IMG/VR virus record: IMGVR_UViG_3300049855_000474
Location: 62,001-126,000 of that record
From: a virus
Length of the DNA: 64,000 nt
Strand: one strand, 5' to 3'
Part shown: positions 1 to 64,000 of the stretch, one piece after another
How the letters are laid out: each line of letters begins with the position of its first letter
How positions within the stretch are numbered: the first letter of the stretch is position 1
Position numbers and translations under genes: made by a program
Notes under the pieces: model-generated
Told to the model about the DNA's origin: nothing
What the model saw: the letters and a program-made list of their open reading frames with translations, nothing else
Databases searched by the model: none

Positions 1-236
1 GCCAAATCCTGAAGAGTATCACCACCAGCCATCTGGGTAAGCTCATTGTGCTTCGCCCAAAGCTGAGCCAAAGCACTGTGCGCCTTAGGCAACTTGTCCT
101 TACCTATTTTACCAGATTGTAGGTTTAATGAGATCTTATGAATAAGATTCTCAATATCCTTCAGTTCCTCAGGTCCAGCAAGCTTCTCAATAGCCGCCGC
201 CACAACATACACTCGCTTTTGTAGATCTTTACGCAT
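1..236 (-). CDS. Small helical protein, partial (runs off window edge)
   Basis: The reading frame opens at ATG 236 with an AGGA about ten bases upstream and stays open to the window edge, giving 78 codons. The product starts MRKDLQKRVYVVAAAIEKLAG and continues as a charged, mostly helical chain. I do not recognise a family. The first 20 residues closely resemble the start of the gene at 14811-15386 (MRKDVQKRLLTVAAVLDRTAG), another gene of the head module, so the two may share a sorting peptide. It follows the prohead protease and an IS remnant in transcription order. Function unknown; that it is a gene is fairly sure from the continuous frame and the start context. Confidence 0.65.
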   Translation of the reverse strand, partial: MRKDLQKRVYVVAAAIEKLAGPEELKDIENLIHKISLNLQSGKIGKDKLPKAHSALAQLWAKHNELTQMAGGDTLQDL

Positions 237-294
237 TCTTCTTATTCCTGTGAAAATCTCCAGAAAATGGAGAAATTGTAGATCGCTTACAGAA

Positions 295-420
295 TTATAT
301 AACCAGGTCTTCCAATTTAGTGCAATAGGAGAGAAGATCTTCTAAACTGGTGACTGGGTACTTGGAAAGGTCTTTCCTAAGTAAGAAAATTGTTTTATTG
401 GCTAATTCAGGGCATTCCAT
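295..420 (-). CDS. 41-residue small ORF starting at an IS right end
   Basis: ATG at 420 is followed by 41 sense codons and TAA at 297-295. Upstream is GGGGAGGATGTCA, a very strong ribosome-binding sequence, but that sequence is the right end of the IS200/IS605 remnant and the ATG straddles the element boundary. The peptide is acidic and Leu-rich (LEDLLSYC, LEDLVI) and matches nothing I know. It could be a real small gene that acquired its translation signal from the insertion, the 3' end of a gene truncated by it, or chance. No other gene occupies 237-419. Confidence 0.35.
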   Translation of the reverse strand: MECPELANKTIFLLRKDLSKYPVTSLEDLLSYCTKLEDLVI

Positions 421-613
421 TGACATCCTCCCCTTCTCTAAAGAAGGAGATTCCTAACTCACTTCAGAGCCTACCGTTAGACAGCAGGAACAGGTTTGGC
501 TTGTGAGGTACTCATTTACCTCAGTGTAAGTCCCTGAGCGCCTAATGGCTTTGTACTTCAGGAACGTCCTTAGCATAGCCCAACCAGCGTTAGTAAACAT
601 AAGTCCTTGTAAT
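420..613 (-). mobile_element. Decayed IS200/IS605-family remnant (tnpB 3' end plus right end)
   Basis: Right after the stop of the prohead protease gene, the minus strand encodes a TnpB-like stretch: AGWAMLRTFLKYKAIRR, then YTEVNEYLTSQTCSCC, which matches the conserved C-terminal part of IS605 OrfB/TnpB up to the first zinc-finger CxxC. The second CxxC and the last catalytic Asp region are missing; the frame jumps to LTVGSEVS and stops at 454. Downstream is a hairpin (CCTTCT/AGAAGG, 432-447) and a terminus reading GGGGAGGATGTCAA, the usual form of a right end in this family. The left part of the element is absent. This is a 5'-truncated, internally deleted, inactive copy; family assignment rests on motif recognition by eye. 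Confidence 0.7.
432..447 (-). repeat. Right-end hairpin of the IS200/IS605 remnant
   Basis: CCTTCT (432-437) pairs with AGAAGG (442-447) around a four-base loop. It sits between the tnpB remnant stop codon and the TCAA terminus. Subterminal hairpins recognised as single strands by the TnpA transposase are known in this family; here no tnpA is visible in the window. Confidence 0.6.
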
Positions 614-1360
614 TTATAGCTTATCCCAAGGAGAGCGCCAACGATCATATGCAGTATGATCGGCGGGGCAAACTCCAGGCAAAATTGAAGTTTCAATGTA
701 GTTTAAATTAAAACAATTTTCATACAATAGTTGTCCGTTGACAACCTGTCCCTTACCTTTACCGTGCTGCATGTGACTACAAGCAATTCGTCCATTAGGA
801 CTAGTAGCCCCACAACCCGGATAAGAACATTCCGTATAACCAACAAAGGCTCCCATAGAAAAACCAAGACGATCACCACGCAACATTTGCGCAATCATCT
901 CTGGATCCTTTGTGCGATCCCAAGCAGCAAGTACTACAATTTTGTACTGACCATTAGCTAGCTTCTGTAGTGATGCATCAAGATGCACACCACGGGCTTT
1001 ACGGATGTCCTTGTTGTCGTGATCTCGATGTGTCGGCTTGGAAATAAATGTTTGATAGGCAATTCTTCCAATGTCGGGATTGAACGCTGACACAGCATCA
1101 AAAGTAAAAGCATCAAGGTTTCGATTGGGGACATCTACTGTCACAATGGGGATTTCATTGATGATGTAATCTTTAATATCTGGTGATATATGATACTTTT
1201 CAGCGGCTAGGGGTAGCCAACTGATATCAATGTGTCCGGTTTTATTGAAGATATGGTTTGATGCCATACGGAGCTTACCGGTGGTAGGGTCCCGGAATTG
1301 CTCGCACTTATGCCCTTCGAACTGTCGAGTGGCTGGGGTGGTTTCACCTAGTTTTATCAT
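614..1360 (-). CDS. Prohead (capsid maturation) protease
   Basis: A 248-residue protein with the pattern of phage prohead core proteases. ISKPTHRDHD (about residues 106-115) carries the likely catalytic His, followed by GVHLDAS; RLGFSMGAFV (164-173) carries the likely catalytic Ser in the SMG context typical of the family; a zinc-type cluster CSYPGCG...CSHM follows, as in T4-like and jumbo-phage proteases, then the hydrophobic stretch NLNYIETSIL. In the family this enzyme cleaves scaffold and N-terminal peptides of capsid proteins during head maturation. It lies just downstream of the portal gene, the usual order. The IS remnant starts immediately after its stop codon and leaves the gene intact. 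Catalytic residue assignment is by analogy. Confidence 0.85.
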   Translation of the reverse strand: MIKLGETTPATRQFEGHKCEQFRDPTTGKLRMASNHIFNKTGHIDISWLPLAAEKYHISPDIKDYIINEIPIVTVDVPNRNLDAFTFDAVSAFNPDIGRIAYQTFISKPTHRDHDNKDIRKARGVHLDASLQKLANGQYKIVVLAAWDRTKDPEMIAQMLRGDRLGFSMGAFVGYTECSYPGCGATSPNGRIACSHMQHGKGKGQVVNGQLLYENCFNLNYIETSILPGVCPADHTAYDRWRSPWDKL

Positions 1361-1420
1361 TTATGAAGCCTTTTCACGTAGCAATTAGAGCAATAACCCT
1401 TACATAATAGATAATCTTAG

Positions 1421-3733
1421 TTATTTCATCTTTTTCAGGGCATTAGAATCATCAATGAAACCAGTGAGAAGTCTATCACCGCCGCGTTCGCCGGGAATAG
1501 AAACTCTACTGAAGTCAATGGGCATAGCGGGTTTTGGTTTCTCTACTGCCCCTGGTGCTTCTGGACGAACAAGGGTGTAGGCATAGACATACTGAAGTTC
1601 TGTCTTGAGCGCTGTCTTATCATGAATAGAATCTAGTAGCCCGTCAGTAATATCAGAAGCGATATCTTGACTTAGGGTGATACCGTGAAGTAGACCAGCG
1701 CGAGCAAGTAGGTACTGCAGCACTTGGTCTCTCTTGACATTTCCGGTATCAATGATACTGGAAACTCTTTTTTGCTTGCCGACGACTTTGCTGGATTGGT
1801 TACCGAGATAATCCAGCAATACTTTGGTCGAGTATTCAGCCTGTTCCCTGGTTATACCTAGGAACGAGCCTCGGATAAAATGAGGGAGAGTAGCTACAGC
1901 AGCGATGGAATCCCCATAATCAGAAGTAGTTGTTTCTTTTACGGAGGCTCCAAGAGTGGGAAGTGAGATATTAGAAGGTGCTCCACCTGGGGCACCTCCT
2001 GGTGCTCCACCTCCACCGAGGTCACCACCCATACCACCTGGTGCACCGCCAAGGTCACCTAACCCACCGAGATCACCACCTAAATCAGGGGGAGGACCTC
2101 CACCAGGAGATCCTGTATCAAGGTCCAAACCTGGACCCATGCCACCGCCACCGATACCGCCACCGATACCACCGCCCAAACCACCACCAAGCCCACCACC
2201 ACCTGGAGCACCCATGGTTTCAGGAGCGACTTCTTGTATTTTCTTAGCATGAGCAGAAAGTTGTTTTCTAATTTCGATATCGTCATCAAATTGTGCAATT
2301 TCTGAATCTAGGCTGAAGCCTGCGGAGGCTGCCCAGGTACGCATAGTGACAGGAATACCTTTAGAATTCATGAACTCCAGGATTTCCAGGTAATCTCTAT
2401 CAGCCACAGGGCGAAGGGATTTTTCCCACTTGAAATCTGGGAGCAGAAGGGTTTCATTTGTAGCGTCTTTAGCAACTCGAACCCGGTGATTCAATTCCGC
2501 AGTTGTTCGCTTTACAAAATTATGCTTTTGAGCAATGGGCTTAAGTAGGCGATCAATCAGCAAGTAATGCGTCATGAAATTACGATGCGCCCTAATCTTC
2601 TCTAGGAAGATAGACATTTGCTGTTCGAGGGTGGAGAAGTTAGCATCACCTCTAAGAAAAGCTTCACTTACACCTAGCGAGTTTAGTTTTCCTGATTGCA
2701 GGAAACTCCACTCATCACTGATCTTGAGTATATCCTGTGGAGTACCTCCACCGACCTCATTGGTCTGAACGCCTGTTCGTGTTACAACGATAGCACCAAC
2801 AGGGTCTTCATCTGCTTGCATGAACAAGCTACTGATACCATCAAGTTCTTGGGGACTGGGCTCCCAATCATCAAGACCTACCTGGATGTGACGAATTCTA
2901 GAAAGTCTACGCTTAGCAGAAGCAATTGTACCATTGACAAGTGCCTTCTCGTATGCGACAAACATGAGAATACGTGTATAAGCAGAAGCACCAATAGTAT
3001 CGTAAGGAGCTGTTTTTCTTGGAATATAGAAAGATTGTTCTGGTGGTAGTGGAATTTCTTTACCACTTCGAATCAAATCAACCAGTTCTTTAATTTCACT
3101 CTGGGCGGCTACGTCACGTTCATCTACACTGACAGCCCACCTGCGGTGCTGGGGTGTTGGGATAATATCCAACTTAGGCTGAAAACCTGGAATCGGGATA
3201 GGGTCCACACGAATCCAGTCAGGATCGTGGATAATCATTTTAGTGAAATAGCCTTTGGAATCATCCATATGAAGATGACCAATAACCTTACCCATTTTGA
3301 GAAATTCTGCGCTGATTTCAGGCAGTTGAGCAGTTATATTAATGGCATTCAAGCAATCGGTGTAGGTCTGAAGGACCTCTTTATCTTCAATACCAGTCAG
3401 TTGGAAATCTGACCAAGGAAGTTCTGTATACAAGTCGAGAGCTGGACCAGCAACAGGGTCTTGCAAATGAATACGCCGCCAGATACGATGCAAACGCCTG
3501 GGGTCAACGGGCATAAACTGTTCGATGATTGTACCTTCAGACAAGTCATCGTAAACAGGATTGAATTGGGTACGTCCACCTGCGCCTTGAGCAGGGACCA
3601 TACCACCGGATTGACCACCGAAACCGAAAGTACCAGGATTAGAGTTGCTTGGACTGCCACCGCCAAAAGGAGCTGCTGTCTTCCTACGAAGGGAAGCGAT
3701 GCGCATGCGGTCTGGATGAAATTTAATGGACAT
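1421..3733 (-). CDS. Portal vertex protein
   Basis: A 770-residue protein matching phage portals: the N-terminal half contains DPRRLHRIWRRIHLQDPVAG and DLYTELPWSDF, followed by the long stem and crown region with ISDEWSFLQSGKLNSLGVSE and FLEKIRAHRNFM. Portals form the dodecameric ring through which DNA enters and leaves the head. The start overlaps the previous stop as TAATG. Unusual is a Gly/Pro-rich stretch of about 80 residues (roughly 505-586, encoded by 1975-2220), made of GGG, GGL, GGA and PGG units, which separates the portal core from a C-terminal domain of about 180 residues without recognised family. Portal identity is firm; the C-terminal extension is unexplained. Confidence 0.88.
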   Translation of the reverse strand: MSIKFHPDRMRIASLRRKTAAPFGGGSPSNSNPGTFGFGGQSGGMVPAQGAGGRTQFNPVYDDLSEGTIIEQFMPVDPRRLHRIWRRIHLQDPVAGPALDLYTELPWSDFQLTGIEDKEVLQTYTDCLNAINITAQLPEISAEFLKMGKVIGHLHMDDSKGYFTKMIIHDPDWIRVDPIPIPGFQPKLDIIPTPQHRRWAVSVDERDVAAQSEIKELVDLIRSGKEIPLPPEQSFYIPRKTAPYDTIGASAYTRILMFVAYEKALVNGTIASAKRRLSRIRHIQVGLDDWEPSPQELDGISSLFMQADEDPVGAIVVTRTGVQTNEVGGGTPQDILKISDEWSFLQSGKLNSLGVSEAFLRGDANFSTLEQQMSIFLEKIRAHRNFMTHYLLIDRLLKPIAQKHNFVKRTTAELNHRVRVAKDATNETLLLPDFKWEKSLRPVADRDYLEILEFMNSKGIPVTMRTWAASAGFSLDSEIAQFDDDIEIRKQLSAHAKKIQEVAPETMGAPGGGGLGGGLGGGIGGGIGGGGMGPGLDLDTGSPGGGPPPDLGGDLGGLGDLGGAPGGMGGDLGGGGAPGGAPGGAPSNISLPTLGASVKETTTSDYGDSIAAVATLPHFIRGSFLGITREQAEYSTKVLLDYLGNQSSKVVGKQKRVSSIIDTGNVKRDQVLQYLLARAGLLHGITLSQDIASDITDGLLDSIHDKTALKTELQYVYAYTLVRPEAPGAVEKPKPAMPIDFSRVSIPGERGGDRLLTGFIDDSNALKKMK
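1975..2220 (-). repeat. Gly-rich low-complexity tract inside the portal gene
   Basis: An approximate repeat of GGT/CCA triplets encodes about 80 residues of Gly, Pro, Leu and Asp between two ordered parts of the portal protein. The opposite strand appears as a proline-rich open frame, which is only the mirror of this tract. Confidence 0.7.
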
Positions 3734-4722
3734 TAAGCCTCTGACTTAGAATCGGTACGCTTTTTCAGCGAGGAAGCTAGAGCTAGCTCCAGGGCTGTAG
3801 TATCTACGCCATCTACATTCTGTATGAATAATCGAAGGTAATGAGCATTGCCTGCTTTGATCAGGTACTTCTCGGCGGCAGGAATGTTGGCGCCTTCGAT
3901 ATTTTTAGCAAAAACGTAAATAGTTTGAAGGTCAGCGGAGTCTAAAACCTTCTGTTCCAACCTCTTTATATCTGCACCTTTTACATCTTTAGCGAAAAAA
4001 TAAGCCATAGAAGGTGTACCGTTTTCAAATACAACAGCTTCCAATTTCTGGAGAACAGCAGTGGAAAGGTCTTCCTGGTAACGTGAAGCTACACGGAGTG
4101 CTTGTTCAGCATCCTTAGCCACAACGATCCTGTTTATCTCTCCATATGCCACCTTTAACGCACCTGTAGTTAGATACTTTCCAACACCGCTAAAAATTTC
4201 ACTTAGACTGTCCGCTAAAAGATACATTTGAAACAATGCGTTGGCGTAGTAAATGTTTTTGTTATCCTCAGTTATATAGACGCTTCCACCGTTGAGGGAG
4301 ATCTCTGTGAAGAATCCAGATACTTTTCTTTTGAATTGCGATGGAATCATTTCATGGGAAAAAGGGGCAGGAATCTTGATAAGATACACTTCAGGACTAT
4401 GAAGTAGGCTTCTAAGCTCAGCTCGGATAGGTTCTTCGATATTCAAGTTTTTAACGTTTTCAACAGAATAAGAAATATGAATATCGTCAAAATCAGATGG
4501 TGGGCGATTCTGTTCAGAGGTATTAGGTGGAGGGAGAGGCGAAAGTTCTACGCCATGGGACACCTGGAAAGCGCGCTCAAGAGAATAGTTCTGGCACACT
4601 TTAGTAGTGCACTGTGTTGTTTTGGGTCCATTTTCTGCTTGTAGGTCTCCACACAAAGGGCAAGCCCCTGCAAACTTACGCAGATGCGCAATCAAAGTGC
4701 GTACCCTAGACAAGGAACCCAT
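3733..4722 (-). CDS. Zinc-binding N-terminus plus helical-repeat protein
   Basis: I chose ATG 4722, preceded by AAGGG at good spacing; the frame is open to a TTG at 4761 but that would overlap the preceding gene. The protein (329 residues) begins with a basic helix (MGSLSRVRTLIAHLRKFAG), then CPLCG...CTTKVC, a likely zinc ribbon. The C-terminal third has at least three copies of a roughly 32-residue unit with the pattern YxFAKxVxGADxxxLExxV, as in the HEAT-like helical repeats found in other phage proteins. The stop overlaps the portal start (TAATG), so the two are translated together. No function can be assigned; adjacency to the portal suggests head assembly. Confidence 0.7.
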   Translation of the reverse strand: MGSLSRVRTLIAHLRKFAGACPLCGDLQAENGPKTTQCTTKVCQNYSLERAFQVSHGVELSPLPPPNTSEQNRPPSDFDDIHISYSVENVKNLNIEEPIRAELRSLLHSPEVYLIKIPAPFSHEMIPSQFKRKVSGFFTEISLNGGSVYITEDNKNIYYANALFQMYLLADSLSEIFSGVGKYLTTGALKVAYGEINRIVVAKDAEQALRVASRYQEDLSTAVLQKLEAVVFENGTPSMAYFFAKDVKGADIKRLEQKVLDSADLQTIYVFAKNIEGANIPAAEKYLIKAGNAHYLRLFIQNVDGVDTTALELALASSLKKRTDSKSEA

Positions 4723-4733
4723 AAGTAAAACCC

Positions 4734-5069
4734 TTATCGGACAGGAACTGTCACGTGACAACTGGAACAGTAATAAGCTTCAACTGCGTTAGACAGCTTT
4801 ACGCCATTCATTACTGAGTTACAGCGAGGACACGGAGCCATACGACTAGTCGAAGCCGAGGCTGTTCGAATAGAAGAAGCCGACTTAGGCTGCAGCTCCG
4901 CAAGAACTAGGTCTAGAGCCAAAGTAGTATCCTCTGGACGAACGGAATCCTTAATATCAGCAAGAGCTAGCTTGAAGCGGATCTCACGACGACGCAGTGT
5001 GGTGAGTGGTTCAAAGCCATAAACCTGAGCAGTATCGTTCAAAAATTCGTCAATTGTCTTTTTCGCCAT
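4734..5069 (-). CDS. Small protein with C-terminal zinc ribbon
   Basis: A 111-residue protein. The first 65 residues are helical and charged (KTIDEFLNDTAQVYGFEPL...LRRREIRFKLALADI). A Ser/Ala-rich linker leads to CPRCNSVMNG...YYCSSC, a CxxC-x(n)-CxxC zinc ribbon. It stops 11 bases before the next start. Family not recognised; it sits in the portal cluster between two genes that also look structural. Confidence 0.65.
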   Translation of the reverse strand: MAKKTIDEFLNDTAQVYGFEPLTTLRRREIRFKLALADIKDSVRPEDTTLALDLVLAELQPKSASSIRTASASTSRMAPCPRCNSVMNGVKLSNAVEAYYCSSCHVTVPVR

Positions 5070-5134
5070 AGCAAACCCTCAATTACCAGATAACCAGTAG
5101 AGACAAAGTTTTATAAGTACCCGTAAATTCAAGA

Positions 5135-5668
5135 CTATTTCTTACTTAGCAAGTCATCCAAGGTATCTTCTGAAGTTTTCGATGCAGGGGACTTCATATC
5201 TTCTGTCCGGCGAAGCTTGTGCTTGACGGGCTGATGTTTCTCTTGAGCCTTGTGTTTAATCGAAAGCCGTTTCATAGTAGAAGCAAGCTCCTGAAGATCA
5301 CCAAAGTTCTTGGAGTATTGTTCCAATTGGGCTGATAGCTCATTAAGCTCGGAAGTAGCTTTAATTTTAGCTACCTCTTTAGTGTCCTGCCCAGGCTGAA
5401 GGACCTCGGAGAGCTGAGTAGAGATCTTATTGAGGTACTTCTCAATCTGAGTAGCCGCATCATCCAAGGCATTAATAGCTTGTTTTATTTCTGACTTTTC
5501 TGGTAAGTCCTGCAGAAGAGCCACAAATTCATCAGTATTATCCTGAAGTAGCCCCAGAGGGGTGACTTTAACGGTCTTATCCTCACCTTTGTAACCAACA
5601 CCTCGGGTATTAGTAGTATCAGCGAGCTTAGTAAGCCCCTCAGCGATTTTCTGTATTTTAGTAGACAT
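5135..5668 (-). CDS. Coiled-coil protein, possible prohead scaffold component
   Basis: A 177-residue, almost entirely charged and helical protein; a coiled coil is likely over residues 45-140 (LNKISTQLSEVL, LSAQLEQYSKNFGDLQELAS). It starts MSTKIQKIAEGLTKLADT, an amphipathic peptide resembling the N-termini of other proteins of this phage. The C-terminus is Lys-rich and then acidic. Its position between a large acidic protein and the portal, and its composition, fit a scaffold or core protein, but no motif proves this. The start overlaps the preceding stop as TAATG. Confidence 0.65.
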   Translation of the reverse strand: MSTKIQKIAEGLTKLADTTNTRGVGYKGEDKTVKVTPLGLLQDNTDEFVALLQDLPEKSEIKQAINALDDAATQIEKYLNKISTQLSEVLQPGQDTKEVAKIKATSELNELSAQLEQYSKNFGDLQELASTMKRLSIKHKAQEKHQPVKHKLRRTEDMKSPASKTSEDTLDDLLSKK

Positions 5669-8232
5669 TACTCGCTCTTTTTGCTGGGTGATGCTACATC
5701 CGGAGTCAAGAAACGAATCTTTGGACGACCCATCCCCATCGGTCCACCGTCAACAGGGGAAAAAGTAACGAAAGTACCACCATCAGGAGGAGCCTCCTCT
5801 TCAGAGGAATTATCGTCTTCCTCTTCATCAAGTTCCTCAGTCTCTTCCTCTTCCTCTTCCTCTTCCTCTTCCTCTCCATCAGAATCCTGAGGATTGTCCT
5901 CAACCAACATAGGAGGTGGCGGAGGGGGTGGAATAATCATAGCAGGAGGTGGAGCCATAGGCTCTTGGGGAGGAGGAATAAAAGAAGGCTGAGGTACTCG
6001 AAGCAGATTCATCAGAGAGCTAAAAGCTTCTGGTGTAATTTTGATAGTGACACAATCGACGCCCTCAGAGCCGATCACCATGGAGTGTGGCACTGCCTCA
6101 GCGGCAACAAAAGCAAGCTCTTCCTCGACAACTTCACCAGTTTTGATATCCCTGATGCAATCTTCATCCAGTTCTACAATACGACCAGCTTCCGTAAGGA
6201 CCCGAGCCCCGACAGGCTGATTGACACCAATAAAACCATCTTGCTCGTAGACTTCATCAGCACAAGCTATGACAAAGAAGTCACTGACACGCAGACTAGC
6301 GGCAACAACTTGAAGCTTGCTAGCAACAGTACCGGTAGATTGAGCAGCAATATCGTACAACTTATCAGAAAGCCTCAACATAGGAGGTTTACGGTCAAAG
6401 TCAGAAGCAGCTACAATCTTAGCTTGCGAAACGATGGTCATAGCACAAACGTCATGCTGCCGATAATCAAATAATTCAGGACTCTCGACAACCTGGAAAA
6501 CTTGAATAGGATAACCAAAGTCACACTGAAGCTCAGTCAGGATACGACCCTTATCAGCCTCTAGCTTAAAGGGAACATCCCAAGTGTTTTCAGTGAGCTT
6601 TAGGGCATTGAGCTTCCGCATATAATCAAGGAAGTTCGTATCCATGCGAGCATTGGACGTGAAGGTCATACGCATAACTGCGCTTGTTCGTACAGTGGCA
6701 ACTTTAGGCATAGGCGTTCCTTTATCAAGATCTTCAAGCAACTGACGGTCGGCGCAGATAGCTACCTCGTTTGTCATCAAAAGAGGTTCTCCTGCTACGT
6801 GATACATTGTATAGCTATGAATACCAACACGCTTAGAACTAGGATAACGATCCAAAACAACTGTAATACGATCATCAGAGATCCGAGCGTAATACAATTT
6901 ATCGTCTCGAGACTCTGCCACTTTGAACAAAGCCAAGATTTGGGGGTCATCCTTAGAAATATCCTTGAGCTGATCAATCAATGCTTGATCATCTAATTCC
7001 TCAATCAGACTGAAAAAGGAAGCCAAACGATGCGTTCCAGCAGCAGAACAAATCACATTCTCCCCATGAACACCCTGGTAAGCCGGACACTTTTTATCAT
7101 TAGCCATTTTGCAGTAAGCAAATTTGTCAGTAATATTAGTGTTCTTGGTAGGGAACTCTGGAGCCGGGCAATCATCCAGGTAAACCATCCAAGCACTTCC
7201 CGTGGTAGCAATAGCGGGAATATGACCACCAGAGAAACTCTCTTCCTTGGCAGCTTGGATTAAACCTTCCAAGTCTTCAGCATTTCGCAAATGAAGATTC
7301 TTACGCAGAAGCTGTTGAATAGTAACCAAACGATTCAATGAAGCTTCTTTCATAATAGACAGGGAAGTGTTCAATTCCTGCAATCGACCAGGAAAACTAT
7401 TGACGACATCCACCCATTGAGGGTACAATACCTCACGGTAGTCATTCCAGACACCAGACAAAGTGTCCCAATGAGCTGTCAGATCCTCAAGAAATGCTTG
7501 ACGAGGACGACTAGAAATCTCTACGAACTTATTTACAGTAGCAGCAGAAACGTTCCGAAGCTCTGTATACATTGCCTGGGTTTCAACTTGCAGGGTGTGC
7601 AAGTCATCACGAAGGCGATCTAGAGTCTCATCCTTAGCGAGACGTTCAGCAATAGAATCTACAATTTCTTCAATTTGGTCCTTGACCTTATCGAAACGAG
7701 TAGACAACTCATGCTCGTGAAGCTGGTCAAAGAACCATTGGCATTCATCTACCAAGGCTTCAAAGGTCATAAGCTGAGGTATGACCGTCGTTAGATATTG
7801 GGCAAAGTTGGAATCTTGGAGGTCTTCCCACTCTACAATAGAAAGACCAAGTTCTTTTCGAATATCAGTAGCATCAACAGAGGCTGTAAGGAGACCAAGA
7901 GCAGCAGGTGTTCCACCTTTTCCACCCTTGCCGCCTTTACCCTTGCTCTTTTTCTTATTGACCTTGTGCTTTTGACGCATCAACTTCAAGCGCTGGTGGT
8001 CCTGCTCAGTTCGAATCTTGAGAGTATAAACACCAGTCTCTTCACCCTGCTGGGTATTCTCAGCACGATAATGAAGCTTGTACTTACGCATAGTGGACTT
8101 GAAATGCTGAACACGAGCCTGGTCCGTCAGCTTGTAGTGAAGAACTCCGCTCTGGGAAAGTCCTTTGAAAGCGAGCCCATGCTGCTCACAAAGCATCTTG
8201 ATTAATTTACGTCCCTTTGCGTTAATCGGCAT
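5668..8232 (-). CDS. Large head-module protein with poly-Pro and poly-Glu tail
   Basis: An 854-residue protein of unrecognised family. Segments: a basic N-terminal domain (1-95) ending in KVNKKKSKGKGGKGGKGG; a long helical region (about 115-330) rich in charged heptads; a mixed domain (about 340-740) with PKVATVRTSAVMRM and several Cys (CPAYQGVHGENVICSAAG); then Pro runs around 760-785 and an almost unbroken Glu tract around 790-820, ending in a short conserved-looking tail (GRPKIRFLTPDVASPSKK). Basic head and acidic tail suggest a role with DNA or in a scaffold core, but this is inference. It is in the same tight operon as the PcfJ-domain protein and the portal. Confidence 0.7.
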   Translation of the reverse strand: MPINAKGRKLIKMLCEQHGLAFKGLSQSGVLHYKLTDQARVQHFKSTMRKYKLHYRAENTQQGEETGVYTLKIRTEQDHQRLKLMRQKHKVNKKKSKGKGGKGGKGGTPAALGLLTASVDATDIRKELGLSIVEWEDLQDSNFAQYLTTVIPQLMTFEALVDECQWFFDQLHEHELSTRFDKVKDQIEEIVDSIAERLAKDETLDRLRDDLHTLQVETQAMYTELRNVSAATVNKFVEISSRPRQAFLEDLTAHWDTLSGVWNDYREVLYPQWVDVVNSFPGRLQELNTSLSIMKEASLNRLVTIQQLLRKNLHLRNAEDLEGLIQAAKEESFSGGHIPAIATTGSAWMVYLDDCPAPEFPTKNTNITDKFAYCKMANDKKCPAYQGVHGENVICSAAGTHRLASFFSLIEELDDQALIDQLKDISKDDPQILALFKVAESRDDKLYYARISDDRITVVLDRYPSSKRVGIHSYTMYHVAGEPLLMTNEVAICADRQLLEDLDKGTPMPKVATVRTSAVMRMTFTSNARMDTNFLDYMRKLNALKLTENTWDVPFKLEADKGRILTELQCDFGYPIQVFQVVESPELFDYRQHDVCAMTIVSQAKIVAASDFDRKPPMLRLSDKLYDIAAQSTGTVASKLQVVAASLRVSDFFVIACADEVYEQDGFIGVNQPVGARVLTEAGRIVELDEDCIRDIKTGEVVEEELAFVAAEAVPHSMVIGSEGVDCVTIKITPEAFSSLMNLLRVPQPSFIPPPQEPMAPPPAMIIPPPPPPPMLVEDNPQDSDGEEEEEEEEEEETEELDEEEDDNSSEEEAPPDGGTFVTFSPVDGGPMGMGRPKIRFLTPDVASPSKKSE
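5835..5880 (-). repeat. CTTCCT hexamer microsatellite (poly-Glu codons)
   Basis: On the plus strand the sequence is a near-perfect tandem of CTTCCT; on the coding minus strand it encodes a run of Glu with GAG/GAA alternation. Such a tract is prone to length change by slippage in steps of whole codons. Confidence 0.75.
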
Positions 8233-8236
8233 CGAA

Positions 8237-10525
8237 TTATCCTCTAAGAGCCTTGCGAAGCCCTGAAGCTATACGCACAAATGCCTTTACAGATTTCTGT
8301 TTATCTAAGTACTCCAACAGCTTAGAATACAGCTCTTTCTTCATGTCAGATAAGCCATCAACGTACTTTTCTAGACGTTTGGGATCGGCATCAGACATGC
8401 GAGTATAATGATTGACCAATAGAGGGTAGTTATCAGCTTCAGGATGCTTTTTAATGTGGTCGAAAAGCATATTTTCGATTTTCTTACCATCTAAAAGATC
8501 CATATCAGCAACATTAACCAATTTTTGCATAGTAAGATAATCACCGACTTTAAACACGTAGTCTTGAACCTTCTCAACTGCCTTTTTATCTTTATACCAT
8601 TTACCCGCTGTCAGAGCGTTTACGACATAAGCAGGTTCCTCAAGCTCCATAAGACCCTCAAGACAGATCATAAATAGGTCTTCTACCGGAACATTTTTCT
8701 TATCAACTCGAGGAAACAGCTGGGACAAACGAACAATTTCCTGACTCGATACTGCGATGCTTGTATACCTCTCTACCAAAGAATGATAAGGAATACCTTC
8801 AATATCATGACCTACCATTTTACTGATAAATCCAGACAGAGGCATCAGGTCAGCATTCTCTAGGTAGAACTTGGAGATCTTTTTACGGTCTGTACCATCA
8901 AGGGTAGTCAGTTCGGACAGTACAGGCCACATACCAGCGGAGGAATCATCTTTAGCGCGAAGCAAAATAGCATCTTGAAAAAGCTGTAGAACTTCAGGCT
9001 TCTTATTGCGAGATTTAAGGAAGCCACCAACTATCTTAAATAGAAAGCCAGAGTCTGCCTCATCAACAATAGGATAAATCAGTTGCTTGTATTGCTTAGG
9101 TGTAAGTTCCAGTTTTGGATTTACAATTATGGCATACTTTATTCTGGAACCTTCAATGGTTAGGGCATTACCCAGCATGGAATCCAGGTCCAGAAGATCA
9201 CCGTACTCCGTATAGAATTGACCAAGAATACTCACCTTCTGGATTTTCTCGATTAGAGGCTGGAGCTGTTTAGCATATCTATCACCTAAATAATCAAGAG
9301 CATCGTAGGCATTATCAGGTGCTTCCTCATCCGTACAAGTGAGCAAAGCAGCCACGATATCAGAATTGGTAAAATAGTCATGAGCACGACGTCTAACAGA
9401 TAATACTATAATAGAGTTTTTAGAAGCTAATGCTTTGTTGTATAGCTTCTTAGATCCCTCCTCATTTATGCCATGAAGAGCACTGGCGACCTCGACAAGC
9501 ATAAGATCCTCAGCTTTTTCTCCAAAAGCTAAAAGCTCAGGAGAAATCAAGGTCATGTACTCATCACCTGCAAATTCCGCCAACATTTCCGAAACTACAG
9601 TTTCATCACCGTTCTTCAAGATATTCCGAGCTATATCTACATTGAAGCCATTACGTTGCATTTGCGTCATAAGAAAATGAGGGTCTGTATTGAGGTACTC
9701 AGTTATCTTTTCTTGGTATTCTGGAGTACGGGCTATTTCCCAGTTGGAAACAATACGAGCCCAATGCTTCAATTTCGGTTCTGAAAGAAACCAAGCTAAA
9801 ATATACTTCTGGTATTTAGCGACAGGTGGTTGATTTTCTTTACCATAAATCTGAGTTACGGTAAACTCCTGAGCTTCGATAGTCACGTGGGGCTGATTTT
9901 TAGAATCTCTTAAAGAGAAAATCTTGCTATGTCCAGAAGATACGTTATCACAATAAGTACCTACGCAGTGACCCATTAGGTTGCCCTCAACCTCCAGGTC
10001 ATCAGGATCCTCAATAGCCACTATCGTAAAGCCATCAGAAAGTTTACTAACAACTTTCTTGGTCTTATAACTACCTACGGGTCCGTCACCTTTAAGGTGC
10101 TCATGCCAGTGCTGTGATTCCTTGAATGCCTGGTCATACGACAACCTAGAAATATCAGTACCGGTACCACGAGCCCAATCCAGAACAAAAGGAAGATTAT
10201 AATGGGTATCACCCTGCTGCTTCATCAGCTGGTTAGCGAACCACTTAATCTCGTTTTTATCCATATCAAAAGGAACTTGACGTAGAGTATCAATAACTTT
10301 GCTAGGGAATACAGGACCGTCCAGCGCCATACGCTGAAGATTCTGAAAGAACTCCTTCTTGTCTTGCTCAGGAGTAGGCTTATGCTCCGCATTCAACTTA
10401 TCAAAATTGAGTTGCTGAAGATACTTAGCGGCATTGAAAGTAGCTACCTTGTAGGTTCCTAGACTCCTGCGCTGGGCGCGAGCTACCAATGTCAGCAATT
10501 TCCTAGCTAGTACAAGTTTTTTCAT
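8237..10525 (-). CDS. PcfJ-domain protein with long helical-repeat C-terminus
   Basis: A 762-residue protein. Residues about 181-236 carry the PcfJ signature: GNLMGHCVGTYCDNVSSG, KIFSLRD, HVTIEAQEFTVTQIYGKENQPP. PcfJ is a domain first named in the conjugative plasmid pCF10 and also found in phage proteins; its biochemical role is not known to me. It is preceded by a basic amphipathic N-terminus (ARKLLTLVARAQRRS) and followed by about 450 residues of predicted helical repeats. The start overlaps the upstream stop by four bases (ATGA) and the next gene begins five bases after its stop, so it belongs to the head operon. Confidence 0.8.
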   Translation of the reverse strand: MKKLVLARKLLTLVARAQRRSLGTYKVATFNAAKYLQQLNFDKLNAEHKPTPEQDKKEFFQNLQRMALDGPVFPSKVIDTLRQVPFDMDKNEIKWFANQLMKQQGDTHYNLPFVLDWARGTGTDISRLSYDQAFKESQHWHEHLKGDGPVGSYKTKKVVSKLSDGFTIVAIEDPDDLEVEGNLMGHCVGTYCDNVSSGHSKIFSLRDSKNQPHVTIEAQEFTVTQIYGKENQPPVAKYQKYILAWFLSEPKLKHWARIVSNWEIARTPEYQEKITEYLNTDPHFLMTQMQRNGFNVDIARNILKNGDETVVSEMLAEFAGDEYMTLISPELLAFGEKAEDLMLVEVASALHGINEEGSKKLYNKALASKNSIIVLSVRRRAHDYFTNSDIVAALLTCTDEEAPDNAYDALDYLGDRYAKQLQPLIEKIQKVSILGQFYTEYGDLLDLDSMLGNALTIEGSRIKYAIIVNPKLELTPKQYKQLIYPIVDEADSGFLFKIVGGFLKSRNKKPEVLQLFQDAILLRAKDDSSAGMWPVLSELTTLDGTDRKKISKFYLENADLMPLSGFISKMVGHDIEGIPYHSLVERYTSIAVSSQEIVRLSQLFPRVDKKNVPVEDLFMICLEGLMELEEPAYVVNALTAGKWYKDKKAVEKVQDYVFKVGDYLTMQKLVNVADMDLLDGKKIENMLFDHIKKHPEADNYPLLVNHYTRMSDADPKRLEKYVDGLSDMKKELYSKLLEYLDKQKSVKAFVRIASGLRKALRG

Positions 10526-10854
10526 GAGCGCCTTCGAGTCCTATTCACAAGGTCAGAAAGTGCCTGCAGTTGCTTTTTCTGGTCCTCAGTGGTAGCAACG
10601 GGCATATTAGTAATATAAGTAACTTCTTGCTTGATTTCTGCTTCTCGTCCCTGCGCTTTACCAATCTCCAAAGCAGCCTGGATACGAACATCAGCCAAAC
10701 GCTTCTGCAATACTACAGCAGCTTTATCAATAGTCTCTTTTTGAATGTCCTTCTTCCGGAAGGCAAACCAAAGTAGAAGACCACCAAATACAGCAGCACC
10801 TACAATTAAGTACCACTTCTCTTTGAACCAAAGTTTTATTGCTGGGCTAATCAT
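10522..10854 (-). CDS. Membrane-anchored coiled-coil protein
   Basis: A 110-residue protein: a short positively charged N-terminus (IKLWFKEKW), one membrane helix at about 15-32 (YLIVGAAVFGGLLLWFAF), then a charged helix (KRLADVRIQAALEIGKAQGREAEIKQE). It overlaps the PcfJ gene and the upstream gene by four bases each. The topology (single N-terminal anchor, periplasmic or cytoplasmic coiled coil) resembles inner-membrane spanins, but no outer-membrane partner with a lipobox is visible next to it, so I leave the function open. Confidence 0.65.
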   Translation of the reverse strand: MISPAIKLWFKEKWYLIVGAAVFGGLLLWFAFRKKDIQKETIDKAAVVLQKRLADVRIQAALEIGKAQGREAEIKQEVTYITNMPVATTEDQKKQLQALSDLVNRTRRRS

Positions 10855-11270
10855 ATAATTGTCGGTGGGTAGGTGGGGGTTATCAACATAGACTCCTCAT
10901 AGAGTCCCTCAAACCAAACATGAACTATTTCAGTGACTAAACCCTGATTAGTGACTTCAATGCTATGAAAGTCCAATATCCCATCCACAGCTATCGTCTC
11001 CAGAGTAACGGCAGTGCGGTCACCCAAAGCAGACAACACTTCATCATGCAATGTTGAGGTGTAGTTAGCGGACAACAGAGGATTAGCATTGGGTCCAACA
11101 GTAAAACGCCTCTTCACCACCACACGAACCGTAGAAACAGCAGCCGTGTTCAGGAAAAATAACTTAGGGAACAAGACATTCGGAACAGCCGCCACAGCCT
11201 CAAGAGAGAAAATAGTGGTGGCTCCAGCAGCAATACTGCAAGGAAAATGTTGCTTGACAGGCACTAACAT
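10851..11270 (-). CDS. Beta-rich putative virion protein
   Basis: A 139-residue protein with alternating hydrophobic beta-strand pattern (AAGATTIFSLEAVAAVPN, VSTVRVVVKRRFTVG, IEVTNQGLVTEIVHVWFEG). The start ATG has AGGAG seven bases upstream. It is between small genes of the head module; decoration or joining protein is possible. No family recognised. Confidence 0.6.
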   Translation of the reverse strand: MLVPVKQHFPCSIAAGATTIFSLEAVAAVPNVLFPKLFFLNTAAVSTVRVVVKRRFTVGPNANPLLSANYTSTLHDEVLSALGDRTAVTLETIAVDGILDFHSIEVTNQGLVTEIVHVWFEGLYEESMLITPTYPPTII

Positions 11271-11530
11271 ACAGTTCTCCTAAGACCCGAAGAGATTTCA
11301 CGTAACTTAGCGGATTTTGCCACGCTATGACTTTTACAATTATAAGGCTCAATACCTCGAGACTGACAAGCCCGCTCAAACATTTTGAATGCCCTGGACC
11401 ACTGGTCACTAATTTCACCAGAACTGAAAATCAAGTCAGCGTACCGACTCAATACATGAATCCAGATATGACTCGCCTGCTGATTCATACCAGAAGGGAA
11501 GTTGAATTTACCGGGAGAATTAAATCTCAT
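11264..11530 (-). CDS. Small helical protein of unknown function
   Basis: An 88-residue protein containing W/F-rich helices (ASHIWIHVLSRYADLIFSSG, QWSRAFKMFERACQSRGI) and two Cys. It overlaps the next start by seven bases and the previous stop by four (ATGA). The spacing of W, F and C in QWSRAFKMFERAC recalls a short helical motif seen in other phage proteins, but I cannot name the family. Confidence 0.6.
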   Translation of the reverse strand: MRFNSPGKFNFPSGMNQQASHIWIHVLSRYADLIFSSGEISDQWSRAFKMFERACQSRGIEPYNCKSHSVAKSAKLREISSGLRRTVC

Positions 11531-11916
11531 AACCCCTCATCCTTCCGCTTCTGACTACGGAAGTCATCCGATTTCAGGACATTGGAAGCCAAAGGAATCT
11601 CATCCTCACCATCAGTACGAATCGCGACAGTCCTAGAAAGTGCTGTAGTATCTACAAGAACGATATCTACCTTAAACTGTAGATTCTTGATCTTGGGTGG
11701 GTGCGAAAAAGTAAACTTGAAAGCACCATCCGAGTTGCCCATACGCTTATCGAAAGCCACAAGCTTAGTGATGGCAGTCCCCAAGAAAGTCACCGTAGCT
11801 GTACCCGAAGCAACAAGCTCCGGATGGAATACGTCGTCAATCTCGTCAAGGACATAAGCCTCGGCAAGGATCGTATCCCCATCAGGAATATACTCAGCGG
11901 TAATATCCAATATCAC
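11527..11916 (-). CDS. Beta-rich putative virion protein
   Basis: A 129-residue protein starting at GTG 11916, which overlaps the upstream TGA (GTGA). It has long alternating beta-strand patterns (ITAEYIPDGDTILAEAYVLD, TATVTFLGTAI, FKVDIVLVDTTAL) and a charged C-terminus. No family recognised; likely a head or neck component by position. Confidence 0.6.
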   Translation of the reverse strand: MILDITAEYIPDGDTILAEAYVLDEIDDVFHPELVASGTATVTFLGTAITKLVAFDKRMGNSDGAFKFTFSHPPKIKNLQFKVDIVLVDTTALSRTVAIRTDGEDEIPLASNVLKSDDFRSQKRKDEGL

Positions 11917-12347
11917 TTAGATGGCTTCTTCCTGAATAGTTTATCGACATTGTCCTCTTCCCATCGAAGAGACTTTGTGAAGTACTTGTACTTAGCTTCT
12001 TCTTGCTTGAATGTCTCTGTGTGAAGTATTACTTTATGAGGCTCCCCTACAGGATGCTCCCATGGTACAACCGAGTGAAGCATTTCATGGAATAAGATGT
12101 ATTTTACAAAATAACGAGGAACTGTTTTACAGTCCAAAACAGGACTAATCACTATCAAGTTAGGACCAGAATAATAAGCACCCATTCGGATATTAGAGGA
12201 ACCTGCACGAGGCCACCGACCCCAACTAACTGTAAGCCCCAAATCCTTATGATCGAAATACTCTTCTTGTAAATCTTCCATATACTCTGCAAGGTCATGA
12301 CACTTCCCATACTGGGAACGTCTCATTAAAGGCAAGGAAATTAGCAT
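11913..12347 (-). CDS. SprT-like zinc metallopeptidase
   Basis: A 144-residue protein with a zinc-peptidase motif HEMLH at residues 87-91 (H87, E88, H91) preceded by a hydrophobic helix (YFVKYILF), and a third ligand candidate His at 109 in ILHTETF. This is the arrangement of SprT-like and related single-domain metallopeptidases. Glu88 would be the catalytic base. I start at ATG 12347 rather than the TTG one codon upstream. A protease placed between small structural genes could process virion or host proteins; substrate unknown. Confidence 0.75.
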   Translation of the reverse strand: MLISLPLMRRSQYGKCHDLAEYMEDLQEEYFDHKDLGLTVSWGRWPRAGSSNIRMGAYYSGPNLIVISPVLDCKTVPRYFVKYILFHEMLHSVVPWEHPVGEPHKVILHTETFKQEEAKYKYFTKSLRWEEDNVDKLFRKKPSK

Positions 12348-12376
12348 CAAAACCCCAGGAATACAGGATATAAGTA

Positions 12377-12946
12377 TTAAATTTTTGCGGCTAACCTCTG
12401 TTTACGAGCAGCTGTCGCATCCGCTCTAAGATTGATGGGCATCATAGGACGCTGAAGAAACCCATTAGCATTCAGAAATTTAGTACCCTCAGCAAGGTCT
12501 GCGGGATCCCAGCAGTGAGAAACTGCCAGACTCAAATATTCATGAGCAACTTTGTACTTGACATACATCTCAGCCATCTGCTCGATGACCTTTTGGTCAC
12601 GAATAGCTAGTTGTTTCATTCTAGACAAAAAGTCCTCAAGATACTGAGGAGGGAGAGCCTTCTCCAATAGAAGGTACCAAGCATTATCCTCAGCAACAAT
12701 CTGCCAAAGCTTCTCCTTAGGAGCATACTGAACCACAGCTTTCTGCTGCTCCAAATGAAGCGTAGGTATTTCCTCTGGCTGGGCATTCGGATCGGGCTTA
12801 TTAGAGTCAGGAACATTAGGTTCCGCGTACTCCACAGTCGAGGCAGGCTCTGAACTATTGATCACCTTCTCAATCAGACTCTTTAATAGCCCAACTTCCT
12901 CCGGTGTAAACAAGGAGCCCAGTAATACACTTTTCTGATTTTCCAT
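12377..12946 (-). CDS. Unknown helical protein with Pro-rich linker
   Basis: About 189 residues from ATG 12946; the frame is open eleven codons further to a TTG at 12979, and no strong ribosome-binding site decides between them. The N-terminus (ENQKSVLLGSLFTPEEVGLL) is helical, followed by a Pro/Asn-rich acidic linker (about 40-75), then a helical C-terminal region with LWQIVAEDNAWYLLLEKALPP and AEMYVKYKVAHEYLS. No recognised family. Confidence 0.6.
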   Translation of the reverse strand: MENQKSVLLGSLFTPEEVGLLKSLIEKVINSSEPASTVEYAEPNVPDSNKPDPNAQPEEIPTLHLEQQKAVVQYAPKEKLWQIVAEDNAWYLLLEKALPPQYLEDFLSRMKQLAIRDQKVIEQMAEMYVKYKVAHEYLSLAVSHCWDPADLAEGTKFLNANGFLQRPMMPINLRADATAARKQRLAAKI

Positions 12947-13003
12947 TTGTAGTACTTGTTCTCCCAAGAAATTACCCAACTACCTAAATAGACAACGCAG
13001 AAA

Positions 13004-14542
13004 TCATACCGATTTAAGCCACTCACGCAGTTTAGTGGCTGCATCTAAACTGTAGTTACGTTCCATGAAAGGAACTGCCTTATTACTAACTGGCATTTCA
13101 GCAGGATGAGACTGCGTCTGAGGACCCCTACGACGAGGAGTAGCATGAGAATCATTTCCATCATTGTAAGGAACAGAAGGAACACCCGCCTCTACCCCAC
13201 CACCAGCATCACCACCGTCACCACCGTCACCACCGTCACCACCGGCATCACCACCGGCATCACCACCGGCATCACCACCGTCACCACCAGCGTCAGGTGC
13301 TTCATCAGTATCCCGACCATTGTCATCAGTGAGTAGATTCAAAACCTTATCGGTCGCATGATCCAAATGCTCAGGCAACACGTAAACCCCAAGCTGGGAC
13401 CGGAGCTTAGTAATGAACTTACCTACAGACTTATCCTGCTTTTTCTTCTTTTTCTTCGCCACAATAGCCCCCGCTAAACGCTCCACAGTCTCAGCCCCTC
13501 GACTGTACCCAAGCGCTTCCAATCTACTAGAAATGCTATCCGCCAAATCTTCCAAGCTCCGGTCAGTCAAAACAGAAGCCTCTAGTTGCTGACCTGGCTT
13601 GATACACGTAGGCTCACCATGTAGATCGCGCGTAAACGACAAGGGATAACCAAATTTCTTGGTTCCTTTAAAGGACAACGAGACATCCTTCACCAACCAA
13701 GCAATAGGCTTGATCACAGGAAGAGGCTCATCCTTATCCACATACTGCACAGTCAAATGAGGAACAAAGCTAGGAAACGACTCCGTATCCACTAAGTCAG
13801 GATCCAACGATTGCAAACAAGAAACCAATTGATCCCGAAACTTAACAAGCATCGGAGCCTGTATCCGAGCAAAATGAGGAACCTTAGCCTTGTCAGAAGG
13901 AAAAGAACCAGAACCAGAAATAGTCACATGGAAAGGTGCCCAAGTAGAACACAACTCTTGTACAACAGCCTGAACATCCTCAAGCTGATTCTTCTTCAGA
14001 GTCAGGGAACAAAGAGTAATATGCGGTGGATCCTCAAGGTCCTTCGCCCCAGGTACCCGACCACAAACCTGAGCCCAGATATTCTCAGGTACTAGAACCT
14101 CTACGATACTCGACTCATGAGCCTTCGCATCAACCACTAGAGAAGCCTGAGTAATACTAGCTGACCGAATGCTAGTAACTACCATAATAAACTTGTGATT
14201 CAAAGCATCAGCAGCATCAGCCCCAGCAACCAACTTAGTCGTATCTGCCAAAACCCCTAAAAATTCCTCTCTACCAACCTTGAAACGCATCGCATTGTTA
14301 ATAGAAGAACGAAGTGAATTGTAGATTTTTAGAAACTCGTTAGAGTCCTCGTACCGCCAAAGGAACTCCAAACTAAGCTCATCATCCGACTTATCACCAG
14401 TTGCACTCGCACGCAAAAAAGTGATAGGATGAGAAGAGCCATTTAACGACAACTCCACATCCATCCCGTTGTATTTGCCCAAAGCATGGACAGCGACCTG
14501 GGGATTTGTAATGCTTTGCTCAGCCGTGACTACTCTAAACAT
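13004..14542 (-). CDS. 2H phosphodiesterase-domain protein with Gly-Asp repeat tail
   Basis: A 512-residue multi-domain protein. Residues about 118-300 contain two HxT motifs, H174-I-T176 (PPHITLCSL) and H262-L-T264 (PHLTVQYVD), about 88 residues apart, the signature of the 2H phosphodiesterase superfamily (2'-5' RNA ligase, LigT, Acb1). Known members cleave 2'-3' or 2'-5' linkages; some phage members (Acb1) degrade cyclic-nucleotide defence signals. The first 115 residues form a separate beta-rich domain. C-terminal to the enzyme are a Lys run (363-368), a Gly-Asp-rich repeat (about 418-448) and a conserved-looking end. The position in the head module suggests a virion-associated enzyme; the substrate cannot be read from the sequence. 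Confidence 0.78.
   Translation of the reverse strand: MFRVVTAEQSITNPQVAVHALGKYNGMDVELSLNGSSHPITFLRASATGDKSDDELSLEFLWRYEDSNEFLKIYNSLRSSINNAMRFKVGREEFLGVLADTTKLVAGADAADALNHKFIMVVTSIRSASITQASLVVDAKAHESSIVEVLVPENIWAQVCGRVPGAKDLEDPPHITLCSLTLKKNQLEDVQAVVQELCSTWAPFHVTISGSGSFPSDKAKVPHFARIQAPMLVKFRDQLVSCLQSLDPDLVDTESFPSFVPHLTVQYVDKDEPLPVIKPIAWLVKDVSLSFKGTKKFGYPLSFTRDLHGEPTCIKPGQQLEASVLTDRSLEDLADSISSRLEALGYSRGAETVERLAGAIVAKKKKKKQDKSVGKFITKLRSQLGVYVLPEHLDHATDKVLNLLTDDNGRDTDEAPDAGGDGGDAGGDAGGDAGGDGGDGGDGGDAGGGVEAGVPSVPYNDGNDSHATPRRRGPQTQSHPAEMPVSNKAVPFMERNYSLDAATKLREWLKSV
13197..13292 (-). repeat. CACCACCGTCAC/GGCATC minisatellite (Gly-Gly-Asp repeats)
   Basis: Tandem 9-mer units (ACCACCGTC and ACCACCGGCATC variants on the plus strand) encode repeats of Gly-Gly-Asp and Ala-Gly-Gly-Asp in the 2H-phosphodiesterase protein. 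Unit number could vary by recombination without breaking the frame. Confidence 0.75.
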
Positions 14543-14544
14543 AA

Positions 14545-14814
14545 TTAAATCTTCCTATCCATCTCGCGAAGTAAGCGACGACAAATTGCATCCCATTGAG
14601 GATCCTCTAAAACTTTCTCAATAGCCTCTCTAAGCTCAAGCTCTGCACTAGAGTTCTTTACAGGTACAGGAGAAAATTCAGGATAAGCCGGTCGAGCTAT
14701 AGACCCCCAAGGATGAGGTCCATTATAACCCTGAGCCATGTAATATAAAGTTCGCACTAACTCAGACTTAAACTTAACCCTGGCTCTCTCCGTAGTTAGA
14801 GAGTTTCGACTCAC
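14545..14814 (-). CDS. Small unknown protein of head module
   Basis: An 89-residue protein. Basic N-terminal helix (TTERARVKFKSELVRTLYYMA), a Pro-rich middle (HPWGSIARPAYPEFSPVP) and an acidic then basic C-terminal helix (LREAIEKVLEDPQW...RRLLREMDRK). Its start overlaps the previous stop by four bases. No family recognised. Confidence 0.6.
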   Translation of the reverse strand: MSRNSLTTERARVKFKSELVRTLYYMAQGYNGPHPWGSIARPAYPEFSPVPVKNSSAELELREAIEKVLEDPQWDAICRRLLREMDRKI

Positions 14815-15386
14815 TTACTAGCCTCAATATGTGCCTTAAGCTGCTCGGAAAAAGAAGCTGTTTTAACCGCTGCTTCACGTGCAGCTATACGAGCCTTCCG
14901 TGCCTCACCAGCAGCAGAAACCTTAGCCAACTTCTGTCCGCCAACGTACTTTCGAAGCATCTTAGCCATGAAAGAAACAACGGACTTCACATCCTTAGCG
15001 CTAATAGCCCCTGCATTAGCCATCGACTTAGCCATCTGAGCCAAAGGATTCACCACCTCAAAAGGCACAAGCCCACCCTTCAAGAACTCAGCAAAAGCAG
15101 CCACATCCTCTTTCTTAGCCACAGGCAATTCATCAGTCGCAGGAAGAGGGGGATGAACTTTGTCCTTAGGCTTATCAAGAACACGCTGATTCTGATGGAG
15201 AGCGCCAGTATCATCCTTCTCCTGAAGATCATTCAAAGTTTTCTCTTGCTCTTTACGAAAAAACTTCTTCCAGAAAGGCGATTCCGCCTGCGGCTTCTGC
15301 TGTTCCAGAGCTAGACGCGTCATACCCGCCGTACGGTCCAATACCGCAGCAACCGTCAATAGGCGCTTTTGCACATCTTTTCGCAT
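14811..15386 (-). CDS. Helical head-module protein with shared N-terminal peptide
   Basis: I start at ATG 15386, not the TTG five codons upstream, because the resulting N-terminus MRKDVQKRLLTVAAVLDRTAG aligns with that of the partial gene at 1-236. The 191-residue product is Lys/Ala-rich and helical: FWKKFFRKEQEKT, a Pro-rich linker (KDKVHPPLPATDELP), a helical domain with FAEFLKGGLVPFEVV and VVSFMAKMLRKYVGG. No catalytic motif. Composition and location downstream of the capsid gene suggest an internal or scaffold head protein. Confidence 0.65.
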   Translation of the reverse strand: MRKDVQKRLLTVAAVLDRTAGMTRLALEQQKPQAESPFWKKFFRKEQEKTLNDLQEKDDTGALHQNQRVLDKPKDKVHPPLPATDELPVAKKEDVAAFAEFLKGGLVPFEVVNPLAQMAKSMANAGAISAKDVKSVVSFMAKMLRKYVGGQKLAKVSAAGEARKARIAAREAAVKTASFSEQLKAHIEASK

Positions 15387-15537
15387 TGTTACAATCCCCA
15401 AGGTTAGTAGAATGGCTTGAACCGCTAATTAAACGCGGAAAGCACTGTCCCTACCAAATAACCAGGGTTGTAGGTATGCTCGGAACTTAGGGAGATAGCT
15501 AGGAAATCAGAGTTCTCACCACAGGAAAGTATGTCAA
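15387..15537. other. Non-coding gap between head genes and homing endonuclease
   Basis: About 150 bases with no frame of useful length. On the minus strand it would have to carry the promoter for the downstream head operon if the terminator copies at 16.6 and 17.1 kb work. A TTGACA (15533-15538, minus strand) is present but I see no convincing -10 at 16-18 bases. Confidence 0.3.
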
Positions 15538-16578
15538 TCAAACCACAAAATCCAACTGCTTTTGAAGCTCAGAAAAGGAACCAAAAATCTGCTTCTTAAT
15601 AGACTTACCCAAGATGTAGATAGATGTAGGTACATTCCAGTCCTGCTGGATAGCGGGAAGTACCTTATCGTTCCAACGCTCCCAAGCCTTAGGATGTCCC
15701 TTAACTTCAATAATACAATCATATTCCGGCAAGTAGAAATCTGGGAGATAAAGGATTCCACCAAATTCATACGGAACTTCCATAAGGTAGTCAATCCCAA
15801 GACTAATTAAGACATTGGCTAAGTCAGCCTCCCAAGAACTGCGGAACATTTGAATTGATCCATCCACCATTACAAAGTCCCTGACAGGGATTCCTAACGC
15901 TGCCTTTACACGCGCAATTTTAACATCAAGCGGCATATTAGCCCAATCGTCCTGAACACTTGAAGCAATCTTAGAATTGATTTCGTGGCGATAGGGAGCT
16001 TTTGTAGCCACTGCCTTGGCACGAGCTTCTGGAGAATTGCAATTTACGAAGTTATCCATATTCTTCAACTTGGACTCTTCACTGCGAGTATCCCAAGCTT
16101 GTTTGGCTAGATCGATGTACTTCTCGGGATTACTATTCCTGGTTTCAGAGATCTTTCTTCCATGATCCGGGTTATTCCGTATCTTAGCTCCAATTAGCTC
16201 ACCCCGACGCCTCTTCTGTTCCGACGTTTCCGCAGCCCGGATGGCCTTCATCTTATTAGATTGAGCTTTTCTCTTCTCCTCAGTATAAGAAGCTTTGGTT
16301 TTTGCAGCTATTTTCGCTTTTTGCTCAAGAGTCTGATTTGCACATCGGATTTTATTTACTGCACTAATTTTAGTATCAGAATCGTTTTTAGCTCTAGTTT
16401 CCAGAATAACCTCAATAACTTTTTGTTTTTGTTCAGTACTACGAGCTGCATGCATCGCCTTACTATTTTCACTAATCTTCTTACGGGTTTCCTCTGATAC
16501 CTTAGTTTTTCTATTCAAAGCAGCTAACCGCTGACGCTCTTTTGTCTCTTCGCTGACTACCTGACCTTTTCTCGGCAT
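15538..16578 (-). CDS. NUMOD-type homing endonuclease with PD-(D/E)XK domain
   Basis: A 346-residue protein. Residues 1-200 are repeats of short basic helical modules of the NUMOD3 kind (SEETKERQRLAAL, SEETRKKISENSKAMHAA, SEQKRRRGELIGAK), which bind DNA in homing endonucleases. The C-terminal domain has W249-E250-A-D-L, LPD280F, and IIE291V-K293G: a PD-(D/E)XK nuclease core (E...D...ExK). It lies alone between the head operon and the capsid gene, as expected of a free-standing homing endonuclease next to a conserved gene. Lower GC and different codon use from the adjacent capsid gene support separate origin. Confidence 0.8.
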   Translation of the reverse strand: MPRKGQVVSEETKERQRLAALNRKTKVSEETRKKISENSKAMHAARSTEQKQKVIEVILETRAKNDSDTKISAVNKIRCANQTLEQKAKIAAKTKASYTEEKRKAQSNKMKAIRAAETSEQKRRRGELIGAKIRNNPDHGRKISETRNSNPEKYIDLAKQAWDTRSEESKLKNMDNFVNCNSPEARAKAVATKAPYRHEINSKIASSVQDDWANMPLDVKIARVKAALGIPVRDFVMVDGSIQMFRSSWEADLANVLISLGIDYLMEVPYEFGGILYLPDFYLPEYDCIIEVKGHPKAWERWNDKVLPAIQQDWNVPTSIYILGKSIKKQIFGSFSELQKQLDFVV

Positions 16579-16614
16579 AAACTAATACTCTGTAATGTGG
16601 GTTAAAGAGGAAAA

Positions 16615-16640
16615 CCTCATTACTCGACAAGGTAACGAGG
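16615..16640 (-). terminator. Rho-independent terminator, second copy
   Basis: On the minus strand CCTCGTTAC and GTAATGAGG form a nine-pair stem (one G-T wobble) with an eight-base loop, followed by TTTTCC. It is a diverged copy of the hairpin at 17090-17114, and the flanking 35-40 bases up to the next start codon are also duplicated. Confidence 0.65.
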
Positions 16641-16676
16641 CTCTATCTTTTGTCAAGCTAATTGAAAGCACTGAAG

Positions 16677-17054
16677 TCACTTTTGCTGCTTTAGGTCCAA
16701 AGAAACTTCCCTTGCACGAATTGCTCGCACAGACTCCGCCTGTTCCTGCCTCTTCTCCTCAGTATAAATAGCCTTCAGCTTAGCAGTCCGTTGATTCCTC
16801 TGTTCCTCGGTTTCTTCCGCTCTAGCCTTCCTTTGACTTTCACTAAGCTTCGCATCAGTTCCATTTTTAGCTCTAGTTTCAAGTTTTGCTTCTTTAACTT
16901 TCTGTTTTTGTTCTGAACTGCGTGCGGCGTGCTGTGCTTTACTTTTCTCGCTAAGCTTCCTGCGCGTTTCTTCTGACATAGGCTTCCTAGTCAGGGCAGC
17001 TAATCGTTGTCGCTCTTTCGTTTCTGCACTAACCGTTTCACCTTTTTTTGACAT
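16677..17054 (-). CDS. NUMOD-only truncated paralogue of the homing endonuclease
   Basis: A 125-residue protein that is clearly a paralogue of the N-terminal part of the neighbouring endonuclease: KGETVSAETKERQRLAALTR against KGQVVSEETKERQRLAALNR, and KAQHAARSSEQKQKV against KAMHAARSTEQKQKV. It consists only of basic NUMOD-like helices and lacks the PD-(D/E)XK domain. It has its own GGAG site and start. It may be a remnant after loss of the nuclease domain, or a DNA-binding protein competing for the same sites. Confidence 0.7.
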   Translation of the reverse strand: MSKKGETVSAETKERQRLAALTRKPMSEETRRKLSEKSKAQHAARSSEQKQKVKEAKLETRAKNGTDAKLSESQRKARAEETEEQRNQRTAKLKAIYTEEKRQEQAESVRAIRAREVSLDLKQQK

Positions 17055-17089
17055 AAATAAACTCCGTAATGTTGGTTAAAAGAGGAAAA

Positions 17090-17114
17090 CCTCGTTACCA
17101 ACACAGTAACGAGG
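17090..17114 (-). terminator. Rho-independent terminator after the capsid gene
   Basis: Perfect nine-base-pair stem CCTCGTTAC/GTAACGAGG with a seven-base loop, followed on the minus strand by TTTTCCTCTTTT. It lies 56 bases past the major capsid gene stop and would end the capsid transcript before the homing genes. Confidence 0.8.
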
Positions 17115-17169
17115 CTCCATATATTTGTCAACTGCTTTGAAGCAGAAACCTTCTTTACAAGTTTACAGC

Positions 17170-18306
17170 TTAGACGCGGATACCACGAACCAAACCACGC
17201 GTGTTACCCAAAACTTGCGCCTGAATTTGCTGCAAAAACCAGCCGCGAGCAGCTCTTGACTGGTTGTAAAGATCAATGGCTCGGCTGTCAAGTTCCTTGA
17301 TCTGACAGATGGTACCGAGAGTCACGGGGCTCGAAACCACGAACACCTCACCAGGCTGCAAGACCTGAAGGGTGGGGTAACGGTAACCGTCCGTGAGGAT
17401 TTCCATACCAAGTAGGCTGCCGAGGCGACCTTCAAGGATAAGCTCATGCTTGTGAACCTGGTCGTACCAAGCAGTGAACTCACTATGTGCGATGATGTCG
17501 TTCCAAAGGTCGAACGAGATAATCATCGTCGCAGCGGGGGTGCCCCAACGATTGACCGCAGTACGCATCGTGGTCAACACCGAGGGAGTGAACGAGGGGA
17601 AAAGAGTGAGGTCGTTATGGACCGTCGCGCCTTGCACCATAAGTGCGCGCGAGATATTGTCCTCCTTACGAAGAACAGCCTCAAGACCGTCCTGGAACTT
17701 CTGGTCCAAGAGATCCGTGGAAGCCTGAGCAATTTCCTTGTCTTCGATGATGATCGAAGCCGTGATGTAATACTCGGGAGGATAGATCCAATCCTGACGA
17801 ATGCGCTGCTCTTGAATCTTGGTATCCGACGTCACCTGGTAGGCAATGACGTCCTTTTTGCGAACCTTGACTCGGGCGTTCTGACCGGGCGCAACGTTCT
17901 GCATCGCAAAGATCTTACGGCTGAAACCTTCGCGACCGAGGGTCTCCCAGATCTCATCCGAATACACTTCACCAAGAACCGAGAACTTCTCACTCGAACG
18001 GTCATGGAAAGCCTGGACCAGCTGAGCCTGACGCTCCGCAGCAGCTTCCTTCGTGATACCACGACTCATAACGGTCTCAGTTGCCGACTGCTGAACAAGC
18101 TGCGCAATCACTTGCAACAGCTCCTTATTCGAGCTAGCATTCAGCTGACCATTCGCGCCGAAAGCAGGACCATCCGACATGCGGACAGAACTACCAACGC
18201 GCACACCACCACGAAGACCATCCTGCGAAACGGCAGGAACATCACTGGCACTCGCCATCACTCGAACAGGCTTATTGGCACCACCAGGTGCGTAGGGACT
18301 AGACAT
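17170..18306 (-). CDS. Major capsid protein
   Basis: A 378-residue protein in the typical place and style of a HK97-fold capsid protein of large phages: flexible N-terminal region (1-60, GGVRVGSSVRMSDGPA), helical segment (ELLQVIAQLVQQSATE), then GEVYSDEIWETLGREGFSRK, APGQNARVKVRKKDVIAY, VTSDTKIQEQRIRQDW, WIYPPEYYITASIIIED and a C-terminal domain with ATMIISFDLWNDIIAH. Codon use is markedly richer in G and C at third positions than in neighbouring genes, as expected for the most expressed virion gene. The start has AAGGAG at optimal distance, preceded by a leader hairpin; a strong terminator follows. The prohead protease may remove an N-terminal peptide; no cut site is evident. Confidence 0.87.
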   Translation of the reverse strand: MSSPYAPGGANKPVRVMASASDVPAVSQDGLRGGVRVGSSVRMSDGPAFGANGQLNASSNKELLQVIAQLVQQSATETVMSRGITKEAAAERQAQLVQAFHDRSSEKFSVLGEVYSDEIWETLGREGFSRKIFAMQNVAPGQNARVKVRKKDVIAYQVTSDTKIQEQRIRQDWIYPPEYYITASIIIEDKEIAQASTDLLDQKFQDGLEAVLRKEDNISRALMVQGATVHNDLTLFPSFTPSVLTTMRTAVNRWGTPAATMIISFDLWNDIIAHSEFTAWYDQVHKHELILEGRLGSLLGMEILTDGYRYPTLQVLQPGEVFVVSSPVTLGTICQIKELDSRAIDLYNQSRAARGWFLQQIQAQVLGNTRGLVRGIRV

Positions 18307-18502
18307 TACAGTTTCTCCTTACAAACTAATTTTTGTTTGTATCAATTTGAATCAGTTTTCCGTTTGTAATTCTGTTAAGTCTATCGAACTAGTTCTGGTG
18401 GATAGTTCAGCCGTAAATTAGGGTAGTTATTCTTATCGTGTCTAAAGTCGTCAATTTGCTGACATTTTTTAGGTCAGCAAAACTGACCAACTAAGACAAT
18501 CC
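18307..18502 (-). promoter_or_regulatory. Capsid-gene leader with two hairpins
   Basis: About 195 non-coding bases upstream of the capsid start. Two perfect hairpins can be drawn: GGTCAG/CTGACC (18472-18477 with 18483-18488) and TACAAAC/GTTTGTA (18320-18326 with 18335-18341), the latter directly before the ribosome-binding site. Neither is followed by a T-run on the minus strand. They fit a promoter region plus a stabilising 5' leader for a highly expressed mRNA. No consensus sigma-70 promoter is convincing, so a phage-specific promoter is possible. Confidence 0.5.
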
Positions 18503-18763
18503 TCACAGGAAGCGAGTGACGCGAACGCGAGGAGAACCGGTGGCAAAGTCAGTATCGGGAGCCGTGATGAGTACAGGTGACCCATTTAGCGGTGCGATAA
18601 TTGCTTTGAACCTATTAATAGATACTCTGGGCAAATCATTAGCGATTTTGACGCTAGATTCCGTAGTATTATCGGCATAGGTAATATCCACAGCAGAGTC
18701 CACTGTGTTATCCCTCTGAGCAGTGAGGGTCTCGCCAAAATACACACCAGATTTCATTGACAT
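18503..18763 (-). CDS. Small beta-rich protein upstream of the capsid gene
   Basis: An 86-residue protein with beta-strand pattern (SGVYFGETLTAQ, SAVDITYADNTTESSVKIAN, VSINRFKAIIAPLNGSPVLI). It could be a small decoration or head-stabilising protein, by its place just before the capsid gene and its Thr/Val composition. ATG 18763 or 18757 can serve as start; the first lies within a small inverted repeat (GACATA/TATGTC, 18759-18781). No family recognised. Confidence 0.55.
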   Translation of the reverse strand: MSMKSGVYFGETLTAQRDNTVDSAVDITYADNTTESSVKIANDLPRVSINRFKAIIAPLNGSPVLITAPDTDFATGSPRVRVTRFL

Positions 18764-18815
18764 ACAAAAATATAATATGTCAAATTAGTAGTTTAGCCTC
18801 CTAAGATAGGGCTTC
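18764..18815 (+). promoter_or_regulatory. Divergent promoter/operator region
   Basis: The only gap between the minus-strand head operon and the plus-strand two-gene island. It contains TATAAT (18771-18776) and an inverted repeat GACATA...TATGTC (18759-18764 with 18776-18781) overlapping the start codon of the minus-strand gene. A -35 box at the right distance is not evident, so the TATAAT may be fortuitous. Confidence 0.35.
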
Positions 18816-19454
18816 ATGGTAGAAATCGTCCAAAAAGTACCAAAAATCGACAGGATGCCATGTAAAAGAGTAGATACGATGCCAGAACTCACAAAAACAC
18901 AAATCGGAACATTCAAGTCTGAGGACTCTATAGTCGCTGGGGATCTGGCGGCTGGGGCGGATTCGGGGCTGATCTTTGCAGCTAAGCCGGGAATATGGAA
19001 AATATTCCGCTTAGCGGATGAGACTCACACGCATGAATTGATAATAATTCATGAAAGTGTGAAGTCCTTTTCTGAGGAGAGGGCGTCTTGGATTGCTGAA
19101 CCTGCTGAAGTGTCTATAGTTTCTGAAAATTGTGGGTTGTTTGACTTGCAGGGATTTCAGACAAACAAAGAAGAAATAGAACTTATGTTTGATCGAAAAA
19201 TAGGTACAGCAGGGTATCTTACAACAGAGTTAGGCTGTTTGACTAAGGCTGGGTACGGAATAGGCTCGTACAATTTGCTTTTGTGCTATAATAAGGATGG
19301 CGAGGCTATCGCTGGCAAGTTGATTTTTATTGACGAAGTTTACGATAATGATTTTGAGAGTTATGAAGACGATAAGTCAATTGACGAGTGGGCTCCATCG
19401 CTTTGGGACGAAGATTTAGATTTTGGAGAAGATGATGACTACGAAGAAAACTAA
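18816..19454 (+). CDS. DUF4241-like acidic protein
   Basis: A 212-residue protein. SGLIFAAKPG near residue 50, a beta-rich middle, and GYGIGSYNLLLCYNKDGEA near 155 resemble the pattern of DUF4241 proteins, which have a G-DGSY-x(n)-DxDG signature near the C-terminus; I make this assignment by eye and it needs a profile search. The last 40 residues are strongly acidic (FESYEDDKSIDEW...DEDLDFGEDDDYEE). An alternative start is ATG 18879. It is the first gene of a plus-strand pair inside a minus-strand region, so it may be expressed at another time than its neighbours. Confidence 0.6.
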   Translation: MVEIVQKVPKIDRMPCKRVDTMPELTKTQIGTFKSEDSIVAGDLAAGADSGLIFAAKPGIWKIFRLADETHTHELIIIHESVKSFSEERASWIAEPAEVSIVSENCGLFDLQGFQTNKEEIELMFDRKIGTAGYLTTELGCLTKAGYGIGSYNLLLCYNKDGEAIAGKLIFIDEVYDNDFESYEDDKSIDEWAPSLWDEDLDFGEDDDYEEN

Positions 19455-19866
19455 AGTTAGCAAGAAGAAAGCCAAGACGCCAAAGCAGGCAAAGCCTAAA
19501 GGTCGTCCTAAGAAGATTAGGGTGGTGGTTCTGGAATCAGAAGTACCACCTCTTGGTGAGGATGGGGCTGTTGATGTAGTTGACGCACCAAAGCCAGAGG
19601 ACCCCACGCCGGAAGGTGAGAAGTTGGACTTTGACGGTCAAGCTTCGAAGGTAGAAATCTACTCTTCTTATTGGGGTCCTTGGGGAACGCCGGACACGTC
19701 TAAAGAAACAATAATCCCTACTGCACTTCCGCAGGAAGTTATGTCAGAGGAGCAGATTCAGGACTTCAAGGATATTGTGAACAGCAAGCACCTGCAACTC
19801 AGGATAGAGTTACCTTGGTACAAGCGATGGTGGGTAGCTATCTGGAAGTTTTTGAAATCTAAGTGA
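19435..19866 (+). CDS. Basic protein with AT-hook-like motif and amphipathic C-terminus
   Basis: From ATG 19435 a 143-residue protein overlapping the previous gene by 20 bases. It opens with a very basic tract (KKTKVSKKKAKTPKQAKPK) followed by KGRPKKIR, matching an AT-hook core (GRP flanked by Lys/Arg). A Pro/Asp-rich middle follows; the end is Trp-rich and amphipathic (WYKRWWVAIWKFLKS), suggesting membrane or protein contact. A DNA-binding role is inferred from the AT-hook only. Confidence 0.6.
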   Translation: MTTKKTKVSKKKAKTPKQAKPKGRPKKIRVVVLESEVPPLGEDGAVDVVDAPKPEDPTPEGEKLDFDGQASKVEIYSSYWGPWGTPDTSKETIIPTALPQEVMSEEQIQDFKDIVNSKHLQLRIELPWYKRWWVAIWKFLKSK

Positions 19867-19872
19867 AGCAGC

Positions 19873-19900
19873 AGAAAGGGAGCCAATTGGCTCCCTTTCT
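19873..19900. terminator. Bidirectional rho-independent terminator
   Basis: A perfect 28-base palindrome: AGAAAGGGAGCC, loop AATT, GGCTCCCTTTCT. It lies between the convergent stops of the basic protein (plus) and dCTP deaminase (minus; stop at 19900). T-rich sequence at the end of the stem on both strands allows termination in both directions. Confidence 0.85.
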
Positions 19901-20457
19901 CATTTCTGCCTCTTACCTAGCGAACTTGTCGGACCCATCTGACCTTGGTAGTGGGAACCCAGAGCTTTATTTCCGTAGGGTACAGCGACAGGAGTTGACA
20001 TCCTAGTGAAGTTCATTTGGGCAATTTCCATGCCTTCGTATAGCTTAATTGGCCAGGGACCTAGATTGACAATCTCTAGAGTGACTTGACCAGTGAAACC
20101 TGGGTGGATCCAACCGGCTGCTACGTGGGGTAGGAGGAACAGACGGGCGAGGCTGGATTTGCCTTCAACTCGAATAGCGATGTCCTTAGGGCAAGTAATA
20201 ACTTGCTGGGTTGATCCTAATACACAGTGTCCTGGGTCTAGTCTCCAGACAGGAGAGTCGACTTCCTTCATGTAGTCTCTAGGATTATGAATCCTGAGAT
20301 CCAAGCCATCAGCCTCCACAAGCTGATTAGAATGAAAGGGAACAAGGAACCCTCGGGCTAAAGAGAGGTCATAGCTAGCAGGCTGGACCCTGTCGGCATC
20401 GTAAGGATGGACGATAGAAGGACAAATTTCTCTAATATGGACATCACTTAATAGCAT
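19900..20457 (-). CDS. dcd: dCTP deaminase (dCTP/dUTP pyrophosphatase family)
   Basis: A 185-residue protein of the trimeric dCTP deaminase/dUTPase superfamily. Motifs: QPASYDLSLARGF (26-37), EGKSSLARLFLLPH (98-111) with the family Ser and Arg, AAGWIHPGFTGQVTLEIVN (113-131) with the catalytic Glu at 128, and a C-terminal lid SHYQGQMGPTSS. The family enzyme converts dCTP to dUTP (or dUMP), feeding thymidylate synthesis. Lys replaces the more usual Arg in G(R/K)SS. It sits beside the ribonucleotide reductase genes. Whether it is mono- or bifunctional cannot be told. Confidence 0.88.
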   Translation of the reverse strand: MLLSDVHIREICPSIVHPYDADRVQPASYDLSLARGFLVPFHSNQLVEADGLDLRIHNPRDYMKEVDSPVWRLDPGHCVLGSTQQVITCPKDIAIRVEGKSSLARLFLLPHVAAGWIHPGFTGQVTLEIVNLGPWPIKLYEGMEIAQMNFTRMSTPVAVPYGNKALGSHYQGQMGPTSSLGKRQK

Positions 20458-20466
20458 AAATCTCTT

Positions 20467-20745
20467 TCAGCTAATACAGAAGTTGGGGCTGTTTTTAATG
20501 GTTTCATATACAGTTGCGAAATCTTTTTGCTCGTGAAGATACTCACAAAGTGCCAAATCTAGAGCAGCTAAGGCTCTGGCTTCCTCGGGGCAATTTTGCT
20601 TGAAAGCAAGCCACTCTTCGGAAGTATCTAAGTTGAAACGTAAGAGATAGTAGCTATTTAAGCAGTTCTCTAGGTACTGTACGGTTATAATTCCAATAGA
20701 GTAATTCTTAGCTAGCAAATCGATTTGATCTACGGTTAGTCTCAT
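20467..20745 (-). CDS. Small unknown protein between nucleotide-metabolism genes
   Basis: A 92-residue mostly helical protein (DQIDLLAKNYSIGIITVQYL, EARALAALDLALCEYLHEQ). It overlaps the reductase-like gene by four bases (ATGA) and is followed by dcd after nine bases, so it is part of that operon. No family recognised. Confidence 0.55.
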   Translation of the reverse strand: MRLTVDQIDLLAKNYSIGIITVQYLENCLNSYYLLRFNLDTSEEWLAFKQNCPEEARALAALDLALCEYLHEQKDFATVYETIKNSPNFCIS

Positions 20746-22043
20746 AATTTCTTCTTCATCGGGGCAGCTGGAATTGTTGAACGTTGCGCATCATAATTAT
20801 AGGAAGGTGGGAGAACTGCTGGGATGGTCAGTTTATCATCAGTGCGCTTACGTTCAATAGCAGTCTGCGATATTTCCAGAGATAAGTCCAGTTTAAACAT
20901 ACCAGAGGTAGAATCAACAGTGACATCCCAATTTGTTATCTTCAGGTCTTTAGAAATCTGATGGATACTAGCAGGGTCGACTGTTTTAGATTCCACAGGA
21001 GGATCCGTGGGAATCCAAGAAGATATTTCTACATCAGGGTTATCGAGATCCACAGTTTGTCCTTGCAGTGGGCGATCTGACCAAAACTGCACAGAGCGAT
21101 GAACCTGATCAGAACTAGATCGATCTACTTCTGAGGCGGTCAGAAAGTAGAGAGGAAGGCAATTGGGAGATGAGAGATTGACACCAAACTGGTCACTATA
21201 ATCCCGAGCGACATTCGCCGCCTCGACACACTCCCCAGATACACCTTTATGTGCCCATAGAAAGGAAGGAAAGGGATCGGATCCGGAACTGGTTCCGGCT
21301 GTAAAACCTGGACTGCCTACAGAACTATGTTGAACTAATACCTCGTTACGAATGCCCCAGTTGGCTATGTCGTTACGAAGGAGTGTACTCGCCATGCTTC
21401 CTCGCGAGGCAAGCCCTAGGTCAAGGCGATCCACAAACAAGGTTTCGGAAGAAATATTTCGATTGCAATCCGAGAATTCTCCACGTTCACGAGCTAAGTG
21501 GATGGATGTTCTATAAGCCCAATGCGAAATACTGAAGAACAGTTCATCAAGGAAAAGCCGGCATAGGTCGTTATTTCCATAAGGGATACCAAGGCGAATC
21601 AGCAATTCAGCCAAGCCAAAAGAACCTAGACTGAGGTGACGTCGAGGATGAGTGCATACGGAATCTAGAAAATGAACAGCTGTTTCTATTACATGCTGCA
21701 GTTCCAGCCACTTCACTTTCTGGCAAACCTCAACAACCTGATGTTCTACCACAGAGGAACTACAGGTAAAAAACGTCTCAGGTCCGAACTTAGAGAGGTT
21801 CAAATAGCCACAGGATTCTTTGGTATCTAGGATATCCTTGGCAGGAAAAAACAAACCACTATCAAGGATTTCCCTATAGAGTGCCTCTTCCGAGGCAAGA
21901 GCCGGCATATCCCAAGTGCACAAACCCCTTGAAAGAGCAGGGTTTACCGCCCAGTCAGAGGAGAAACCCTGGGCTTCAGACCTAGAAGACACTAAAAGTG
22001 ACATAAGTCTGGAGAGATCTTTGTAGCCTAATAAATCAGTCAT
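20742..22043 (-). CDS. Degenerate ribonucleotide reductase-like paralogue
   Basis: About 433 residues from ATG 22043 (the frame is open to GTG 22082 inside the reductase gene). It aligns by eye with the C-terminal half of the neighbouring class II reductase: SCGYLNLSKFG matches SCRLMLVNLYRFV; HLSLGSFGLAELLIRLGIPYG matches GLGITALGDALAALGIRYG; AYRTSIHLARERGEF matches AYRSSVQMAEERGAF; and NWGIRNEVLVQHSSVGSPG lies where the reductase has RNIGLTTTAPAGSVS. The N-terminal half, with the first redox Cys, the GGVG region and the NPCGE radical-Cys motif, is absent. It therefore cannot catalyse reduction by the known mechanism. It may be a regulatory or structural partner of the reductase, or a duplicated copy that took another role. 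Confidence 0.7.
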   Translation of the reverse strand: MTDLLGYKDLSRLMSLLVSSRSEAQGFSSDWAVNPALSRGLCTWDMPALASEEALYREILDSGLFFPAKDILDTKESCGYLNLSKFGPETFFTCSSSVVEHQVVEVCQKVKWLELQHVIETAVHFLDSVCTHPRRHLSLGSFGLAELLIRLGIPYGNNDLCRLFLDELFFSISHWAYRTSIHLARERGEFSDCNRNISSETLFVDRLDLGLASRGSMASTLLRNDIANWGIRNEVLVQHSSVGSPGFTAGTSSGSDPFPSFLWAHKGVSGECVEAANVARDYSDQFGVNLSSPNCLPLYFLTASEVDRSSSDQVHRSVQFWSDRPLQGQTVDLDNPDVEISSWIPTDPPVESKTVDPASIHQISKDLKITNWDVTVDSTSGMFKLDLSLEISQTAIERKRTDDKLTIPAVLPPSYNYDAQRSTIPAAPMKKKL

Positions 22044-22059
22044 AATACTTTCTAAGTTA

Positions 22060-25000
22060 TCAGGAGCACTTAGACGACCCACAGGTCATACAAGTGACAC
22101 AACCCTGCTGATACGACAGCTCGGTGGACTTGCACTCTTTACAGTGCTTTTCTGAAGTAGTTTTAGTTCCATCTGGAATGTAATGCTTGCTGAGCACTCT
22201 GGCGATGACAGTGCTAAAGGACCACATATCGCTGTGTTTGTCTTTACGCAGCTGCTCCACTAGGAACTTTACGGGAACACCATGCCTAAGAGCAAGAGAA
22301 ATCGTACGTGTGAAGGCGCCGTAGATTGGATTATCGAATACCGTGACAATGTCCTTAATGACAAGCTGGTCATCGTCCCCGATGGGGATTTCTAGGTTAT
22401 ACAGAGAAATACCATCTGCATTCTTGCCGTTCTTAACTAGGCGACCTTCTTTGACACGCTTCGGAATCTCTACATTCAAGGAGAGACCGCAGAACAATTC
22501 GTAAGGACGATCATCGAGCCTACCTACTACTACAAGGTAGGACTCGCCCTTAACGTTAGCACGATGTATATCACAAGGAAGAACCTTGGGTCGCTTGGGA
22601 GCATGAGTGTCTACAATAATAATTTCTTTGGCGGCTTCCTCGCTAAACATCACACCATCACGACTACCTTCTCGGTAGATCGTTACGCCCTTACAACCAC
22701 TTTCCCAGCCTCGCATGTAGATCTGCTTGACGGTATCAACGGTGGTTTCCTTTGGAATATTTGTAGTATTCGAAATAGAATGGCAAATCCACTTCTGAGC
22801 TGCCGCCTGGATATCAATCTTTTTGACCCAGTCAATGTCCTCAGAGGTAGCTTTCCAGTAGGGGGATTCCTCAATATTCACATTGCCAGTAACTTCCATC
22901 CACGTCTTTACGCCATGATGGAACACTGTGTAATGCTGCCACTTGTCCCCAAGCTCATCAACGAAATCAATCTTAGCGTCCTGATCGTTAGGATTGTGTT
23001 TCTTCCTTCTAGTATAGGCGAGCTTGAAAACAGGCTCACAACCCGAAGTAGACTGTGTCAAAATAGAAACACTACCCGCAGGGGCTGTTGTAGTTAGCCC
23101 GATGTTGCGTCGTCCATAGAGAAGGTAACGACCTTCAAGTGCCTGGTCTTCAGCCATAATTTGGCGAAGAAAGGGATGATTACGTTCAATTTTGAGATCA
23201 AAGGCAGGAAAAGCACCTCGCTCTTCCGCCATCTGAACCGAGGAACGATAAGCTCCCATAGCAAGAGCCCGGTAGATATCATGGGTAGCTGTTACGGATT
23301 CATCAGAACCATAACGAATACCCAAAGCAGCTAAAGCATCCCCCAGTGCTGTAATACCCAGACCTGTTCTGCGTCCTCGAACAGCAGAGTTTCTGATTTT
23401 ATTCCATAGAGTAACTTCAAGACTCTTGACATCCTCAGGCTCTGGGTCCTGCTCGACTTTAGCAAGAATGCGATCAATGCACTCAAGCTCTAGGTCAATC
23501 ATGTTATCCATAAGACGTTGTGCCTTCTGCACGACACAATCAAACCTAGAGTAATTAAAACGAGCTTTAGACGTAAACGGGTCATCCACAAACCGATACA
23601 AATTGACCAACATTAGCCGGCAGCTGTCATTGGAATTTAATGTGATCTCGCCGCATTGGCGTGACACTGTAAAAAGTGCGGCAGGAGTGGAAAACCCGTC
23701 CAAACTTTCCTCACCAAGAGCCATACAAAGGTTGTGAAAGTTATCTACTGTTCCATTGTAAACATCTTCAGTACCTACATATTCCACACTAACCACCCGA
23801 TGATTGTAGGTGGCAGCAGTAGATTTAACGTCAGCCCAATCACGAAAACCAAATTTAGTTCCAGTACGATATGAAAAACCAAGAGAGTGACAACGAGATT
23901 CCAATTCCTTTTGATAAGGATCTCGACCTAACTCCAAACGAAGTTGAGTAAAAGTATCAAGAATAGCGGTCTTGGATTTTTCAGCTTTAGCTTGATAAGT
24001 GGTGTGTAAAGAAGCCGTTCGATTGACATTAGCAGAAGTTTTACTATTAGCATAGTAATTAGAACAGCTAATAGAGCAAAAGCAGCCTTCACGTTTAGAG
24101 TAGGACGAAACAAAGGAAGAACCACAGTGCTCGCAACAACGCTCAACAGTTACTTCATTATCAATAATGTCTGCAGTATACCCTTGTTCTAGAGCCTTCG
24201 TCAAGGTACGGTGCAGACGTGGGTCTAAGGAAGGATAAGTAATACCACACTCAGTAGCTGCCCAAATTGATAGATCATAGAAAGAGCCGAGAGTAGAACT
24301 TCTCCAACAAGAAAAACTTTGGGGAAGATTATTTTCTTTTGCATACTTGTACCAAATCTTAATGGACGCACGACAACCCAGGCTTCTAGTCAAAAGAATA
24401 ACGTGCTGTCTTATGTCTTCATCAGATACTGTCGCGTAAGCATTCCCGTTATCACTACCGCTAGTAGCCAAGGACATTGTCTTTGAATACTGCGCAAATC
24501 TCTCAGGGTCAGCTTTGATCTTGAAGATAGGATTTAGATCTCCTTTGATACATTCCGCATGAAGCTGATCATAGTCTCTTTTTTGCATAAGATGCAAGTT
24601 TTCTACAGAATTATTGCTAGCGTGGAAATCTGCATGATGTATCACATGACCAGGAGGAACTTTACAATTGTGATGATGCTCCCAAATTAAACGATGCTCT
24701 GTTCGCCACCTAGAAGAGTTACAATCCTTAACCCACCAATAATTTTGAGATTGTGTAGCTTTATAATAAGGCAACGCTTCATGAAAACGAGCGGAAACCC
24801 TATGAGCTATCCATAACGAGTCCCCATTTTTAAGCTCGTCCACTCTCTTTTCTGAGCCGTCACGCAAAATCATTTTATGATTAGGTGTAGCCTTGAACGA
24901 ATGTCCCCCTTCAAGTGTCACCTTGTAAACAGGCTGATTATGTCCTGTTAGTCGTGGGTGTCGCATCTTACGAACAGCAATTTTCCCTGTGGCTGTATCC

Positions 25001-26013
25001 ATACAGTACACAGGAACATCAACCTCCGCCGCTGCAAGGTCCTTAATAGGAACGTAACCACGACCGTCAGCCACAGCAATTTTAGTATCTCCAGTTAAAC
25101 AGGGGTTAGTAGACGTAGATCGGAACTCCGGATACACATCAGCAGGTCCTCTACCAAGGATAGTATCCCAGAAAAGCAAACCAGGTTCTGCACAAACGTG
25201 AGCGGCTTCAATTATTTCAGTCCACAATTCCCGTGCATCAACGTCATTAGAAATCTGGTGAGTAGCTTCCTTCTCTACAGGAAAGCGGAGTTGGACAGTG
25301 TCTCCATGCTTCACTGCATTCATAAATTCGTCGGTCAAACGAATTGAAATATTAGCTCCAGTGACCTTCTTCTTATCACGCTTGATATTGATGAAGGTAC
25401 GAATTTCTGGATGATGCACCGACACGGAAAGCATCAAAGCACCACGGCGCCCACCTTGAGCTACTTCCCGGCAGGTATTACTAAAACGCTCCATAAACAC
25501 ACCGATACCATCTGTGGTACTAGCGGCATTGGCTGTAAGGAGTCCTCGGGGACGAATAGTCGAAATATCAAAACCTACACCGCCACGCCGCTTCATCAGC
25601 TGGGCTTGTTCTTGGTCGGTCTTCATGATTCCACCATAGGAATCATAAGGTGACTCAATTACAAAGCAGTTCGACAATGACTGAAATTGGTGAATGTTTC
25701 CAACGGCAGACATAGGGCTGCCCTGAGGAATCACATCACCCATCCCACGCTGACCTGTGACAGGGTCAAAAGAGGAGAAGAGATCAAAGATCTCTTCGTA
25801 GGACATGGGGTTAGGGTACTTAGATTCTACACGATAGAACTCTCTAGCGAGACGTTCGTGCATAGCAGTAGGGGTAAGCTCTGTATAAGCACCAGAGGGT
25901 AACTTCAGTGCATACTTACCAGCGAATACTTCAGCCGCTAACTGGTCATTATCGAAATAGGCAAGAGACGCATTACGAACGTCGTCGTAGGTCAAGTTCT
26001 CACTCTTTGTCAT
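22060..26013 (-). CDS. nrdJ: Class II (B12-type) ribonucleotide reductase with intein
   Basis: A 1317-residue precursor; removing the 482-residue intein (305-786) leaves 835 residues, a usual length for an NrdJ-type catalytic chain. It reduces ribonucleotides using adenosylcobalamin. Extein motifs: LSNCFVIES (C116, redox Cys), GGVGFDISTIRPRG (144-157), NP|CGEI spanning the intein (radical Cys 787), NDSCRLMLVNL (second redox Cys), GRRTGLGITALGDAL, TTAPAGSVSILTQSTSGCEP, and a C-terminal Cys cluster (CKECKS...CVTCMTCGSSKC) serving as redox/zinc tail. No small radical subunit gene is nearby, consistent with class II. The paralogue, a small gene and dcd follow in the same operon. Confidence 0.9.
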   Translation of the reverse strand: MTKSENLTYDDVRNASLAYFDNDQLAAEVFAGKYALKLPSGAYTELTPTAMHERLAREFYRVESKYPNPMSYEEIFDLFSSFDPVTGQRGMGDVIPQGSPMSAVGNIHQFQSLSNCFVIESPYDSYGGIMKTDQEQAQLMKRRGGVGFDISTIRPRGLLTANAASTTDGIGVFMERFSNTCREVAQGGRRGALMLSVSVHHPEIRTFINIKRDKKKVTGANISIRLTDEFMNAVKHGDTVQLRFPVEKEATHQISNDVDARELWTEIIEAAHVCAEPGLLFWDTILGRGPADVYPEFRSTSTNPCLTGDTKIAVADGRGYVPIKDLAAAEVDVPVYCMDTATGKIAVRKMRHPRLTGHNQPVYKVTLEGGHSFKATPNHKMILRDGSEKRVDELKNGDSLWIAHRVSARFHEALPYYKATQSQNYWWVKDCNSSRWRTEHRLIWEHHHNCKVPPGHVIHHADFHASNNSVENLHLMQKRDYDQLHAECIKGDLNPIFKIKADPERFAQYSKTMSLATSGSDNGNAYATVSDEDIRQHVILLTRSLGCRASIKIWYKYAKENNLPQSFSCWRSSTLGSFYDLSIWAATECGITYPSLDPRLHRTLTKALEQGYTADIIDNEVTVERCCEHCGSSFVSSYSKREGCFCSISCSNYYANSKTSANVNRTASLHTTYQAKAEKSKTAILDTFTQLRLELGRDPYQKELESRCHSLGFSYRTGTKFGFRDWADVKSTAATYNHRVVSVEYVGTEDVYNGTVDNFHNLCMALGEESLDGFSTPAALFTVSRQCGEITLNSNDSCRLMLVNLYRFVDDPFTSKARFNYSRFDCVVQKAQRLMDNMIDLELECIDRILAKVEQDPEPEDVKSLEVTLWNKIRNSAVRGRRTGLGITALGDALAALGIRYGSDESVTATHDIYRALAMGAYRSSVQMAEERGAFPAFDLKIERNHPFLRQIMAEDQALEGRYLLYGRRNIGLTTTAPAGSVSILTQSTSGCEPVFKLAYTRRKKHNPNDQDAKIDFVDELGDKWQHYTVFHHGVKTWMEVTGNVNIEESPYWKATSEDIDWVKKIDIQAAAQKWICHSISNTTNIPKETTVDTVKQIYMRGWESGCKGVTIYREGSRDGVMFSEEAAKEIIIVDTHAPKRPKVLPCDIHRANVKGESYLVVVGRLDDRPYELFCGLSLNVEIPKRVKEGRLVKNGKNADGISLYNLEIPIGDDDQLVIKDIVTVFDNPIYGAFTRTISLALRHGVPVKFLVEQLRKDKHSDMWSFSTVIARVLSKHYIPDGTKTTSEKHCKECKSTELSYQQGCVTCMTCGSSKCS
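23656..25101 (-). mobile_element. Intein with HNH homing endonuclease in nrdJ
   Basis: Intein of 482 residues. Block A CLTGDTKIAV begins at Cys305; block B is HSFKATPNHKMIL; block F is VVSVEYVGTEDVYNGTVDNFHN. The central part has an HNH nuclease (WEHHHNC...GHVIHHADFHASNNSVENLHLM, about 444-476) and a later Cys-rich zinc segment (CCEHCGSSF...CFCSISC). The C-terminal splice junction reads FTVSRQ|CGEI: the last residue is Gln, not Asn, and the penultimate one Arg, not His; some active inteins are known to end in Gln. Insertion lies just before the catalytic radical Cys of the NPCGE motif. Block F to G spacing is longer than usual. Confidence 0.85.
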
Positions 26014-26036
26014 TACACGAAAACTCCAAGGTCAAT

Positions 26037-26255
26037 TTACGATTGAAAACGTTTAGATAACTCCACCATACGCGGTGTACCGGTTAGGCAGGCACAAGTA
26101 AAGATCACATTCTGTACTGCAGTCATTGTGAAGCGTTTGCCTTTACAAACAGGACACACAACTGGTAATTTTTCGCCTTTAGTATTACTATTGAGAGCCA
26201 ATTTACAGTTTCTTCCCAGAAGTAAATTCCGCAAATATGGTGTGTAAAAGCACAT
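26037..26255 (-). CDS. Small zinc-ribbon protein
   Basis: A 72-residue protein with VCPVCKGKRF...IFTCACLTG, a CxxC...CxC ribbon. The N-terminus is hydrophobic (FYTPYLRNLLLGRN). No family recognised; located directly before the reductase gene in the same direction. Confidence 0.55.
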   Translation of the reverse strand: MCFYTPYLRNLLLGRNCKLALNSNTKGEKLPVVCPVCKGKRFTMTAVQNVIFTCACLTGTPRMVELSKRFQS

Positions 26256-26294
26256 AATGATTTAGCATTTACAATCCTACGGTAAGGAGTACCG

Positions 26295-26618
26295 TTACAA
26301 CCATTTTCGTAATGATTTCGTCAGCAGTTCAAGATAATACAGAGTGAGTTGGTAGGTGGAATCTACAGATTCTTCAGTATCCATAGTTGTTACAGCTGAA
26401 AATAATTCGTCTTGTGCTTTTTTATACAAAACTTCGTCTATTTTGTACAAGTGAAGAAGCTTAAAATAGCTTCCTACTACAAAAGTTATTACATGAACCT
26501 TATCACTATAAGTCATGTCCTCTGACAACATAAAAACCTTAAATTTCCTAATTACTAAAGTTAGATGGGTTGCCAGTTCAACGGTTGCCGCCTTATTGAT
26601 AGAAGCCACTGTTCTCAT
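26295..26618 (-). CDS. Unknown helical protein
   Basis: A 107-residue helical protein with hydrophobic helices (TVELATHLTLVIRKFKVFML, YQLTLYYLELLTKSLRKW). It overlaps the preceding nuclease gene by four bases (ATGA). A perfect inverted repeat ACGGTA/TACCGT (26279-26295) lies at its stop but lacks a T-run. Function unknown. Confidence 0.55.
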   Translation of the reverse strand: MRTVASINKAATVELATHLTLVIRKFKVFMLSEDMTYSDKVHVITFVVGSYFKLLHLYKIDEVLYKKAQDELFSAVTTMDTEESVDSTYQLTLYYLELLTKSLRKWL

Positions 26619-27418
26619 ATCTTTACAGCTGCTCCATCGGATAAATTAAGTTTCTTGGCAAGGTCTGGACGAAAGCAGATAGGGGTATAGATACAATACT
26701 TTTCCTCCCCTTCTTTCTGGTTATTACATATGCCTTCAGGGAGGACCTTGAGACGCACACAATCCTTACCAAACTCGTGAGCTTGAACCTGCCCATCCAA
26801 AGTAGTTTTGATGGCAGGGACTACGAAAATCTTACGAACATTAGGATTTTCTCGTGAAATGTAAAGCATGGCAATCTTATCAAGATTCCAGCCATACATT
26901 CTGTTGAGAGCTGTTGCGTAGACACTAGCCTGAAGAGACCACTCGTACCAGATAGGTTCGGTCATTTCTTCAATTCGCCTAGTGCTCTTTGACTTTATCT
27001 CAAGTACAGCATTATATTCAGGTATAACACCGTCAATAAAGCCACCGATACCATTCATAGCCTTATCAATACGGTATTCTCTGTAATGAGGCCACTTGCC
27101 ACAGACCAAGCACTTGGAGGCTTTTCTGTTCTTTAAAACTAAACCACAGCACTTCCAGTCACCAAACAATAAACCAGCTTTACCCAAGTGTTGCTGCGTC
27201 ACAGCATGGATTACATGTCCCTGCTGGGTATAGAATTCACCAGAGTAACCCCAGGACTGACAGGCTTGGATGTCTTCAGTAGCATGATGGTATATTACAT
27301 AACGGCGAGGGCAGAATGGTAGAGTACTAGGACTAAACTTATCCTTGTATCGGCTAATATCGACAAAGTTGAAAGCTTCTCGAATAGCATGATCTAAGGT
27401 TTTTGGTTTCAGTTCCAT
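26615..27418 (-). CDS. Cas4/RecB-type PD-(D/E)XK exonuclease
   Basis: A 267-residue protein of the Cas4-like branch of RecB nucleases. C36 in LPFCPRRY, H71 in GHVIHAV, D129 in GFIDGV, E140 and K142 in VLEIKSK, and Q163 in LQASVYATAL form the nuclease core; C36 plus three Cys near the C-terminus (GIC, YCIYTPIC) are positioned to bind a 4Fe-4S cluster. An extra zinc-type insertion CC...CLVC lies at 90-106. Such nucleases process DNA ends in replication and recombination. It is adjacent to primase; no CRISPR genes are present, so an adaptation role is not suggested. Confidence 0.82.
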   Translation of the reverse strand: MELKPKTLDHAIREAFNFVDISRYKDKFSPSTLPFCPRRYVIYHHATEDIQACQSWGYSGEFYTQQGHVIHAVTQQHLGKAGLLFGDWKCCGLVLKNRKASKCLVCGKWPHYREYRIDKAMNGIGGFIDGVIPEYNAVLEIKSKSTRRIEEMTEPIWYEWSLQASVYATALNRMYGWNLDKIAMLYISRENPNVRKIFVVPAIKTTLDGQVQAHEFGKDCVRLKVLPEGICNNQKEGEEKYCIYTPICFRPDLAKKLNLSDGAAVKI

Positions 27419-28411
27419 TTATACGCTCACATGATTCTTAAGCCAGGAAAGCTGGTCAAGGGCTAAAGAGCCAGGATCCGTGCCTTCAGGCAAGACAATG
27501 TTATCAACATGATTGAAATAAACAGTGCCTTTAGAGTCCCCAACAAGCGAGCCAAAAGATTCTGTGCCTTGAAATAGATTTTTGGCAGCTAGGCGCCCAG
27601 CGCTATCTCCATCCATACAGACATAGACGTTATCAATGCCTAGAGTCATAAGAAGAGTACGTTTGTCATCTGACCAGTTGTTTGTTCCCATCAGGCAAAG
27701 AGCAGGAATCCCGAACTGAACCAATACAAGAGCATCGATTTGACCCTCAACCAAAACAATTGTTTTTGGTCGCATAGCTGCTACGTAATCAAACGGGAAT
27801 AGAATTTTACGAGCCTTAGCCCAGGGTGCGTTGTAATACTTTTGAGTAGTATTATCATCAAGACGCCTACCCGTATATCCCACAAGCTCCCTTTTCTGCA
27901 TAAAAGGGAGCAGGATTCTATTGGTAGTGTATCCATTTCTCAGGTTACGCTGACGCCAGTACTGCGCATTGATGGAAGTTAGAAAAGAAACGGATAGACC
28001 ACGCCAGGGTTGATTCGTATAGTCAGCCCATGGGATAATATTATCTGGTAACTTCCCTGCGTCCGAAGATTCCTCCTCCTCTTCCGCTATAAGCTGAGCA
28101 TGTACATGATCTACCAGATCTATACCACTTGTGTAGCTTTCTTTGGAATAACCGTGACCACCTTTGAGGGTTTGGAGTCCTAGATTCTTAGCAACAGAAT
28201 CCCAGGAACCTTTCCAGTCACAAACCCAACAATGAGCCCGCCTACCGTCTTTAGTAATCTCGAGCTTCATTTTCAGTCCATCTTCTAATGAAGGACAGGC
28301 TGGGTTTAGACAAATAGTAACAAAGTCCTTACGTTTTTCGATAAAACGTCGAGCGGACTTCAGCAACTCCTGCCTAATTATGTGTTCGGCTTGTGGATTA
28401 GGAGTGAACAT
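27419..28411 (-). CDS. DnaG-type DNA primase
   Basis: A 330-residue primase. Zinc-binding N-terminal domain with C34, C39, C61 and C64 (CLNPAC...HCWVCDWKG), a linker, then a DnaG-like catalytic core with TOPRIM motifs TIVLVEGQIDAL (Glu near 218) and VYVCMDGDSAGRLAAKNL (DxD near 265). It would synthesise RNA primers for lagging-strand replication. It is shorter than bacterial DnaG and lacks a helicase-binding C-terminal domain; no replicative helicase is fused. Stop and next start are adjacent. Confidence 0.87.
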   Translation of the reverse strand: MFTPNPQAEHIIRQELLKSARRFIEKRKDFVTICLNPACPSLEDGLKMKLEITKDGRRAHCWVCDWKGSWDSVAKNLGLQTLKGGHGYSKESYTSGIDLVDHVHAQLIAEEEEESSDAGKLPDNIIPWADYTNQPWRGLSVSFLTSINAQYWRQRNLRNGYTTNRILLPFMQKRELVGYTGRRLDDNTTQKYYNAPWAKARKILFPFDYVAAMRPKTIVLVEGQIDALVLVQFGIPALCLMGTNNWSDDKRTLLMTLGIDNVYVCMDGDSAGRLAAKNLFQGTESFGSLVGDSKGTVYFNHVDNIVLPEGTDPGSLALDQLSWLKNHVSV

Positions 28412-28460
28412 ACCTAATCATTTACAAGACAAGCAAGCAATTCAGTAGAAAAGGATTTCT

Positions 28461-28922
28461 CTAGACTAGACCATATAAAGCTAAAGGATTACCGTAATCT
28501 CTTGTAGCTCGAACGGGGTCTTGTTGGAATTGTTCTAGAAAAAACTTTTGATTTTGGTTAGGGTTGCCCTCCCAGCTCGGGAGTTCAACTACTAGGTCAT
28601 TACCTACAGAAGTCCAGTTAAAGTCGTACATATAAGCAGGAGCCACCACATAACGATAGGGTCTTTTAGCACTGGACAACCGTTGGTGTCTCATTACCTG
28701 ATGAAAGAAAGGAATATCCTTAGCGAAAATCTCACTCATATGCAAATAGGGCATATAGTAACCTCGGTAAGCATAGGTATGTCCCCAAAGATGTATAAGC
28801 TTAACCAAAGGTTTATCCTTTCTTTGTGCAGACGCTGCGTAAAAGTTAGTTGTATTACCTACAGTACCTGCTACATGTCTCTGTAGAAAAGGGTCCTGCT
28901 CTATAGGTACCCTGACTTCCAT
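28461..28922 (-). CDS. Stand-alone protein resembling a terminase segment
   Basis: A 153-residue protein. Its C-terminal third, LPSWEGNPNQNQKFFLEQF then DPVRATRDYGNPLALYG, parallels the segment of this phage's large terminase subunit that follows the ATPase domain (ATWEASPEYKKEDFRSEEV then VTFWRDFGAQPPLA). There is no Walker A motif and no nuclease domain. It may be a fragment left from recombination, or a short protein that uses the same module. No ribosome-binding sequence precedes the start; a seven-base-pair hairpin lies directly upstream instead. Confidence 0.5.
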   Translation of the reverse strand: MEVRVPIEQDPFLQRHVAGTVGNTTNFYAASAQRKDKPLVKLIHLWGHTYAYRGYYMPYLHMSEIFAKDIPFFHQVMRHQRLSSAKRPYRYVVAPAYMYDFNWTSVGNDLVVELPSWEGNPNQNQKFFLEQFQQDPVRATRDYGNPLALYGLV

Positions 28923-28924
28923 CT

Positions 28925-28943
28925 GCTGATGTTTAGCATCAGC
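28925..28943 (-). promoter_or_regulatory. Hairpin immediately upstream of a start codon
   Basis: GCTGATG (28925-28931) pairs with CATCAGC (28937-28943) around TTTAG. It ends two bases before the ATG of the terminase-segment protein and leaves no room for a ribosome-binding site. It could repress translation or bring an upstream site close; no T-run follows, so it is not a terminator. Confidence 0.4.
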
Positions 28944-28950
28944 TTGGTAA

Positions 28951-29262
28951 TCAGCTATTTGGAGGCTGAAGGATTCCTCTAGCTTGCAACAGCCAGCTGT
29001 CGAGATTACTCTTGAGCTGCCCGTCTACCTGCTGCGCCACGTTCTCAATTACAGGTAGAATAGCTTCAAGCAAGGCATTATGCACGTGGGGAGTAACAAA
29101 TAACTGAAGTAGTATCATAGGATCTGAGGTATCGAATTTGACATCTAGAGCTATTTTACCTAGTTCAAAGATACCAGTGGGTGTTTCAGTAAAATAGGTG
29201 ACTATCTTCTCACCGTTTTCAAATGTGACTGTATACTTTACAAGTGTCTCTGCTAGTAACAT
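28951..29262 (-). CDS. Unknown protein in tail gene cluster
   Basis: A 103-residue protein: beta-rich first half (VKYTVTFENGEKIVTYFTET) and a helical second half (HNALLEAILPVIENVAQQVDG). It starts immediately after the upstream stop. No family recognised. Confidence 0.6.
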   Translation of the reverse strand: MLLAETLVKYTVTFENGEKIVTYFTETPTGIFELGKIALDVKFDTSDPMILLQLFVTPHVHNALLEAILPVIENVAQQVDGQLKSNLDSWLLQARGILQPPNS

Positions 29263-29991
29263 TTAGAGCTCCAGTTCCAATTCATCAAGAGTGAGACTTG
29301 TCATAGCAAATTGAGAAGCCCAGGCATCACGTAGTTTAGACCCATCGTGAAGTGGCGGGTTTGATTGACTAACTCGAAAAGTTGCTGCCCATGTGACACT
29401 AGCAGGTTTTTGCGCGTCCTCAGTTACTGTAATAGGACTTTCGGGCTCAAAGAAACCACGAAGTAGTATTGTAGGATAAAGAAGACTGTGATACACAATA
29501 TTTACGAAGTTTGGTCTCCCACTAGAAAGAATTTTAGGCTCATCCAGAAGAGAGAAAAAATCGTAGTAGTCTAAAAGACCAGGAGGAAGAAAGATAAGAG
29601 AAGCTGTGCCATCAGCCCGAACAGCTTCCCTTACAGGCATGATATTACCAGTCTGGAAGGTAAAGGATACAGAAGGGTCATCAAAGAAAGTAGTGCGCTT
29701 ATTATCCAACCAATAGTGAGCAATATAACCAGTCCTAGTCTGCTGGGTCACACCACGCTGCTGGAAAGTCCAAGTAGTATTCTGGGGACCGGACCAAAAC
29801 AGAATATACTTACCGCGATCACCAAGCGTGACTTGCTGATCGGTAGTAATTATCATGGGTATAAATTCACGAGAAACACGTTGACCACGAGCGAGCCTTG
29901 CAGACTCTATCTCGGAAGTACGATCCGAAAAAGCCCCCAAGGAGGTTAATTGCTGTAGGATCCTGTCAGAGTTGATTACTTCAGTACCCAT
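29263..29991 (-). CDS. Putative tail or baseplate structural protein
   Basis: About 242 residues from ATG 29991, which has GAGG eight bases upstream. Contains strand-rich segments typical of phage tail proteins: YILFWSGPQNTTWTFQQRG, GYIAHYWLDN, and RGFFEPESPITVTEDAQK followed by SVTWAATFRVSQSNPPL. The N-terminus is helical. The pattern is that of a tail-completion or baseplate protein, but no precise family is recognised. Confidence 0.62.
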   Translation of the reverse strand: MGTEVINSDRILQQLTSLGAFSDRTSEIESARLARGQRVSREFIPMIITTDQQVTLGDRGKYILFWSGPQNTTWTFQQRGVTQQTRTGYIAHYWLDNKRTTFFDDPSVSFTFQTGNIMPVREAVRADGTASLIFLPPGLLDYYDFFSLLDEPKILSSGRPNFVNIVYHSLLYPTILLRGFFEPESPITVTEDAQKPASVTWAATFRVSQSNPPLHDGSKLRDAWASQFAMTSLTLDELELEL

Positions 29992-30051
29992 CAGCAAAAC
30001 CTCAATAGGAAAAGGAAATAAGACTGTGTTTGAGGCTATAACAGCTACGGA

Positions 30052-30771
30052 TTAATCTTCGTCGGAGTCACCCGACACATCGAGGCTCTGACCACGACGA
30101 GCAGCAAATTCCTGCTTAGCGTACTTCTCTACAAGACCCTGGCTATTAGCCACGATGTAGGCAAGATCTGCCTCACTAAGGTCGAGCCCCTCAAGCTCGC
30201 TACGAACTTCTCGAGCCTTCTTTTCCCTTGTAGTAAGAGCTGCGACAAGGACCTTGACACGAGCCTGGACATCGCCATCCTCATCATTGTCAGCAATCCC
30301 GACATCTTGAGGATCAACAGGCTGCGACAACGAAACGCCAGGGTTCTCCCCAACCACGATAGCATCGTGCTGCTTATGGTAGAGCAAGGCATCGTCCTCG
30401 GGACGACCAGTCTCTCGCATCTTTCGAATCTCAGGATTACCGTAATCCAGATACTGATAGGCGCGATCGACATCCTCACGAGCGCGAGGATTAGTCTCGT
30501 AATAAGCCTCCGCCTCAGCAGGAGGCACGATCTCAAGAACGCGACGCATGATCAAATCACGGAGGTCACGACTGTTCCGGAGAGTATCGGGAGTAACACG
30601 ATCCGAAAGGCAGACAGGGTGCTTGACACCAGGGATATCAAGCTTCTGAACGCGACCGGAGCGATCCGTCATCGTGAGGATGATAAGTCCTCGCGGCTTG
30701 TGGACGTTACGTACCCAAATTGGCTTATTTTCATCTAGAATTTGATCGATGTGACGAATGCTATAACTCAT
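30052..30771 (-). CDS. Probable abundant virion protein
   Basis: A 239-residue protein with codon use rich in C-ending codons, like the capsid gene and unlike its neighbours, which suggests high expression. Sequence: beta-rich N-terminus (IWVRNVHKPRGLIILTMTDRS), a central LRNSRDLRDLIMRRVLEIVPP, helical C-terminus and an acidic end (DVSGDSDED). It is translationally coupled to a 46-residue ORF upstream (ATGA overlap). No family recognised. Confidence 0.65.
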   Translation of the reverse strand: MSYSIRHIDQILDENKPIWVRNVHKPRGLIILTMTDRSGRVQKLDIPGVKHPVCLSDRVTPDTLRNSRDLRDLIMRRVLEIVPPAEAEAYYETNPRAREDVDRAYQYLDYGNPEIRKMRETGRPEDDALLYHKQHDAIVVGENPGVSLSQPVDPQDVGIADNDEDGDVQARVKVLVAALTTREKKAREVRSELEGLDLSEADLAYIVANSQGLVEKYAKQEFAARRGQSLDVSGDSDED

Positions 30772-30908
30772 GAATTAGTCTCCTTAATTAAGTCTTTATC
30801 GGAAGTTTCTTTAGTAACTTCTTCCTTAGAAGACTCTTCCTTCAAATCAGGCTGTTGTTTATCGGTCTCAACAATCTTTTCTTCTCGAACTACACCATAC
30901 CGTATCAT
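30768..30908 (-). CDS. 46-residue charged small ORF, coupled to the next gene
   Basis: ATG 30908 opens a 46-codon frame whose TGA overlaps the ATG of the following gene (ATGA). The product is mostly Glu, Lys, Thr and Ser (EEKIVETDK, EESSKEEVTKETSDKD). The exact four-base overlap, the rule for this genome, and a GGTGAG sequence upstream argue that it is translated. It may serve as a leader that couples translation. Confidence 0.5.
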   Translation of the reverse strand: MIRYGVVREEKIVETDKQQPDLKEESSKEEVTKETSDKDLIKETNS

Positions 30909-31056
30909 ACACTACCACTCACCTGCTCTCATCGAGCTTTCTGTTTCATAGACATGCTGTTAGCAGTGGCCTCAACAGACTGTCGCCGGGGCGGAACTCG
31001 GCGAAGATACTAATTACTTTGTAAGTTGCTATCGGCAGTTGCCTAGTAACACAGAT
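30909..31056. other. Non-coding gap with GC-rich hairpin
   Basis: Nearly 150 bases without an open frame. A CGCCG/CGGCG stem (about 30986-31005) can form on either strand. There is no T-run on the minus strand, so it is a weak terminator candidate at best; a promoter for the highly expressed downstream gene may lie here. Confidence 0.3.
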
Positions 31057-31377
31057 TTACATCTGTGATAACGAATCTGCGATAAGAAAAGCAATTGTTT
31101 TACTTGTCTTTTCTACATCTATAACGCAAAGGAGCTTCTTCTCCCCAGAAACAGGCTTCCAATGAACCAAGTACTCAAAACGAATATCAAATTTCTGCAG
31201 GGTCAGCGATCCTATCTTCGTCTCTGTAATCCTGGAAAATACATCAAACTCTACAGGAGACTTAAAGAGAATCAGCTTACCTATACTGTCTTTTACAAGT
31301 TTGTGGTTAATAAGCGACTCTATGTCGGGAAGCTTAGAAGCTAAATGCTCCTCAGGAGTTCCACGACAACAAGACAT
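31057..31377 (-). CDS. Unknown protein coupled to the tubulin-like gene
   Basis: From ATG 31377, one base after the FtsZ-like stop (TAGAATG), 106 residues. MSCCRGTPEEHLASKLPDIES is followed by a beta-rich region (LILFKSPVEFDVFSRI, RFEYLVHWKPVSGEKKLLCVIDV). Tight coupling to the tubulin-like gene makes an accessory role possible, but nothing in the sequence shows it. Confidence 0.55.
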   Translation of the reverse strand: MSCCRGTPEEHLASKLPDIESLINHKLVKDSIGKLILFKSPVEFDVFSRITETKIGSLTLQKFDIRFEYLVHWKPVSGEKKLLCVIDVEKTSKTIAFLIADSLSQM

Positions 31378-31378
31378 T

Positions 31379-32650
31379 CTATTTAGTATCCACGTTAGCA
31401 CTTAGCTGTTTCAACTCCTGCAATCGGGCAGCTGGGGGCTCCAGACCCGAAATCATAGTAAAGACCTTCATCCCAGAGTTAGCACTTTCATAAACACCGT
31501 TATGAAGAGTAATTCCTTCATTTCCAATGATACGTCCTAAGCTGTGGAAAGCTGAATCAAGATGTTCCATAGGAAGCTCGGCAAGAACATCATCGTGAGC
31601 TACAATAATAGCCCCTGCCATATCAGCCTTGGTTAGATCAAAACCATCAGCCAGAAGAGTACCTGCCAAGTTCTGACGAATAGCTTTACTGATATCTTCC
31701 TTGGAGTCCCATTTCTCCACAGAAGTCATACCGAAGATAAGAATGCCGTTCCGGAGAATAGAACGAAAATCAGAACGGTCAAAAGTACTGTACTCGCTAT
31801 TCTGAGCTGCCAGAATATTGAATGTATGAAGCACAGAAGCGAAATTCTGATTGGCAACCTTCCAGAAGTTCTTCACGGAAAGCCCAGGCAAAATAGAATG
31901 AATCTTAGCATTATCAACAAGAATTAAAGTCTTGATATCACCACGGTCACAAAGCTCGATAGCTTCTTCCAAAGCTTTGAGCGCATTTGCCTGGACGCGT
32001 GCACCTTCTGAGCGTTTTGGCATAGTCATAATAACGCCAACTTTTCGCTCAGTAGTCGACTCAATCTGAGTCGTACTCAAATATTCCTTCAACGCCCGTA
32101 AAGCAACAGACCAAGAGCCTGTACCAGAACCACCACCAGCACCAACACACAAAAAGGCTTGCTCTACATCCTGACCATACACCCGGAGAAGCATCTCCAT
32201 AATGTCTTCAAATGATTCCTCAGCCGCAAGTCTTCCTTGTTCTGGGTCTTTTCCAGCACCACCGCGATCTTTACCAATAACCAATTTATTTGGAATTGAA
32301 AGACTTGCAAGGTCCTGGTCTGTCGTATTCAGAGCACAGACGCGAACGTAGCCAAGGTCATGAAAAGCTTGAGCAACACGACCACCGCCCTGACCAACGC
32401 CAAGAAAAGCCATCTTCAAGGCAGAAACAAATTGATCTTTAATCACAACTGTATCAAACTTAGGCTGTTCAGCTGCTTTAAACTCGGGTAATTCGATTGC
32501 CATAGGTGACCTCTTCGTGGAAGATTGGGGAACAGTCTGTTCTAATTTTACAGGAACAATAGTACTTTCGGCATAAGAGGGAACTACTTTATAGTTCTCT
32601 ATGCCAGGTAAAGGCGTTCCAAAACGCAATGTCCCTTTTACATTTGTCAA
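31379..32650 (-). CDS. FtsZ/tubulin-like GTPase
   Basis: A 423-residue protein with tubulin-superfamily GTP-binding motifs: FLGVGQGGGRVAQAF (82-96), the signature loop GAGGGSGTGS (170-179), and a T7-type synergy loop FDRSDFRSI with the two Asp expected for GTP hydrolysis on polymerisation. Organisation is closer to FtsZ than to TubZ or PhuZ by eye. Phage members build filaments that centre or move phage DNA or the phage nucleus. The frame is open to TTG 32650; ATG 32503 is preceded by a much better site (GAGG) and gives a 374-residue protein without the 49-residue extension. It lies in the tail gene region. Confidence 0.85.
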   Translation of the reverse strand: MTNVKGTLRFGTPLPGIENYKVVPSYAESTIVPVKLEQTVPQSSTKRSPMAIELPEFKAAEQPKFDTVVIKDQFVSALKMAFLGVGQGGGRVAQAFHDLGYVRVCALNTTDQDLASLSIPNKLVIGKDRGGAGKDPEQGRLAAEESFEDIMEMLLRVYGQDVEQAFLCVGAGGGSGTGSWSVALRALKEYLSTTQIESTTERKVGVIMTMPKRSEGARVQANALKALEEAIELCDRGDIKTLILVDNAKIHSILPGLSVKNFWKVANQNFASVLHTFNILAAQNSEYSTFDRSDFRSILRNGILIFGMTSVEKWDSKEDISKAIRQNLAGTLLADGFDLTKADMAGAIIVAHDDVLAELPMEHLDSAFHSLGRIIGNEGITLHNGVYESANSGMKVFTMISGLEPPAARLQELKQLSANVDTK

Positions 32651-32660
32651 GAAACAAATC

Positions 32661-33143
32661 TCAAGATTTTTTCAAAAAATTGTACAAATCAGCAGGAGTA
32701 ATAGAGGAGGGTTCCAGATCAGCAGAACCCGGATAATCGCCTGCTTTAAGCATAATTACTATAGCTTCGGAGCAAAAAATGGCTTTAGTATTGAATGGAT
32801 TACTCCATTTAAGCCGCAACCAACGACCTAACAAAACAAAAATCGTACCAAAAACACCAAAGTAGTCATACCTACGACCTAACCACTGAGTGGCTTTCTG
32901 GATAGCTGATTCTTTTAAATTATCAAGTGGGATAATGTATACAATTTTATGTTTCTTATCAAAAGAAGACAAAGTCACCAGTTGAAAGCCACCAGGCACA
33001 GCTTCAAGAACCATATCTATACCAAGAAAAGAATTACGAAGAATGAGGAATGCGTGACTAACAGTGCTACGGGTAAAAAACCGTATAACTTTCGAACCTA
33101 TATTTCGACTTCGAGAAAAGCCAATACTTACCTGGACTGTCAT
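32661..33143 (-). CDS. YiiX/C92-like permuted papain-fold hydrolase
   Basis: From ATG 33143 (GGAG eight bases upstream) 160 residues. H30 in VSHAFLIL, E47 in MVLEAVPGGF, LGRRYDYFGVFG and C124 in IFCSEAI give the circularly permuted NlpC/P60 pattern (His first, Cys late) of YiiX/YaeF-type proteins, which include amidases and endopeptidases. A hydrophobic stretch at 94-108 may contact membrane. It may act on peptidoglycan cross-links or lipid-linked substrates; the neighbouring membrane protein could be a partner. Catalytic residues are inferred from the family pattern. Confidence 0.72.
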   Translation of the reverse strand: MTVQVSIGFSRSRNIGSKVIRFFTRSTVSHAFLILRNSFLGIDMVLEAVPGGFQLVTLSSFDKKHKIVYIIPLDNLKESAIQKATQWLGRRYDYFGVFGTIFVLLGRWLRLKWSNPFNTKAIFCSEAIVIMLKAGDYPGSADLEPSSITPADLYNFLKKS

Positions 33144-33144
33144 T

Positions 33145-33453
33145 TTAAGTTCTCCAATGATCCAAAGCGTACCAAATAAACAAGACACCAACGACGCAAG
33201 TCAAAGGGTCACTAACCCACGCATTCAGCCAGGACTCGGGTGTAAGCCAAATGTCAGGCTTCCGAGGCTCCATAATTCTCTCAAAAACTTCCCAAGCGAA
33301 AGCTAGGAACAAACAGAGACCCATAGAAAACCAGCGGTTCCACTGGAAGGACCACGTGATAGAGCCAAAATAGATCCAAAAGCTGATGTGGACAATAGTC
33401 CAAACATCAACAAAAGTTCGACCAGTCTTAATAGGAAAAAGCCAATCCATCAT
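33145..33453 (-). CDS. Small integral membrane protein
   Basis: A 102-residue protein with three hydrophobic segments (about 16-36, 39-58 and 82-98: VWTIVHISFWIYFG, FSMGLCLFLAFAWEVF, TCVVGVLFIWYAL) and a conserved-looking loop WEVFERIMEPRKPD...WLNAWVSDP. It directly precedes the papain-like hydrolase. A holin-like role is possible but size and loop pattern do not prove it. Confidence 0.6.
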   Translation of the reverse strand: MMDWLFPIKTGRTFVDVWTIVHISFWIYFGSITWSFQWNRWFSMGLCLFLAFAWEVFERIMEPRKPDIWLTPESWLNAWVSDPLTCVVGVLFIWYALDHWRT

Positions 33454-34574
33454 TCACTCTCCGATCTACAATAAAAGGTTGCGGTAGCCATATAACCAAC
33501 AAAAGGTTCATGGTGCTCTAAATATACACGAAGCTCCATACCTTTTGCACTAGATAACGAGACGCTACCCAGGTAGTCCCAATCAAAAGTAGTTACAGCA
33601 TGATGCTGTGAACGCCAGTTGTCAGGATCGCCTAGGGCTGGGTAGGAAGGATACGAACGAAAAGCATCATTATGAAAGTCAGCCATGGTTTTATACGCCA
33701 ATCGCTGTAGGCGAATCTTATAACCAATACCATAAGGTATTCCATACGCTGTCATTTGGGCTGATGTCAGGAAGAAGTCTGCGATACCCCAAGCCTCAAA
33801 TAAAACAGTGTCTCTTGGATCTACATCAGAAGAGAATTGTACCTCAGCAATATCGATCAAAAGTTGTTTACCAGCCAAAGGCTTAACTGTATATATACTA
33901 TTTATGGCGTAGTGGTACGTTACTTTGATAACATCAGCAACATCTTTTACTGATTCAAAAATAACTTTACCAAGTTCGTAATTAATCGTATAATCTCCAC
34001 CTGTCCCGTAATGAGGATCCTGTTCAGTCTTCACGACATCATTAACTTTCACTACAACACGAAGGGAGTGTCCGCCGGAACCTAGCAAGTCGTCTTCTTG
34101 TGTTATTCTTCCATGATAATTATCTATCACCCGGTTCTGGGCTAGGTTATAAGTGATATGATCTCCGGAGTCTGTAGCTACTTCGTCTACAATACGTGTC
34201 GCCGTCTGATACCAAGTACAAGGGTCGGTAAAATCATAAGAAAAGAAATTTGTACGTACATTCTGAGATTTCTCTATAGCGATACGTTGGCGACCATCGG
34301 AGGTTTTTGCTGGATTAACAAGCAACTGACCGACACCCACGATATAAGCGATAGCCTCATCTTCACTAACGATCTGGATAGATGTACGATCCTCTAACCA
34401 AGCGGTAAAATCAGTAGTATCCACATCGGATACGTAAGTTACATAAAAGTACTCCAAATTTCCGGCATACAGATGAAAAGTTTGGTCATCAACAGGTTGT
34501 TTATAAACTACCCAGTGATGATTAGCGTTCAAAACTAGCTTCCAGGTAGTATAAGGTATGTATAATCTACGCAT
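33450..34574 (-). CDS. Putative tail/baseplate structural protein
   Basis: A 374-residue beta-rich protein (VYKQPVDDQTFHLYAGNLEYFYV, YELGKVIFESVKDVADVIKVTYHYA, ISIYTVKPLAGKQL-like strands). Such strand-rich proteins next to fibre genes are usually baseplate or fibre-attachment components. No enzymatic motif and no family recognised. Overlaps the membrane-protein start by four bases. Confidence 0.6.
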   Translation of the reverse strand: MRRLYIPYTTWKLVLNANHHWVVYKQPVDDQTFHLYAGNLEYFYVTYVSDVDTTDFTAWLEDRTSIQIVSEDEAIAYIVGVGQLLVNPAKTSDGRQRIAIEKSQNVRTNFFSYDFTDPCTWYQTATRIVDEVATDSGDHITYNLAQNRVIDNYHGRITQEDDLLGSGGHSLRVVVKVNDVVKTEQDPHYGTGGDYTINYELGKVIFESVKDVADVIKVTYHYAINSIYTVKPLAGKQLLIDIAEVQFSSDVDPRDTVLFEAWGIADFFLTSAQMTAYGIPYGIGYKIRLQRLAYKTMADFHNDAFRSYPSYPALGDPDNWRSQHHAVTTFDWDYLGSVSLSSAKGMELRVYLEHHEPFVGYMATATFYCRSESE

Positions 34575-34580
34575 TTTGCC

Positions 34581-37568
34581 TCAAGAATCGTAGTAATCAA
34601 AGGAACCACGGAAAATATTGGAAGTTCCAGAAACTGGAGTTACATACATGACAATTCTAGCAGGACCAGGTACCTTAATGTATGATCCGTAGTTACGAGG
34701 AACTTGGCTGGACTGACCATGCAACGTCAAGAAATCACCAACCTGCTTTTCTGGCTGGTTTGCCACTGGTAGACTACGAACTTTCAGAACAAAAACAGAG
34801 CCGTTACCAGCTACAGTTGAGTTACTACCAATTAAAGTACCTGTTACGCTGCATACTAGACCTGAAGCCACATAATGATGTGCCCAAAAAGTTTGATTAT
34901 TGGTGGCTGCTATGGTGCCTACAGCGGTCCCACCACCAGCAGCTCCTGTAAATAGAGTAATAATCCCAACATTGGATCCGGTACTACCAACAGTTAAGAC
35001 CTCCATTTTTTCAATAAAACATTTCGTAGTAGTAACTAGATTAACAGCAGTTGTACCGTTGAGGGTTACATCTTCAGTGCCTACAGTGGTACCTGTAGCA
35101 TCCATCCAAGTAATTCTAACCTGGCGAGCGCCCGTACCAGCAGAAGAATCGTTTGCACTCGAGGAAACGATAGAACCGGTAAAATTAGCTGCAGGCTCTG
35201 TATAAGAAGTACGCCTAACAGCAGCTTGAGCTGTGGAAGCTAGGGAAGGGTCTCCAAACGCAATTCCTGGAATAGAATTTTCCGGAGCAGAGGTGACGGG
35301 GATAGCTAACTGATTAGGAGACAAAACAACTACAAGAGCCTTATCTGAAGCAACTGGAGCCGTACTTGCAGGTTTGACCGATACAGGACCAGTAGTGCCA
35401 TCAGACAACTGATTGAAAATCGAACGGGCAACGCTATCACCCGTAGGCAATGTGTTGGTTCCGTCAGTTATACGAACAGGCCAGTACCCGGACAAAGAAG
35501 CAGCGGTGCCTTGGTTCGCGGTAACCGTACCGTCCACAGTAAGAGATCCACCATTGTCCGTAACGGGTATAGCAGTCTGATTACTAGCAAGTACAACAGG
35601 AGAACTTGCCGCCATAACAGCCTGACCAGCAGATAAGGTCTTAGTATTAATAGCAGACAGGGTTGTTTCGGTTGCAGCTCCTGATGGAAGCGGTAACGAC
35701 GCAGCAGAAATTGGGATAGTATTATTAGGACTGATAGCAACTACAAGAGCGGGGTCCGCTGCTACTGCTGCTGTAGAGGCAGCTTTGATCGTAGCTGTAT
35801 TGGTGCCATCTGTGATCTTTTCAAAGATAGCCCTACCAACAGCATCCCCCGTTGGCATTGTATTAGTGCCATCTGTTACTCTAACAGGCCAATACCCAGC
35901 AAGAGAAGCGGCAGTGCCCTGAGTAGCAGTAACAGTACCATCTACAGTAAGCGATCCGCCGTTATCAGTAACAGGAATAGCAGTCTGATTACTAGCAATA
36001 ACAACAGGGGAGGAGGATGCCATAGCTGCTTGACCCGCAGCTAAAGTCTTCGTATTAATAGAAGATAATGTAGTTTCCGTAGCCGCACCTGTTGGAAGCG
36101 GAAGAGAAGCCGCAGAAACAGGCTGTGTTACACTGGAACCATCAACTCGAAGCCCGCCAGCGGTATTTAAAGAAAGTGAACTTAGTTGTCCAGTTGTATA
36201 AGAGGGAGCCGCCGTAGTGACAGAGCCACCAATAGAAGTTGCTTGAGCTGGTGGAGAGGAACCCGTAGCACTAACGCTAGGATTACTAGCCACAATTGGA
36301 GTATTAGGAGAAATAGCAACAACAAGAGCGGTATCAGCCGCCACCGCTGCTGTAGAAGCTGATTTTACCGTAGCTGTATTAGTACCATCATTAATCTTGG
36401 TTGTTTGATTACCAAGAGTAGTTTGGTTCGCAGAAGTTGCAGCACCTGTAGGCAGAGGAAGGGATGTCGCTGAAATTGGTTGAGTTGTTGTCCCGGTTGG
36501 GTCTACTCTTAAAGGATCTGACGAAGTACCAGCTTCAACAGAACCGCCAGAGGCACTTTTACGAAGAATTGTACCTAAAATAAACTGAGTACCTGCACCA
36601 GAATCCGCATCAAATACCCTAGCGGCCTGTAGATTAGTTCCATCAGAACCACCAACCTGAGTAGAAGAGGTTGGAATAGATGTATTATTGGATCCAACGG
36701 AAGGGTTTGTTGCAGTAATTGAGCTGTTAGGACTAATTGCTACAACAAGAGCAGGGTCTGACGCGACAGGAGCAGTACTAGCCGCCTTAACCGCTGCGAT
36801 ATTTGTTCCATCCGTAATCTTCTCAAAGAGTGCTCGACCAGCAGTATCTCCAGTTGGCATTGTATTAGTGCCATCTGTTACTCTAACAGGCCAATACCCG
36901 GACAAAGAAGCAGCTGTACCTTGAATAGTTGTAACTGTACCGTCAATAGTAAGCGATCCGCCATTGTCTGTAACTGAGATTGCGGTCTGATTACTCGCAA
37001 TTACAACAGGATAACTCGCAGACATAACAGCTTGACCCGAAACGAGCGTCTTTGTATCAATAGAAGCAAGCGTTGTCTGCGTCGCTGCGCCTGCTGGAAG
37101 CGGTAAAGATGTAACACTAACAGGCTGGGTAGTGGTTCCAGTAGGATCAATTCGAAGGGGGTGCGTATTATCCCCCAAGAAATCTGTATTATTAGGACTA
37201 AGTATTTTGCCGTTAGCATCGACAGTACCGCTGGTAACAGTGACCGTTCCGCTTGTAACATTGACATTCTGTGGGTCATCTGGTAAAGCTATACCAGAAT
37301 GATCACCTAAAATACTCCCACCAGAAGCTGGTGAATTAGGAGTTTGCGATGACAAACCATCTAAAGTATTCTTCTCTCCGCTAGCAAGAGGATCTTTGAA
37401 CCAAATTGTAAGACTATCATCCCCTGGGGCTGTGATACCACCAGCAACGTAATCAATTTGAGTTACAATAGAACTTAATTCTATTTCACGACGTAACCTA
37501 GCAACACTAACTAATCCAGAAGGGACATCGGTGCTGATTGTATATACGTAACTAGTAGGCGTAGGCAT
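34581..37568 (-). CDS. Repetitive tail fibre-like protein
   Basis: A 995-residue Ser/Thr/Ala-rich protein of tandem modules. Recurrent units include DGTN(T/I)A(T/A)VKAAST then A(D/P)ALVVAISPN (four copies, last diverged), SLTVDGTVTATQGTAASL then GYWPVRVTDGTNTMPTG (three copies), and LPLPxGAATxTTL then TLxAGQAxM plus PVVIASNQTAI (several copies). The N-terminal 50 residues (SYVYTISTDVPSGLVSVARL) and the last 250 residues (IMDATGTTVG-like strands, YYDS end) are not repeated. This is the architecture of a long trimeric tail fibre or a tail-associated adhesin. Confidence 0.72.
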   Translation of the reverse strand: MPTPTSYVYTISTDVPSGLVSVARLRREIELSSIVTQIDYVAGGITAPGDDSLTIWFKDPLASGEKNTLDGLSSQTPNSPASGGSILGDHSGIALPDDPQNVNVTSGTVTVTSGTVDANGKILSPNNTDFLGDNTHPLRIDPTGTTTQPVSVTSLPLPAGAATQTTLASIDTKTLVSGQAVMSASYPVVIASNQTAISVTDNGGSLTIDGTVTTIQGTAASLSGYWPVRVTDGTNTMPTGDTAGRALFEKITDGTNIAAVKAASTAPVASDPALVVAISPNSSITATNPSVGSNNTSIPTSSTQVGGSDGTNLQAARVFDADSGAGTQFILGTILRKSASGGSVEAGTSSDPLRVDPTGTTTQPISATSLPLPTGAATSANQTTLGNQTTKINDGTNTATVKSASTAAVAADTALVVAISPNTPIVASNPSVSATGSSPPAQATSIGGSVTTAAPSYTTGQLSSLSLNTAGGLRVDGSSVTQPVSAASLPLPTGAATETTLSSINTKTLAAGQAAMASSSPVVIASNQTAIPVTDNGGSLTVDGTVTATQGTAASLAGYWPVRVTDGTNTMPTGDAVGRAIFEKITDGTNTATIKAASTAAVAADPALVVAISPNNTIPISAASLPLPSGAATETTLSAINTKTLSAGQAVMAASSPVVLASNQTAIPVTDNGGSLTVDGTVTANQGTAASLSGYWPVRITDGTNTLPTGDSVARSIFNQLSDGTTGPVSVKPASTAPVASDKALVVVLSPNQLAIPVTSAPENSIPGIAFGDPSLASTAQAAVRRTSYTEPAANFTGSIVSSSANDSSAGTGARQVRITWMDATGTTVGTEDVTLNGTTAVNLVTTTKCFIEKMEVLTVGSTGSNVGIITLFTGAAGGGTAVGTIAATNNQTFWAHHYVASGLVCSVTGTLIGSNSTVAGNGSVFVLKVRSLPVANQPEKQVGDFLTLHGQSSQVPRNYGSYIKVPGPARIVMYVTPVSGTSNIFRGSFDYYDS
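35280..37130 (-). repeat. Tandem long repeats in the fibre gene
   Basis: Units of roughly 300-450 bases recur three to four times with diverged sequence, each coding for the same order of modules (LPLPTGAAT, ASNQTAI, DGTV, YWPVRVTDGTN, VVAISPN). Homologous recombination among them could change fibre length. Confidence 0.65.
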
Positions 37569-37574
37569 AAATCC

Positions 37575-38504
37575 TCAGTTATCAATCAGCCAAAGCGTTA
37601 GGTATACATCTTGAATGCCTGCACTACCTGAACCGCCAGCAAAGCGGTAGTCTACCGTAAAGGTATGTACGCCGGATAACGCGACTTGCACGCTATGACC
37701 CGAATTGCTGAATTGGGAGCCTGCTGTACTCGCTTTATTAACTACTAAAAATAGATTGGTGGCGCCATCTTTACGTACACGGCTTTCGACCTGCGTATTA
37801 TTATTCGATCCATTCGTGATGTAGGACCAAAATAGAATGTAATCGCCGACAGGCAAGCTCGTAGTCGTCAACGTTAATTTAGTAATAAAGGTAGCGCTCG
37901 TAGTGGTACTCAGCACCAAGGAATTTACACGATTTAACTCAGCAGCTACACCGGCTACAACAGTAACCAGGTTCCAATTTCCTGCTCCATCCGACTGCAT
38001 CATACGACCCGCAGGAGCGGCGCCAGAACTTAGGTTTTGTGCAGTAATAGGTTGAATGCCTCCTACATAATGCTGAGAGGCATGCGCAGTGGCTTGAGTA
38101 TCCAAATCCTTTAAAACAGCTTGAGCAGTACTATTTGCGGAAGCTACGAAAGTCGAGGTGTCCACACCGACACGAAGAGCACCGGACTTGTTTCTAAAAG
38201 CGGCTGTTCCTCCTGTGGAGGTAGCGATAGCTTCAACAACATCAAGAGATTGATCAGTGAGAACGTTGGCTACGGTGTAGGTCCCGTTGGCACCCGAAGT
38301 ACCAGTGAGAACAACTTTATCCCCAACTTCAACAGGGTCATCTCCATAAATCAGACTTACAGAGCCTGGAAAGAGGATGACTTTTGTGCCGGAGGTAGTG
38401 GAAGTAACAGTGTTTCCAGTGCGATAAGAAGTTACACCCGTAGCTGCTAACTCAGTAGAGTCAACAATATCAAGGTCTACAATATCGGCTTTGGATATAC
38501 CCAT
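37575..38504 (-). CDS. Putative fibre or tail protein with C-terminal beta domain
   Basis: A 309-residue Ser/Thr/Val-rich protein. The N-terminus (KADIVDLDIVDSTELAATGV) is followed by strand-rich modules with GDKVVLTGTSGANGTYTV and a C-terminal jelly-roll-like domain (LPVGDYILFWSYITNGSNNN, SGVHTFTVDYRFAGG, IQDVYLTLWLID). Stop/start overlaps are TAATG on the upstream side. Probably a short fibre or fibre tip. Confidence 0.62.
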   Translation of the reverse strand: MGISKADIVDLDIVDSTELAATGVTSYRTGNTVTSTTSGTKVILFPGSVSLIYGDDPVEVGDKVVLTGTSGANGTYTVANVLTDQSLDVVEAIATSTGGTAAFRNKSGALRVGVDTSTFVASANSTAQAVLKDLDTQATAHASQHYVGGIQPITAQNLSSGAAPAGRMMQSDGAGNWNLVTVVAGVAAELNRVNSLVLSTTTSATFITKLTLTTTSLPVGDYILFWSYITNGSNNNTQVESRVRKDGATNLFLVVNKASTAGSQFSNSGHSVQVALSGVHTFTVDYRFAGGSGSAGIQDVYLTLWLIDN

Positions 38505-39001
38505 TACTTCTTAGGGGATTTACCTGAAGGTATAATACGAACCCCAGGAATATCCGTAGAAACCCCAGATAGTTTCTCCGCAATCTTCTCTACTTGCTTA
38601 GTAGTCACTTTTTCTAAAGGCGTTTCAACTACAGCAGTAACAGTTTCGTCAACTTTTTCAGCTTCTTCACGCTCTTTAGCAAGAGCAGCCATCTCTTCCA
38701 AACGCCGTACTTCCTGTGTATTGAAAGCTGCTACGATGTTAACAATAAGGTCACCCATGTCATTACAGGCTTTCATACGACCATGCTCCTCACCAATCTG
38801 GTGAGTCAGACGTTCTATTTCCCGCTGACTTTTGATCTTGATTCCTTCGATACCATTTAGTATCTGAATCATTTGACCTTGAAAAAGCTCAGGAGTTACG
38901 ATATCATAAGTAATAGCTTTTGTAAGCTCAGACCTAAGTTCAAGAAGACGCTCTTTGTAATTTTTCTCGTGTTTATTTCCGCGTGGCTCTATTCCAGACA
39001 T
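38504..39001 (-). CDS. Helical coiled-coil protein in fibre cluster
   Basis: A 165-residue charged helical protein (KERLLELRSELTKAI, KSQREIERLTHQIGEEHGRM, ALAKEREEAEKVDE). C-terminal GVRIIPSGKSPKK is Gly/Lys-rich. It could be a chaperone or assembly factor for the fibres; no family recognised. Confidence 0.6.
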   Translation of the reverse strand: MSGIEPRGNKHEKNYKERLLELRSELTKAITYDIVTPELFQGQMIQILNGIEGIKIKSQREIERLTHQIGEEHGRMKACNDMGDLIVNIVAAFNTQEVRRLEEMAALAKEREEAEKVDETVTAVVETPLEKVTTKQVEKIAEKLSGVSTDIPGVRIIPSGKSPKK

Positions 39002-39009
39002 AAAACTCC

Positions 39010-39270
39010 TTAGAACTTATTATACTTTTTCTCATCTCTAGCCATTCTATTTGCTAAATAGAGACACTGTTCGCAGTACACACCGTGACGATCTTTAGGA
39101 AGCAAATGTAAATCCCCGGATATCTGAATGAATCGCATCCGTTGGACTTTACCGTCTCTCTCCATAAATTCGTCAGCGGTGTGACCAGATTTGCACCAGA
39201 GATCTTGAGGATAGTCAAGATCGCCTGGATTTATTACTCTCTGAGTTAAGTCAGCTTTAAGCTTTGACAT
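39010..39270 (-). CDS. Small protein with possible zinc site
   Basis: An 86-residue protein with WCKSGHTADEF and GVYCEQCLYLANRM, a C...H...CxxC arrangement that could hold zinc. Basic and Asp-rich. No family recognised; it lies between two tail genes. Confidence 0.55.
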   Translation of the reverse strand: MSKLKADLTQRVINPGDLDYPQDLWCKSGHTADEFMERDGKVQRMRFIQISGDLHLLPKDRHGVYCEQCLYLANRMARDEKKYNKF

Positions 39271-39287
39271 AAGTTAGCAACTATATT

Positions 39288-41114
39288 TTACAGGATGAAA
39301 TAGTTAATGTGGTCACCAGAGTTAATCTTCTGGAAAGCCGTGATGGATGTCGTGCTAGTTTCGGTATAATCGTTACCGCTAGTAGAAGGTCCGGGGTCCC
39401 GCAGAAGACCGCGCCAGAATACCCAGAGACCAACACCGTTATTGGTGCCGTCAAGAAGGTAGGTATTGCCACCAGGCAATGTATGAGCCGTGCCCGCACT
39501 AATTTGAGCAGCCAAACGCTCAATAACACGAGTTACGCTTGCGCTTGAGATAGCAGAGGAAAGTGCCTGCAAGCTGGCGGTGATAGTCTCACCATCCGTA
39601 AGATAGGGACCCGTGTAATCACGAATACCAATCTGTTGGTTGATCTTGTTAAGAACCTCTGTTACAGAGGGATTCTGATCAAGACCCGAGAACACGTAGA
39701 AGTTGGAAGTATTGGTCAGACCTTCAAGGAAATCATCACCATCAGAAACACCAAGCAAACTGCGGATATCAGAAATATCCTGAGCCACACCAGCGTCACC
39801 AACGATACCATTGACTAATGTCCTACGAAGAGCGTTTTCGCTCATAAGGTCAAGACGTTCGCGGAAACCGTAGAACACGTTGACGGAAGTAGGCAGTAGC
39901 TTTTCCCAGGTATAAGCAGCGGAACCCGAGAGAGCTGCGCCTTGCGCTACCTTGCGGAAGTGAGCTTCATACGAATCACCATCTACAGCGCCACCACCAA
40001 GAGAACGGGCGAAGATACGGAAGCCCGCGTCAGCAGTACCACCAGACATACCAACCACAATGAAACCAGCGTCAACGACAGTTTCAGTAATGGTTACGTT
40101 ACCAGCCGTGCCTGGATTAGTATTAAGAAGTTCAACGATAGCGCCGCCGCCTGTTGAAGCATTGATATTCAGTACAGGGGCACTGTTGACAGCTGCGATG
40201 ATGGTAGCTGCGACAGTGGCAGCTGAATCACCGCCAGCAAAGGTAATAGCACGAAGAGTATTCGACTGCACAACTGAGGCGTTACTATCAAATTCAAAAG
40301 TAACGGCAGGATTTGTGCCATCACTAAGAACGAAAACTTCACCGTCAAGAAGAGCAGCACCAGCGACGGCAGTGATTCGACCCACAGCACGCCCATCAAC
40401 CGTAAGAGCTTGACCCGTTGAAGGATTGATTAACTCAATGTAAGTTGCCTCATGATCGCCAGCGTCAGCGCCATCGAAAACCGGCACACCTGTTCTATCG
40501 ACAGCATCTGCCCAAGGCAAGTTACCAGCACTAGAAACAGTTACGTTAGTATTACCATGAGCCACAGCCTGAGCAAGGAACAAACGAGTATTGACCAAAG
40601 CCTTAGCGTCCGTGGTCTTACTGGCAATATTCGTAAGATTAGCAGGTACCGCAGTACCTACCGCAGTAGGACGCTCATACGTAGGAACAGAATCTGTATG
40701 TGAAGCAGTACCCTTAATTAACTTGCGATCCGTACGGACAAAGTTGATGTCATCTTCCAACGAATAAGGATCTCGAACAGAGTAGGTACCAGTGAAAGCT
40801 TCGGCTACACCGGAAGCATTCTGATACGTAATGACCGTACCGCTGGTGAATGCCGAAATAAGGAACGAACCATTGTTAGCGCCAGTGGTAGCACCAGCTA
40901 TTGTAATAAAACGACCTACATCAGCGGCTGTAAAGGTGGCACCTGCATCCGTAAGGGTCATATTTGGTGCGGTACCGCCGATGGTATCACCAGTACCGGT
41001 AGCAGTTGTGGCACCAAAACTAGAACTCTCATCCGTGAGAGTACGAGTATTACTTGGATTAATACTGCCCTTAATATCAATCTGTTGATCAAGGGCATTA
41101 GGTCTAACTGGCAT
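39288..41114 (-). CDS. Large virion structural (baseplate/fibre) protein
   Basis: A 608-residue protein, start with AGGAG. Codon use is rich in G/C. Regions: a Thr/Gly-rich N-terminal beta domain (TLTDAGATFTAADVGRFITI), a module DGEVFVLSDGTNPAVTFEF then SAATVAATIIAAVNS then GTAGNVTITETV (a pattern widespread in phage surface proteins), and a C-terminal helical and beta part (YGFRERLDLMSENALRRTLV, LPGGNTYLLDGTNNG). Function as a baseplate hub, sheath-attached or collar protein cannot be decided. Confidence 0.65.
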   Translation of the reverse strand: MPVRPNALDQQIDIKGSINPSNTRTLTDESSSFGATTATGTGDTIGGTAPNMTLTDAGATFTAADVGRFITIAGATTGANNGSFLISAFTSGTVITYQNASGVAEAFTGTYSVRDPYSLEDDINFVRTDRKLIKGTASHTDSVPTYERPTAVGTAVPANLTNIASKTTDAKALVNTRLFLAQAVAHGNTNVTVSSAGNLPWADAVDRTGVPVFDGADAGDHEATYIELINPSTGQALTVDGRAVGRITAVAGAALLDGEVFVLSDGTNPAVTFEFDSNASVVQSNTLRAITFAGGDSAATVAATIIAAVNSAPVLNINASTGGGAIVELLNTNPGTAGNVTITETVVDAGFIVVGMSGGTADAGFRIFARSLGGGAVDGDSYEAHFRKVAQGAALSGSAAYTWEKLLPTSVNVFYGFRERLDLMSENALRRTLVNGIVGDAGVAQDISDIRSLLGVSDGDDFLEGLTNTSNFYVFSGLDQNPSVTEVLNKINQQIGIRDYTGPYLTDGETITASLQALSSAISSASVTRVIERLAAQISAGTAHTLPGGNTYLLDGTNNGVGLWVFWRGLLRDPGPSTSGNDYTETSTTSITAFQKINSGDHINYFIL

Positions 41115-41139
41115 TGACGTCTCCTATAGTTTAATTGTA

Positions 41140-42351
41140 TTAAGCCAGTAGATAATCTGCTTCTATTTCAGAAAATTGATTCGGAGTAAAGCCAAGTAAA
41201 TATACAGAATCGTAACCTGTTCCAGGTCCACCGCTCTCGAATGGATAATACTCACCACCTTCAGACGGTGTTCCTGTCGTAGCTTGTTTCAAGCGACGAC
41301 CATTATGATGCACAACAATAGTTTCACCTAAAATCAAATCGTGGACAAAAACATCGGGAACTAAGAAAACCTTATTTATGCTATTTCTCAGCCCAAGTAG
41401 TGGAATTCCATACTTACGAGAAGCTGCGGTGCAGAGAGTGAGGGTGAGCTGACCAAATAGTAATCCGTGCGTTCTAGATACTACAGAGTTTAAATCCCGA
41501 ACAGCATCAATATCACCGGAACCAGAAAGTGAATTCGGAAATACACGAGAGCACTTTGTAGCAGAAAGTTGAACAATTTCCCCAGTACCAGAATAAACAG
41601 GATGTCCAGAGCTTGTAGCCGCATTAATAATGGAGTTTTCTAGTACAATTTCGGCTAGACCTGTGGACCCGGATAACTTAGATAATAAATGCCCAGTAGA
41701 TAACATTGTAACTTTGCTATGGATTAGATGAACCAAACCATTAGAAACACCAACAACAGAGACAAGATCTCCACTAGTATCACATAACAAATTTATGTTT
41801 TGAATTCTAAGAGTTCGCCCTATAATAGCTACACCATTATCAAAAATTACTGTAGGCTGTGAGCTTCCAAGCCCCTGAATAAAAACACCACGAAGGTCGT
41901 AAGTTCCGGAAGGTATATGAATAGCACTACCAGGATCCAGAGAATCATCAATAATTACAATGCCTCCACCGCTAGCTACTAGTCTGGTATACAAGGTTGC
42001 CCAATCAGCAAAAACTATATTATCAGGATATACAGTTGTTGCCATAGGACGTAAAATAAAGATGCCTGAAGCACCAGAAGCCCCTGGTACAGCGCTAATA
42101 GCCTCCGCTATGAACCGCTTAATGTCGGCAAGAGTCACATATTCGGCGTCGTCATCTTCAATTTCAGGAGTATTGAAGACGTTGAATTCTATTTTGTGCT
42201 GCTCTTGTAATAATACTAAGGAGGTTCTAAGAGCCTCTACCTCTGCCACGCGAACAAAGATCGTCCTTGTGCTGTCAGGGAGTACAATTCCCAAGACACC
42301 ATCAAATGCGATCAGGTCCAATGTTAGGTTTTTGACTCTTAACCACGGCAT
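41140..42351 (-). CDS. Fibre protein with beta-helix and shared N-terminal domain
   Basis: A 403-residue protein. Residues 1-65 (VKNLTLDLIAFDGVLGIVLP, ALRTSLVLLQEQHKIEF) form a domain also found at the start of the next two genes. The middle (about 115-310) has repeats of TYDLRGVFIQGLG, TLRIQNINLLCD and LVSVVGVSNGLVHLI, typical of a right-handed parallel beta-helix, as in polysaccharide-binding or depolymerising tail spikes. The C-terminus is Tyr/Gly-rich. No catalytic site is visible. A receptor-binding fibre is the best guess. Confidence 0.65.
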   Translation of the reverse strand: MPWLRVKNLTLDLIAFDGVLGIVLPDSTRTIFVRVAEVEALRTSLVLLQEQHKIEFNVFNTPEIEDDDAEYVTLADIKRFIAEAISAVPGASGASGIFILRPMATTVYPDNIVFADWATLYTRLVASGGGIVIIDDSLDPGSAIHIPSGTYDLRGVFIQGLGSSQPTVIFDNGVAIIGRTLRIQNINLLCDTSGDLVSVVGVSNGLVHLIHSKVTMLSTGHLLSKLSGSTGLAEIVLENSIINAATSSGHPVYSGTGEIVQLSATKCSRVFPNSLSGSGDIDAVRDLNSVVSRTHGLLFGQLTLTLCTAASRKYGIPLLGLRNSINKVFLVPDVFVHDLILGETIVVHHNGRRLKQATTGTPSEGGEYYPFESGGPGTGYDSVYLLGFTPNQFSEIEADYLLA

Positions 42352-42370
42352 GTATGGAGCAATTTCAAGG

Positions 42371-43144
42371 TCAACTACGGAGTAACGTCAACGAACGATA
42401 AGTCGCGCGCAATGCTCCCTCTGTAGCCTTCCAATAGATTGCAACAATGTCTCCCGCTTCCAGGGACAGGCATGCAGTCGTAAATACGCTAGTAGAGTCT
42501 TCTTGGGTGCGCACCCAAGAGCGTTCTGAGCCCTCGAGTATGGTATCAGCAAACCCCCCACCAAAACGACCTAGACATATTTTACCCTTAGAAGAAACGG
42601 GACTGTAGAGCCCAATTTCTCCCAATACCAACCAGCGACCGGAAGAAGGTATCACTAGTTGTAAGCCATTAACAGGAGCATATGTCTGGTGAGATTGAGA
42701 GACAGCATTCTGTGCATCTGCACGAAATGCCATAGGCTGTGGAGGTGTTGTTTGAAGGTGCAGTAGCGTTTTTTCGCAATCTACAAGCTTTTCAGCTAGA
42801 AGTTGAGTTACAACTACTTGAGAGGCTAAAGCGTCATCCAGCGTAGAAACACGAGAAAACAAAGCTGCTACGGAATCTTTGGATGCGTCAAGACTGGATT
42901 GAAGCTTCTCGACACCAGGAGATGTCATCGTTAGAGCATTACGAGGAGAAACAGGAGAAACAAGATCTGAGTGGACCGTGTAAGAAATAATACCCTTAGT
43001 TTTAAGAGAGTCCAAAAGAGGCTTTAGTGCCTCGAATTCGATAGCAGTAAGCTCAACTTCTTGGGTAGCCCGCCGACCTAAGTTCGGTACGCGACTAGTC
43101 AAAGGAATTTCCGCTACTGTATTGTTTACCAAAGTAATTTTCAC
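42371..43144 (-). CDS. Fibre protein with shared N-terminal domain
   Basis: Start at GTG 43144, which has AGG six bases upstream and gives an N-terminus (KITLVNNTVAEIPL) that aligns with the following gene; the frame is open to 43153. Residues 1-65 match the shared domain; a coiled coil (STLDDALASQVVVTQLLAEKL) and a C-terminal jelly-roll-like domain (YAPVNGLQLVIPSSGRWLVL) follow. Overall architecture is that of a fibre with a C1q/TNF-like head. Confidence 0.62.
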   Translation of the reverse strand: MKITLVNNTVAEIPLTSRVPNLGRRATQEVELTAIEFEALKPLLDSLKTKGIISYTVHSDLVSPVSPRNALTMTSPGVEKLQSSLDASKDSVAALFSRVSTLDDALASQVVVTQLLAEKLVDCEKTLLHLQTTPPQPMAFRADAQNAVSQSHQTYAPVNGLQLVIPSSGRWLVLGEIGLYSPVSSKGKICLGRFGGGFADTILEGSERSWVRTQEDSTSVFTTACLSLEAGDIVAIYWKATEGALRATYRSLTLLRS

Positions 43145-43195
43145 ACTAAGCACCTACAGTAGAAGGAGATGAGACTACCTAAACTAATTACTTAG

Positions 43196-43621
43196 TTACT
43201 TAGCAACCCAGCCCGTATTACCAACGCCGGTTTCTTTGACGTACAGAGTCGTACCAGCGCCGCCATTCGTACGAAGGAAAAGACAACCAACAGGAGCCGT
43301 GACAGCAGCTTCAGGCGTACCAGCACCAACAAAGATCTTGGCAGCACCCAACGTAAGAGGAGAAGCAAAAGAAGCAGTCAAGGAACCGTTCTCAAGCTGT
43401 TCCTTCATCACACCCTCAGCCGCATCATCGACGGCTGAAGTATTTGCTGCTACTGACCAAGTCAAAAGATTAGCAGCAGCTAGGCTAACCAGCATAGGGC
43501 GAGCATCCTCAAGAGCTGCCGTATTAAGCTCGACAGTTCGCGAAGCACCACCAGCCAAAATGCCAATCGAGGCACTGACAGGAAGTTCCGCACTTGTTCT
43601 ATTTGTTACAGTTACCAACAT
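43196..43621 (-). CDS. Short fibre protein with shared N-terminal domain
   Basis: A 141-residue protein starting MLVTVTNRTSAELPV, the same N-terminal domain as in the two genes downstream. After residue 65 comes a short Ala-rich segment and a Gly-rich C-terminus (TLYVKETGVGNTGW). Start site AGGTGG is good. It may be a fibre-base adaptor carrying only the docking domain. Confidence 0.6.
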   Translation of the reverse strand: MLVTVTNRTSAELPVSASIGILAGGASRTVELNTAALEDARPMLVSLAAANLLTWSVAANTSAVDDAAEGVMKEQLENGSLTASFASPLTLGAAKIFVGAGTPEAAVTAPVGCLFLRTNGGAGTTLYVKETGVGNTGWVAK

Positions 43622-43753
43622 GATACCACCTAGTATGTAGAGAATGACCGGTTAAATTAGCAGCTCAGAATACATTTACTCCAAGACAAAAGTCTTTTAC
43701 CAGACAATCACCAAAAAGCTACGAAATTGAACCTTTCGGAAGTTAAATAAAGC
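43622..43753. other. Non-coding gap between fibre genes and tail protein
   Basis: About 130 bases with no open frame. It contains a small hairpin AAGAC/GTCTT followed by TT (43682-43697) that reads as a weak plus-strand terminator; a promoter for the fibre genes on the minus strand may be here. Nothing else seen. Confidence 0.3.
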
Positions 43754-44935
43754 TTACAGTAAGCCAATTCTCGAAAGAAGAGGAAGTATTTGCCCTGTCC
43801 CAGCAGGACCTCGAAACACAGGAACAACAACACTAGAAAGACCGTAATCATAAGGACGAGTAGCAAGAGAACCCACACTGTTTCTACGAAGAAGATTTCT
43901 CTTGACTTTTGGAAGCTCTGTACGGATATATTCACCTAAACGACTGATGGCACTTTCGTAAGTACCAGTACGATCAGTATCAAGAGTAATAGTTTGACCC
44001 GAAAAGTTGAACTTCAACTCACCTTCAGCGATAAATTGAGCCTGAAGTCCCCACCAAGCAGCAGCGGCTATCAAAAAAGTATCAATTCCAGCCATACTAG
44101 AAATTGTACCAAAGCCCCACATAGTGATAGGGTTGAAGGAATTCACGATACCTAGCCCACGAACAAAATATTCGTACATATCAGAATCTGAATAGGCTTG
44201 AACGTGACCTTCTTTTTTCTGAACCTTATCCATTAACATACGAAGAGAAGGCTGTAGAAACCAAAATTGTGATTCAGGTACTCGAATTTGTTGAATAAAA
44301 TGTTGAGATGGTGATATTGGCGTCTCTCTAATAGCCCAAGTGGCTATGTAGCTGCCTACTTGCAGTTCTGAGGTATCTGCATAATACATAATGAAGCCAT
44401 CAGTATTGACTTTAACAGGGGTATAGGTCTCAACCTGCCCACCAGTATTCATCAAAGTGACAGAAAGTGAGCTAGGTTCCCTAGCCATTTTAAGGAATAA
44501 ACGCTCAGAAGTGTTTTCAAGAGTGAGGTTGGTATAGGCTCTCTCCTCAGAAGTAGCGACAATATTGTCTATTACAGTGAAAAATTGAGTCTTAGAGACC
44601 TGGCGTCCACCAGCAGTAAAGAGAATCCAATCAATACGCCAATTCTGGTCTGTAACGGACAACTCAGCATCTGCTGGAACAAACCAACTATAACGATAGC
44701 GACCATCACCCAAAGAAATCGCTACAGCCTGCTGTATTATCTCCTCCGAAGGAGAAACAATACTAACCGAAGGATACTGAGCAGGATCTATCGGAACAAG
44801 GGGATCCCCCACCTCATCTAGGAATAGTTGCTCGAAAATGGTATTTACCCCTCGAACAACTTTTTGTGGTGTTATAGCTTGTACCATCCTTATCAAATAA
44901 CGTTGGGCTACCTGTATAATAGTAATAATTGGCAA
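43754..44935 (-). CDS. Putative baseplate/tail structural protein
   Basis: A 393-residue protein, strand-rich in the first half (YRYSWFVPADAELSVTDQNW, VETYTPVKVNTDGFIMYYAD) and helical in the second (AAAAWWGLQAQFIAEGELK, ISRLGEYIRTELPKVKRNLL). No enzymatic motif. The start is uncertain: TTG 44935 lies 12 bases from AGGAG; ATG 44887 (residue 17) is an alternative. It is divergent from the next gene across only 31 bases, so both promoters must lie inside the neighbouring genes. Confidence 0.6.
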   Translation of the reverse strand: MPIITIIQVAQRYLIRMVQAITPQKVVRGVNTIFEQLFLDEVGDPLVPIDPAQYPSVSIVSPSEEIIQQAVAISLGDGRYRYSWFVPADAELSVTDQNWRIDWILFTAGGRQVSKTQFFTVIDNIVATSEERAYTNLTLENTSERLFLKMAREPSSLSVTLMNTGGQVETYTPVKVNTDGFIMYYADTSELQVGSYIATWAIRETPISPSQHFIQQIRVPESQFWFLQPSLRMLMDKVQKKEGHVQAYSDSDMYEYFVRGLGIVNSFNPITMWGFGTISSMAGIDTFLIAAAAWWGLQAQFIAEGELKFNFSGQTITLDTDRTGTYESAISRLGEYIRTELPKVKRNLLRRNSVGSLATRPYDYGLSSVVVPVFRGPAGTGQILPLLSRIGLL

Positions 44936-44966
44936 GTTACGCTAGCACTCCTTATTTAATAGGAGA

Positions 44967-46094
44967 ATGCCTGTTAAAGGATATAGACCGCCTGACGTAG
45001 ACAGGGTCACCACCGATACTGACGTGTTGGATGACTTGGTTCAGCGCCATGTGCGCGAAGACCTACTTCCAATGATCGCACAGAAATCTAGAAATGCCCT
45101 CAATGTTACACCGGTCTACATTGAGTATTTTCAAAGGCTCAAGACAGGCAGGCGCTGTTCTTGCTTTACTGTAGAAACGGATGCAGGCGGTCAATGTCCA
45201 GCCTGCTTTGGTACAGGTATCGTAGGCGGATACACTAAACGTGGTACCAAAACGGAAGTATTTGACGTTACCTACCAAAATGTAGTGGCGGCTAACGTCC
45301 AAGCGGATTACAGTAATAGTACAAGACCTGTTTACTGGACCCTGGTGGATACAGCGGTCTATGGAACCCTAGAGTTTACAGTACAGGTTAATAAAAATTG
45401 TGGTCTTCTGGACGTTTACGAAATTAGAGACTATCAACCTACAGGCACTCTGATTCAGTACTTTGTGAGGGCAGACGACGAAATCAACTTCGTAGCTATG
45501 ACCCGAGCAGCACTAGAACAACGGCTAACAACAAGTTTTCTACATTTCAAAATTACAATAAAACGTAATAGTCCGGCAGCACCTCTACCGAAACTACAAT
45601 TGTTTAGGTTTTCTTATCGGCTGCTTCGTTTGTCTTGTTTGCGTGCGGATATCCCGAGAGTAACAGAAAGCCAAACACTAGAAGAGCTAGGACTCTATCA
45701 AAGCTGGACTAATCAGTCATATTTTCTAGACAACACGCTCAAAAACTGCTCAACCGAGGATTTTCTGATAAACCTACAGGATAATACAAGATGGAAGGTA
45801 AACGAAGTAAAGGGAAATGCTCCACTGAACATCACCTTGTCGTGGGACCTAACTTGCCGTCTTGTTCTTGATACAGAACCTTATGCACTGGTACCAGCAG
45901 GCGTCGTAGATTCGAGTGTTTTGCCTTCTCAATTTATACGTTCTATACAAACTGACAAAGAGATTGTGGAACAGACTCAACTTAATCCTGGGCATTTACG
46001 TCTACCTGGGAACAGGGCGGATCAAACTAACGTCAATCAAAGCCCCGTCGCGCCTGGTATTGCAGATGTGGCAAAACCTAGTCGAAATACGTAA
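44967..46094 (+). CDS. Virion protein with DnaJ-like zinc motif
   Basis: A 375-residue protein. RRCSCFTVETDAGGQCPACFGTGIVGGY (residues 62-89) has a CxC...CxxCxGxG arrangement similar to a single DnaJ zinc-finger half and is often seen in structural proteins of large myoviruses. The rest is beta-rich (YWTLVDTAVYGTLEFTVQVN). The start has AGGAG unusually close to the ATG (one base), so a later start is possible. Probably a baseplate or neck component. Confidence 0.62.
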   Translation: MPVKGYRPPDVDRVTTDTDVLDDLVQRHVREDLLPMIAQKSRNALNVTPVYIEYFQRLKTGRRCSCFTVETDAGGQCPACFGTGIVGGYTKRGTKTEVFDVTYQNVVAANVQADYSNSTRPVYWTLVDTAVYGTLEFTVQVNKNCGLLDVYEIRDYQPTGTLIQYFVRADDEINFVAMTRAALEQRLTTSFLHFKITIKRNSPAAPLPKLQLFRFSYRLLRLSCLRADIPRVTESQTLEELGLYQSWTNQSYFLDNTLKNCSTEDFLINLQDNTRWKVNEVKGNAPLNITLSWDLTCRLVLDTEPYALVPAGVVDSSVLPSQFIRSIQTDKEIVEQTQLNPGHLRLPGNRADQTNVNQSPVAPGIADVAKPSRNT

Positions 46095-46106
46095 ACGAGG
46101 AAGAAA

Positions 46107-46451
46107 ATGGCGACGATTACTATCAAGATAAATACTGCGACAGTACCGGAAAAAGCGGTTATCGTTCTAGGTGATTATCAACACGTCAAAAATTTGAGTC
46201 AGACTGTATCGGTAAACAAACCTCCGGTAGTCAGCACACATCACGGAGTTTCTAGGACACAGGAGTCCTTTATAGGCGGTTTAGTAATCAGTCAGTACGA
46301 GCAATCGTACGACCAGGAAATTTTCAAGCGATGGAACTGGGGAATGATCGCCGAACTAGCCACATTGATTGAGAAAAACAAAGTTTCTGTGAAATTAGAT
46401 GGGGCAGCCCAAACAGCAACCCAAATACGAGCAATGTACACTTCGACGTAA
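46107..46451 (+). CDS. Unknown small protein
   Basis: A 114-residue protein (TITIKINTATVPEKAVIVLG, then ESFIGGLVISQYEQS, helical end). It has AGGAAG before the ATG. Family not recognised; it lies between a tail protein and a STAS-like protein. Confidence 0.6.
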   Translation: MATITIKINTATVPEKAVIVLGDYQHVKNLSQTVSVNKPPVVSTHHGVSRTQESFIGGLVISQYEQSYDQEIFKRWNWGMIAELATLIEKNKVSVKLDGAAQTATQIRAMYTST

Positions 46452-46460
46452 AGCTAAAAT

Positions 46461-46760
46461 ATGAAACCTACATACACCGAGAAGAGCATCGAAGGTATTC
46501 ACTACTTCGCAATGTCAAAGACCGCCGCTGTTTCACAGGTGGTCCTTCGAATTTGTGAACTAGCAATATTGCATCGAGCGCATTTCGGAGATGTCATTCT
46601 TGACTTATCCGATGCTAAAGATTCAGATATCCCTTTACTCAATAGAGCTGTAAAGAAGTTGGTAGCGACCAATAGAAAAGTCGTAACCATAGGCAAACAA
46701 TTTCAAAATATGCCCGTGCATACATCTATACAGTCTGCGGTGTCAGCCTTGAAGGATTAA
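46461..46760 (+). CDS. STAS-like small protein
   Basis: A 99-residue protein with DVILDLSDAKDSDIPLLNRAV and KKLVATNRKVVTIG, the pattern of STAS domains (anti-anti-sigma, SpoIIAA type): a DLS strand, then a helix, then a strand. The conserved phospho-acceptor Ser is not obvious. If functional it could modulate a sigma factor; the phage encodes one. Assignment by eye, tentative. Confidence 0.5.
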   Translation: MKPTYTEKSIEGIHYFAMSKTAAVSQVVLRICELAILHRAHFGDVILDLSDAKDSDIPLLNRAVKKLVATNRKVVTIGKQFQNMPVHTSIQSAVSALKD

Positions 46761-46788
46761 AGTTTTAATGTAACCAGGAGAAGAGCCT

Positions 46789-46986
46789 ATGGCGTACGTT
46801 GTAGTGGATATGGTTAATGATACCGAAGAAATTCTCTGCAGTGATAAATGTTGCGCAAGTTGCAACTGTTCATTAGAGAACTGCACAACCTACGCAGCGG
46901 GGGCTTCGCAGATATGCGTCGATTGCGCCAAACAAGAAGCTGCAAAGTATCATGAACATGTGATGCCTAGGCTTGAAACTTACTAA
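46789..46986 (+). CDS. Cys-rich small protein
   Basis: A 65-residue protein with ten Cys within about 40 residues, first as CSDKCCASCNCSLENC, then as CVDC. Likely binds zinc or an iron-sulfur centre; no family recognised. Start with AGGAG at normal distance. Confidence 0.6.
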   Translation: MAYVVVDMVNDTEEILCSDKCCASCNCSLENCTTYAAGASQICVDCAKQEAAKYHEHVMPRLETY

Positions 46987-47052
46987 ATTTCCTTTAGTTT
47001 ACTCTTAGCTTAATCTTTGGCTTACCACCTTACACACTAAAGGTGCTCAGCC

Positions 47053-47349
47053 ATGTCTAATACTATTATAGCTCTTGTAAGATGTACAGGATGTGAGGTA
47101 GACAGCCTGGCTCGTATCGTTCTTCAAGAACGTGAAGGTCAACCTTTCCGCTGTATTGAGCCTCCTAGACCCTGGCTATATGTATGGGCTGCTACAAGCA
47201 GTAAAGAAAAAGATTCAGTCTTCGCATGCTGTCGCTGGTGTGCTCGTGATATTATGGCGGAAATCGTCAACACGACCAATGAAAAGATTGTGTACTCCTG
47301 GTGTGAGCAGACACAAGTTAGGGAGCGGTACGAGGTCAAAGATGAATGA
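47053..47349 (+). CDS. Cys-rich small protein
   Basis: A 98-residue protein with RCTGCEVDSL, FRCIEPPRPW, ACCRWCARD and YSWCEQ: several CxxC-like pairs suggesting zinc binding. Start preceded by AAGGTG. No family recognised. Confidence 0.58.
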   Translation: MSNTIIALVRCTGCEVDSLARIVLQEREGQPFRCIEPPRPWLYVWAATSSKEKDSVFACCRWCARDIMAEIVNTTNEKIVYSWCEQTQVRERYEVKDE

Positions 47350-47413
47350 GAGTCGTTATATAATTGAAGGATGCGAAAAGTGTATCCAAGGCAGTATAAG
47401 CCTAATACACTAG
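47342..47413 (+). CDS. 23-residue overlapping micro-ORF
   Basis: ATG 47342 overlaps the end of the Cys-rich gene by eight bases and opens a 23-codon frame (NESRYIIEGCEKC). Only the overlap supports it, so I list it with low confidence. Confidence 0.2.
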   Translation: MNESRYIIEGCEKCIQGSISLIH

Positions 47414-47454
47414 TAATTTCGAGAACCTCCAAGGAAGGAAGGAGGACGGGGTCA

Positions 47455-47958
47455 ATGACTAAAAGCAAAAAGTCGATTAAGAAAACTCTAAATCGACCGA
47501 AACGTGTTTTGGGTCTTGACCCCGGTTAAATTTGCACCGTGAACTTTGCATTTAGTTTCTTAGTAGACGGCACACTAGAGGAAACTGGTTGGTTAAAGCC
47601 TCAACCGAATGTCACAGATGACGCTGCTTTCCTTAATAACATCATAGAACTAATTCTTAGACTAAAGCCAGATGCCATAATAGCAGAACGCTATATGTTT
47701 CGTGGTATACAGAGCATACAAACTGAGCTAATTAGCCAAATGCTGGGACGCATAGCCATTATCACCAGGTATTATCTAGGTCAAGAATTGTATCAGATTA
47801 CAGCGTCGCAATGGAAAAACTTCTATAAAGTCAAGAAGCTAAAGAACGGTGTATACGACCTGTTCCCAGAAGACACAGAGAGATTTGACCTAATCCACCA
47901 AGTGGACGCTGCCTGTATCGCTAAATACGGACAAGAGCGTTGGTGTTTACTAAAATGA
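47455..47958 (+). pseudogene. RuvC-like resolvase interrupted by in-frame TAA
   Basis: ATG 47455 with a very strong GGAGG site opens a frame coding for RPKRVLGLDPG, the first RuvC/RNase H-fold motif with its catalytic Asp22, and then an in-frame TAA (47527-47529). The same frame continues with NFAFSFLVDGTLEETGW, IIAERYMFRG (catalytic Glu) and DLIHQVDAACIAK (last catalytic Asp). Relative to GLDPGT-NFAF in related proteins, the 9 bases TAAATTTGC look like an insertion. The downstream part (GTG 47539) lacks the first catalytic Asp and has no good site. Either the gene is dead, the stop is read through or bypassed, or it is an error. The stop overlaps the next ATG. Confidence 0.75.
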
Positions 47959-48242
47959 CAGATTTCAACAAAGAATATCCAGCCTGGTCAGTAAATAAAC
48001 AAGAAGCCAAGAAAATTGGGGATCGTTTAGGTGTGGACTGGACAAGATTCCCTATCGAAGAGTTTCAAAAAGGGATTGAAATTGAGTTCGAACACGTGAC
48101 CGACATCGTGGAAGCTGCTCGGATTGCTATTATGCACCTAGTAGAATCTAAAACTTACTACAGGGACTTGGAGAGTGTTGAAAATAAAAAGGTCTCCGAG
48201 CACAGAAAAGTTCTCCTTGCCTTTATTAGGCAAGATCGATAG
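47955..48242 (+). CDS. DUF5661-like small protein
   Basis: From ATG 47955 (ATGA overlap with the resolvase stop) 95 residues. AKKIGDRLGVDWTRFPIEEF, FEHVTDIVEAARIAIMHLVE and YYRDLESVE match the pattern of DUF5661 proteins, in which a DWxxxxxEEFxxG stretch precedes AARIAxxHLxExPxYY. Function of that family is unknown. Confidence 0.65.
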   Translation: MTDFNKEYPAWSVNKQEAKKIGDRLGVDWTRFPIEEFQKGIEIEFEHVTDIVEAARIAIMHLVESKTYYRDLESVENKKVSEHRKVLLAFIRQDR

Positions 48243-48526
48243 TTAAGCTCACCTACCATGTGTAGGTAGAGTAACGGGGTTGTTAGGCAACCCCAGCCTT
48301 TTCACAGCAAGCTAGGCAATAGTGCTGACCTGACGGGTCCTTGCTGTAAAACCGACGTTGAAAAGCGTCCGTTACGGAAACACTCAGCGCCCCGGCAAGT
48401 CTGGTTCAAAGAGTGAGACTCTAATGTCTAGGAGGGAATCATATGGAACTATGTAGTCTAGAGGCATGCAACCCCGAGCCGGCAGGTAAGCAGCAAAGTC
48501 GAGCCTAATATTCCCTGAAAACTTAC
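48243..48526 (+). ncRNA. Candidate structured non-coding RNA
   Basis: This 284-base segment has no open frame in either direction. Many stems fold on the plus strand: GGGGTTG/CAACCCC (48276-48282 with 48288-48294), ACAGCAAG/CTTGCTGT (48304-48311 with 48340-48347), GACG/CGTC (48354-48369), and CCG/CGG. The GGGGTTG arm can also pair with a second CAACCCC at 48469-48475, 190 bases downstream, so two exclusive folds are possible. It ends at a terminator and lies after a plus-strand operon. I do not recognise a known RNA family. Confidence 0.45.
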
Positions 48527-48551
48527 AAAGCCCACCAAAAAGGTGGGCTTT
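48527..48551. terminator. Bidirectional rho-independent terminator
   Basis: AAAGCCCACC (48527-48536) and GGTGGGCTTT (48542-48551) form a perfect ten-base-pair stem with an A5 loop. It lies between convergent genes; the A/T ends of the stem give a T-run on both strands. Confidence 0.85.
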
Positions 48552-48558
48552 CCTAATT

Positions 48559-49533
48559 CTAGACAACTCGATTGAATTCCTCTTGAAGAGAGGAGATATC
48601 CACTCGAATAGGACCGTAGTTTTCAATCATGCGATCCTGAATAACCGATGTTTTTTCACTGAAAGCGGCTAACCAAGTAGGCGCCTTACCCACACGCTTA
48701 GTCAAAGCCAGAGAATTATCGGGAACTTCCTCAGGAAATAAATCAGAAAGACCAAAATGCAGATGCTCTTGAAGGAGCCCATTTAGTAATTTAGAGGAGA
48801 GACCTAATGCTTCCTCTAAGTTACCTTGGGTGTTATACTTACGAATGGCCCAATTCAAGACCTCTGTAATCTCAACCCCGCACGAAGATTCCAAAGATAG
48901 GACATGAACAGGCTTAGAAATCGAACAAGAAATACTACAATACTTATACCCATGATCTTCAATAGGAGCTTCGGTTAATGGTTGTTCACAAACAGAACAT
49001 ACAGAAAAATTCAACAAAGTTACAAAACGAGAATCGATCTCATACCCAGAGGTAGTATCTACCGATTCCTGACGTAAGAATAGCAATGCTTTATTGGTAT
49101 CCTCGGTAATTTGCTTATGAGGGGTCCCGAGAATCATGCTCAACTCCAAGGTACTGAGCGTATCTACCTTGTGCTTACTCATATAAACTAAAATACAGTT
49201 TCGTACTCCTGGGTAGGTAGTGTAAAAAGAACAGTCACGAAGAGCACAATCAGTAATAATAGGCTCACCATGAACTTTACACTTGACGTCTCCGACCTTA
49301 GCGCGAGCGGTTTGCCATAAACCTAACTTCTGAAGAGCCGAAACTGCCATATTCTTATCAAATATTGACATAATCTCTAATGATTTAGGCATATTACAAG
49401 CACTACAGGCTTGTAATGCTGGTAAACCACTTTGAGAGAGTTCGGATTCTAGCTGATCGCAAGTTGAACTACGTTCGAGTCCGTGCTTACAAGAAGCATC
49501 TTTTAGTACAGTCAAAGTATATTTTGATGACAT
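48559..49533 (-). CDS. Cys-rich putative regulator with sigma-region-4-like segment
   Basis: A 324-residue protein, the only minus-strand gene in this part. Segments: N-terminal Cys pairs (ACSACNMPK), CALRDC...YPGVRNCILVYM followed by LSTLELSMILGTPHKQITEDTNKAL (residues about 140-175), which resembles the helix-turn-helix of sigma region 4 (xxTLxExxxxLGxxxxxxxxxxxKAL), then a zinc-type cluster CSVCEQPL...YCSISC. The end is helical. A transcription regulator is plausible. Its divergent position next to a plus-strand gene suits a regulator, but this is inference. Confidence 0.55.
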   Translation of the reverse strand: MSSKYTLTVLKDASCKHGLERSSTCDQLESELSQSGLPALQACSACNMPKSLEIMSIFDKNMAVSALQKLGLWQTARAKVGDVKCKVHGEPIITDCALRDCSFYTTYPGVRNCILVYMSKHKVDTLSTLELSMILGTPHKQITEDTNKALLFLRQESVDTTSGYEIDSRFVTLLNFSVCSVCEQPLTEAPIEDHGYKYCSISCSISKPVHVLSLESSCGVEITEVLNWAIRKYNTQGNLEEALGLSSKLLNGLLQEHLHFGLSDLFPEEVPDNSLALTKRVGKAPTWLAAFSEKTSVIQDRMIENYGPIRVDISSLQEEFNRVV

Positions 49534-49636
49534 ATGCTAGCTTTTACAGTTAATGGTTATATATTTGGGAGGATACCTAACCCTCTTGTCTGTTTATCTA
49601 AAGACAATTCGCCGTTTCAGGAACCAGGAGAAAACA
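49534..49636 (+). promoter_or_regulatory. Divergent intergenic region, putative promoters
   Basis: About 100 bases between the divergent regulator gene and the plus-strand gene starting at 49637. It is A/T-rich and must hold both promoters. I see no clear sigma-70 consensus; the frame that is open across it to 49553 lacks a ribosome-binding site. Confidence 0.35.
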
Positions 49637-50467
49637 ATGAGTAATAAGATACTCGAGCGATTCGCGGCGAAGACCGCTAAAGCGGGACTTGCTTCCCGTG
49701 GTGATATGTATGTTACGGATGTACAGAGAATTGATAATTCCAAATGCCGAGTGCTTGTTGGTTATTCAAAACTAGCAGGCGGGGTACCAACGATCCCACA
49801 GCTGGAGCAATATTTTCAGCAAACTTTCGGCAACAAAGTGATTGCCCAGACTAGTTCGGCTCAAAGCCATGAAGCAGAAGCGGCTATTAGCTTGCTTGTC
49901 ACTCTGAATACGCCTAGTCGACCACTTTCGGATATGAATGATATGATCCGAGTGTCGGCAACTTCTTTCATGGATGAGAATACGAAGCATCTCTGGCAGG
50001 TGGTGGACACAGGCTCCAACAAGTATCTCACTCGCGAAGCGGAAGAGAATGTTGCGGAGATCGTGGAAGCACGTCGTTCGCGTACGAGCAAGAAAGAAGC
50101 TCGTTTCGTGAATCTTAAGACAGCGGCTCCCATGGCTATGGCAGGTGATACGGTCAAGTTTATGAGCCCACAGAATGTGGTTCTAATGGGTGAGATTTCT
50201 ACCATCAGCGACGCCAAGGCTACAATAAAAGCTAACGGAGGCTCTTTCTCTGTGGATCGACAAGCCATTATCCAGGTGGTGGAGCGTGCTTCGAAATCTG
50301 TCCAGAGCAACAAGAATATTCTTGAAGACTATTTTACTAAAGCCTACGGCGACCCTGCATTTGCCAAGCAGCTAACGGATAAGCAGTCCCAGGACCTTCA
50401 CGGTCTTGGTACTACTGTACCAGCTACCCCTTCCGTAAAGGTACCAGGACGCAAAGACGGCGAGTGA
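49637..50467 (+). CDS. Probable abundant virion protein
   Basis: Start ATG 49637 with GGAG eight bases upstream; 276 residues. It begins MSNKILERFAAKTAKAGLASR, an amphipathic basic peptide like those of other head proteins here. Middle part: YFQQTFGNKVIAQTSSAQ, LLVTLNTPSRPLSDMNDMIR, EENVAEIVEARRSRTS, VKFMSPQNVVLMGEIST. Codon use is G/C-rich, indicating high expression, and a strong terminator follows. No family recognised. Confidence 0.65.
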   Translation: MSNKILERFAAKTAKAGLASRGDMYVTDVQRIDNSKCRVLVGYSKLAGGVPTIPQLEQYFQQTFGNKVIAQTSSAQSHEAEAAISLLVTLNTPSRPLSDMNDMIRVSATSFMDENTKHLWQVVDTGSNKYLTREAEENVAEIVEARRSRTSKKEARFVNLKTAAPMAMAGDTVKFMSPQNVVLMGEISTISDAKATIKANGGSFSVDRQAIIQVVERASKSVQSNKNILEDYFTKAYGDPAFAKQLTDKQSQDLHGLGTTVPATPSVKVPGRKDGE

Positions 50468-50500
50468 AGCAGCAGACGAGAGTTAGGTAATTGAAGAATT

Positions 50501-50535
50501 GGCCTGTGCCTGAGAAGGCCCAGGTCATTTTTTTT
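50501..50535 (+). terminator. Rho-independent terminator
   Basis: GGCCTG (50501-50506) pairs with CAGGTC (50521-50526), and GCCT/AGGC (50508-50519) continues the stem with a tetraloop GAGA; eight T follow after one A (50528-50535). Good terminator for the 49.6 kb gene. Confidence 0.85.
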
Positions 50536-50566
50536 GGAACCAAGTACGATACTGTAAAGGTCTAAG

Positions 50567-51181
50567 ATGTCACAAGAATCATGTGAAATTTGCGAACTGG
50601 ATATCACGACAGTAGAGCAAGTGAAACAATTATACCAATCTGGACAAGAGCCTGAAGAGATCGGTATAACTTTAGGTATCGACTTTGAGAGCCTTCAGAA
50701 GCATTGTCACGCCTGTATTAAACGACCAAGAAGCCAGCAAGAGCGCTATCGAGAGCTAATCGACCAGCTAGAGGAAGATGTCGGGCATGCTCGACAGGCT
50801 ATGATTAAAAGACCCGATTCTCCCGGATTACAGCAAGGCTACGCTAGAATAGTTACGGAATATCGCGATGCTATTTCTAAAAACGAAGACCTGATTAAAC
50901 CTGAAGATACGGTTACAGACCTTATAGTTAGGGTTATTAATCCACTGATTCGGGAAACCCTAAAGGGTATCACCGAAGAGATTGCTAAGCTACGAGGCGA
51001 GTTACAAGCAGCAGGGATAGCCCCGGACATAGCTGCCAAACTCCTGGAAGAATTTTTCAAGCGGTCTGCGATACGCCTCAAAGCAACAACAACAGGAGCT
51101 GTCATAAACATGAATAGCTATTTTGGTGCTGTAGATGACCCGATGAAAAAAGATCGCACAATAGAGAAAACAATTCAGTAA
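50567..51181 (+). CDS. Putative small terminase subunit
   Basis: A 204-residue protein directly before the large terminase cluster. N-terminal half: CEICELDITTVEQVKQLYQS, then LGIDFESLQKHCHACIKRPR, looking like a helix-turn-helix with zinc-type Cys/His; then a long helical region (RYRELIDQLEEDVGHARQAM, KGITEEIAKLRGELQAAG) that could oligomerise. The family assignment is from position and architecture, not a specific motif. Such subunits recognise packaging sites on DNA and stimulate the large subunit. Confidence 0.5.
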   Translation: MSQESCEICELDITTVEQVKQLYQSGQEPEEIGITLGIDFESLQKHCHACIKRPRSQQERYRELIDQLEEDVGHARQAMIKRPDSPGLQQGYARIVTEYRDAISKNEDLIKPEDTVTDLIVRVINPLIRETLKGITEEIAKLRGELQAAGIAPDIAAKLLEEFFKRSAIRLKATTTGAVINMNSYFGAVDDPMKKDRTIEKTIQ

Positions 51182-51199
51182 AAGCTGACTGGGGAGCAC

Positions 51200-52387
51200 A
51201 TGAAATTTCTGAATTTCGACAAAACAATCGACAAAAAGGTCAAAGAAGAGGATTCTAAGAAAGAAGATGCATCTAAGAAAGATGAATCTGAAGAGTCTAA
51301 GGATAAAGGCAGAGAAAAAGACGAAAGTTCTGGGGAAGAGGTTAAAGGAGAGCCTGCTAACCAGACTTACAAGACCGATAGCCCCACGGACCTCAGTAGT
51401 GATGCTTGTCTGCCTTGGGGCACTTCTCCTTATAATCTCAAGCCTGGTCATGGACAAGCTCTTGTGGATGTACTTCGGCGTGTTGCTTCAGATGTTCGTG
51501 AGCTTGCTGGATTAAAGATTGCTAAAGGTTTGGAGGATGGTCCTGCGCCAGCTTCCAGTGAAGTCAATTGGGATCATGCTTTCTCTGTCATTGAGGACAC
51601 TTTCAAGAAGAACAATCTTCGGCTAGTGAACTTCGAAGATCGGTCACAGCCTGGGTCTATTCCATACTACATCAAGAATACATCAGACGGAATTCTATTT
51701 TGGGTTACCCCTAGACCCCACACGGATAAACCAATATACGAAGCCATCAAAGCATTGAAGGCAGCGGGTATTGTTGCTCTACGACGTGAAAGTGGCATTT
51801 TGATAATGGCGGCTATGCCCACCCAAGACGGTCACCCTGCTGATGAGGTGGCACGATTTAGCAAAGGAACGCATCTAGAGACCAAAGATCAGCGCGACGG
51901 TACCTGGCATAAAGTAGAGATCGAAGGTGTAACTATTCGTTACAAGTTCGATCCTACAAGCAATAGAATGGAAGTCCACTGCCATAGGGGAGACAAGGGT
52001 CTCATCAATACAAAAGCAGAGTTCTTATTGAATCATGCCAACTCTCGCCAATTGGCGAAGGTACTCAAGTACCAGGCGGTGCGATTCACCAAGATGTTTG
52101 ATCCAGCTACCTACGGGCTTCACGCTGAGATGGATCCTTTCCGCTTAAAGAAGCATGTGCTGATTTACTGCGGCAAGGGGAAAACACTAGTGATTGGACC
52201 AGACGACCAGGCGTTTCTAGTTACTTCAAAGGGTGAATATCCTCTATGCAAGGAAGAGGGGCGAGTTGCTCTCAACCCAAACCTAACCTTTGTAAAGCTT
52301 CAGGATATTAAAACCTTGAAGTTCGTCCATGGGGACATTTGGGTTAAGTTCGGACATCTATTACAGAAACGCGGGTTGCTTGTCTAA
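51200..52387 (+). CDS. Unknown protein with charged N-terminus before terminase
   Basis: A 395-residue protein with a GGGGAG site. The first 60 residues are a Lys/Glu/Asp/Ser-rich disordered tract (KKVKEEDSKKEDASKKDE). The remainder is globular: LRRVASDVRELAGLKIAKGL, SVIEDTFKKNNLRLVNFED, GILFWVTPRPH, YEAIKALKAAGIVALRRESG, and a C-terminal beta region (HVLIYCGKGKTLVIGPDDQ). No catalytic motif. It overlaps the terminase start, so it is translationally coupled and may join packaging or portal assembly. Confidence 0.6.
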   Translation: MKFLNFDKTIDKKVKEEDSKKEDASKKDESEESKDKGREKDESSGEEVKGEPANQTYKTDSPTDLSSDACLPWGTSPYNLKPGHGQALVDVLRRVASDVRELAGLKIAKGLEDGPAPASSEVNWDHAFSVIEDTFKKNNLRLVNFEDRSQPGSIPYYIKNTSDGILFWVTPRPHTDKPIYEAIKALKAAGIVALRRESGILIMAAMPTQDGHPADEVARFSKGTHLETKDQRDGTWHKVEIEGVTIRYKFDPTSNRMEVHCHRGDKGLINTKAEFLLNHANSRQLAKVLKYQAVRFTKMFDPATYGLHAEMDPFRLKKHVLIYCGKGKTLVIGPDDQAFLVTSKGEYPLCKEEGRVALNPNLTFVKLQDIKTLKFVHGDIWVKFGHLLQKRGLLV

Positions 52388-54362
52388 AAAAGGTGAAAAT
52401 TCTCATCTGCTTGATATCGATCTATTAGTTGACAGTATCGTTAATAGCGGCTTATCTCCAGATGTCTTTGAAGTAGAAGTCGACATACCGCGTGCCAGAA
52501 ACGTGATCGATTTCGCTACAGGTCCAACCTTCCTCAATACGCCTCTCTATGCAAAGCAAGCAGAGCAGGCAGTAAAACTGTTTGCTGAATATTGTCCGGC
52601 GTGTTCCAATCCAGATTACGTAGCCAATGTACCTACTGGGGATAGTATATCTCAGTTTCAGGACAATATACAGCTTCTCGATTACAGCATTTGCCCCAAG
52701 TGCAAGCGTAACAGAAGAGAGTTATTCACTACTTTTCCTAACGAACTCGTAAGCTGTATTGGGCAGCGAGCTGGTAAGACGGCTCTCACGGGTGGTGTTT
52801 TAATTCCCTACCAACTGCACCGTTACTTGAAAATACCCAACCCGGCAAGATACTTAGGTGTAATGCCGAGTACAATGCTGCAGATGACCGTTGTGGCTGT
52901 TTCCGCTAAACAGGCTTACGAAACACTGTGGACAGCTATCCATGGACAGATAACAGTAGCTCCCTGGTTCACAATGTACCATCAAGCACTCCGGGATGCG
53001 GAGAAAAAGAAGGGTGTAGCTCCAGGTACTCTACTGAGGGTACTGGACTCCTATGTCTGGTATGGTGATAAAAAGATATCAGCTACCTATCAGGCTGCTG
53101 ATATGAAGACTTTGCGCGGTAGAACTCGAATAATTTGCGCGGTGGACGAATTAAGTTGGTTTAATTCTGCAGATAGCGCTGTGCGCGCAAACGCAGAAGA
53201 AACTTACATAGCCCTGTCTAACAGTCTCCGAACCGTGCGCAACAAGACGGATCAATTGTGGGCGGCTGGTGACTACGATGTTCCATCCGCCTACATGTTG
53301 AATATCAGTTCTCCTAGGTCACAGTTTGATAAGGTCATGTCCTTGTTAAAGGAAGCAGAGAGAGATCCTCGGAAGGCTGCCTTTCATTATGCAACATGGG
53401 AGGCGTCTCCGGAGTACAAAAAAGAAGACTTCAGATCAGAAGAAGTAAACAAACCAGTTACATTCTGGCGAGACTTCGGAGCACAGCCACCATTGGCTGA
53501 TAGCCCTTTCATGCAGAACAAACATGCTATTAATGCCACAAAAACAGCCAAGACTCCTGTTTTCCAAACCAAACCTAAGTATATCAACGACAAAGCAGGA
53601 TCTGGTAAGTTTATTGCGGCAGAAGTTGTTTCATGTGATACAGATAAGCAAACCGCTCGTATTATTACATGCGATGCGGGTGAAACCGGAAACTGTTTTG
53701 CTATTGCTCTACATCACGTAGAGCGTGAAGACACTGATGTCAAAATGATTCTTGACGGTGTGGTCTCTGTAGCTCCAGAGACTGTTCAAGACTCGGATGT
53801 TGTGGTATCCATACATTTCCCGACCATGTTTGAGATCATATTGAAACTTTGTAAACACTTCAATATAAAGTATGTAGTATTCGACAGATGGAACTCTTCA
53901 GGGGAGGTCCAGCGTCTCCGTGACCTTAAGGTTGTAGCAGAGCAATACAGTCCAAAATTCCAGGATTTCCAGGACTTCCGCAATACAGTGAACTCTGAAA
54001 ACTACAAGATGCCTAAGTGGGAATATGAGAACTTAGAAGACTTGGACATTACCAACTCAAGCCAGTTGAAAAACGCTCCATACACCCACTTTGCATTACA
54101 AATGGCTACAGTACGCGAAGTAGGCAAAAAGGTACTCAAACCAGAGGCTGGTGATGACGACATGTTCAGAGCAGTTATTCTGGCTAGTCGTTACTTGATT
54201 ACGTACAGAGAAGATTTCCTTAAAGCTGGTTTAGGTACGGCGAGCAGACCATTAGGATCCCTTGGCGTGGTTATCGGAAAAACGACAGCAGCGGGATACA
54301 AGGGGTCCGGAGGTCCTGTAGACTCTAAGCTAGGGAACGTAAAGAAAAGGACGCCTTTCTAA
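52380..54362 (+). CDS. terL: Terminase large subunit
   Basis: About 660 residues from TTG 52380, which overlaps the upstream stop by eight bases; the frame is open to ATG 52329. ATPase: Walker A CIGQRAGKTALTGG, Walker B IICAVDELSWF, coupling motif NISSPRSQF. A zinc-type pair CPAC...CPKC lies before Walker A. RNase H-fold nuclease: IITCDAGETGNCFAIA, KYVVFDRWNSSG and AGDDDMFRAVILA supply three acidic residues. The enzyme packages DNA into proheads and cuts it. A ParB-like gene follows with a one-base overlap. Confidence 0.9.
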   Translation: MSKKGENSHLLDIDLLVDSIVNSGLSPDVFEVEVDIPRARNVIDFATGPTFLNTPLYAKQAEQAVKLFAEYCPACSNPDYVANVPTGDSISQFQDNIQLLDYSICPKCKRNRRELFTTFPNELVSCIGQRAGKTALTGGVLIPYQLHRYLKIPNPARYLGVMPSTMLQMTVVAVSAKQAYETLWTAIHGQITVAPWFTMYHQALRDAEKKKGVAPGTLLRVLDSYVWYGDKKISATYQAADMKTLRGRTRIICAVDELSWFNSADSAVRANAEETYIALSNSLRTVRNKTDQLWAAGDYDVPSAYMLNISSPRSQFDKVMSLLKEAERDPRKAAFHYATWEASPEYKKEDFRSEEVNKPVTFWRDFGAQPPLADSPFMQNKHAINATKTAKTPVFQTKPKYINDKAGSGKFIAAEVVSCDTDKQTARIITCDAGETGNCFAIALHHVEREDTDVKMILDGVVSVAPETVQDSDVVVSIHFPTMFEIILKLCKHFNIKYVVFDRWNSSGEVQRLRDLKVVAEQYSPKFQDFQDFRNTVNSENYKMPKWEYENLEDLDITNSSQLKNAPYTHFALQMATVREVGKKVLKPEAGDDDMFRAVILASRYLITYREDFLKAGLGTASRPLGSLGVVIGKTTAAGYKGSGGPVDSKLGNVKKRTPF

Positions 54363-54793
54363 TGGACCGTCGTAAAATCGAAGCTATCGCTAAAGGTCTC
54401 GAGCGTGTAGCAGCAATGTGGACAATGCCTTCTTTAGAGGAAGAGCAGGACGAGCTAGTGCGGACGGCAAGAGAGCTTGATATACCACTGCTGCAGCTAA
54501 AGCATGGCTTCGGTAAAGCCAAGCTAGCCCTGCTGACCAATAAAGACTGGAAACGCTTAGAGAATACAGATTCCTGGAAAGTGAAAACGCTAAATCAGGC
54601 TCGAAAGTTAGCTAAAAGCTATGGTAAGGACATAAGTCCTGTGCTAGAAGCTTTTCATACAGGACATAGCTTACCAGCCCCAATCGTGCTAGAGTACAAG
54701 GACAAGCTTATCCTGATAGCCGGGAATACCAGGCTCATGATTTCGAAGATACTAAACAAATCCCCAACTGTCCTCTGGATCAAACTACCCTAA
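54362..54793 (+). CDS. ParB/sulfiredoxin-fold protein
   Basis: A 143-residue protein with APIVLEYKDKLILIAGNTRL (AGNTR at 120-124) near its C-terminus, the GNTR-type core of the ParB/Srx fold that binds nucleotides and DNA. It begins MDRRKIEAIAKGLERVAAMW, another copy of the amphipathic N-terminus. Phage proteins with this domain commonly follow terminase genes. Whether it is a nuclease, CTPase or only structural cannot be told. Start overlaps the terminase stop by one base. Confidence 0.68.
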   Translation: MDRRKIEAIAKGLERVAAMWTMPSLEEEQDELVRTARELDIPLLQLKHGFGKAKLALLTNKDWKRLENTDSWKVKTLNQARKLAKSYGKDISPVLEAFHTGHSLPAPIVLEYKDKLILIAGNTRLMISKILNKSPTVLWIKLP

Positions 54794-54827
54794 TGTTCAC
54801 CATCTATAATTCCTGCGAGTCTCCTTA

Positions 54828-55052
54828 GTGACGCTCATTTGGCGCCACAACGGAGCAGTTGTGCATACGAATCATCGCAGGAAAAATAAGTACAAGAATT
54901 GTCAAAGTGTGATTTCAGGTAACTGGAAACCTTACTTCCGTAGGGATAAGCACAAAGTGTGCAGGCAGCAAGCTAAGCGGAAGATCTTCCACGAAGAGTG
55001 GGACGATATTCCTAACAAATACTACAAAACTCTTAGGTGGGATTATTTCTGA
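54828..55052 (+). CDS. Small basic protein (GTG start)
   Basis: A 74-residue basic protein (TNHRRKNKYKNCQSVI, YFRRDKHKVCRQQAKRK). Upstream, an 11-codon frame (ATG 54793) ends in TAG overlapping the GTG, which would couple translation. No good ribosome-binding site is present. Possibly a DNA- or RNA-binding protein. Confidence 0.5.
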   Translation: MTLIWRHNGAVVHTNHRRKNKYKNCQSVISGNWKPYFRRDKHKVCRQQAKRKIFHEEWDDIPNKYYKTLRWDYF

Positions 55053-55213
55053 TGACCCAGGAAGAACGATTAAAGGAATTGCTCAGGGTTCTCACTCCTG
55101 AAGAGTACGCCAAGGTGAAGGTGCCTACAAGAGAACAATTCCGAAAGGCTCTTCGCAAGGGAGCTGAAGAACTTCGACAGCACAATAATTTCAAGTACAA
55201 AGGTAGATACTGA
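55052..55213 (+). CDS. 53-residue small protein
   Basis: ATG 55052 overlaps the stop of the preceding gene by one base (TGATG), and its own stop overlaps the next ATG in the same way. Product: TQEERLKELLRVLTPEEYAK, then VPTREQFRKALRKGAEELRQ; charged and helical. Two exact overlaps in series are strong support for a real gene. Confidence 0.6.
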   Translation: MTQEERLKELLRVLTPEEYAKVKVPTREQFRKALRKGAEELRQHNNFKYKGRY

Positions 55214-55353
55214 TGTCTAGCTTTTTCATGCCCAGTTCTAACACCAGCGCGCCGGTTGCGCCGGCTGGTGGAGGAAATCATGGGTCACTACAAGAATCGG
55301 AAACCGAAGAAGTACAAGGGTTGCTGTTGGATGTGCGCCTGCAAGGACCGTAG
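55213..55353 (+). CDS. 46-residue ORF overlapping the next gene
   Basis: ATG 55213 overlaps the previous TGA (TGATG) and opens 46 codons (SSFFMPSSNTSAPVAPAGGG then SETEEVQGLLLDVRL). Its 3' half overlaps the next gene by 74 bases in another frame. A GC-rich hairpin (about 55241-55270) falls inside it. It may be a translated leader of the next gene or a true overlapping gene. Confidence 0.35.
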   Translation: MSSFFMPSSNTSAPVAPAGGGNHGSLQESETEEVQGLLLDVRLQGP

Positions 55354-55459
55354 AGGTGGATGCAGAAATAAACGCAAACTTAAAATACAAGAACATCGAG
55401 AAGCTATCACAGCCCGAGAAGAAGGGCTGAATGTAAAGAGGAATAAGTTTGAAGCCTAA
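55280..55459 (+). CDS. Small Cys/Lys-rich zinc-finger-like protein
   Basis: ATG 55280 with GGAGG and normal spacing gives 59 residues: NRKPKKYKGCCWMCACKDRRGGCRNKRKLKIQ, cysteines close together among many Lys/Arg, then a charged helix (EHREAITAREEG). A CCxxCxC cluster on a basic background suggests nucleic-acid binding. The next gene's TTG start lies inside its end. Confidence 0.6.
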   Translation: MGHYKNRKPKKYKGCCWMCACKDRRGGCRNKRKLKIQEHREAITAREEGLNVKRNKFEA

Positions 55460-56141
55460 TCCAAAAATTACCAATTTCACAGAACAAGACTGGTACAGAA
55501 GAGTTGAACCTTTCATTGAAAAAGATAACGGTTGCTGGATTTGGTGTAGATCTGCACGGCTTAAAATAGCAATAGGCAGACAAAAACAAAGTATACGAGC
55601 TTTGGCGCTATGGGTATTTCGTAAAGAATATATTGAAACCACGACAAAGGTTTCGTGTAAAAACATAAAATGTTGCAATCCTGACCATATACTCAATAGT
55701 GAGGAAGAACGCTTTTGGTACTATGTAGTTAAAGCCGAAGGCTGCTGGTCCTGGAAAGGACCTACCGTACGTGATGGATATGGTTGTTTTGGTAGTAAAA
55801 CAAAGCAAGCTCATAGATACAGTTACGAAATACACAAAGGACCAATTCCAAAAAATTTGTTGATAAGACACAGCTGCCATAATCCAAGCTGTACAAACCC
55901 AGAGCATCTTAGCACAGGAACCAAGAAAGATAACAGCAGAGATATGTTCGAAGCACAAAGAGAAAATATATTAAAAGGAGTCGACAACGGTCAGGCTAAA
56001 CTAACAAATGAAAAAGTTTTAGAAATAAGAGAGTTAGGCAGAACCGGAAATTATACATATCAAGAAATAGGGGATAAATTTAGTGTCACAAAGCAGACAG
56101 CTATGGCTATATGTAAGTATAAAACATGGAAACACCTATGA
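55449..56141 (+). CDS. Free-standing HNH homing endonuclease
   Basis: A 230-residue protein starting at TTG 55449 (AGAGG upstream). The nuclease core: GCWSWKGPTVRDGYG (108-122), AHRYSYEIHKGPIP, then RHSCHNPSCTNPEHL (HNH residues), then GTKKDNSRDM. The N-terminal 100 residues contain a degenerate second copy of the same module (NGCWIWCRSARLKI then CKNIKCCNPDHIL), and the C-terminus has a helix-turn-helix (YTYQEIGDKFSVTKQTAMAI) that binds DNA. HNH homing genes of this kind have no intron here; it overlaps both neighbours, so it inserted between two genes. Confidence 0.82.
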   Translation: MKPNPKITNFTEQDWYRRVEPFIEKDNGCWIWCRSARLKIAIGRQKQSIRALALWVFRKEYIETTTKVSCKNIKCCNPDHILNSEEERFWYYVVKAEGCWSWKGPTVRDGYGCFGSKTKQAHRYSYEIHKGPIPKNLLIRHSCHNPSCTNPEHLSTGTKKDNSRDMFEAQRENILKGVDNGQAKLTNEKVLEIRELGRTGNYTYQEIGDKFSVTKQTAMAICKYKTWKHL

Positions 56142-57064
56142 AAAGCATGTATATTACGTATCAAGATAGATATTCTGGAATGAAGATTTCGGGAAATAAA
56201 GCCGTAACGACGGATTTTATAAACAAAAATGGTCATATGAAGCGTGCTTTCTATATCACCGTACAATTAGAAGCTCCTTTATGGGGCTCCGTCCAAAGTT
56301 ATGATGGGGCTGGAATGTCAGGAGGACCTCTACATTTTACAGCTGTCCTACCACGTACTATGCAACAAGGTCCTTTGTTCCAGCTTCTTAGACGTATCGA
56401 GATGGTACCAGGTGCCCCAGTTAAACCACTGTGGGATGCTTTAGCGGCTGAAGGCTGGTACGTCGCCAAAGACGGAATGCTTCGGGATAAAAAATCTGGA
56501 GCTGTTATCTCCGGAAAAGCCATTAGAAACGTCTTCACACCACAGGACGGTAAAGTACCCCATACTGGTACTGATAGAGTTAAAGCGGAAAAATGGGCTA
56601 CTCTTTTTAGCGATCTCCTGTCAGATCCAAAGACTTTTGCTGCTCAAGCCGATCACAGCATCGAATATTTGATTCTAGGTTCTGAGGAGGTGGAAATGAA
56701 AGCTTACAGGCTTTTTATTCCCAAGCTACAATCTCCCGAACGTATCGGCATAGAACCCGGCGTGGTACTTCCAGACCCTGTGGATTTGGCGATGTGCGTG
56801 TACCACGCGTTTACGCCAAACGCACCAGCTATTGCCAAACAGTGTTTAGAGGCTACTTTAGATAAAGTAGGTCCTAAGCCCTTCCCTCTATACTTCGCTC
56901 AAACACTAATTAAGACACTAGGCACGAAAAAGTATGGACGATGGGCTGACATCCAGGGTACAAAGGGAAGCCGCTACGACGCTACCCGAACAGCAGTAAT
57001 GGCTTCAGGACTTTGGAGTCAAACTGTTCCAAACCTAATAAACCTAATGCCCGTAGATTTCTAA
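56138..57064 (+). CDS. Putative muralytic or tail-associated protein
   Basis: From ATG 56138 (ATGA overlap with the HNH stop) 308 residues. Contains LEAPLWGSVQSYDGAGMSGG then PLHFTAVLPRTMQQGPLFQL, and GWYVAKDGMLRDKKSGAVIS and FTPQDGKVP: a pattern I associate with phage lysin-like or peptidoglycan-binding proteins, but I cannot name a family. No clear catalytic site. The sequence before residue 35 may have been remodelled by the HNH insertion. Confidence 0.5.
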   Translation: MKSMYITYQDRYSGMKISGNKAVTTDFINKNGHMKRAFYITVQLEAPLWGSVQSYDGAGMSGGPLHFTAVLPRTMQQGPLFQLLRRIEMVPGAPVKPLWDALAAEGWYVAKDGMLRDKKSGAVISGKAIRNVFTPQDGKVPHTGTDRVKAEKWATLFSDLLSDPKTFAAQADHSIEYLILGSEEVEMKAYRLFIPKLQSPERIGIEPGVVLPDPVDLAMCVYHAFTPNAPAIAKQCLEATLDKVGPKPFPLYFAQTLIKTLGTKKYGRWADIQGTKGSRYDATRTAVMASGLWSQTVPNLINLMPVDF

Positions 57065-57077
57065 AGGATTGGTCCAA

Positions 57078-57776
57078 ATGAACGAAGTTCAACAATTACG
57101 AGACAAAGGACCCGAGGTCGCCAGCTTCGTTAATTTTCTAGAGAACAAGGGCGTCAGGTTCGGTAAAAAATCAGATATTTGGTGGATGCGTTTGGTAGGC
57201 ATGTTTATGCCAGACTTCATGCTATACGTAACCACAACAATAGGGAATACCATTTACTTGCCCAAGGACTTTACCAAGGGTCGAAGTAAAACAATAATAC
57301 TATCTACATTGGCGCATGAGTATGTACATATAGTAGATTACCGCAGAAATAAGCTATTCCTGATATCCTATCTATTCCCACAACTGCTTGCTGCTTTCAG
57401 CGTTTTAGCTGTCTTCGGTGCCTTCTATCAACCAATGTACTATTTCGCAGCTGCTTTAATATTTCTATTGCCTCTACCAAGCCCTTTCCGTGTGTATTGG
57501 GAACTACGAGGCTACACCATGAGTATGGCTGTAGAAATCTGGAGGAATAGACACCTATCCCCCGATACGTATAACAATGTAAGCCTCAGTCTTCGAGGTA
57601 TCACGTATTGGCACTATATTAGCAAAGCAGCCCTACATCGAAAGCTAAGCAAGCAGCTGCGGAAAATCGAAAATAGCGACATACTAGAGAGTCAACCTTT
57701 TTCCGAGGTTCAGCTGTTCCTACTAAGCCACCGGGTAGTGCTTAGTGGATCTATACCTCCACCCAAACGTAAATGA
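57078..57776 (+). CDS. Membrane-bound HExxH metalloprotease
   Basis: From ATG 57078 (AGGA nine bases upstream) 232 residues. LAHEYVHIVDYRR gives H80-E81-x-x-H84, a zinc metalloprotease motif. It is followed by hydrophobic segments (about 93-145: FLISYLFPQLLAAFSVLAVFG, then MYYFAAALIFLLPLP), so the active site is next to the membrane. The third ligand may be the Glu in RVYWELRGYTMSM. Target unknown; host membrane proteins or a sigma/anti-sigma system are candidates. Confidence 0.72.
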   Translation: MNEVQQLRDKGPEVASFVNFLENKGVRFGKKSDIWWMRLVGMFMPDFMLYVTTTIGNTIYLPKDFTKGRSKTIILSTLAHEYVHIVDYRRNKLFLISYLFPQLLAAFSVLAVFGAFYQPMYYFAAALIFLLPLPSPFRVYWELRGYTMSMAVEIWRNRHLSPDTYNNVSLSLRGITYWHYISKAALHRKLSKQLRKIENSDILESQPFSEVQLFLLSHRVVLSGSIPPPKRK

Positions 57777-58591
57777 AACTCACCACCGACGAAGCTAAAA
57801 GAATAAAAGCAGTACTAGACGACCTACTGAGCAAGTCGAATGCTCTACGTGAGCACGCAAGAGACAAAGACCCTGTAGGACTGATATACAAGTACGCTAA
57901 TAAAGAAGACCAGGAAGCTGCTGCTTTCATTGCTTCGACGCTGTCTTACGGGAAGCAAGACACTTTTCGACCTATCATAGCTCGGATATTGAACCAAATG
58001 GGGGATTCCCCAGTAGATTTTATTACAGATGTTCTAGTAGAAGACCTGGAAGACAAGTTCAGTTGGTTCCAATACCGTTTCAATAAGCCTGTAGATATTG
58101 CTTGTCTTATCCTAGCACTACGTGGCGTGTACGAAACGGGGTTTACACTAGAGAATCTATTCAAGAGTGGTTATGAGGATAACAATAGCTTCCAAGAAGG
58201 GTGTTCATACCTAACAAAAGCACTAAAGAAGGACTGGTACGTTCACGCGTATGCAGGAATACATGAACATGAGTTGAAAGGATTCCAGTATCTTATACCA
58301 AGCCCCCAAGCAGGCAGTGCCTGTAAGCGGTTATGTATGTTCCTTCGGTGGATGATTCGACAGGATGACATTGATGTAGGTAACTGGACAGATATTCCTA
58401 CAAAAGACCTAATAATTCCACTGGACACGCATGTAGCTAGAATCAGCAAGGATCTAGGACTCACAAATAAAAGTGGGGGAACCTGGAAGGTTGCTGAGGA
58501 TATCACGGACAGTCTTCGACAGTTGAATCCAGATGACCCGTTGGTCTACGATTTCCCTATCTGTACAGCTGGTATACAAGGGCAACTGTAA
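57773..58591 (+). CDS. DUF2400 (TIGR02757) family protein
   Basis: A 272-residue protein with the hallmarks of this family: KDPVGLIYKYANKEDQEAAA (32-51), FIASTLSYGKQ, AGSACKRLCMFLRWMIRQ (near 180-197), LIIPLDTHVARISKDLGLT (near 213-231) and YDFPICTAGI at the end. The family is bacterial, of unknown biochemical role; length is normal. ATGA overlap with the metalloprotease gene. Recognised with confidence from several conserved blocks. Confidence 0.85.
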   Translation: MKLTTDEAKRIKAVLDDLLSKSNALREHARDKDPVGLIYKYANKEDQEAAAFIASTLSYGKQDTFRPIIARILNQMGDSPVDFITDVLVEDLEDKFSWFQYRFNKPVDIACLILALRGVYETGFTLENLFKSGYEDNNSFQEGCSYLTKALKKDWYVHAYAGIHEHELKGFQYLIPSPQAGSACKRLCMFLRWMIRQDDIDVGNWTDIPTKDLIIPLDTHVARISKDLGLTNKSGGTWKVAEDITDSLRQLNPDDPLVYDFPICTAGIQGQL

Positions 58592-58619
58592 ATTCTATCA
58601 GAAGCTGTAAAAGCTTGAG

Positions 58620-58871
58620 ATGCTAAATAAGCATTCTACAAGCTCGCTGAAAGCAGAAGAGCTGATCTCCAAAATCCAAATCGATTTCGGGATGGAACGC
58701 GATCAAGTTCTTCTATTCATGGCGGAGGCTTTAGCCATAGCGGTCTTGGGTACAACTCAGGTCATGCTGATCCAGATGTTCTCTAAGCAAAGTAACCGTC
58801 TGCACTACAGGCGTCTGCGTTCTGTTTTGGACACACTGGAAAAACTAGGATTTCTCAACTTCAGGGATTAA
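58620..58871 (+). CDS. Small unknown helical protein
   Basis: An 83-residue protein (SLKAEELISKIQIDFG, VLLFMAEALAIAVLGTTQVM, RLRSVLDTLEKLGFLNF) with a hydrophobic central helix that could be a membrane segment or a buried helix. No family recognised. Confidence 0.55.
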   Translation: MLNKHSTSSLKAEELISKIQIDFGMERDQVLLFMAEALAIAVLGTTQVMLIQMFSKQSNRLHYRRLRSVLDTLEKLGFLNFRD

Positions 58872-58873
58872 AG

Positions 58874-59332
58874 ATGCTAACTCTCAGTACAGTGCTACGA
58901 GCAACTAATCCAGACTATGTAAGGCAAGCTAGCAAATATCGGGCTGAATATTTCAAGATAGATAATGCCAAGGATAGTCACGGGTCTCATGTCAGAGTAG
59001 CCAGCGTCATAGAAGGAGGTTCAAAGCCAAGAAAAGCTACTATTAAGTGCTACGACGCCAAGATTTCTCCAAGCTCACCTTGTATGGTAAGTTGTTCTTG
59101 TGACCTATTTCAATACAAATTGGAGATTGCGTTAGCTGCACGTGGCTCTGCCAAGGTTGATCGAGCAGAAGCTAGAATGCCTATGAAGACCAATCCACAA
59201 ATGCTCCCTGGTCTCTGCCCTCATTTAGCTTACCTGGTTAAGTTAGCTCTATCCTCCGACACAGCTAAGCAAGCAACTATAAAACAATCAGTAAAACCCA
59301 AGATAAGCCCCAAACTAAAGAAGGGCAGGTAA
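58874..59332 (+). CDS. SWIM-like zinc-binding phage protein
   Basis: A 152-residue protein with MVSCSCDLFQYKLEIALA, then a 30-residue loop (KTNPQMLPG) and LCPHLAYLVKLAL: a CxC...CxH zinc site of SWIM type. The same CSC-x2-F...NP-x(4)-P-x-C-x-H order recurs in conserved myovirus proteins. Basic C-terminus. It may bind DNA or a head vertex; exact role unknown. Confidence 0.68.
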   Translation: MLTLSTVLRATNPDYVRQASKYRAEYFKIDNAKDSHGSHVRVASVIEGGSKPRKATIKCYDAKISPSSPCMVSCSCDLFQYKLEIALAARGSAKVDRAEARMPMKTNPQMLPGLCPHLAYLVKLALSSDTAKQATIKQSVKPKISPKLKKGR

Positions 59333-59335
59333 ACC

Positions 59336-60664
59336 TTGTCTTATTTCGAAGAACTTACAAAAGCAAATGACGCCGAAACGCTGCGTCAAGAAGAATTGTT
59401 TCCCTTATTTGCCAGAACTCATCGATTACTTAAGGAGTGTCTGAGAGCGCTGGTCCAGGAAAACTCTATAGTTCAGTTTGCTATTATCGATTTGGGTGCG
59501 GAGATTGCTGCAAACATCGATAGAAATAAGGCAATATTTACTAGGAGTATCGATTATAATAATAAAGATGATCTAGTAGATACAGTTGCTGATAAGAGTA
59601 AACAACAAGCAGAGATGCTTTGTCGCTGCATGGACCTGCAACAGGCAATGTCACGTAAAGATAAAGCTAAACAAGCTAAAATAGTCGAGAATACACAGAT
59701 TTCCAGATTAGTATTCGAAACAGTAATAACAGAATGGCTTAATGCAGTCAAGCACTATAACAAGCTAGTATTAAGTTATGTCAGAGCTAATTTAGATGAA
59801 AACTTGGACAAAAAGATAGAGCTAGCTGCCGCAATCTATCGTCTTGAAAAACTTTACGACTTAGATACGATATCAGGTTATGGAACTATAGCTTTCGTTA
59901 GTAAACGAATGGAGGCTATCAGGTACATATATAATAGAATAAGTAAGGCATATGCAAGAGTAGTACTGAAAATGGCACGCAGTCAAGCGGTGTCCATAGA
60001 TTACGTACTCGATAGCTATCAGGATGGGAATTGTGGACTTCTAAGAGCCATATCTTCCTATGATCATATGAGCAATGCTAGATTTCCAGGTTATGCTAAA
60101 TGGTGGATCCGGCAACGAATGCTATTCTGCATGAAGGAAAATGCGAATGTAATAAAAGTATCAAGTAATACTTGGCAGCATTATGCAAAGCTAGAATCAG
60201 TACGTATTAAAATAGAAAGCGCTAATGGTCCTGTTAGTACAGAGGAATTAGCAGAAGCTTCCGGATATGCAGAGTCTCATGTAGAAAGCATATACAATTC
60301 TATCAAAACAAGTCAAGTAAAATCCCTAGAATACCATCTAAGTTCTGAGGGATTTACTTTGATGGCGGTAGCTTCTGGTTGTTCCGATGAACCACTTATA
60401 GTGGAAGACTCTCTGGCTGCATACGAGGAAACACTTGCTTTAGAAGAGCAAACTTCACCTGAAGAACAAAACGAAAGAAATGTAGAAAGCCTACTAGGCA
60501 GAATTCCCTCCAGACTGAAAAGACTGATTTGTCTGCAGTACGGGTTGATTGATAGAATAGATCAGAATATCGACCCCGATCGAATTACCATTGAGAAGCT
60601 GAGACAGCGGTTAGCAGCAACGAAATCCAAAGATCATGTAAATGAGATCTCAGTCAAGTCATAG
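59336..60664 (+). CDS. Sigma-70-type sigma factor, divergent
   Basis: A 442-residue protein. Region 2 at about 201-278: DSYQDGNCGLLRAISSYD, FPGYAKWWIRQRML, and NVIKVSS, equivalent to the DLxQEGxxGLxRA and FSTYAxWWIRQ blocks that bind core polymerase and the -10 element. Region 3-like at 283-325 (VSTEELAEASGYAESHVESI). The C-terminus (383-440) has LLGRIPSRLKRLICLQYGLID of region 4.1 but the helix-turn-helix after it is weak. The 150-residue N-terminal part is unlike known sigma factors. TTG start. Confidence 0.78.
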   Translation: MSYFEELTKANDAETLRQEELFPLFARTHRLLKECLRALVQENSIVQFAIIDLGAEIAANIDRNKAIFTRSIDYNNKDDLVDTVADKSKQQAEMLCRCMDLQQAMSRKDKAKQAKIVENTQISRLVFETVITEWLNAVKHYNKLVLSYVRANLDENLDKKIELAAAIYRLEKLYDLDTISGYGTIAFVSKRMEAIRYIYNRISKAYARVVLKMARSQAVSIDYVLDSYQDGNCGLLRAISSYDHMSNARFPGYAKWWIRQRMLFCMKENANVIKVSSNTWQHYAKLESVRIKIESANGPVSTEELAEASGYAESHVESIYNSIKTSQVKSLEYHLSSEGFTLMAVASGCSDEPLIVEDSLAAYEETLALEEQTSPEEQNERNVESLLGRIPSRLKRLICLQYGLIDRIDQNIDPDRITIEKLRQRLAATKSKDHVNEISVKS

Positions 60665-60730
60665 CCTAGTTATCTAAGTATAGGGCGCATCGGCTTAGCC
60701 AAATCAGCCCACAACAAAAGGAAATATCAA
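60665..60730 (+). promoter_or_regulatory. Intergenic region before the single-strand binding protein
   Basis: 66 bases with AAAGGA as ribosome-binding site. GGCTTAGCCAAATCAGCC can form a small stem. A promoter is likely because the following gene has a different, highly expressed codon profile, but no consensus is clear. Confidence 0.35.
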
Positions 60731-61735
60731 ATGAAAAGCCTCGACGAAATCAACCCACGCACTAATGACATTAAATGGAAAGACCAAGTTCTCTGGGCTG
60801 AGATGCCTAAGATCGAAACATGGTACCAGTTCCGAATCGTGGGAGGCGTATTCACCTACGCCCAGCATTGGCTCAAGTTCGTAACCAAGCAGGGGAAGGA
60901 AACAAGTTTCCCTGTCGATTGCTTGGCTTGGTCGAATGACCTTGAAGCTGTCGACCCTGCCACTGCCCACACCTGCCCTGGTTGCCAGGCTGGTATCAAG
61001 CCTGCTATCAAGTACATGTTCAATGTTATTGATCGTGCTGCTCAGGGTCGTGGGGATGCCGGTTATGTCAAGGGTTTTGAGTTGCCACCTACGGCAATGA
61101 AGAAGATTCTTGATCTCCGAAATCTTAATATGGTGCAAGGACGTCCTTTCAGCGTTGCACATCCAGATCACGGATGTGACTTGTACATCCAGAAGTGTGT
61201 GATTCCAGGCAAGAAGGGTCATGACTGGCAGTTCCAAAAGGGAGATCGCTCGGTGATGTCCCCCGAGGAACGCGCAGCAGAAATCTTCGAGTTTGATACG
61301 ATCTATGCTCCTGGAGATGCAAATAATGCTCGAATGAGCCTTATCCGTGCTGGATATTTGGGCAATACCGAGAATAGCAACAATCCAGGAAACTCCGGTG
61401 GTCCGGGATCGACGCCTACAGGCGCGCAGATGCCCCCATCCGGGGCGCAGATGCCACCTTCAGGTTCGCAGATGCCTCCTACACAGAACACAGCAGCTTC
61501 CACCAGTAATCCTATCGGATTTCAGACACCTGCCCAGCAGCATGTCCAGCTTCCTGTGACCAACAACCCACCACCTGCTACTCAAATGGCAACTGGTAGT
61601 TTAGGTCGTCCGCCAGCTGATACGCAAGGTCAGACTGAGCGTCCTCAGTGTTTCGGTGGATTCTTGGGTGCCATGGAATGCATCAAATGCGTTCATAAGC
61701 CCCAGTGCCTACAGGTCACAAGCGAACGCTCGTAA
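60731..61735 (+). CDS. Putative single-stranded DNA-binding protein
   Basis: A 334-residue protein with C-ending codons (high expression). Residues 1-215 are ordered: IKWKDQVLWAEMPKIETWYQ, TFPVDCLAWSND-like strands, HTCPGCQAGIKPAIKYMFNV then IDRAAQG, and PGKKGHDWQFQKGDR. The CPxC...NVIDR segment resembles the zinc-stabilised core of gp32-like single-strand binding proteins. The last 120 residues are a Pro/Gly/Asn/Gln-rich disordered tail with QMPPSGAQMPPSGSQMPP repeats, ending in CFGGFLGAMECIKC...CLQV. Tails like this mediate protein contacts. Confidence 0.6.
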   Translation: MKSLDEINPRTNDIKWKDQVLWAEMPKIETWYQFRIVGGVFTYAQHWLKFVTKQGKETSFPVDCLAWSNDLEAVDPATAHTCPGCQAGIKPAIKYMFNVIDRAAQGRGDAGYVKGFELPPTAMKKILDLRNLNMVQGRPFSVAHPDHGCDLYIQKCVIPGKKGHDWQFQKGDRSVMSPEERAAEIFEFDTIYAPGDANNARMSLIRAGYLGNTENSNNPGNSGGPGSTPTGAQMPPSGAQMPPSGSQMPPTQNTAASTSNPIGFQTPAQQHVQLPVTNNPPPATQMATGSLGRPPADTQGQTERPQCFGGFLGAMECIKCVHKPQCLQVTSERS

Positions 61736-61776
61736 GCTACCAGCAAAGAGCCTGATAAGTGTAAAAGCTCTCTTTA

Positions 61777-62094
61777 ATGAGAAAAGTTACACCAAAACAG
61801 GCTCTTGAGCTAATTATCAACAAAAAACGAGTAGTTATACTCCTAGAAAAGTCTGACGAACCCTTGTGCAAGAGGGCTCGCCAGACTTTTTTGGTATCAA
61901 GGCTTCGCATAAGGCAACTAGGGTATTCCGTATATGCTGTAGAAGTAAATGAAGAAAGTTCAAAATACAAAGAGTTGGCATGCGTGCGCGTGCCGCAAAC
62001 TAGACTTTTTGTAAACCAAGAGATGGTTCAAAAGCAGGTAGGCGTGCCGTCAGAGCAATTTATAGCCGACCTTCTTACGGAGAAGTTTGAGTGA
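61777..62094 (+). CDS. Thioredoxin-fold protein with a single Cys
   Basis: A 105-residue protein with VVILLEKSDEPLCKRARQTF (18-37), then LGYSVYAVEVNEESS, VRVPQTRLFVNQEM (cis-Pro type VPQT) and a helical end: the secondary-structure order of thioredoxin. Instead of CxxC it has one Cys31. GTGA overlap with the topoisomerase gene. It may act as a glutaredoxin-like or structural partner; redox role with one Cys is uncertain. Confidence 0.6.
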   Translation: MRKVTPKQALELIINKKRVVILLEKSDEPLCKRARQTFLVSRLRIRQLGYSVYAVEVNEESSKYKELACVRVPQTRLFVNQEMVQKQVGVPSEQFIADLLTEKFE

Positions 62095-63899
62095 AGACTA
62101 AACCGATAGCAGAGAAACGAAAAATAGTCGTGATAACAGAATCACGGGCTAAGTCTAAGAAATTGCAAGAATTGACGACAGAAGTCTCTAAACATAACTG
62201 GAAGTTTTTTGAAGTTACAAAGGAGATGTTTAGTCTACCAAAGACAGGTGCTTGGATAGATGAATTCCTCGACCCTGTCTGGAATGTTGATAAGTCTATA
62301 CATAATATAAAAACTTCACTATTAGCAGCGGATGATGCTTACATTTGCACAGATATAGATGCAGAAGGTGAGGCTTTAGCCTACAAGCTACAAGATATTA
62401 TCCTCAAGCATTCCGAAGCTAGGTCTAGAAGAATAGTAATCGACGAGATTACACAAACTAACCTCACGATAGCACTAGGTGCAGCGAGCGTTGTGGATGA
62501 GGCTCTGGCTAAGTCACATTCCGCAAGATTAGTAATAACCAAGCTGCTTATAGAACCTCTGAAGGTCTATATAAAAAGAGCAGGAAAGCTAGTCGATACT
62601 AAAGGACATAGCTTAGAATACAGCCTAACAATTTTCCCGTTATTAGCAGAAATTGTAAGAAACGAAAGAGCCCGGCGAACTTTCATTCCTCAAAAACTGT
62701 ACTACGTCGACTGTGAAATATGCAAAGGCAAAGCAAAAGCGACATCTTTGGCTTATACCACAAAAGAAAGTGCTTTTCAATTAATTGATCGTATTAGAAA
62801 CCTAGAGCAGGGAGAGCTTCTTGAGATAGATTACTCAGAAAAATCCGAGGAAATCAAGGCATCGTCCCCAGCAACAACCAGTATCCTATTCAGGGATATG
62901 ATTCTAAGAGGATGGAAGCCAGCAGAAGTAATCCAAGCAGCAAGGATACTTTACGACAATGGATTTATTACCTATTTCAAGACCAATAGAAAGTCATTGA
63001 ATCGTAGATTCGCTGAAAAGCTGTGGGCGTATGCTAGAGCACAAAAGTTTCAGGTACGAGAAAGCCCCAAGAACTATCTAGAGCCTGGATACGGCGAAGT
63101 AATTAGACCCACTAGCTTCCTAGCTCCAGAGGAATTGTTATACGAAGATAAAATCATCAAGGATTTATACGAAATTGTTTGGTTTCGAACACTGAATACC
63201 CAGCTGCTACCTTCTAGAATAAAGAAACAGGCGGTAGATTACATAACAGAAGACGGCTACACGACCCTGCTACAAGCAGAAGGTACGGTGGTGGAGTTTC
63301 TCGGAACTAACCCCCCAGAGGCAATTCAACAGTTAGATACTAAAACACTCCATCGGCTAGGAGACATGACTATCCGAGAGGAGATGTCTAAACCACCAGC
63401 CCGATACACTATAGCAGGTTTGATTAAATGGCTAGACGAGAAAGCTATTGGTAGAGCTGAGAACTACGAAGAAGTATTGGAACAGCTCATAGATAACAGA
63501 TTTGCACAGGAAGACGAGAAAGGAGAGATGGTTTTAACAGATCGTGGTGAACTTATACACTCCACTATAGCCAATCTTTCTGATGACATTAGTGATCCTT
63601 CTTTCTGTGCACAATTCGAAGAAGACCTAGAAGCGATAGCTTCAAGGAAAGCCGAATATGCAGATATCGTGATTGAATACAGTAATTGGATTAAGTCATT
63701 ACGAATGACAGTTTCTAAATACGAGGCGCCTTACCCAGAGAGTTGCCCACAGTGTCTGGCTCCCCTGCGGGGGATGATGGACATTAAACGTATAAACCCT
63801 TATGTGAAGTGTAAAGCCTGTAGTTGGTGGAACTTCATAACCTTCGATGCTGAAGGCAATATCATACTAAGCCCAAATTTCCAGAAAAGTAAAGAATAA
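62091..63899 (+). CDS. DNA topoisomerase I (type IA)
   Basis: A 602-residue type IA topoisomerase with GTG start. TOPRIM: VVITESRAKSKKL (Glu17) and ICTDIDAEGEALAYKL (D88, D90, E92). Active-site Tyr295 lies in NGFITYFKTNRKSL, where most enzymes have YxRTDS: Lys replaces Arg, Asn replaces Asp. C-terminal zinc ribbon CPQC...CKAC at about 563-587. The enzyme relaxes negatively supercoiled DNA and resolves single-strand links. The N-terminus is shorter than in cellular TopA and one zinc finger replaces several. Confidence 0.87.
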   Translation: MKTKPIAEKRKIVVITESRAKSKKLQELTTEVSKHNWKFFEVTKEMFSLPKTGAWIDEFLDPVWNVDKSIHNIKTSLLAADDAYICTDIDAEGEALAYKLQDIILKHSEARSRRIVIDEITQTNLTIALGAASVVDEALAKSHSARLVITKLLIEPLKVYIKRAGKLVDTKGHSLEYSLTIFPLLAEIVRNERARRTFIPQKLYYVDCEICKGKAKATSLAYTTKESAFQLIDRIRNLEQGELLEIDYSEKSEEIKASSPATTSILFRDMILRGWKPAEVIQAARILYDNGFITYFKTNRKSLNRRFAEKLWAYARAQKFQVRESPKNYLEPGYGEVIRPTSFLAPEELLYEDKIIKDLYEIVWFRTLNTQLLPSRIKKQAVDYITEDGYTTLLQAEGTVVEFLGTNPPEAIQQLDTKTLHRLGDMTIREEMSKPPARYTIAGLIKWLDEKAIGRAENYEEVLEQLIDNRFAQEDEKGEMVLTDRGELIHSTIANLSDDISDPSFCAQFEEDLEAIASRKAEYADIVIEYSNWIKSLRMTVSKYEAPYPESCPQCLAPLRGMMDIKRINPYVKCKACSWWNFITFDAEGNIILSPNFQKSKE

Positions 63900-63912
63900 A
63901 GGACATAAACAC

Positions 63913-64000
63913 ATGGCAGCCAAAGAAAAAGTAGACAAGAAATCCCTACAACTCACTAACGTAAACCCAATAGAGTTGGCTGCAAGAGCAGCGGAAATTG
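63913..64000 (+). CDS. Unidentified gene, 5' end only
   Basis: ATG 63913 with AGGA nine bases upstream opens a frame continuing off the window: AAKEKVDKKSLQLTNVNPIE then LAARAAEI. Twenty-nine residues are not enough for identification. It follows topoisomerase after 13 bases, so it belongs to the same operon. Confidence 0.55.
   Translation, partial: MAAKEKVDKKSLQLTNVNPIELAARAAEI

Follow-up and report, generated by a model that had tools for sequence, protein, structure and literature searches.

What kind of tubulin is encoded at this locus, and what would it do for a phage? The window (the whole stretch of DNA analysed, 64,000 bases) was taken from a virus record of 153,375 bases, of which it spans 62001-126000, and carries a gene for a GTPase of the tubulin/FtsZ superfamily. 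Work on phage tubulins has dealt almost entirely with PhuZ, which makes the spindle in jumbo phages that form a nucleus, and with TubZ, which acts in partition of the plasmid kind. Reviews recognise two phage tubulins, PhuZ and TubZ (PMC7824862, PMC12908238, PMC13282480), and in a survey of marine jumbo phages tubulin occurred only together with the shell, in the phiKZ group (PMC9123017).

The gene and its catalytic elements are located in the window as follows.
31379..32650, minus strand: tubulin/FtsZ-superfamily GTPase, 423 aa from TTG 32650 (PF00091, FtsZ structures, AlphaFold)
32378..32395, minus strand: nucleotide-binding loop T1 GQGGGR, residues 86-91 (G84, G86, Q87, G88 and G89 invariant in 41 members)
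32114..32137, minus strand: tubulin signature or T4 loop GGGSGTGS, residues 172-179 (G172-G174, G176 and G178 invariant in 41 members)
31769..31786, minus strand: T7 loop TFDRSD with the catalytic Asp-x-x-Asp, residues 289-294 (D291 invariant and D294 nearly invariant in 41 members)

The protein scored above the curated cut-off of the Pfam family Tubulin (PF00091; 1.1e-17) and matched FtsZ crystal structures at 6e-20 in a single-sequence search (best: A. aeolicus FtsZ), so that its identity is far beyond chance. The AlphaFold model (pLDDT 85.6) showed the tubulin two-domain fold with central H7. The first-pass annotation had described a phage-encoded FtsZ/tubulin GTPase that is catalytically intact by sequence, and this description holds: GQGGGR, GGGSGTGS and the Asp-x-x-Asp of the T7 loop are all present. 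It had named loss of the GTP-binding residues in homologues as evidence to the contrary; across 41 aligned homologues GxGQGG, GGGxGxG, the DN of T6 and the T7 Asp were invariant. Judged from sequence and model, the GTP-binding domain and the T7 loop are complete, and GTP hydrolysis is predicted to be possible at the contact between two stacked subunits.

There is no Shine-Dalgarno sequence upstream of TTG 32650, an AAGAGGT lies 6 nt before the in-frame ATG 32503 (residue 50), and residues 1-50 were disordered in the AlphaFold model. For these reasons the true start is probably ATG 32503, giving a protein of 374 aa which begins with MAIELPEF.

Inteins favour conserved active sites. The GTPases of two relatives, L072 and L073, the latter 66-69% identical to the window protein in matched segments, carry inserts of 345/346 aa directly before TFDRAD of the T7 loop. 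The insert has Cys1, TPDH (block B) and a terminal ...VYVTGN directly before T, and it splits the conserved site cleanly and in frame. Pfam and NCBIfam gave no intein label for it; from its sequence blocks we call it an intein, and its position supports the functional importance of the T7 loop. These two genes (L072 7539-10202 and L073 7452-10073) also encode an extra N-terminal segment of about 115 residues, which was found only in these two family members.

No close relatives of the GTPase were found among the cultured phages of the collection searched, in which the best true matches were TubZ-like plasmid proteins at 24-28% identity, and a single-sequence search of viral contigs with the window GTPase gave no relatives. 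The first relatives, with 35-58% identity, were picked up when 2.9 million viral contigs were scanned for a DNA pattern encoding GVGQGGGR and read with tblastn, and their alignment (A1), used as query, gave 69 viral loci. Run against 84,980 prokaryote species, this query recovered a single family member (L138), the rest being cellular FtsZ at 26-34%. The "bacterial" contig of L138 is probably viral because its flanks match the viral group. With 69 viral loci and otherwise one viral-looking contig and host FtsZs, the family is virus-specific as far as sequence distribution tells. It is wide-spread in large tailed phages, and each of 19 family records had exactly one tubulin-superfamily gene. 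Some apparent matches were rejected: the phage "matches" L066-L068 (human faecal scaffolds, Acinetobacter MD-2021a) are bacterial FtsZ on host DNA, and L139-L150 (verrucomicrobial and archaeal genomes) are cellular FtsZ and not family members.

The best viral structure match was A0A6J5RW92, "FtsZ Cell division GTPase" of an uncultured Caudovirales phage (3.6e-33, 29% identity, query TM 0.76), which very probably belongs to the same family. It was found only as a UniProt entry, auto-named FtsZ, with no study of it, and a search of the open-access literature found no description of the family.

A small frame immediately follows the GTPase gene.
31057..31377, minus strand: 106-aa frame from the ORF reading, with ATG 31377 one base after the GTPase stop (31381-31379)

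An overlapping GTG 31401 would extend this frame to 114 aa. Its position is as the first-pass annotation had given it; the coupling to the GTPase proposed there is not borne out, as no relatives of the 106-aa gene were detected and it was absent beside every GTPase homologue. It was rejected as a GTPase partner on this ground and is probably lineage-specific.

To which tubulin is the family related? It had first been judged closer to FtsZ by eye, and the single-sequence search agrees with this, but TubZ came out nearest by family profile, by tree and by fold search alike. The profile found plasmid RepX/TubZ first (RepX 4ei7, 2e-32), then FtsZ (9e-25), CetZ and c-st TubZ, with no PhuZ among the best 60 matches. 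The fold search of the AlphaFold model in the PDB gave TubZ 2xka as best and CetZ2 4b45 as second, then FtsZ, with E about 1e-23, and the PhuZ fold match in a viral structure library was much weaker (7e-13). The phylogeny with PhuZ, TubZ and FtsZ that the first-pass annotation had proposed was run as a maximum-likelihood tree of 40 rows. In it the family forms its own clade (99/96), sister (98/94) to plasmid and phage TubZ, which is itself monophyletic (100/97). Grouping with PhuZ was rejected (AU p=0.008), as was grouping with FtsZ (AU p=0.0216). A larger tree with all rows arranged the groups alike, with long branches lowering the support of its deep nodes, and the tree was rebuilt with fewer rows. 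The sole CetZ in the 40-row tree sat on a long branch outside the clade of the family and TubZ (98/94); haloarchaeal CetZ has, like the window GTPase, a T1 loop of the GQ type.

The PhuZ group phrog_4733 hit the window GTPase only at E=0.1, in line with the earlier opinion that it is a GTPase other than PhuZ, and the NCBIfam FtsZ equivalog gave 87.4 bits vs a cut-off of 295.2. By sequence comparison, then, the window GTPase is neither PhuZ nor FtsZ, and is sister to TubZ, not inside it. TubZ/RepX of Bacillus-type plasmids, gp138 of phage G and c-st TubZ form the sister clade, which gave the best profile and fold matches, and a weak match to the TubZ-like C-terminal domain was also seen in the window GTPase. 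PhuZ of phiKZ-like phages (Chimalliviridae) is alike in being a phage-encoded tubulin-superfamily GTPase, in single copy, of large myoviruses.

The two ends of the protein distinguish it from these systems.
32480..32503, minus strand: N-terminal tail motif MAIELPEF, residues 50-57, in the place that [VI]D[IL]PDIP[LIM]P, the motif of the family, takes in relatives, about 30 residues before the GTPase core
31382..31441, minus strand: short C-terminus, residues 404-423, with one 11-residue helix (407-417) (AlphaFold, family comparison)

In TubZ and PhuZ a long C-terminal helix and tail help the protein to polymerise and to recruit cofactors; PhuZ, whose C-terminus has an H11/acidic knuckle, is not extended significantly at its N-terminus (PMC3678025). 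The long H11 helix or tail of TubZ or PhuZ is absent from the C-terminus of the window GTPase, and so are the C-terminal linker and conserved C-terminal peptide of FtsZ. The family has a median of 15 residues past the last core strand (about 20 in the window), and 246-252 residues after the signature vs 298-319 in TubZ, which makes it 50-70 shorter.

At the other end, family tails have a median of 73 residues (42 to over 100) and are usually acidic. They carry a motif, typically DIPDIPLP or EIPDIDLE with the consensus DIPDIPLP, which nearly always lies 29-33 residues before the GxGQGG core despite the variable tail length. A loose form was found in 36 of 46 tails (shuffled tails: mean 2.6, maximum 7 in 500 trials) and a strict form in 23 of 46 (shuffled mean 0.2), figures that show presence rather than calibrated significance, the patterns having been drawn from the same sequences and related rows being non-independent. 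MAIELPEF of the window is a divergent form at the equivalent place and fails the strict pattern. The branch of L117, L126, L128, L129 and L131 is without the motif; a conserved segment resembling IANVAA-LNPAAHQQA precedes the core in most of these proteins, and their genes have glycosyltransferase-like neighbours. In AlphaFold monomers the motif was neither ordered nor docked (pLDDT about 49-66). Docking in cis is unsupported by these models, and a motif disordered in the monomer may fit binding in trans.

We somewhat favour the reading, drawn from this anatomy, that the window GTPase is a GTP-driven cytomotive filament which positions phage DNA or capsids. As sister to TubZ, it would form dynamic filaments powered by GTP in the manner of TubZ and PhuZ, and would, like them, hydrolyse GTP where two subunits meet. 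The N-terminal motif would replace the C-terminal tail of TubZ and PhuZ and would bind in trans, its target being the neighbouring subunit of the filament or else a phage cargo.

The same motif could be read in another way. The family DIPDIP is reminiscent of the DIP in LDIPAF, the peptide at the C-terminus of E. coli FtsZ, and phages are known to target FtsZ. The protein might copolymerise or compete with host FtsZ, its own superfamily, and block the Z-ring, which would give a larger cell and more phage; in one variant the tail, with its DIP, could act as a mimic of the C-terminal peptide through which FtsZ binds FtsA/ZipA. PMC13423816 deals with a complex between FtsZ and a phage protein. 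Bacterial and archaeal FtsZ also share with the family the signature, the T7 loop and a short linear motif on a disordered tail, but the FtsZ tail is at the opposite end, with a C-terminal linker and peptide which the window family lacks, and the family is virus-only. A division inhibitor is opposed by the tree, which places the family with TubZ and rejects FtsZ (p=0.02), and by the FtsZ score of 87 against 295. A decoy should track its host, whereas the motif is N-terminal, keeps a constant spacing of 30 residues and is shared by phages that differ widely, and an inhibitor would have no need of an invariant T7 loop. We regard this role as unlikely.

If the protein is instead a filament, do the phages also have the partners of known systems? 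The nuclear-shell homologue (chimallin, phrog_4795) that the first-pass annotation had suggested looking for was absent from all 19 family records, i.e. the 153-kb record of the window and 18 others, a weak negative since the records may be incomplete; the phiKZ control matched at 1e-232. RNA polymerase beta subunit is a feature of phiKZ-like phages. It had no match in the window record and in 10 of 12 other family records, and the records of L116 and L117 had a strong beta-subunit gene (8e-51 and 2e-55). These results bear on the idea of a PhuZ-type spindle for a phage nucleus with a shell protein that has diverged beyond recognition. In favour of the idea, no tubulin of lytic phages other than PhuZ is, to our knowledge, well studied, and the window comes from a large phage with a terminase whose nearest relatives are those of other jumbo myoviruses. 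PhuZ, however, forms a separate clade and has chimallin as its partner, and against such a spindle stand the rejected PhuZ grouping (p=0.008), the missing PhuZ-like C-terminal tail, the lack of chimallin in 19 records and that of the beta subunit in 11 of 13. A spindle of this kind is very unlikely.

TubZ works with an upstream TubR and tubC repeats, neither of which was found with the window GTPase, which has the N-terminal motif tail instead. All eight TubZ references (8/8) had a gene of 98-147 aa directly upstream. The TubR profile gave no matching frame in 70 family loci, a weak negative because TubRs are very divergent. Around the window gene (29800-33600) there was no array of tubC-like direct repeats or iterons, and no tyrosine integrase was found in 13 family records, which are possibly incomplete. 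Bacillus phage G offers a comparison (L167 1192-2619): its gp138 (FtsZ-like) groups with TubZ, and the 98-aa gp137 lies upstream in the TubR position, suggesting that gp137/gp138 are a TubZR pair. Partition of the phage genome like a plasmid during pseudolysogeny, by a type III-like TubZRC system, would be in keeping with the sister clade, and the c-st phage, in which partition is by TubZ (cited in PMC7824862), is a precedent. The absence of a TubR-like match, of iterons beside the gene, of an integrase and of the long C-terminal helix or tail makes it quite unlikely.

Three neighbouring genes of the window GTPase could be assigned.
32661..33191, minus strand: permuted papain-like amidase of the YaeF/YiiX type, not TubR (phrog_1128, 6e-23)
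33450..34574, minus strand: 374-aa probable tail protein (phrog_807, tail, 0.0056)
27419..28411, minus strand: Toprim primase, downstream of the GTPase; a homologue lies beside the GTPase and a DnaB helicase in another family branch

For the amidase, NCBIfam YaeF (5e-8) and Pfam C92 (0.0013) were both below cut-off. Further upstream, 34581-37568 encodes a 995-aa protein with visibly repeated tail-fibre-like segments, which is common to L072. The gene had been described as lying among tail genes. This holds for the upstream side, weakly in the window (phrog_807, 0.0056) and better in relatives: a homologue (9e-49) of the probable tail protein is also just upstream of the GTPase in L073, and in the near relatives L070 and L071 the GTPase directly follows a gp6-like baseplate wedge gene. 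It does not hold downstream, where the 106-aa orphan, unknown genes and the Toprim primase follow.

Elsewhere in the window, a 153-aa frame (28461-28922) matched part of the terminase large subunit weakly (7e-4), the main copy being at 52329-54362. An adenosylcobalamin-dependent ribonucleotide reductase of the NrdJ type (22060-26013) is split by an HNH-containing intein, and a 446-aa frame overlapping this gene (20742-22082) contains part of another RNR barrel domain, either a duplicate that has diverged or a remnant. A phage-encoded type IA DNA topoisomerase is at 62091-63899.

Other branches have other neighbours. At about 23 loci the GTPase adjoins the terminase large subunit together with a protein of about 650 aa that has no annotation and is, by position, perhaps the portal; at seven it is flanked by a UvsX-like recombinase on one side and by DnaB helicase, primase and exonuclease on the other. 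It precedes a glycosyltransferase at eight loci, in most of which it comes after a small protein whose acidic tip looks SSB-like. Family GTPases have no universal neighbour, and the gene follows replication, packaging or particle-assembly modules in different phages. A non-filament role, such as that of a virion- or baseplate-associated GTPase, would suit the branch of the window, where the gene comes after baseplate or tail genes, but elsewhere in the family its neighbours are genes for replication or packaging. The T7 loop is needed only for hydrolysis between subunits, and its invariance also argues against this role, which we consider highly improbable.

We return to the filament, which may position or gather replicating phage DNA and/or capsids. 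This cargo is proposed from the consistent placement of the gene in modules for packaging, replication or the baseplate, and since the context varies between branches, no single cargo is implied. Both of the nearest functional models are organisers of DNA or virions: DNA is moved by TubZ, and PhuZ brings DNA to the centre and transports capsids (PMC4244570, PMC12908238). DNA positioning by the window GTPase is plausible. Only tentatively do we suggest a third kind of phage cytoskeleton, a TubZ-sister GTPase filament common in large tailed phages without a recognisable shell, which would polymerise or hold its cargo by a short N-terminal motif of the DIPDIPLP type in place of a C-terminal tail and would organise replicating DNA and capsids in open cytoplasm.

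On sequence grounds the window GTPase represents a widespread family, previously undescribed in the open literature, which is related to TubZ rather than PhuZ. It means that a cytoskeleton may also be built by phages in which no nucleus shell is known, and a virus-only clade without chimallin, TubR or C-terminal tail would untie the infection cytoskeleton from the phage nucleus. The T7-loop intein and the N-terminal motif are concrete handles on mechanism, and the family makes the role of a tubulin in a nucleus-less phage directly testable.
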